IMG/VR virus record: IMGVR_UViG_3300044675_008758
Location: 1-21,481 of that record
Length of the DNA: 21,481 nucleotides
Strand: one strand, 5' to 3'
Source: a virus
Shown here: one piece after another, positions 1 through 21,481 of the stretch
Numbering within the stretch: the stretch's first letter is position 1
Layout: each line of letters begins with the position of its first letter
Position numbers and translations under genes: made by a program
The notes under the pieces: model-generated
Seen by the model: the letters and a program-made list of their open reading frames with translations, nothing else
Databases searched by the model: none
What the model was told of the DNA's origin: nothing

Positions 1-2417
1 AGCAAAAAATAGCTTTGTTGATGCCAGTGTTTCCGCAACAATCTAACTTTCTCGCTTTTACAATATCTGGAGCATATACAGTTGATTGGGGTGATGGTGT
101 AACAGAAAATGTTGCATCTGGTGTTAAGGCTCAACATGAATACTCTTATACCGACCCAGATTTAAATGCCACCGTTACAAGTGATGGTTATAAAATGGCA
201 GTTGTAGTCATTACTCCTCAAGCTGGTCAAAATATAACAAGTGTAAACTTTAACCAAAAGTATGCACAAGCTGGATCTACATTTCCCGATTCTTCTCCTA
301 TATTAGAAATAGCTTTATCTTGCCCAAGTTTAACAGGTTTAACTCTTGGTAATGCAACCGCTTCTTCGGCTTTTTGTAAAAATTTAGTTAGTTTCAGTGG
401 AGTCAATATAGGATTATTAACTGACTTAACTAATTCATTTGCAAATTTAGTTTCATTAAAAAATGTATCTTTTAATGATCTTACTAATATTACTAATATG
501 ACTAGTATGTTTTTTGGTTGCACTACTCTTACAACTGTACTGCTTTTTAATACAGGGGCTGTTACTGATATGACTAGTATGTTTCAGAGTTGCGCTTCTC
601 TTACAACTGTACCACTATTCAATACAGCAGCTGTTACTAATATGAGTAATATGTTTCAGAGTTGTACTTCTCTTACAACCGTACCACTATTCAATACAGG
701 GGCTGTTACTAATATGGTTAGTATGTTTAGTGGTTGTACTACTCTTAAAAGTGTTCCACTATTCAATACAGGGGCTGTTACTACTATGGGTAGTATGTTT
801 CAGAGTTGTACTTCTCTTACAACCGTACCACTATTCAATACAACAGCTGTTACTAATATGTTTAGTATGTTTAGTACTTGCACTTCTCTTACAACTGTAC
901 CGTTGTTTAATACAGGGGTTGTTACTAATATGTCTTTTATGTTTCAGAGTTGCAGATCTCTTACAACTGTACCACTATTCAATACAGCAGCTGTTACTAA
1001 TATGGCTAGTATGTTTAGTGGTTGCTCTTCTCTTACAACTGTACCACTATTCAATACAGCAGCTGTTACTAATATGAGTGGTATGTTTAGTAGTTGTACT
1101 ACTCTTAAAAGTGTTCCACTATTCAATACAGGGGCTGTTACTACTATGAGTAATATGTTTCAGAGTTGTACTTCTCTTACAACCGTACCACTATTCAATA
1201 CAGGGGCTGTTACTAATATGGTTAGTATGTTTAGTGGTTGTACTACTCTTATAACTGTACCACTATTCAATACAGGGGCTGTTACTCTTATGGGAGGTTT
1301 TATTCCACCAAATGGTATGTTTAATGGTTGTACTTCTCTTACAACTGTTCCACTATTCAATACAGCAGCTGTTACTAATATGGGTGGTATGTTTAGTGCT
1401 TGCAGATCTCTTACAACTGTACCACTATTCAATACAACAGCTGTTACAAATATGGCTTTTATGTTTCAGAGTTGTACTTCTCTTACAACTGTACCACTGT
1501 TTAATACAGGGGCTGTTACTAATATGTCTGATATGTTTAATGCTTGTACTTCTCTTACAACTGTACCGTTGTTTAATACAGGGGTTGTTACTAGTATGTC
1601 TTTTATGTTTAGTACTTGCACTTCTCTTACAACTGTACCGTTGTTTAATACAGGGGTTGTTACTAATATGTCTGGTATGTTTAGTGGTTGCACTTCTCTT
1701 GTAACTGTACCGTTATTAATTTCAGGAGCAGGTACAGACGCTAATAAATTTAATGGTATATTTAGTACCTGTCCAAACCTTACAAGAGCAGCATTGAATG
1801 GCTCAGAATATTCAATAAGTTATAGTGGTTGTAAATTATCAAAAGAAGAATTAGAATCTATATTCAATTATCTAGATACAATAGGTGCTGCTTCTCAAAC
1901 AATAACAGTAACAAGCAATTGGGGAGCGCCGACACCTGTAACTCTTACAGGAACTACAACAGCTGGAAGCACAACAATAACAATGGCAAACACCACTGGT
2001 ATTGCTGTGGGTATGCAAATTACTGGTACTGGTTCCCCTCTTACATCAACAAGAGCAGTAACATTTACCGATGCAGGTGATTTAGTCAACCTTGCAAGTC
2101 ATGGATTAAGTAATGGAGATGAAGTTTCTTTTGCAACTATAGTAACAACGACTGGTATTGTTACTAATAGAATTTATTATGTAGTCAATGCTGCGGCTGG
2201 AACATTTCAAGTAGCAGCAACTCTAGGTGGTCCAGCACTAGCATTAACGACAAACGGTTCTGGAACCTTACGCTATCGTACACAGGTTGTATCTATTAAT
2301 CCCAACGTAAGCATCACAGTATCACGACAAATGGCTGCGGGAGGTGCAAATAGTTTAACATTTAGACAATTAAGAACTGGAACAGCCCTATTAAAAGGCT
2401 GGGCAGTAACAGCATAA
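1..2417 (+). CDS. Leucine-rich-repeat (BspA-like) tail fibre / surface protein, 5' partial
   Basis: The reading frame is already open at the window edge (from base 3), so the TTG at 15 and ATG at 21 are probably internal and the true start lies upstream. Counting residues from base 15: 20-50 carry a PKD-like stretch with a WGDG motif; 159-573 are 17 repeats of 24 residues with the pattern TNMxxMFxxCxSLTTVPLFNT, typical of BspA/DUF285 leucine-rich repeats; about 678-752 resemble the FCCH-like domain found in phage structural proteins (HGLSNGDEV, YYVVNA, GSGTLRY). In phages this mix is found in tail-fibre or host-adhesion proteins, so binding to a host surface is inferred. No signal peptide or membrane segment is visible in the part present. 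It is followed 4 nt later by a 63-aa gene. The alternative, a bacterial surface protein, is less likely given the phage neighbourhood. Confidence 0.75.
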   Translation, partial: QKIALLMPVFPQQSNFLAFTISGAYTVDWGDGVTENVASGVKAQHEYSYTDPDLNATVTSDGYKMAVVVITPQAGQNITSVNFNQKYAQAGSTFPDSSPILEIALSCPSLTGLTLGNATASSAFCKNLVSFSGVNIGLLTDLTNSFANLVSLKNVSFNDLTNITNMTSMFFGCTTLTTVLLFNTGAVTDMTSMFQSCASLTTVPLFNTAAVTNMSNMFQSCTSLTTVPLFNTGAVTNMVSMFSGCTTLKSVPLFNTGAVTTMGSMFQSCTSLTTVPLFNTTAVTNMFSMFSTCTSLTTVPLFNTGVVTNMSFMFQSCRSLTTVPLFNTAAVTNMASMFSGCSSLTTVPLFNTAAVTNMSGMFSSCTTLKSVPLFNTGAVTTMSNMFQSCTSLTTVPLFNTGAVTNMVSMFSGCTTLITVPLFNTGAVTLMGGFIPPNGMFNGCTSLTTVPLFNTAAVTNMGGMFSACRSLTTVPLFNTTAVTNMAFMFQSCTSLTTVPLFNTGAVTNMSDMFNACTSLTTVPLFNTGVVTSMSFMFSTCTSLTTVPLFNTGVVTNMSGMFSGCTSLVTVPLLISGAGTDANKFNGIFSTCPNLTRAALNGSEYSISYSGCKLSKEELESIFNYLDTIGAASQTITVTSNWGAPTPVTLTGTTTAGSTTITMANTTGIAVGMQITGTGSPLTSTRAVTFTDAGDLVNLASHGLSNGDEVSFATIVTTTGIVTNRIYYVVNAAAGTFQVAATLGGPALALTTNGSGTLRYRTQVVSINPNVSITVSRQMAAGGANSLTFRQLRTGTALLKGWAVTA
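492..1733 (+). repeat. 17 tandem 72-bp repeats coding for LRR units
   Basis: Seventeen in-frame units of 72 bp (24 codons) begin at 492 and repeat at 564, 636, 708 and so on. Unit 12 has an 18-bp insertion that adds six residues around GGFIPPNG. Units are very similar in DNA as well as protein: 641-747 is identical to 1145-1251 (107 bp, offset seven units), and the segment around 741-787 recurs about 360 bp (five units) later. Degenerate units flank the array on both sides. Confidence 0.95.
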
Positions 2418-2421
2418 TTTT

Positions 2422-2613
2422 ATGACATCAGGATTTTACAAAAAAGATAATGAGGAACTTTTATATGCTCCAAACATAGTAGAAGGAAATGGGTTTGTAT
2501 TAGTATCACAAGATAAAGACCAATATGAATATCCAGTAGATGGATGGTATTGGTTTGATAGTGAAGAAGAAGCAAATAATTTAATTAAACTTTTTAAGTA
2601 TAATCAACTTTAA
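2422..2613 (+). CDS. Small conserved-type phage protein of unknown function (63 aa)
   Basis: A complete 63-aa frame starts at ATG 2422, four bases after the fibre gene stop, so it probably shares that transcript. The protein is acidic and aromatic, with YKKDNEELLYAP near the N-terminus and DGWYWFDSEEEAN near the C-terminus. From memory, short proteins of this type follow fibre genes in other environmental phages, so a fibre-associated role (chaperone or accessory) is possible but not shown. No transmembrane segment or metal motif is visible. Its last 20 bases overlap the convergent minus-strand gene, leaving no room for a terminator between them. Confidence 0.6.
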   Translation: MTSGFYKKDNEELLYAPNIVEGNGFVLVSQDKDQYEYPVDGWYWFDSEEEANNLIKLFKYNQL

Positions 2614-2983
2614 CATTTTTGCTTTCAAAGGTTTTTATTTGTTCTGGATGTTTGGCTCCTTTTCTTTCTTTAGAATAGTTTTCAAAATACTTTTCTTTAA
2701 CAGGATCTTTTCCACCAGCCAAATCAGCTCTCCTCTGACTCATTTCTTTACTGTAGTCCAACATGTCTCCAACTGTTCCTTTTTTTGATTCCGTTCTATT
2801 GTTAAAGTCTTTACAACTAAATGGATCTATGCTTGTATCAATAGATGCGTTTGGACTATAAAAAATTCTTACCCAATTATCTTCATCGCCACTTTCCCCA
2901 AAGTATTCATGTTTATCATTCATGGATTGAAATACATCTTTATATTCATCCGTTAATTGATTTTTATATGTATAAATTGGCAT
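2594..2983 (-). CDS. FmdB-like small protein without zinc ligands (129 aa)
   Basis: The N-terminus MPIYTYKN and the early phrase YKDVFQSMNDKHEY resemble FmdB-type zinc-ribbon proteins, which usually begin MPIYxYxC and carry two CxxC pairs. Here the usual cysteines are absent (Asn follows YTYK; the only Cys lies in DPFSCKDF), so zinc binding is unlikely. The C-terminal half is basic and charged (KGTVGDMLDYSKEMSQRR, ENYSKERKG). It may be a phage-specific derivative; function unknown. The start at 2983 lies just downstream of the hairpin that ends the hsp20 transcript, so the gene likely has its own promoter. It converges on and overlaps the 63-aa gene by 20 bases. Confidence 0.6.
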   Translation of the reverse strand: MPIYTYKNQLTDEYKDVFQSMNDKHEYFGESGDEDNWVRIFYSPNASIDTSIDPFSCKDFNNRTESKKGTVGDMLDYSKEMSQRRADLAGGKDPVKEKYFENYSKERKGAKHPEQIKTFESKNVKVDYT

Positions 2984-2987
2984 ATAT

Positions 2988-3017
2988 ATTATATATAAAA
3001 AATAGGCAGAAATTCAA
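2988..3017 (-). promoter_or_regulatory. Possible promoter for the FmdB-like gene, -35 in a terminator loop
   Basis: On the minus strand TTGAAT (3017-3012) is followed after 18 bp by TATAAT (2993-2988). The predicted start of transcription falls on or next to the ATG at 2983. The -35 box would sit in the loop of the hsp20 terminator. The region is strongly A/T-rich, so a chance match is quite possible. Confidence 0.3.
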
Positions 3018-3031
3018 TTCTGCCTATTTTT
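2998..3031. terminator. Bidirectional intrinsic terminator downstream of hsp20
   Basis: A perfect stem AATAGGCAGAA (3001-3011) pairs with TTCTGCCTATT (3018-3028) across a 6-nt loop and extends by three A-T pairs to 2998/3031. It has runs of A on the left and T on the right, so either strand gives a hairpin followed by U-rich RNA. It lies between the hsp20 stop (3039) and the start of the FmdB-like gene (2983), so its main job is likely to end the hsp20 transcript. Confidence 0.8.
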
Positions 3032-3038
3032 ATTTGTG

Positions 3039-3365
3039 TTAGTTTATTTTTATATCTAGACTATCAGATATGGATTTTTTTGGAAGTGTTATTTTTAGTA
3101 ATCCATTCTTGTATTCTGATTTGATATGATTAATAGAAACAAGATTATTAAGATTAATGGCTAGATCCTTAGATCTTTCTTCGTTTTTGGCTTTGATTTT
3201 AAGAAGCTCATCAGTTGCTGTAATTTTAATTTCAGATTTATCATATCCAGCTAGTTCAAAATCAACCAGATATACGTCTCCAGAATCTTTAATATGGGCG
3301 TTTTTTAAATTACCCCTGGAGCAAAAATCCGTTGATCCAAATAATTCATTAAATAATGTATTCAT
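3039..3365 (-). CDS. Small heat-shock protein, Hsp20/alpha-crystallin family
   Basis: 108 aa, short for the family (usually 140-160), with a minimal N-terminal arm of about 20 residues and an alpha-crystallin domain filling the rest. Visible hallmarks are VYLVDFELAGYDKSEIKI in the first half of the domain and the signature NGLLKITLPK near residues 86-95. The C-terminal tail DSLDIKIN ends in an IxI-like motif, the element that in this family bridges oligomer subunits. It would act as an ATP-independent holdase in the cytoplasm; in phages Hsp20 is thought to help virion assembly or protect against stress during infection (inference). It has its own promoter, whose -35 box touches the stop codon of the gene behind it, and its own terminator, so it can be expressed apart from the upstream operon. 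Confidence 0.9.
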   Translation of the reverse strand: MNTLFNELFGSTDFCSRGNLKNAHIKDSGDVYLVDFELAGYDKSEIKITATDELLKIKAKNEERSKDLAINLNNLVSINHIKSEYKNGLLKITLPKKSISDSLDIKIN

Positions 3366-3373
3366 AGACTTTT

Positions 3374-3402
3374 TCTATATCATATATTGTGCCAATTGTC
3401 AA
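3374..3402 (-). promoter_or_regulatory. Strong sigma-70-type promoter of hsp20
   Basis: On the minus strand TTGACA (3402-3397) is separated by exactly 17 bp from TATAGA (3379-3374). The expected transcription start is about 3367-3368, only two or three bases before the ATG at 3365, so the mRNA would be essentially leaderless. The -35 box overlaps the TGA of the glycosyltransferase gene (3401-3399). Confidence 0.75.
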
Positions 3403-4478
3403 CCGTTAAAAATACTAGATAAAATCTTATCTGTTGTATTGGAGTATGTCAAATTGGCCGCTAATTTTTGTCCCTCTGTGTTAATTTGTCGCGCTTTGTT
3501 TTCGGCCTTTTCCATTGCAGAGATAACTGATTCTTCGTTCCAATTAAAAAATGTACCTTGATTAAATTCTGAGTTTTTTTGAAAAAAAACTTGATCATAG
3601 CAATCAAACTCACCATCTGGCTCAACTAAAATTGAATTGTCTTTATTTGCCCAGTCTTTATGAGATGTTTCGTTTAAAACGATGCTCCATTTACCAAGAC
3701 ATGTTGCATTAAATGCTGGTAGATTCCAACCTTCAGCGCCACTTAAACCAGTTAGGTCAATATCAATTGAATTTAAAAGATCGTTTACTTCTTTGTTTTT
3801 TTGCAAAAATGGAAGAAAGTTAATATTTGTATATCTCTTACCATCTAACACGTTTTGAATAATATTATTCATATCTTCTGGCTTGAAGAACGGATTTGTA
3901 ACACAGCATGTCAATTGGTATTTATTATTATTACCATACTTCTTCAGCCATGTTTGAATTATTTTTCCTGTGTGTTTTCTTTTTTCAAATTTACCCATTA
4001 AACCAAAATGAATTACATTATTTAGATAATTTTTATTCGTATTAAAAAAATCACTGTCGAACCCAAGTGGGATAAAATTAGAGTTGCTGCAGCCTTTATT
4101 TAAAAATAAATTTTTTGAATAATTTGAACTAAAAAATACTTTTTCTTGAGCATTGGCTATCGAAATTTCAGTATTGGTAGGTTGGTTGCACTCATAAAAT
4201 GTATATAAATATTGATTTTTATTCTTCCTGTTTTCACTGCCATTCAAGTGCCACAATTTAAAAGATGGTATTTCTTTATCCAAGAAAGAAAATCTATTGT
4301 CTATCGACTCCTGGAGGTAATTTAAGAAATTGGACTGCAAATCAAAACTATTAAGATCGATATTTCCAACTGGGAATAAGCCTATCTTGATATCCTTATT
4401 GAAGAATTCTCTTATAATATTTAATGAGACGTTTCCAAGACTTAAAGAATTAAGTGGGGCTTCAACTAATAGTTTCAT
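3399..4478 (-). CDS. GT-B glycosyltransferase (GT4-like)
   Basis: 359 aa. The C-terminal half shows the nucleotide-sugar-binding Rossmann part of GT4-type enzymes: GLMGKFEKRK at residues 159-168 and GAEGWNLPAF at 248-256, the latter matching the EGFGLP-type motif whose glutamate contacts the donor sugar. The N-terminal half (Rossmann-like, beginning KLLVEAPLN) would bind the acceptor. Donor and acceptor cannot be told. It is the last gene of the minus-strand operon before the hsp20 promoter, 3 nt after the SSB stop, so it is co-transcribed with replication genes. Possible roles are glycosylation of virion protein, DNA or host surface. No secretion signal or membrane anchor is visible, so it probably acts in the cytoplasm. 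Confidence 0.8.
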   Translation of the reverse strand: MKLLVEAPLNSLSLGNVSLNIIREFFNKDIKIGLFPVGNIDLNSFDLQSNFLNYLQESIDNRFSFLDKEIPSFKLWHLNGSENRKNKNQYLYTFYECNQPTNTEISIANAQEKVFFSSNYSKNLFLNKGCSNSNFIPLGFDSDFFNTNKNYLNNVIHFGLMGKFEKRKHTGKIIQTWLKKYGNNNKYQLTCCVTNPFFKPEDMNNIIQNVLDGKRYTNINFLPFLQKNKEVNDLLNSIDIDLTGLSGAEGWNLPAFNATCLGKWSIVLNETSHKDWANKDNSILVEPDGEFDCYDQVFFQKNSEFNQGTFFNWNEESVISAMEKAENKARQINTEGQKLAANLTYSNTTDKILSSIFNG

Positions 4479-4481
4479 AAA

Positions 4482-4880
4482 TTAAAATGGGATATCTTCG
4501 TCTGCGCTTTGATTTGCTGTTTGTTTGTTAACCTGTGATGGTTGTTGAGTATTCACGGCTTGAGTAGAGTCTTCTTTTTTACCGCTTGATAAAAATTGAA
4601 CATTAGATGCCTTGATGAAATATTTTGTCATTGTTTTTTCGTCTTGCTTCCAGGAGTCCATACAAAGCTCGCCTTGAATTAATACTTCTCTTCCCTTTTT
4701 TAGATACTGAGAGCAGATTTCTGCGTTTCGATCCCATGCTTCACAATCAATGAAGCATTTAGTTTTTGAATTTGGATTTGAAATTGCGATGCGCATTTTG
4801 CAAACCTTTTTGTCGGAGCCAATTTCTTTCAATTCTGGATCGTTAACAAGATGACAAGCTGTAATAATTGTGTTATACAT
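4482..4880 (-). CDS. ssb: Single-stranded DNA-binding protein, bacterial SSB type
   Basis: 132 aa with an N-terminal OB-fold region of about 105 residues (MYNTIITACHLVNDPELK, FIDCEAWDRNAEICSQYLKKG, VLIQGEL) and a flexible Gln/Asn/Thr-rich linker ending in DEDIPF, the acidic tip that in bacterial SSBs recruits replication and repair proteins. It is thus of the cellular tetrameric SSB type, not the T4 gp32 type. It coats ssDNA during replication by the helicase, primase and recombinase encoded further along the window. It starts inside the end of the sigma-factor gene (8-bp overlap), which suggests translational coupling. Confidence 0.93.
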   Translation of the reverse strand: MYNTIITACHLVNDPELKEIGSDKKVCKMRIAISNPNSKTKCFIDCEAWDRNAEICSQYLKKGREVLIQGELCMDSWKQDEKTMTKYFIKASNVQFLSSGKKEDSTQAVNTQQPSQVNKQTANQSADEDIPF

Positions 4881-5445
4881 GGTATATTTGTTTCTTTATG
4901 TTGTTTATGAATTTATTATGTATGTTAATACATCCTTGAATCGATAAATTCAATTCTTTAGCTATTTTTTTCCAAGGAGTGAGTTTATTATTAGACATGT
5001 AATATCTCATGTCAATAATTTTTTTCAATCTTTCATCTTTTTCTTCATTTAATATTTTTTTAAAATCTTTTAAAGCTTCGTATTTGTTTAATTCATCTAA
5101 AAAATTATCACAACAGGGTTCTACAAAATTTAATTCATCATGAATTGAGAATTCTTTATTTTTTTTAAATTTATTTAAAATATTTAAACATTTCCATTTT
5201 GTTTCGTTTGCTAGATAGGTTGAAAATTTAGTTGATCTATCTGGATCAAATTTTAATGCGGATGAATATATCGTATAATCTTTTTCATCCATTATTAATC
5301 CTCTGTCTATCGCGTAAGACGATCCTTTCGCAAATTTTTCAACCATTGACGTATAAATACCAGAGTGTCTATTAATTAACTCTAACAAACTCCATTCGTC
5401 ATTATTGTTTTTTATTTTATTTATAAGGGACAAGTCGCTTTCCAT
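4873..5445 (-). CDS. Phage RNA polymerase sigma factor (sigma-70-like, small)
   Basis: 190 aa. Residues about 56-95 resemble sigma region 2, which melts the -10 box (ALKFDPDRSTKFSTYLANET, then WKCLNILNKFKK). Residues about 150-187 form a helix-turn-helix of region-4 type (LTPWKKIAKELNLSIQGCINIHNKF). Regions 1 and 3 are missing or minimal, as in phage late sigma factors such as T4 gp55. It probably redirects host RNA polymerase to a set of phage promoters. It overlaps the dNMP kinase gene by 25 bp and SSB by 8 bp, so it is expressed early from the consensus promoter at 6034-6062. I could not define its target promoters with certainty. Confidence 0.82.
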   Translation of the reverse strand: MESDLSLINKIKNNNDEWSLLELINRHSGIYTSMVEKFAKGSSYAIDRGLIMDEKDYTIYSSALKFDPDRSTKFSTYLANETKWKCLNILNKFKKNKEFSIHDELNFVEPCCDNFLDELNKYEALKDFKKILNEEKDERLKKIIDMRYYMSNNKLTPWKKIAKELNLSIQGCINIHNKFINNIKKQIYHV

Positions 5446-6020
5446 AATTCAAAAATTTCTTTATTTAGAACAGAATCAAGTATTTCATTAGAAAGACTTT
5501 TCAGCAAGGATTGGTCATTTGAGGTCATCCATGTTAGAGAGCTATCGCATGAAGCTGATAAAATTTTATTATTAGTCTCCTCCAGAGAGTTTGCTGGTTC
5601 TATTGTTTTTCCATTTTCATCTAATCTTGAAATATAAACAACCAAACCATTGTTCTCTTTCACCCATTGTAATTCATTTTCAAACCTCAAATCAGTTATA
5701 ATTAATACTGATTTGTCATCATGTGAATTTTTTAATTCTTTAATCCATATATCTGGATCGAGTTTTCTTCTGACATTAGAACCCCAAAAAACGAGGAAAT
5801 CTCTAATAATTTTTTTCTCTTCCGAGTCTTCGGTAAAAGCAGAGATTCCAATTGTGTTTTTTAATAGTGGATCGACTTCAAGCTTCAAAGATTTTGCGAA
5901 AGAATTAATGGATGTTGATATTCCATATTCATTTAATAATTCTGATAGAAATCCACCCAATGTATCCTTCCCAGATCTTGCATTTCCAGCTATTGCTATG
6001 ATTCTGTTGTTTAAACTCAT
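5421..6020 (-). CDS. Deoxynucleoside monophosphate kinase (T4 gp1-like)
   Basis: 199 aa. The P-loop GNARSGKDT lies at residues 12-20, the form typical of phage dNMP kinases; DPDIWIKEL near 88-96 and ITDLRFENEL near 108-117 are the usual later motifs (substrate binding and lid/Walker B region). The enzyme phosphorylates dNMPs, including any modified phage nucleotide, to dNDPs using ATP. It is first in the minus-strand operon and divergent from nrdBA, so precursor supply genes flank both sides of the control region. The start at 6020 is supported by the consensus promoter just upstream. Confidence 0.87.
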   Translation of the reverse strand: MSLNNRIIAIAGNARSGKDTLGGFLSELLNEYGISTSINSFAKSLKLEVDPLLKNTIGISAFTEDSEEKKIIRDFLVFWGSNVRRKLDPDIWIKELKNSHDDKSVLIITDLRFENELQWVKENNGLVVYISRLDENGKTIEPANSLEETNNKILSASCDSSLTWMTSNDQSLLKSLSNEILDSVLNKEIFELWKATCPL

Positions 6021-6033
6021 TTACGTTATGCGA

Positions 6034-6062
6034 GTTATAGAGCAAAATAAAATATTTGTCAA
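6034..6062 (-). promoter_or_regulatory. Consensus sigma-70 promoter of the dNMP kinase-sigma-SSB operon
   Basis: On the minus strand TTGACA (6062-6057) is followed after 17 bp by TATAAC (6039-6034). The predicted transcription start near 6027 leaves a leader of about seven bases before the ATG at 6020, with no room for a Shine-Dalgarno site. Confidence 0.78.
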
Positions 6063-6129
6063 TAAAAATTATTTCATATAATATATTTATATTAATTAAT
6101 ATTAATATTTATTCAGGTAAGCTTTTCTG

Positions 6130-6143
6130 TAACGTTAACGTTA
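6130..6143. promoter_or_regulatory. Perfect 14-bp palindrome in the divergent control region (possible operator)
   Basis: TAACGTTAACGTTA is identical to its reverse complement and contains two AACGTT half-sites. It lies about 70 bp from each of the two divergent promoters, in the largest non-coding gap of the window (6021-6237, 217 bp). A second palindrome made only of A/T (ATATTAATTAATAT, 6089-6102) lies nearby but is less informative. The rest of the gap holds no ORF with coding character, no tRNA and no GC-rich hairpin. A dimeric regulator or replication protein could bind here; no such protein is identified. Confidence 0.45.
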
Positions 6144-6195
6144 TTATATGGACAATTTTCAACAAGTCAATAAAAAAAATAATAATTTTTTCGAC

Positions 6196-6223
6196 TTGCA
6201 AAATTTTAATTACAAGGTATAGT
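6196..6223 (+). promoter_or_regulatory. Sigma-70-type promoter of nrdBA
   Basis: TTGCAA (6196-6201), 16 bp, TATAGT (6218-6223). Transcription would begin near 6230, about eight bases before the nrdB ATG at 6238. An overlapping T4-late-like box TGTAAATA (6223-6230) could serve a phage sigma instead. Confidence 0.6.
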
Positions 6224-6237
6224 GTAAATACATTGCT

Positions 6238-7209
6238 ATGATCTTTGAAGAACAAATCTCCCGCAAACCTAATTTATACCCTTGGACAGAACAATTTATT
6301 GAAGCTATGCACAATGGCTTTTGGACAGATAAGGAATTTTCATTTAAAGCGGATGTCCAACAATTCAAAACCGAATTGACTGGTCAAGAAAGAGAGATTA
6401 TTGTTCGCACATTATCAGCAATTGGGCAAATTGAAGTCGCTGTTAAAACATTTTGGGCCAAGCTTGGTGAAAACTTACCACACCCATCGCTTCAAGATCT
6501 TGGTTATGTAATGGCTAACATCGAAGTTATTCACAATAGCGCATATGAAAGACTTATTAGTGTTCTTGATTTAGAAGATGTTTTTGATGAAAATCTTAAA
6601 CTTGAGTGGATTCAAGGAAGAGTTAAGTATTTAAAAAAGTACACGCATAAATTCTATAAAGATTCAAAGAAGCAATATCTTTATGCTTTAATTCTATTTA
6701 CTTTATTTGTTGAGAATGTGTCTTTATTTTCTCAATTTTATATTATCAATTGGTTTGCGAGATTTAAGAATGTTCTTAAAGATACTGATCAACAGGTAAA
6801 ATATACTCGCAATGAAGAAAACATTCATGCTTTAGTTGGTATTAAAATAATTAACACAATTCGTGATGAGCATCCAGAACTTTTCGACGAAGATCTTCAA
6901 GAGAGAATTCTTCATGAGGCTGAAGAGGCTTTTAAATCAGAATCTAAAATCGTTGATTGGATGGTGAATGGAATCAACGAAGATGGATTATCTGCAGATA
7001 TTTTAAAGGAATTCATTAAAAACAGAATCAATGAATCACTATCTCAAATTAATTTTCCAAAAGTATTTAAAATTGATGAAAATCTTATATCATGTACAAC
7101 ATGGTTTGATGAAGAACTTTTGGGCAACAACATGACTGACTTCTTTCACTCAAGACCAGTCGAGTATAGCAAAAAAAATCAATCATTCAGTGAAGACGAT
7201 TTGTTTTAA
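6238..7209 (+). CDS. nrdB: Ribonucleotide reductase class I beta subunit
   Basis: 323 aa, usual length for the family. The metal-ligand pattern is complete: E66 (in GQIEVAVKTFW, standing where E. coli has Asp84), E96 and H99 in IEVIHNSAYER, E159 in LFVENVSLF, E194 and H197 in EENIHAL. Y103, four residues after H99, stands where the radical tyrosine lies, so a tyrosyl-radical enzyme is likely. The tail ends SEDDLF, the type of acidic/aromatic tip that docks into the alpha subunit. It generates the radical used by NrdA to reduce ribonucleotides to deoxyribonucleotides. It precedes nrdA by 3 nt, the reverse of the common nrdA-nrdB order. Confidence 0.95.
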   Translation: MIFEEQISRKPNLYPWTEQFIEAMHNGFWTDKEFSFKADVQQFKTELTGQEREIIVRTLSAIGQIEVAVKTFWAKLGENLPHPSLQDLGYVMANIEVIHNSAYERLISVLDLEDVFDENLKLEWIQGRVKYLKKYTHKFYKDSKKQYLYALILFTLFVENVSLFSQFYIINWFARFKNVLKDTDQQVKYTRNEENIHALVGIKIINTIRDEHPELFDEDLQERILHEAEEAFKSESKIVDWMVNGINEDGLSADILKEFIKNRINESLSQINFPKVFKIDENLISCTTWFDEELLGNNMTDFFHSRPVEYSKKNQSFSEDDLF

Positions 7210-7212
7210 TTT

Positions 7213-8865
7213 ATGAAGAACGAGGTATATTGGCTAAACAAGGATTCAAGAAAATTTCTTGAAAGAGGGTATCTGACAGAAGGTGAAACACCAGAACAGA
7301 GGATTAAAGACATTGCTGATAGAGCTGAATCTTTATTAGGTAATCTTGATGGTTTCTCAGAAAAATTTGTCAATTACATGTCAAAGGGTTTTTATTCCTT
7401 ATCCAGTCCAATTTGGAGTAATTTTGGCCGTGAGAGAGGTCTACCTATTTCCTGTTTTGGTAGTTTCATTTCCGACCAAATGTCTTCAATTCTTGAAAAA
7501 ATTTCAGAAGTTGGTCAAATGACCAAAGCGGGTGGAGGAACTAGTGCATATTTTGGAGCGTTGCGTGGCAGAGGAGCCTCAATCTCATCTGGCGGGAAAT
7601 CTACAGGTTCAGTACATTTTATGGAGCTTTACGATAAGCTTATGAATGTTGTTTCTCAAGGCAATGTTCGTAGAGGTTCATTTGCCGCTTATCTACCTAT
7701 CGATCATCCAGATATCGAAGAATTTCTTAAAATTCGTGGTGAAGGTCACGAAATTCAAGAAATGTCAATCGGCGTTTGTGTTTCTGACGAATGGATGAAA
7801 AAGATGATTGAAGGAGATAAAGAAGCTCGTAAGATTTGGGGTCTTGTGATCAAGAAACGTTTTGAGTCTGGTTATCCATATATTTTCTTTTCTGATAATG
7901 CTAATAATCAAGCTCCTCAAATGTATAAAGATAAAGGGCTTAAAATCAATAACTCTAATCTCTGTAATGAAATTATGCTTTCTAATTCAGATGATGAATC
8001 ATTTGTTTGTGATCTCTCATCTCTTAATCTTGAGAAATGGAATGAGATTGCTGAAACAGATGCAGTAGAGACCCTTGTATATTTTCTTGATGCTGTAATG
8101 TCTGAGTTTATTGAAAAGACAGGTGGTGTCAAGTTTATGGAGGCTCCACGTAAATTTGCTATTAATCAACGCGCTCTTGGTGTCGGTGTTCTTGGTTGGC
8201 ACTCACTACTTCAGTTAAAAATGATTCCATTCGAATCTATGGATGCTAAGCTGCTTAATGGTCAAATTTGGCGCACTATTAGAGAAAAATCAGATAAGGC
8301 AACAATTGAACTTGCAAACTTATTTGGAGAACCTCCAATGCTTGAAGGATATGGTCGCCGCAATTCCACCACTCTTGCGGTCGCTCCAACAACTAGTAGT
8401 TCATTTATTTTGGGTCAAGTTTCACCATCTATTGAGCCGCTTAATAGCAACTATTTTGTTAAGGATCTAGCCAAGGGTAAATTTACTTATAAAAATCCTT
8501 ATCTCGAAAAGCTTCTTAAAGAAAAAGATAAAAATGATCAAGAAACATGGAAGTCTATTTTGATTAAAGGTGGCTCTGTTCAACATCTTGATTTTTTAAC
8601 TCAAGAAGAAAAAGATACATTTAAAACATTTGGAGAGATTTCTCAAAAAGAAATTATTATTCAAGCAGCTCAAAGACAAAAATTTATTGACCAAGGTCAA
8701 TCACTTAATTTAATGATACCACCAAACACTAAGCCAAAGGAAGTTAATGAACTTATGATATTTGCTTGGGAACAAGGTATTAAAGGTTTATACTATCAAC
8801 GCTCTAGCAATCCATCTCAAGAACTTAGTAGATCAATTTTATCATGCTCAACGTGTGAATCTTGA
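7213..8865 (+). CDS. nrdA: Ribonucleotide reductase class I alpha subunit, compact form
   Basis: 550 aa, shorter than most NrdA/NrdE (about 700-850), and without an N-terminal ATP-cone. All catalytic parts are visible: C81 (PISCFGSF) and C266 (FVCDLSSLNL) as the redox pair, N249, C251 and E253 in NSNLCNEI as the thiyl-radical site, the GLYYQRSS tyrosine pair for radical transfer near residue 533, and the C-terminal CSTC (545-548) that re-reduces the active site. It should reduce NDPs with NrdB. Lack of the cone predicts no dATP shut-off, which would suit a phage that needs high dNTP pools. The last codons carry no terminator other than A/T-rich DNA. Confidence 0.95.
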   Translation: MKNEVYWLNKDSRKFLERGYLTEGETPEQRIKDIADRAESLLGNLDGFSEKFVNYMSKGFYSLSSPIWSNFGRERGLPISCFGSFISDQMSSILEKISEVGQMTKAGGGTSAYFGALRGRGASISSGGKSTGSVHFMELYDKLMNVVSQGNVRRGSFAAYLPIDHPDIEEFLKIRGEGHEIQEMSIGVCVSDEWMKKMIEGDKEARKIWGLVIKKRFESGYPYIFFSDNANNQAPQMYKDKGLKINNSNLCNEIMLSNSDDESFVCDLSSLNLEKWNEIAETDAVETLVYFLDAVMSEFIEKTGGVKFMEAPRKFAINQRALGVGVLGWHSLLQLKMIPFESMDAKLLNGQIWRTIREKSDKATIELANLFGEPPMLEGYGRRNSTTLAVAPTTSSSFILGQVSPSIEPLNSNYFVKDLAKGKFTYKNPYLEKLLKEKDKNDQETWKSILIKGGSVQHLDFLTQEEKDTFKTFGEISQKEIIIQAAQRQKFIDQGQSLNLMIPPNTKPKEVNELMIFAWEQGIKGLYYQRSSNPSQELSRSILSCSTCES

Positions 8866-8866
8866 T

Positions 8867-8893
8867 AAAAAATATATATTTTTTTTAAAAAAA
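8867..8893. repeat. A/T-only palindrome after nrdA
   Basis: Six A, alternating TATATA and six T (8867-8884) form an 18-bp perfect palindrome, followed by more T and a seven-A run. It may act as a weak terminator for nrdBA or mark the promoter of the next gene (TTGATA at 8862-8867, or a TAAGAT box at 8897-8902 directly before ATG 8910). With no G/C pairs, function is uncertain. Confidence 0.3.
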
Positions 8894-8909
8894 GTGTAAG
8901 ATTAATATA

Positions 8910-9893
8910 ATGGAAGTTGATTTTTCATCTAAATTAAGAAGTTTTTTTGGAGTCGAGTCTGATGCAGCATCAAGACCTGGACCAAAAAGTGGAGCGCAAA
9001 CACCTTCTAAACCATCTGAGCGCAGAAGGGGTTCAGAAAAAAACAAACCAGATTCAGCGTCTTCAGATTCTGATTCAAAAATTACTTTTACTGAAAAAGT
9101 AATTAACTCTTTAAAACAGAAGGTTTCTGATCATAATGAAAAATATGATAAAAAAGTTACCCTAAACCAATTAAAGAAAGTTTATCGTCGCGGTCTTGGT
9201 GCTTTTTCAACTTCTCACAGACCTGGGCAAACTAGAAATAGTTGGGCAATGGCTAGAGTCAATATGTTTTTAAAAATGCAGAAAGGTGGCAAAGTTAAAG
9301 ATTCTTACCGCGCTGCAGATCAAGATGTCGCTAGAGGAGAGGAGCTTTATTATGAACAAAAACCAGAAGATTGTTTTTGGGAATTTGACTCAATTGATTT
9401 TGATTTAGCTCGTATTGATTTAGTAAAAGCTGGTGTCGATATCGAAGAAGAAGGTGATATCGAGTTAGATGATATTGATTATACAGAAGCAGAAAAGAAA
9501 ACGCTTAATAAACCATTTAGATTACCAAGTGGATCAAATAAAAAATTTGGCGTATATGTTAAAAACGATAAAGGTAATACTGTAATAGTTAAATTTGGCG
9601 ATCCAAATATGGAGATTCGCCGCGACGACCCAGAGCGTAGAAAAAGTTTTAGAGCGCGTCATCAATGCGATACAAATATTGGACCGAAATGGAAAGCCCG
9701 TTATTGGAGCTGTAAATTTTGGTCTGCAAAACCTGTTTCCTCCATGGCATCTGCTGAAGAATTATTATTGAGCGATGATGATGGTTTAGATTGGGGTTGG
9801 GACGATTCTACATTTGTTGATCAAGACCAAATTTTTACAGAAAATCCAGATCTTGAAAATATTGAAGATTTTTTTGAAGAAGAAGAGCTTTGA
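8910..9893 (+). CDS. Phage-specific two-domain protein (HRPG and FRARH/WSCK motifs), possibly virion-associated
   Basis: 327 aa. Residues 1-50 are polar, low complexity and basic. Residues about 85-150 contain KKVYRRGLGAF, STSHRPGQTRNSWAMARV and MQKGGKVKDSYRAADQD, a module I associate with DUF5872-like phage proteins. Residues about 213-272 contain KFGDPNMEIRRDDPERR, FRARHQC and KARYWSCKFW, a compact motif also common in phage proteins, with His and two Cys that could bind metal. The tail is strongly acidic (IEDFFEEEEL). No known enzyme motif is seen. From memory such modules occur in structural or prohead-associated phage proteins, so a virion role is inferred, although the gene stands between nucleotide-metabolism and glycan genes. 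Confidence 0.6.
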   Translation: MEVDFSSKLRSFFGVESDAASRPGPKSGAQTPSKPSERRRGSEKNKPDSASSDSDSKITFTEKVINSLKQKVSDHNEKYDKKVTLNQLKKVYRRGLGAFSTSHRPGQTRNSWAMARVNMFLKMQKGGKVKDSYRAADQDVARGEELYYEQKPEDCFWEFDSIDFDLARIDLVKAGVDIEEEGDIELDDIDYTEAEKKTLNKPFRLPSGSNKKFGVYVKNDKGNTVIVKFGDPNMEIRRDDPERRKSFRARHQCDTNIGPKWKARYWSCKFWSAKPVSSMASAEELLLSDDDGLDWGWDDSTFVDQDQIFTENPDLENIEDFFEEEEL

Positions 9894-9902
9894 TATTATA
9901 AT
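9874..9902 (+). promoter_or_regulatory. Promoter of the glycan cassette
   Basis: TTGAAG (9874-9879), 17 bp, TATAAT (9897-9902). The -35 box lies inside the end of the preceding gene. Transcription would start near 9909, about five bases before ATG 9914. This matches the short-leader pattern of the other promoters in the window. Confidence 0.6.
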
Positions 9903-9917
9903 CATGCACTAGCATGA
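9902..9917 (+). promoter_or_regulatory. Inverted repeat covering the cassette start codon, with a two-codon mini-ORF
   Basis: TCATGC (9902-9907) and GCATGA (9912-9917) form a perfect 6-bp inverted repeat with a 4-base spacer. It spans the predicted transcription start and the ATG of the first glycan gene. The left arm contains ATG CAC TAG (9904-9912), a start-stop mini-ORF. It could be an operator, or, if transcription starts upstream, a hairpin that hides the start codon. Short enough to be chance. Confidence 0.3.
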
Positions 9918-10618
9918 ATTATCGAGTATCAGTAATCACTTCAATATTTAAAGCTGGTGAATTTATAGATCACTTTTTACAAGATATAAAAAGACAATCA
10001 ATCTTTCATGAATGTGAATTCTTATTATTAGATGCAGATTCACCACACGAAGAGTTGAACGACATAACTCCATTTTTAGATTTTAAAAATATTAAATATT
10101 TTAATATTGGCAACTGCTCAGTATATGAAGCATGGAATAAAGGAATTGAATTATCAACATCCAATTTTTTAACTAATTGGAATACAGACGATAGAAGATC
10201 TTATAATTCATTACAAAAACAAGTAGAAGTTTTAGAATCTAATAGTTCAATTGATCTGTGTTATGGATATACAATTCAAACAGACAAACCTAATTTAAAT
10301 TTTGAATTTTGCGATAAAAATAAAGTCATAAATTGTTATGAAGGTAAAATTGAAGACATGTTAAAAACCAATTCTCCGCACTGTATGCCAATGTGGAGAA
10401 AAGACATGCACGAAAGATTTGGACTTTTTGATACGAAATATTTTTCAGCTGCGGATTATGATATGTGGTTAAGGGTTTTAACTGGTGATGGTAAATTCCA
10501 AAAAATAAATGAAATTATTGGGTCTTATTATCACAACCCAAATGGTGTTTCAACAAAACAAGAAACATTAAAAAAGGCTATTGACGAAGTAATAGAAGTA
10601 AGAAAAAAATATTCATGA
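9914..10618 (+). CDS. Glycosyltransferase family 2-like (GT-A)
   Basis: 234 aa. The N-terminus YRVSVITSIFKAGEFIDHFL is a typical GT2 opening strand and helix; LLLDADSP at 37-44 and NWNTDDRR at 88-95 (TDD as the DXD-like metal site) bind the nucleotide sugar; AADYDMWLR near 178-186 corresponds to the (E/D)DxxxW-type catalytic region. It should move a sugar from an NDP donor to an unknown acceptor. It is first in a cassette of overlapping genes and shares a 4-bp ATGA overlap with the next. Very A/T-rich, with no SD sequence. No membrane segment is seen. Confidence 0.85.
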   Translation: MNYRVSVITSIFKAGEFIDHFLQDIKRQSIFHECEFLLLDADSPHEELNDITPFLDFKNIKYFNIGNCSVYEAWNKGIELSTSNFLTNWNTDDRRSYNSLQKQVEVLESNSSIDLCYGYTIQTDKPNLNFEFCDKNKVINCYEGKIEDMLKTNSPHCMPMWRKDMHERFGLFDTKYFSAADYDMWLRVLTGDGKFQKINEIIGSYYHNPNGVSTKQETLKKAIDEVIEVRKKYS

Positions 10619-11274
10619 AAAAAATAATATCATTTTCATTATGGGGTAATGATCCAAAATACTGTGATGGTGCAGTAAAAAACGCAATCTTATCAAAGAT
10701 TATATATCCAGATTGGATCTGTAGATTTTATATTTCAGATAATGTAGATAAATCAATTATTGATAAACTAGAAAAAGAAAATTCAGAAATTTTTATTAAA
10801 AAAGATAAACCAGATTGGTCTTCAATGTTTTGGAGATTCGAAGCTGGTTACGATAATAATATTGATATTGTTATCTTTAGAGATACTGACTCAAGATTGA
10901 ACTTAAGAGAAAAAAATGCAGTTGATGAGTGGGAAAAATCTGATAAGACATTTCACATCATGAGGGACCATCCGCATCACGGATATCCAATTCTTGGCGG
11001 AATGTGGGGAATGAAAGTTAATAAAAAATATGATTTTGAAAATATTCTAAAATCTTTTAAACCAGAAAATCAATATGGAACTGATTACGTATTTTTTATA
11101 AATACATTATTTCCATTTATTGGTGATGATAAAATTACACATGATGAATTTTTCGAAAAGAAACCTTTTCCAACGAAAAGGGAGGGCTATGAATTTGTTG
11201 GTCAAGTTTTTAATGGAAACGATGAAACACCAATAGAACATATCAACGCATTGTCTAGTTATGAATTTTTTTAA
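10615..11274 (+). CDS. Glycosyltransferase-like protein with DXD motif (capsular-polysaccharide-synthesis type)
   Basis: 219 aa. It begins KKIISFSLWGNDPKYCDGA, a style shared by small GT-A proteins of capsule and lipopolysaccharide loci. IVIFRDTDSRLN places a DXD motif at D90-D92, and the stretch HIMRDHPHHGYPILGGMWG (about 120-138) looks like the conserved donor/acceptor pocket of this group. The end HINALSSYEFF is unremarkable. A sugar-transfer role is supported by the DXD and context, but donor and acceptor are unknown. ATGA overlap with the gene before and a 14-bp overlap with the gene after suggest coupled translation. Confidence 0.7.
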   Translation: MKKIISFSLWGNDPKYCDGAVKNAILSKIIYPDWICRFYISDNVDKSIIDKLEKENSEIFIKKDKPDWSSMFWRFEAGYDNNIDIVIFRDTDSRLNLREKNAVDEWEKSDKTFHIMRDHPHHGYPILGGMWGMKVNKKYDFENILKSFKPENQYGTDYVFFINTLFPFIGDDKITHDEFFEKKPFPTKREGYEFVGQVFNGNDETPIEHINALSSYEFF

Positions 11275-12217
11275 TATAGATTGTCACATATCTGTTATAG
11301 CAGATATCAAAAACATCTTTGAAGATCTTGGTCATAAAGTCGATTCATGGTCATTGTCTGGACACAAATGGGTTTTTAATTTACCAAACTGTCCGTCCAA
11401 AATTATAAACGAAAACAATTGGAAAAACTTAAACGAAGAAATGGTTGAAATTTTTTATAAATTTCACAAAGATGAATTAGACAAGTATGATGCATTTATA
11501 TGTGCATATCCGCCTTGTTTTTTGAAATTATTTGAAAAGTTCAACAAACCAATTATCGTAATTGCAGCGACAAGGTATGATTATCCATTTGCCGATGACC
11601 CCAAAAGACTAGCGTGGTTAGAGGAGTCATTAAACAATAATAAAAATTTAATTTTAGTTGCAAACAATCAATTTGATCAAAAATATTGTGAGCTTTTTCT
11701 TGAAAAAGAATGGCAATGGATTCCTAGTTTATGTAAATATACAAATTCAAAATATAAACCAATAAAAAATCAATCTATAATTTTTAGTAAATTTTTAATT
11801 GATTTTAATAATCATGATTTTATACATCAAAGTAAAATTCATCAATATTCATGGGACGAGCTTTACTCATATCAAAGTATAATTCATCTTCCATACAATG
11901 TTTCAACCATGTCTATATTTGAACAATATGAAGCTGGAGTTCCGCTTAATTTTCCATCATTAGAGTATGCAATTGAATTAATAAACAATAAAATACCATT
12001 ATTTTCTGAAATTGTTTTTCCAAATAATAATCCAGATAGGCAACCTAATCTTTTTCTAAATAAAAAATGGCTATCTTATTCAGATTTTTACAACGGAACA
12101 ATAAAAGCTTCGTTTTTCCAATTGGATAATATAAAAAAACCAGAAATAAATATTGATTACCAATCAAATAAAGATATAATTTATTCATTGTGGACAAAAA
12201 TTTTAAATGAATTATGA
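11261..12217 (+). CDS. Probable GT-B-like glycosyltransferase of the viral/cyanobacterial type
   Basis: 318 aa. The opening FNIDCHISVIADIKNIFEDLG and the phrase SWSLSGHKWVF are like a group of transferase proteins known from viruses and bacteria, as is the later HLPYNVSTMSIFEQYEAGVP (residues 209-228), where a conserved STMSxFEQY precedes a PLNFPS turn. These features fit the C-terminal donor-binding half of a GT-B fold, with the glutamate of FEQYEAG in the place of the EX7E-type region (inference). The substrate is unknown. The start at 11261 lies within the preceding gene. A 4-bp ATGA overlap links it to the methyltransferase gene. Confidence 0.65.
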   Translation: MNFFNIDCHISVIADIKNIFEDLGHKVDSWSLSGHKWVFNLPNCPSKIINENNWKNLNEEMVEIFYKFHKDELDKYDAFICAYPPCFLKLFEKFNKPIIVIAATRYDYPFADDPKRLAWLEESLNNNKNLILVANNQFDQKYCELFLEKEWQWIPSLCKYTNSKYKPIKNQSIIFSKFLIDFNNHDFIHQSKIHQYSWDELYSYQSIIHLPYNVSTMSIFEQYEAGVPLNFPSLEYAIELINNKIPLFSEIVFPNNNPDRQPNLFLNKKWLSYSDFYNGTIKASFFQLDNIKKPEINIDYQSNKDIIYSLWTKILNEL

Positions 12218-12810
12218 TTGGACAAATAGATTTAAAGGACGAGGCTGGCTTGCATATTAGAAAAATATGCGAAAGAGAAGATGTCCAAAATATTATTGAA
12301 ATAGGAACATGGAACGGGATGGGGTCCACTTTTTGTATATATGAGGCAATTAAAAACACAAATAAAAAATTAATTTCTTTAGAGACATGTAAAGAAATGT
12401 ATGATGTTGCCTTTGATTTTTATAAAAACAAAAAAGAAGTTTCTATTATTAATGGATTCATTAGTGATAAACTATTAGATTTCAACTTATTAGATGATTC
12501 ATTTTTTACTGATTATGATAAAAATTTGAAATTATCATGGTATAATGAAGATCTAAAAAATATCAATAATTGTAAAAATGTTTTAGATCAAATTCCAGAA
12601 GAAATAGATTTTCTAATTTTAGATGGAGGCGAATATTCTAGTTGGAATGAATATTTGATTTTAAAAGATAGATCAAGAATTGTATTCTTAGATGACACAA
12701 GACCTCCAACAATAAAAAATTTTATGGCAAGAGAAGATTTATTGAAAACACATAAAATTATCGTTGATAATTTAAACCATAGAAATGGATATTGTATTTT
12801 TGAAAAATGA
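12214..12810 (+). CDS. Class I SAM-dependent methyltransferase-like protein
   Basis: 198 aa. Motif I IIEIGTWNGMGST at residues 27-39 is the glycine-rich SAM-binding loop; KLISLETCKE gives the acidic residue that holds the ribose hydroxyls; DFLILDGGEYSSWNEY (about 132-147) followed by RSRIVFLDDT matches motif IV and the next strand of the Methyltransf_24/cephalosporin-hydroxylase-like fold. In a glycan cassette such enzymes usually O-methylate a sugar residue, capping or decorating the chain (inference). It overlaps both neighbours by the 4-bp ATGA pattern. Confidence 0.75.
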   Translation: MIGQIDLKDEAGLHIRKICEREDVQNIIEIGTWNGMGSTFCIYEAIKNTNKKLISLETCKEMYDVAFDFYKNKKEVSIINGFISDKLLDFNLLDDSFFTDYDKNLKLSWYNEDLKNINNCKNVLDQIPEEIDFLILDGGEYSSWNEYLILKDRSRIVFLDDTRPPTIKNFMAREDLLKTHKIIVDNLNHRNGYCIFEK

Positions 12811-13625
12811 AAATTGCAGTTCAATCAATTATATTTAATGCGCAAAATAGCCTTCCATCTAAAATGTTGGATGCCTGGTTAGAGCAAGTCAATGATATTG
12901 GGGATTTTGTTTTTATTACAGAAGGAGCTACAAAAGCAAAAAACCATTATTGGGATGGAGATACATCTTTCTTTACAAAAGATGGAAAATCAACAGACAA
13001 TACTGTCGATGTAATAAAAAAATTCGCAAAAAATAAATCAAACTTTTTTTTAAAAGAAGCCGAGCATTTCTGGGACGGTAAAACATCAATGTTAAATTAT
13101 TGGTTTTATGAAAATTCTCCAATTTATGAAGCTGACTATGTTTGGCAAATTGATATTGATGAATTCTATAAAAAAAATGACATTAAAAAAATTATTGAAA
13201 TTTTAAAACAAGAAAAACCAAGTAGAATTGATTTTTTTGCCAATCACTTTTGGGGTGGTTTTGATTATTGCATAGATGAAAGATCTGATGGAGTATGGGC
13301 AAATAAAATACCATGGATGAGAATATTTAAAATAAATAAAAATAGTAAATGGATATCTCATGAACCACCTAAGATGTTATTTAATGAATATGAGAAAATA
13401 ATTTCAAAATATGAAACATTAAAAATGAACTTAAAATTAAATCATTATAGCTATGTTTCTGAAGAGCAAGTTTTATTTAAAAGTAAATTTTATAACAATC
13501 CTGATAAAATTTCTTTATTCAAGGAATGGCAAACAAACAAAGAATTAGATATATTTGGTTGTAAGACCTTTCCTTTTGCGGATCAACACCCAGAAATTAT
13601 TAATAAATATTATAAAATAAAATAG
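12807..13625 (+). CDS. GT-A glycosyltransferase-like protein
   Basis: 272 aa. The start KIAVQSIIFNAQNSLP resembles GT2-type openings, and VWQIDIDEFYKK places a DXD-like site at D116-D118, next to a Glu, in the usual position for metal and NDP-sugar binding. Aromatic, acidic segments (HYWDGDTSFF, HFWDGKTSM, HFWGGFDYC) recur through the protein and may form the acceptor pocket. The family is not certain, and a few such proteins are not active transferases. It is the last of the five coupled genes; a 44-bp gap with no hairpin separates it from the GDP-mannose dehydratase. Confidence 0.65.
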   Translation: MKIAVQSIIFNAQNSLPSKMLDAWLEQVNDIGDFVFITEGATKAKNHYWDGDTSFFTKDGKSTDNTVDVIKKFAKNKSNFFLKEAEHFWDGKTSMLNYWFYENSPIYEADYVWQIDIDEFYKKNDIKKIIEILKQEKPSRIDFFANHFWGGFDYCIDERSDGVWANKIPWMRIFKINKNSKWISHEPPKMLFNEYEKIISKYETLKMNLKLNHYSYVSEEQVLFKSKFYNNPDKISLFKEWQTNKELDIFGCKTFPFADQHPEIINKYYKIK

Positions 13626-13669
13626 AATATCTACATAAAGTATTTAATATAAATTCAAAATCAAATTAA

Positions 13670-14794
13670 ATGCAAAATTTAAACGAAACATATTTTGGCA
13701 AAAAAATAGATCATATGGATATACTTAATATAGAAGATGCGTATAAATTAGCTACTGGTAAAAAAACAATAATTATTACTGGGGTTACTGGTCAAGATGG
13801 AAGTCACATGGTTGACTATTTGCTAAATAATACTGATTATGAAATTTTTGGTTGTGTTCGTAGATTGAGTGTTTATAATCATAAAAATATTTCTCATATA
13901 AATAACAAGCGCTTTCATTTAATTAACTTTGATCTTACTGATAGTTACTCAATTGCCAGAATAATAGAAAAAATAAAACCAGATTATTTTATTAATTTGG
14001 CCGCTCAAAGCTTTGTCGGAAGCAGCTGGGATTTTGCCCAACAAACATGGGAGACAAATGCCACATCAGCACTCAATATATTAGAGGCTATTAGACTTTA
14101 CCACCCAAGCTGTAGGTTTTATCAAGCTGGATCTTCAGAAGAGTTTGGCGATGTATCTTATGTTCCTCAAGATGAAAATCATCCATTGCGTCCTAGAAGT
14201 CCATATGGAGCTTCTAAAGCCGCATCTAGACAGCTTGTTAAGGTCTGGAGGGAATCTTATAATCTTTATGCTGTTCAGGGTTGGCTTTTTAATCACGAGG
14301 GAATTAGACGTGGCGAAGAATTCGTTACCAGAAAAATAACCAAAGCGGTTGCGAGAATTAAAAATGCAATAGATAATAATCAAAATTTCTGCGCACTTGA
14401 ACTTGGAAATGTTGATGCAAAAAGAGACTGGAGTGATGCCGAAGATTTTGTTGAAGGCATTTGGTTAATGTTAAATCAACAAGAACCAAAAGAATACGTT
14501 CTTTCTTCAAACGAAACCCACACAATTAGAGAGTTTGTTGAATTGGCTTTTAAGGCTGCTGGGATTATCGGTTATTGGGATGGTAGCGGCATAGATGAAA
14601 CTTTTAATAACATTAATACTAATGAAATCTTAATGAAAATTAATATTAAATATTATAGACCTGCGGAGGTTGATCTCCTTTTAGGAGATTCCACAAAAGC
14701 GCGTGAGGAACTTGAGTGGAAACCAAAGACATCATTTAAAGAACTTGTTGACAAGATGGTTTTTCATGATATACTTGAGTATGGCAAAGTCTAA
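13670..14794 (+). CDS. gmd: GDP-mannose 4,6-dehydratase
   Basis: 374 aa. After a 30-residue N-terminal extension comes the NAD(P)-binding loop GVTGQDGS (38-45). Further family motifs are INLAAQSFVGSSWD, QAGSSEEFGDV with the catalytic Ser-Glu pair, SPYGASKAAS with Y179 and K183 as the YxxxK couple, NHEGIRRGEEFVTRKI, LGNVDAKRDWSDAED and RPAEVDLLLGD. It converts GDP-D-mannose to GDP-4-keto-6-deoxy-D-mannose, the precursor of GDP-fucose, GDP-rhamnose or GDP-perosamine. The enzymes that finish these sugars are not in the window. Its codons look richer in G/C than those of the five preceding genes, and a hairpin lies shortly after its stop, inside the next gene. Confidence 0.93.
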   Translation: MQNLNETYFGKKIDHMDILNIEDAYKLATGKKTIIITGVTGQDGSHMVDYLLNNTDYEIFGCVRRLSVYNHKNISHINNKRFHLINFDLTDSYSIARIIEKIKPDYFINLAAQSFVGSSWDFAQQTWETNATSALNILEAIRLYHPSCRFYQAGSSEEFGDVSYVPQDENHPLRPRSPYGASKAASRQLVKVWRESYNLYAVQGWLFNHEGIRRGEEFVTRKITKAVARIKNAIDNNQNFCALELGNVDAKRDWSDAEDFVEGIWLMLNQQEPKEYVLSSNETHTIREFVELAFKAAGIIGYWDGSGIDETFNNINTNEILMKINIKYYRPAEVDLLLGDSTKAREELEWKPKTSFKELVDKMVFHDILEYGKV

Positions 14795-15125
14795 AATCAA
14801 CAAAAAACACATTCTTGCCAAACTTACGCTTATCCCCACAAAGGATAAGCGTTTATTTTATATGCGCGAAATGAAATTTTTAAATCTTTTATGTGAAAGA
14901 TATTCATTAGAATTTATGAATATAGTGTCATTTGAAAAAAAATTCGATTCATTAGCTTATTTGGTTAGCGATAAATTAAAAAACGTTCTTGATAAAAAGT
15001 ACAGAGCATTCAATTTTAAGATTGACTTATCAAAATATCAGACTTACAATATTGGAGATAAATCTGGAGAAGATTTAGAAATAAAACGACTAGTTAAAAC
15101 AATTAAAGATTTTTTAAATGAATAA
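14781..15125 (+). CDS. Unknown 114-aa phage protein ahead of the recombinase
   Basis: Starting at ATG 14781, 14 bp inside gmd, the frame gives a basic protein (MAKSKINKKHILAKL) with a helical middle (MREMKFLNLLCERYSLEF) and an end overlapping the recombinase start by 8 bp. A downstream start at 14862 would give 87 aa and place the whole hairpin at 14826-14852 upstream of the gene, but the codons before it look like real coding sequence, so I prefer 14781. No family is recognised. Overlap with the recombinase suggests a recombination or replication accessory, for example a mediator, but no sequence evidence shows this. Confidence 0.65.
   Translation: MAKSKINKKHILAKLTLIPTKDKRLFYMREMKFLNLLCERYSLEFMNIVSFEKKFDSLAYLVSDKLKNVLDKKYRAFNFKIDLSKYQTYNIGDKSGEDLEIKRLVKTIKDFLNE
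14826..14860 (+). terminator. Intrinsic-terminator-like hairpin after gmd, inside the next coding region
   Basis: ACGCTTATCC (14826-14835), a 7-base loop, GGATAAGCGT (14843-14852), then TTATTTTA. Ten perfect base pairs with five G-C pairs and a T-rich tail are a good intrinsic terminator for the glycan cassette. Because it lies within the first 25 codons of the 114-aa gene, it may work as an attenuator or be suppressed by translating ribosomes. Confidence 0.55.
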
Positions 15126-16257
15126 AAGCAAAACGAAAGAAAAAGAACCGATATCATCTCAAAATATTTTAGATTCATTTTTAAAATCAAATAAAAGCGA
15201 TCATTATAATTTTGAAGATGAAATTACATATAAAGTATCTAGCGGGTCTCTTCAATTAGATTTGCAACTAGATGGCGGATTTGGTCCAGGACTTCATAGA
15301 TTTGTTGGTATGAATGAAGGTGGAAAAACATCAGAGTCTTTAGAGATTGTTAAAAATTTCTTGAGAGACCTACCAGATACAAAGGCTTTTTATATCAAAG
15401 CTGAGGGTAGACTCTCTCCAGAAATGAGGGAAAGATCTGGCGTTAAGTTCGTTTTTTCGGCTGAAGAATGGGTGGTTGGCACATGTTTTGTTTTTGAAAG
15501 CAATATTTATGAAACAGTTGTTGATATTATGAGGGAACTCATTTCCAAAAATGATGAAAAAGTTAAATATTGCTTTTTGTTAGATTCTGTTGACGGATTA
15601 ATCACTAGAGGAGATCTAGATAAAAGTTTTGAGGATAGTAATAAAGTAGCTGGTGGAGCGGTTATCGCTGCCAACTTTATGAAAAGATTATCAATTGCCT
15701 TGGCGAAAAGAGGCCACATGGCAATTTTTATTAGTCAAGTTAGGGCTGATATTAAGTTAGATCCATATACAAAAGCTCCAATTAGACAAACAAGTGCAAC
15801 TGGTGGAAACGCACTGCTTCACTTTGCTAATTATATAATTGAATTTGAGGCAAGATATAAAGGAGATTTAATACTACAAGACCCAACCAACAAAACACCC
15901 GATATTCAAAAAAATCCAATTATTGGACATTTTGCAAAGGTGACTGTTAAAAAGTCACCAAATGAAAAAACAAATATGACTATTTCGTATCCAATTAGAT
16001 ACGGAAGAAAAAATGGAACTTCAATATGGATTGAAAAAGAAATTGTAGATTTGCTTTACGCATGGGAATTTATAGAAAAAAAAGGTTCTTGGATTAATCT
16101 ATCCGATGAATTTAAAGAAATGCTAAATGAAAACGGATTTATCCTTTCCGATAAGATTCAAGGAGATTATAATTTATTTAAAATAATTGAAGACGATAAA
16201 AAATTATGTCAGTTTTTAACTGCTTATTTCAAATCAGCAATTTGCAATCAAAATTAA
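15118..16257 (+). CDS. uvsX: RecA/UvsX-like DNA recombinase
   Basis: 379 aa. Walker A GMNEGGKT at 64-71, a RecA-like catalytic glutamate at E96 in YIKAEGRLS, Walker B CFLLDSVDG at 152-160, loop region with ISQVRADIKLD (205-215) and ATGGNALLHFANYIIEF (227-243) are in the normal RecA order. The N-terminal 40 residues are basic and the C-terminal 70 acidic, as in phage recombinases. It forms ATP-dependent filaments on ssDNA for strand exchange and recombination-dependent replication. The symbol is by role; sequence alone does not decide between RecA and UvsX type. It is followed by a 1-nt gap and a small nuclease gene. Confidence 0.88.
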   Translation: MNKSKTKEKEPISSQNILDSFLKSNKSDHYNFEDEITYKVSSGSLQLDLQLDGGFGPGLHRFVGMNEGGKTSESLEIVKNFLRDLPDTKAFYIKAEGRLSPEMRERSGVKFVFSAEEWVVGTCFVFESNIYETVVDIMRELISKNDEKVKYCFLLDSVDGLITRGDLDKSFEDSNKVAGGAVIAANFMKRLSIALAKRGHMAIFISQVRADIKLDPYTKAPIRQTSATGGNALLHFANYIIEFEARYKGDLILQDPTNKTPDIQKNPIIGHFAKVTVKKSPNEKTNMTISYPIRYGRKNGTSIWIEKEIVDLLYAWEFIEKKGSWINLSDEFKEMLNENGFILSDKIQGDYNLFKIIEDDKKLCQFLTAYFKSAICNQN

Positions 16258-16258
16258 T

Positions 16259-16666
16259 ATGAAATTTATTGGTTTAGATGGAAGAGAGAAAAATCTCAAA
16301 AACGCTAAAAAGTATTTAATTGATTGGCAAAAGGATAGTAGAAGCAAACTTCAATTAAATGTAAAAAATTTTCTTCAGCCATATTGGAGTACTGATATTG
16401 TGTTTGAAGAATTTAGAATAGCTGGAACAAGATTAACGTTTGATTTTTATAATGCTAATAAAAAAATAGCTATCGAAGTCCAAGGGCAACAACACACAAA
16501 ATATATAAAATTTTTCCATACCAATAGATTAAAATATTTACAACAACTAAAAAGAGATCATAAAAAGCTAGAGTTTTGTGAAAAAAACAATATAAAATTA
16601 ATAGAGATATATCATACAGATGTTGTCTCAAAAGAATTTTTTGAAAATCAAGATATTTATTTATAA
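16259..16666 (+). CDS. Small PD-(D/E)XK / Vsr-like endonuclease
   Basis: 135 aa. E50/E51, then D62 in RLTFDFYN, and E73-Q75 in IAIEVQGQQH form the pattern of a restriction-endonuclease-like core with E-x-Q in place of the usual E-x-K. The following QLKRDHKKLEFCEKN and IKLIEIYHTD fit the helix and strand after the active site in DUF559/Vsr-type nucleases. It could nick or resolve recombination intermediates beside the recombinase, or be a free-standing homing-type nuclease; the first fits the operon better (inference). It overlaps the next start by one base (TAATG). Confidence 0.7.
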   Translation: MKFIGLDGREKNLKNAKKYLIDWQKDSRSKLQLNVKNFLQPYWSTDIVFEEFRIAGTRLTFDFYNANKKIAIEVQGQQHTKYIKFFHTNRLKYLQQLKRDHKKLEFCEKNNIKLIEIYHTDVVSKEFFENQDIYL

Positions 16667-16911
16667 TGAGTGAATTTGAACCATACGAACAACCTGAATT
16701 TAGCATACCAGAGAACTTAGTTAATAAGCTTTATGAATTTAGTGGCGATTCCGATAAATATAAAGGGGTAATTATCGCATGTGTAACTGAGAAGGGTCAT
16801 CCATTAATTTACTCTAGATTTGATTCAATGATTACAGAGCTTGGGTTAAGAAAAGCGATGATGGATTTCTTGGAGAAGTCTGATGGAGATACTGAATGCA
16901 TCTCAGATTAA
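16666..16911 (+). CDS. Unknown acidic 81-aa phage protein
   Basis: 81 aa, acidic, with EFEPYEQPEFSIPENLVNKL at the N-terminus and a central VIIACVTEKGHPLIYSRF that looks like two beta strands with a turn. The 3' end DFLEKSDGDTECISD is acidic. No family is recognised, and no transmembrane or metal-binding pattern is clear. Its start overlaps the stop of the nuclease gene by one base, so it is likely translated together with it. A 38-bp gap follows before the helicase gene. Confidence 0.6.
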   Translation: MSEFEPYEQPEFSIPENLVNKLYEFSGDSDKYKGVIIACVTEKGHPLIYSRFDSMITELGLRKAMMDFLEKSDGDTECISD

Positions 16912-16913
16912 TC

Positions 16914-16942
16914 TTGATTTTGATATAGATACATGTTAATTT
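16914..16942 (+). promoter_or_regulatory. Possible promoter of the helicase-primase run
   Basis: TTGATT (16914-16919) is followed after 16-17 bp by TTAATT/TAATTT (16936-16942), preceded by TG (16934-16935), an extended -10-like arrangement. The -10 box starts about 14 bases before ATG 16950, the same geometry as the other short-leader promoters. Weak by sequence. Confidence 0.35.
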
Positions 16943-16949
16943 AGTAATA

Positions 16950-18464
16950 ATGATATACAACTTTGAAATAGAGAAACAGTTTCTTGCTGGGCTAATTAAA
17001 GAGCCAGATAATTTTTCTCAAATTGCAAACTTTATAAGTGCATCTGATTTTTATTCAGATCAAAGCAATCTTCATAGCACTATTTTTACAATTATAAAAC
17101 AAGCCATTGAAGCTGGCGATGCAATAGATGAAATCATCATTGCCCAAAGAGTGAATTCTATAGGGCTGTCTTTTGAAGACAATGTAAACCCATCTGATTA
17201 TATTAAATCCTTAGCTTTGAGGAAAGTACCATTTGGTAATTTAATTAAAACAGCTAAAGAATTAAAAAAATACTCCGTAAGAAGGGAAATATATAATTCC
17301 GCGCAAAATGTTTCAAAGATAATGAAAACAATTGCGCCAGAGTCGTCTTACAAACAGATAGTTGAATCTGCTGATGTTATATATAATTCAAAAATTAATT
17401 TATTTGAAATCGGAAACGATACACCAGAAAACATCTATGATGAAATGGAAAACATCGTAGAAGACAGAGGTAATAATCCAATCACTGAATTTGGTATGAT
17501 GGGACCACATACTAAAGTAAATGAGATTTATGGTTCTCTATTAAGACCTGGAAATATCACTGTTATCGTTGCTAGATCTGGAGTTGGTAAAACACAGTTT
17601 TGCATGGATTACTCAACAAAGGTTAGTGTAAAATATAAAGTTCCAGTTCTGCATTTTGATAATGGAGAAATGAGTAAAGAAGAGCTTGTCATGAGGCAGT
17701 GTGCCGCACTATCTGGAGTACCAATGCATTTGATTGAAAGCGGCAAATGGAGACAAGCTGGCGAGGAAACTGTAAACAAAATTAGATCAGTTTGGAATAA
17801 GATTAAAGATCTAAAATTTTATTATTATAATGTTGGCGGCATGGACGTAGATTCAATGATTAATACCTTGAAAAGATTTTATTATTCTAAAGTTGGCAGA
17901 GGGAATAGCATGATATTTTCTTTTGACTACATCAAAACGACATCAGAAGCATCTAACAATAAAAATGAATGGCAAGTTGTCGGGGAAATGGTTGATAAAT
18001 TTAAGAAGTGTATTCAAAAAGAAATTCTAGAAGATGGCAATCCAGTAATACCTATGATTACTTCCGTTCAGTCAAATAGAAGCGGAATCACCAATAATCG
18101 TAATTCACAAAATATCATTGACGACGAAAGCATCGTCTCTCTTTCTGATAGAATTACTCAATTCTGCTCTCATATGTTCATCTTGAGAAATAAAACATCA
18201 GATGAAATAGAGACAGAGGGAGCTAGATTTGGAACTCATAAATTAGTTAATGTAAAATCAAGACATCTTGGTCAGGATATTGCTGGCGCAGTTGAACCAG
18301 TCCGCATTAATGACACCTTAAGAAAAAACTTTATTAATCTTGAATTTAGAAACTTCAACATTAAAGAATGTGGAGATTTGAGAGATATTGCAAGAGCTTT
18401 AGAAGGAACAGAACTAGATGATGACAACGAAAATGATGAAATCCCAGACTTTGATAGATTCTAA
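16950..18464 (+). CDS. dnaB: Replicative DNA helicase, DnaB-like
   Basis: 504 aa, within the usual range for DnaB. The N-terminal region (1-150: EKQFLAGLIKEPDNF, SDQSNLHSTIF) matches the DnaB N-terminal domain that contacts primase. The RecA-like C-terminal domain has Walker A ARSGVGKT at 208-215, FDNGEMSKEELVMRQCAALSG in the position of the DnaB H1a/H2 region, IFSFDYIK as a Walker B-like strand, and a later QFCSHMFILRNKTSDE block. It unwinds DNA as a hexamer at the fork. The acidic end (DDDNENDEIPDFDRF) overlaps the primase start. There is no intein or truncation. Confidence 0.92.
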   Translation: MIYNFEIEKQFLAGLIKEPDNFSQIANFISASDFYSDQSNLHSTIFTIIKQAIEAGDAIDEIIIAQRVNSIGLSFEDNVNPSDYIKSLALRKVPFGNLIKTAKELKKYSVRREIYNSAQNVSKIMKTIAPESSYKQIVESADVIYNSKINLFEIGNDTPENIYDEMENIVEDRGNNPITEFGMMGPHTKVNEIYGSLLRPGNITVIVARSGVGKTQFCMDYSTKVSVKYKVPVLHFDNGEMSKEELVMRQCAALSGVPMHLIESGKWRQAGEETVNKIRSVWNKIKDLKFYYYNVGGMDVDSMINTLKRFYYSKVGRGNSMIFSFDYIKTTSEASNNKNEWQVVGEMVDKFKKCIQKEILEDGNPVIPMITSVQSNRSGITNNRNSQNIIDDESIVSLSDRITQFCSHMFILRNKTSDEIETEGARFGTHKLVNVKSRHLGQDIAGAVEPVRINDTLRKNFINLEFRNFNIKECGDLRDIARALEGTELDDDNENDEIPDFDRF

Positions 18465-19500
18465 TAAAATTAAAGATATTTTAGAATCAATAGGATATCA
18501 GTTAATTGATTGCGGAAATCATTGGAGAACAAGTGCTTTATATAGAAATGGGGATAATAAAACCGCTGTTCAAATATATAAAAATACTGGTGTTTGGACT
18601 GATTTCGTAGACAATCAAGGACCAAAACCAATCGAAGCCTTAATAAAGCTAACATTAAAACATGATAAAAAACAATTAAATTCAATATTAAAAAATATTT
18701 TGAATGGAGAGGTAGTAGAATACATACCAAGAGAATTAATACAAATGGAAAACGTTTACCCGAATACAATTTTAGAAAGATTATTTCCAAATTACAACTT
18801 TTATAAGAACAGAAAAATCTCAGAAGAAACTCAAAAGTTTTTTAAGACTGGATTGGCTGGAGTTGGTCAAATGTACAGAAGAATGGTTTTTCCTATATAT
18901 AATGAGCATGAACAGATCGTTGGATTTTCTGGCAGAAAAGTAGATGATAATAATGACTATCCAAAATGGAAGCATTTAGGAAAAAGAAGAAATTGGATTT
19001 ATCCAGCTTATGTACCATCCGAAGACAATGTTGATAAGATTATTTCAGAAAAAAAAGAAGTCATCTTGGTTGAAAGCATAGGTGACTGCATGTCATTATT
19101 TGAACAAGGAATAAAAAATACACTTGTTACATTTGGTTTGGGTATAAACTCTAATATTATATCGTATTTAAGCAGCAAAGAAATTAATAAAATTATAATA
19201 TCAAATAATAATGATTTTGAATCAAGCAAAAATCATGGACTTGTTTCATCTATAAAAACATTTATCGTTTTAAGTAAATTTTTTAACTTGGATCAACTTA
19301 TAATAAAATTACCACCAAAACCATATAATGATTTTAATGCTGCACACGAAGAGGATTATGATTTTAATAATTGGATCAATGCCGAACTAGATCAAAGAAA
19401 ACAATTAGAATTTATTATAGATTTCATAGAGAAAAATAGCGCCCATTTTAATATCAACGATATTAAAAAATTCAAAAAACTTTACAATGAGCAATTTTAA
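18436..19500 (+). CDS. DNA primase, DnaG/Toprim type
   Basis: From ATG 18436 the protein has 354 aa; in-frame ATGs at 18418, 18421 and 18433 are also possible. It lacks the N-terminal zinc-binding cysteines of DnaG, although WTDFVDNQGPKPIEALIKL resembles the end of the zinc domain. RMVFPIYNEHEQIVGFSGRK (about 148-167) is the DnaG RNA-polymerase-domain motif, VILVESIGDC (near 208-217) the Toprim Glu motif, and SNNND (256-260) takes the place of the DxD motif with Asn for the first Asp. It should make short RNA primers with the DnaB-like helicase encoded just before. It overlaps helicase by 29 bp and the next gene by 14 bp. Confidence 0.85.
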   Translation: MKSQTLIDSNKIKDILESIGYQLIDCGNHWRTSALYRNGDNKTAVQIYKNTGVWTDFVDNQGPKPIEALIKLTLKHDKKQLNSILKNILNGEVVEYIPRELIQMENVYPNTILERLFPNYNFYKNRKISEETQKFFKTGLAGVGQMYRRMVFPIYNEHEQIVGFSGRKVDDNNDYPKWKHLGKRRNWIYPAYVPSEDNVDKIISEKKEVILVESIGDCMSLFEQGIKNTLVTFGLGINSNIISYLSSKEINKIIISNNNDFESSKNHGLVSSIKTFIVLSKFFNLDQLIIKLPPKPYNDFNAAHEEDYDFNNWINAELDQRKQLEFIIDFIEKNSAHFNINDIKKFKKLYNEQF

Positions 19501-20512
19501 AACATCTCTTTCTGCGAGTAGAATAAAGACAGCGCAGTCATGCTCTTGGTTGTATTGGGCTAAATATCATCTTAAGATGCCAGATCCGAGTAATGATGGC
19601 GCTAAGAGAGGATCTATATGTCATTTAATATTTGAATTACTTGGCAATCCAAAAAGAAAAAAACATTTTAATTTAATTATTAAACAACAAGATATTTTTT
19701 GTGTTGAATCCATAAAGAGACTTGTTTTAAAACACGCCAAAAAAGAAGGTGTAGACGATGAAGATAATATCAATTTAATCAAAGAAATGACATTTAATGG
19801 TTTGTCTTATGATTTTTTTGGCAATCAAAATGCGACCCCATTCAAATCCTTGTCAGAACAATCTTTTGATATTGAAGAGGATGATGGATTAATTAAATAT
19901 AAAATAAAAGGATTTATTGATAAGCTTTTTCTGTATAAAAATAAAAAATTCGCTCTAATTAGAGACTTTAAAAGCAGTAAGTCAGTTTTTTCTGGAAAAG
20001 AAATAACGGATAATATGCAAGACTTAATGTACAGTCTTGCGGTTAAAAAACTATTTCCAGAATTTCATAATAGAGAAAGCGAGTTTTTATTCCTTAAATT
20101 TGATTTAGATGAAGAGTCAAAAAATTCTGGTATCATAAGAATGAAACCCATTACAGATGAAGAGCTTTTTGGTTTTCAGGTGCAATTAACCGAAATACAA
20201 AAATATTTAGACAATTTTTCTGAAAAAGATGCTAAAAAAAACATGGCTCATTATAAAGGTTATCCATCAGATAAATCTTTTAGTGGGAAATTATTATGTG
20301 GTTTTGCATCCAAAAAAGGAGAACTCAAAAAAGATGGAACTAAAAAATGGAATTGCCCAATGAGGTTTGATTTTTTTTATTATCATATTTTTAATAAAAA
20401 AGGAGAATTTGTTTCATCGGTTATGGAAGAAGACTTTAAAGAAACTCTGGTTCCTGACGATGGCAGTTATGAGATGAAATATTACGCTGGTTGCCCAGCC
20501 TTTTCTTCTTGA
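19487..20512 (+). CDS. PD-(D/E)XK nuclease, Cas4/RecB-like
   Basis: 341 aa. The opening SLSASRIKTAQSCSWLYWAKY is the conserved start of Cas4/RecB/AddB-like nucleases; RGSICHLIFE supplies the His motif; IKGFIDKLFLY holds the first catalytic Asp and LIRDFKSSK the D-x-K pair; QDLMYSLAVKKLFPE is the Q-x-x-x-Y motif. Cysteines at C19, about 264, about 283 and about 336 might hold a metal cluster as in Cas4, but the spacing differs from the known pattern. It likely acts as a 5' or 3' exonuclease that processes DNA ends for recombination or replication (inference). No CRISPR array is present, so it is not a Cas protein here. Confidence 0.85.
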   Translation: MSNFKTSLSASRIKTAQSCSWLYWAKYHLKMPDPSNDGAKRGSICHLIFELLGNPKRKKHFNLIIKQQDIFCVESIKRLVLKHAKKEGVDDEDNINLIKEMTFNGLSYDFFGNQNATPFKSLSEQSFDIEEDDGLIKYKIKGFIDKLFLYKNKKFALIRDFKSSKSVFSGKEITDNMQDLMYSLAVKKLFPEFHNRESEFLFLKFDLDEESKNSGIIRMKPITDEELFGFQVQLTEIQKYLDNFSEKDAKKNMAHYKGYPSDKSFSGKLLCGFASKKGELKKDGTKKWNCPMRFDFFYYHIFNKKGEFVSSVMEEDFKETLVPDDGSYEMKYYAGCPAFSS

Positions 20513-20527
20513 TTTTGTTGATTAATC

Positions 20528-21310
20528 ATGCTACGATATATAGGTATGATACCTATTTTTAAATCTTGTTACTCCATAGGCAAGAGTATACTTACAATCG
20601 AAAAATCTGACGATTTGGATGGTCCAGATAGCATCATTAACATATGCAAAGAGAATGGTATTGATAGGCTTGTTCTAGTTGAAGACTGCATGACGGGCTT
20701 TATTAAAAGCCATAATTTATGCAAAGAAAACGATATGCAATTAATCTTTGGTTTGAGATTAACATGTTGCAATGATATTGATGAAGATTCAAATTTATCA
20801 AATCATAAAATTATCATCTTTGCAAAGAATGATAATGGTTGCACTTTATTAAATAAAATATCCACGTTTACATCCTTAGTCGGCAAAAATAAGATTGATT
20901 TTAATTATTTAAACTCTATTTGGACAAAGGACTTGGATTTAGTTATTCCATTTTACGACTCTTTTATATTTAATAATAGTATGTATTTAAACAACTGCAT
21001 ACCAGACTTTAACAAAATTAAACCATCATTTTTGATAGAGAGAAACGGTTTGCCATTTGATTCTTTGATTGAAGATCTTGTTTTAAAATTCACAAATTAT
21101 GATAAAAAATATAATACTGTTTTATGCAAATCAATTTTCTATAAGAGTAGAAAAGATTATGAAGCCCTGCAGACTTACAAAATTCTATGCAATAGATCTT
21201 TTGGTAAAGTATCATCGCTATCTAATCCAAATTTAAATCATTTTGGTAGTAATGAATTTTGTTTTGAAAGTTATTTAGAAAATCATGAAAGAGAACTTAC
21301 TAAGATTTAA
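20528..21310 (+). CDS. Stand-alone PHP domain of DNA polymerase III alpha type, degenerate
   Basis: Up to 260 aa. A second start at ATG 20546 gives 254 aa beginning MIPIFKSCYSIGKS and may be the true one, since the first six residues are encoded by A/T-rich promoter-like DNA. The order CYSIGKSILTIEK, GPDSIINICKENGIDRLVLV, then KENDMQLIFGLRL, then HKIIIFAKNDNGCTLLNKIS follows the PHP domain that begins bacterial DnaE. Metal ligands are missing: the usual HLHxHS is FKSCYS and the usual TDH is EDC, so it is probably structural, for instance as a dock for the exonuclease encoded next. The polymerase core itself is not in the window. Confidence 0.75.
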   Translation: MLRYIGMIPIFKSCYSIGKSILTIEKSDDLDGPDSIINICKENGIDRLVLVEDCMTGFIKSHNLCKENDMQLIFGLRLTCCNDIDEDSNLSNHKIIIFAKNDNGCTLLNKISTFTSLVGKNKIDFNYLNSIWTKDLDLVIPFYDSFIFNNSMYLNNCIPDFNKIKPSFLIERNGLPFDSLIEDLVLKFTNYDKKYNTVLCKSIFYKSRKDYEALQTYKILCNRSFGKVSSLSNPNLNHFGSNEFCFESYLENHERELTKI

Positions 21311-21481
21311 TAAGAAGCAGAGATATTTAATTTTTGACACAGAAACAGAGGGCTTGAATTTAATTAATTCTCGTCCGTGGCAAGTTGCTTGGATTCTGGC
21401 GGAAGGAGATAAAGTCTTAGAAAAACACGATCTTTATATAAGATGGGAAGATCTAAACATTTCTGATGAGGCGGCAAAAAT
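21285..21481 (+). CDS. DnaQ-like 3'-5' exonuclease, 3' partial
   Basis: ATG 21285 opens a frame of 65 codons that runs off the window, overlapping the PHP gene by 26 bp in another frame. Residues 14-24 read YLIFDTETEGL, the ExoI motif of DEDD exonucleases (D18 and E20 bind the catalytic metals), followed by PWQVAWILAEGDKV as the second strand of the fold. It is the expected proofreading subunit for a polymerase encoded downstream. ExoII and ExoIII lie beyond the window end. Confidence 0.8.
   Translation, partial: MKENLLRFNKKQRYLIFDTETEGLNLINSRPWQVAWILAEGDKVLEKHDLYIRWEDLNISDEAAK

Follow-up and report, generated by a model that had tools for sequence, protein, structure and literature searches.

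Leaderless layouts in phages have previously been described mainly for lambda cI and for Thermus phages. Transcripts of the Thermus phage phiYS40 are reported to be leaderless. Its transcription was the subject of work by Sevostyanova et al. (2007), which PMC12340547 cites. In lambda, the cI mRNA begins at its AUG (PMC9031893, PMC3160421). Many genes of Deinococcus-Thermus (PMC12340547) and of Actinobacteria (PMC3160421) are leaderless, with a TANNNT element ~12 bp before the start (PMC12340547, PMC3160421). In flavobacteria, promoters are of the TAnnTTTG type and just 5.5% of mRNAs are leaderless (PMC9723704).

Here we analyze a 21,481-base virus record of 31% GC (the window) and the phage family to which it belongs, whose putative promoters lie next to the start codon and fall into two classes: class A, with the −35 box TTGACA, and class B, marked by GTGTAA. 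Whereas cI is a single transcript in lambda, the layout seen here in sequence extends across the family and over early and late genes. Like this family, phiYS40 places its −10 element 5–9 nt before starts (0.48 against a background of 0.11, genes with gaps) and TTGAC boxes at an equal distance (6/15), but it keeps SD sites (0.53 vs 0.22), which the present family lacks, and the present family has, in addition, a GTGTAA class and a sigma factor of its own. Class B shares with the late promoters of T4 (gp55 sigma, TATAAATA) a short motif that is confined to the −10 and fixed in place, with no −35 seen, as well as the virion genes served and a phage-encoded sigma-family factor; the two differ in that the family motif is GTGTAA, not TATAAA, and does not conform to TATAAATA, that the family's sigma has a region-4-like C-terminus, and that T4 genes carry SD sites (0.60 vs 0.25). 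The design of a −10 next to the open reading frame is shared with Deinococcus-Thermus and Actinobacteria, but those are cellular, mostly GC-rich genomes, in contrast to a phage family of 26–40% GC in which TTGACA boxes are strong and no genes are led by SD sites. The Bacteroidetes phages phi38:1 and FCL-2 likewise have no SD sites, but TTGAC does not peak in them at the leaderless distance. The present family differs from the known leaderless cases in that SD sites are missing altogether and that a host-type and a putative phage-sigma promoter class both abut the AUG.

Results

The window encodes an LRR-repeat protein, Hsp20, a glycosyltransferase, SSB, a sigma-like gene and a dNMP kinase, as well as NrdB, NrdA, sugar genes, a UvsX-like recombinase, a DnaB-like helicase, a primase, an exonuclease and a PHP/Pol III-alpha-like gene. 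It is a member of an uncultured aquatic phage group: its UvsX has at least 204 relatives in IMG/VR, and a search of 50,697 phage records gave a single match to it, at 24%, and no close cultured relative. Three contigs of the family were read whole (G001, 140 kb; G002, 134 kb; G005, 92 kb). G002 carries a 95-bp terminal repeat, and G002 and G005 both have tail genes of siphovirus-like type (tape measure, J-like, phrog_18). Membership among the far-T4 phages, a group marked by T4-type myovirus structural genes (gp23, gp20, gp17), was considered and, on the look of these tail genes, not adopted. The family, probably of tailed, lytic phages, has coding fractions of 93–97%.

An initial annotation of the window had singled out four promoters with −35 boxes TTGACA, TTGACA, TTGCAA and TTGAAG, each spaced 16–17 bp from its −10 box, and with predicted leaders of ~2–3, 7, 8 and 5 nt. 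All four sites are present (Table 1), and the leaders recomputed with +1 placed seven bases after the −10 come to 2, 7, 8 and 5 nt, values that are estimates because the standard −10 to +1 spacing is assumed. The accompanying argument that the TTGACA boxes are unlikely by chance fails for the boxes themselves: the number of promoter-like sites found by a consensus scan of the window, 114, does not exceed that of dinucleotide shuffles (106.5 ± 10.3), and the 11 copies of TTGACA in the window lie mostly within genes. Since the boxes are at shuffle level, the window sites are notable by position alone.

The Hsp20 promoter site is also found in a near-identical contig (G015, 38371-38410), and dNMP-kinase orthologs (L013, L034, L035) have TTGAC promoters too, with predicted leaders of ~1–16 nt. 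Transcripts would thus not all be leaderless, as the dNMP-kinase promoter leaves 7 nt in the window and up to ~16 nt in relatives. The TTGAAG site is the weakest in the window, and a search for an independent ortholog of it found none. Four additional sites precede dnaB, ATG 14781, the PHP gene and, as GTGTAA, the gene at 8910. The promoter of ATG 14781 is kept in G002 (119558-119596). For the PHP gene the conserved start is 20546 (MIPIF), and with the start moved there the promoter is only 8 nt away; the upstream gene terminates within the −35 box, where its stop codon lies, as is also the case in several PHP orthologs, so that the entire intergenic space is promoter.

Table 1. Genes and putative promoters of the window, in order of position
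Feature	Coordinates	Strand	Description
Hsp20 gene	3039..3365	-	Downstream of the first predicted leaderless promoter
Class A promoter of Hsp20 gene	3374..3402	-	TTGACA-N17-TATAGA-N8-ATG3365; predicted leader ~2 nt
Phage sigma-70-family factor, regions 2 and 4	4873..5445	-	Candidate reader of GTGTAA promoters
Class A promoter, dNMP-kinase/sigma/SSB operon	6034..6062	-	TTGACA-N17-TATAAC-N13-ATG6020; predicted leader ~7 nt
nrdB promoter, sigma-70 reading	6196-6223	+	TTGCAA-N16-TATAGT-N14-ATG6238; predicted leader 8 nt
nrdB promoter, class B motif GTGTAA	6222-6227	+	Overlaps TATAGT; 10 nt before ATG 6238
nrdB	6238..7209	+	
Class B (late-type) motif GTGTAA	8894..8899	+	10 nt before ATG 8910
Conserved phage gene (PF19141, phrog_7595)	8910..9893	+	Class B promoter
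Class A-like promoter	9874..9902	+	TTGAAG-N17-TATAAT-N11-ATG9914; predicted leader ~5 nt
Class A promoter	14748..14775	+	TTGACA-N16-TATACT, 5 nt before ATG 14781, inside epimerase gene end
Class A promoter of dnaB-like helicase	16914..16942	+	TTGATT-N17-TAATTT, 7 nt before ATG 16950
DnaB-like helicase gene	16950..18464	+	
Class A promoter, PHP/Pol III-alpha-like gene	20509..20537	+	TTGATT-N17-TACGAT, 8 nt before ATG 20546
PHP/DNA polymerase III alpha-like gene	20546..21310	+	Start corrected

Across the family, positions were tallied over 685 and later 1285 non-redundant starts called by a simple script. TTGACA upstream of genes forms a sharp peak 28–33 nt before the ATG (68 of ~140 upstream copies, 1285 starts), which leaves 5–9 nt between −10 and ATG, and no second peak at the leader distances of leadered promoters appears among the 1285 starts. 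GTGTAA lies mostly 8–12 nt before the ATG in both start sets. In three large contigs, TTGACn-N16-18-TAnnnT with a start 3–10 nt behind it occurs 8, 20 and 11 times, against 0.1–0.2 in dinucleotide shuffles with gene coordinates unchanged, and GTGTAA 6–12 nt before a start occurs 17, 17 and 16 times, against 0.1–0.6. At this level the spacing from motif to ATG is far from random, and it is here that the claim of non-chance TTGACA boxes, taken as one about position, stands.

The simple gene calls do not drive this pattern, as a gene-call-free test agrees: ATG stands 5–9 nt behind TTGACA-N16-18-TAnnnT at 93 sites against a background of 13, and 8–10 nt behind GTGTAA at 114 sites against 18, while altered or reversed motifs examined in the same way show no ATG excess. 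Among the triplets enriched in this test ATG leads by a wide margin (GTG, 15 vs 1; TTG, 17 vs 14). Summed over 15 contigs, both patterns exceed reversed controls, with variation among single contigs. The strict motifs mark 213 of the 1285 starts (~17%), and the remaining starts are those of downstream genes or of genes with weaker or other promoters. TATAAT counted by itself near starts showed no distinct peak, because the class A −10 is TAnnnT and the class B motif is a different one altogether.

The same arrangement is conserved among orthologs. Class A elements with CTTGAC boxes lie at this distance upstream of the PHP gene in most of the 30 orthologs listed (proteins 39–83% identical), and many among the 30 dnaB upstream regions listed carry TTGAC or TTGAT promoters at equal distance. 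Orthologs of the gene at 8910 have GTGTAA or GTGTAT at ~8–12 nt in 21 of 21 non-redundant cases (proteins 41–95% identical). For nrdB, which had been scored as a sigma-70 site, the boxes do exist, but the overlapping GTGTAA is kept at 8–10 nt in 9 of 12 non-redundant orthologs; its predicted leader is ~3 nt by T4-late geometry and 8 nt by sigma-70 geometry. Promoter distance is thereby kept over orthologs 39–95% identical in protein, even though the spacers differ.

Class A is of the sigma-70 type, with a TTGACA −35 box, a 16–18 bp spacer and TAnnnT, and the class A sites listed for G002 and G005 end in a C-rich or mixed stretch, by which a likely +1 comes to lie ~0–3 nt before the AUG. Between 3.7 and 8.2 kb of G005, small genes of unknown function each have their own class A promoter, and from such clusters we infer that class A genes are early. 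Class B motifs stand before virion genes (tape measure, minor tail, virion structural protein) as well as before nrdB, and no −35 element was seen alongside GTGTAA. The initial proposal of leaderless early genes is therefore upheld family-wide as leaderless or near-leaderless, but not in its restriction to early genes, since late genes would follow the same layout through GTGTAA.

A candidate reader of GTGTAA is encoded by the phage itself. The 4873-5445 product alone gave no convincing Pfam match, and a profile built from ten of its orthologs found almost only sigma factors among the matched PDB sequences; PHROG 351 (RNA polymerase sigma factor) matches 9 of the 10 orthologs, and the best Foldseek matches of the AlphaFold model (pLDDT 78) are sigma factors. 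Of 16 contigs of the family, 15 have the gene. By this co-occurrence and by analogy to T4 gp55, the phage sigma is a good candidate for recognizing class B, whereas the class A consensus points to the host sigma-70 polymerase.

SD-like tetramers precede starts in G001, G002 and G005 at a frequency of 0.09–0.16, equal to background, in agreement with the earlier remark that starts in the window show no SD-like sequence. The control phages HTVC008M, HMO-2011, T4, P-SSM2 and phiYS40 reach 0.46–0.78 against backgrounds of 16–25%, and RM378 reaches 30% against 13%. Of all starts, 57% overlap the previous gene or fall within 14 nt of its end, which fits coupling and lends support to the suggestion that internal genes rely on coupling or SD-independent initiation. 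A phage-encoded ribosomal protein S21, considered as a cause of SD-free translation, was not found in any of 16 contigs.

Discussion

Leaderless or near-leaderless transcription of both early and late genes is very well supported for this family by promoter position, from which the 5′ ends are predicted. We propose, with a probability of roughly 85%, that its promoters abut the start codon in two classes and that translation is AUG-first and independent of SD sites, with coupling downstream. Class A (cTTGACA-N17-TAnnnT, then 5–9 nt, ATG) would be transcribed by the host sigma-70 RNA polymerase, with RNA likely starting ~0–3 nt before the AUG and a few sites leaving 5–16 nt, and would serve small genes of unknown function, probably early, together with replication genes. 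Class B (aGTGTAAwa, then ~6–8 nt, ATG), before virion genes and nrdB, would most likely be transcribed by the host core polymerase carrying the phage sigma, the RNA starting at nearly the same place. Because RNA would start nearly at the AUG, most class A and B transcripts would have no room for an SD site, and ribosomes would recognize a 5′-terminal AUG on most of them; as the promoters adjoin start codons that have no normal ribosome-binding sites, the AUG itself is probably the 5′ end of the messages. Genes further downstream would depend on tight packing and coupling, or on SD-independent initiation.

It is unlikely, in our judgment, that GTGTAA-N8-10-ATG is instead a translation signal, such as a non-SD ribosome or S1 binding motif, although its distance from the ATG resembles SD spacing and no −35 element is visible. 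The motif precedes only 1 of 513 overlapping genes, against 34 of 161 genes with 15–39 nt gaps, and this near-absence at overlaps and concentration at intergenic gaps favors a promoter over a ribosome site. Further against a translation signal, GTGTAA sits before late genes, these phages have a sigma factor of their own, and the motif is not known to be complementary to the usual 16S tail.

The promoters could also be real and yet their transcripts start further upstream or undergo processing, the distance to the ATG then reflecting compact intergenic space and not selection for leaderless mRNA. Genomes that are 93–97% coding do leave promoters little room, and some promoters leave 7–16 nt. 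However, the narrow TTGACA peak without a second one persists despite class A promoters before genes with gaps >40 nt, and compact controls such as T4 and HTVC008M have SD sites but no such peak; we regard this explanation as quite improbable. Chance, whereby AT-rich sequence yields promoter-like boxes near starts, accords with the shuffle-level scan of the window but is refuted at the family level and has next to no probability left, since the positional tests lie ~30-fold or more above shuffles and hold both in the absence of gene calls and across orthologs.

Returning to promoters that abut the AUG, transcript mapping in agreement with this layout would make the family an unusually clear phage lineage built around leaderless mRNA with no SD fallback. 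The layout offers a start-codon annotation rule for the group, in which the promoter fixes the AUG, and GTGTAA is a new late-promoter motif to tie to the phage sigma factor. Tentatively, and with less than even odds, we hypothesize that the entire family abandoned 5′ leaders and SD sites, in transcription by the host sigma and by the phage sigma alike, because its host, perhaps of a low-SD lineage such as Patescibacteria, mainly translates leaderless mRNA, and that recognition of the −10 motif GTGTAA by the phage sigma co-evolved with the distance of the motif to the AUG.

The layout is also a clue to the host, which would have to translate leaderless messages well. NrdB is closest to that of phages of alphaproteobacteria, a closeness that says little on the host. 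Host assignment by MAG co-binning was set aside, as the labels (Lokiarchaeota, Verrucomicrobiales, Halobacteriovorax, Flavobacteriaceae, Woesebacteria) are inconsistent and thus probably binning noise. Approximate tallies by hand of promoter layouts, suggestive only as to host, gave 56 vs 33 for Bacteroidota and 55 vs 11 for the phylum of the Halobacteriovorax MAG, and in Patescibacteria the TTGACA-to-ATG layout was counted, again approximately and by hand, 61 times vs 6 in the control, a roughly tenfold enrichment.

In Patescibacteria genomes (G020, G022-G045), TTGACA-N16-18-TATNNT-N5-9-ATG outnumbers the reversed version of the motif, used as a control, by ~10 to 1; this is a hint that the phylum has leaderless genes. 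Among the large related phage contigs, the class A promoters of the G005 cluster are near-identical among themselves (TTGACA...CATACTGT...ATG), and its small genes are apparently early units of one gene each. The promoters of the G002 cluster carry a C-rich run before ATG that ends with a G at -3, which suggests a favoured +1.

Small-gene clusters with class A promoters (TTGACA-N16-18-TAnnnT, 5-9 nt before ATG)
Feature	Location	Promoters
Clustered small genes of unknown function	L097 (G005) 3722-8232	own class A promoter before each gene
Second, comparable cluster of small genes	L093 (G002) 4341-14279	TTGACA-...-TAnnnT-TTCCCCGYC-ATG

G002 also encodes a virion protein (L092, 5671-7017) whose counterpart in SAR116 phage HMO-2011 is 64% identical and those in cyanophages, e.g. 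S-RIM12 and S-RIM50, 60-65%; this gene is common to unrelated marine phages.

In the window, a hairpin of 14 pairs with a T tail (2998-3031), on the downstream side of the Hsp20 gene and upstream of the 2594-2983 gene, is terminator-like. The BspA-like protein encoded at 21-2417 has tandem LRR-like repeats (...LTTVPLFNTGAVTNMSxMFxxC...) and perhaps a surface or adhesion role. Glycosyltransferases grouped with a GDP-mannose-dehydratase-like gene (9914-14794) are likely cargo for glycan modification.
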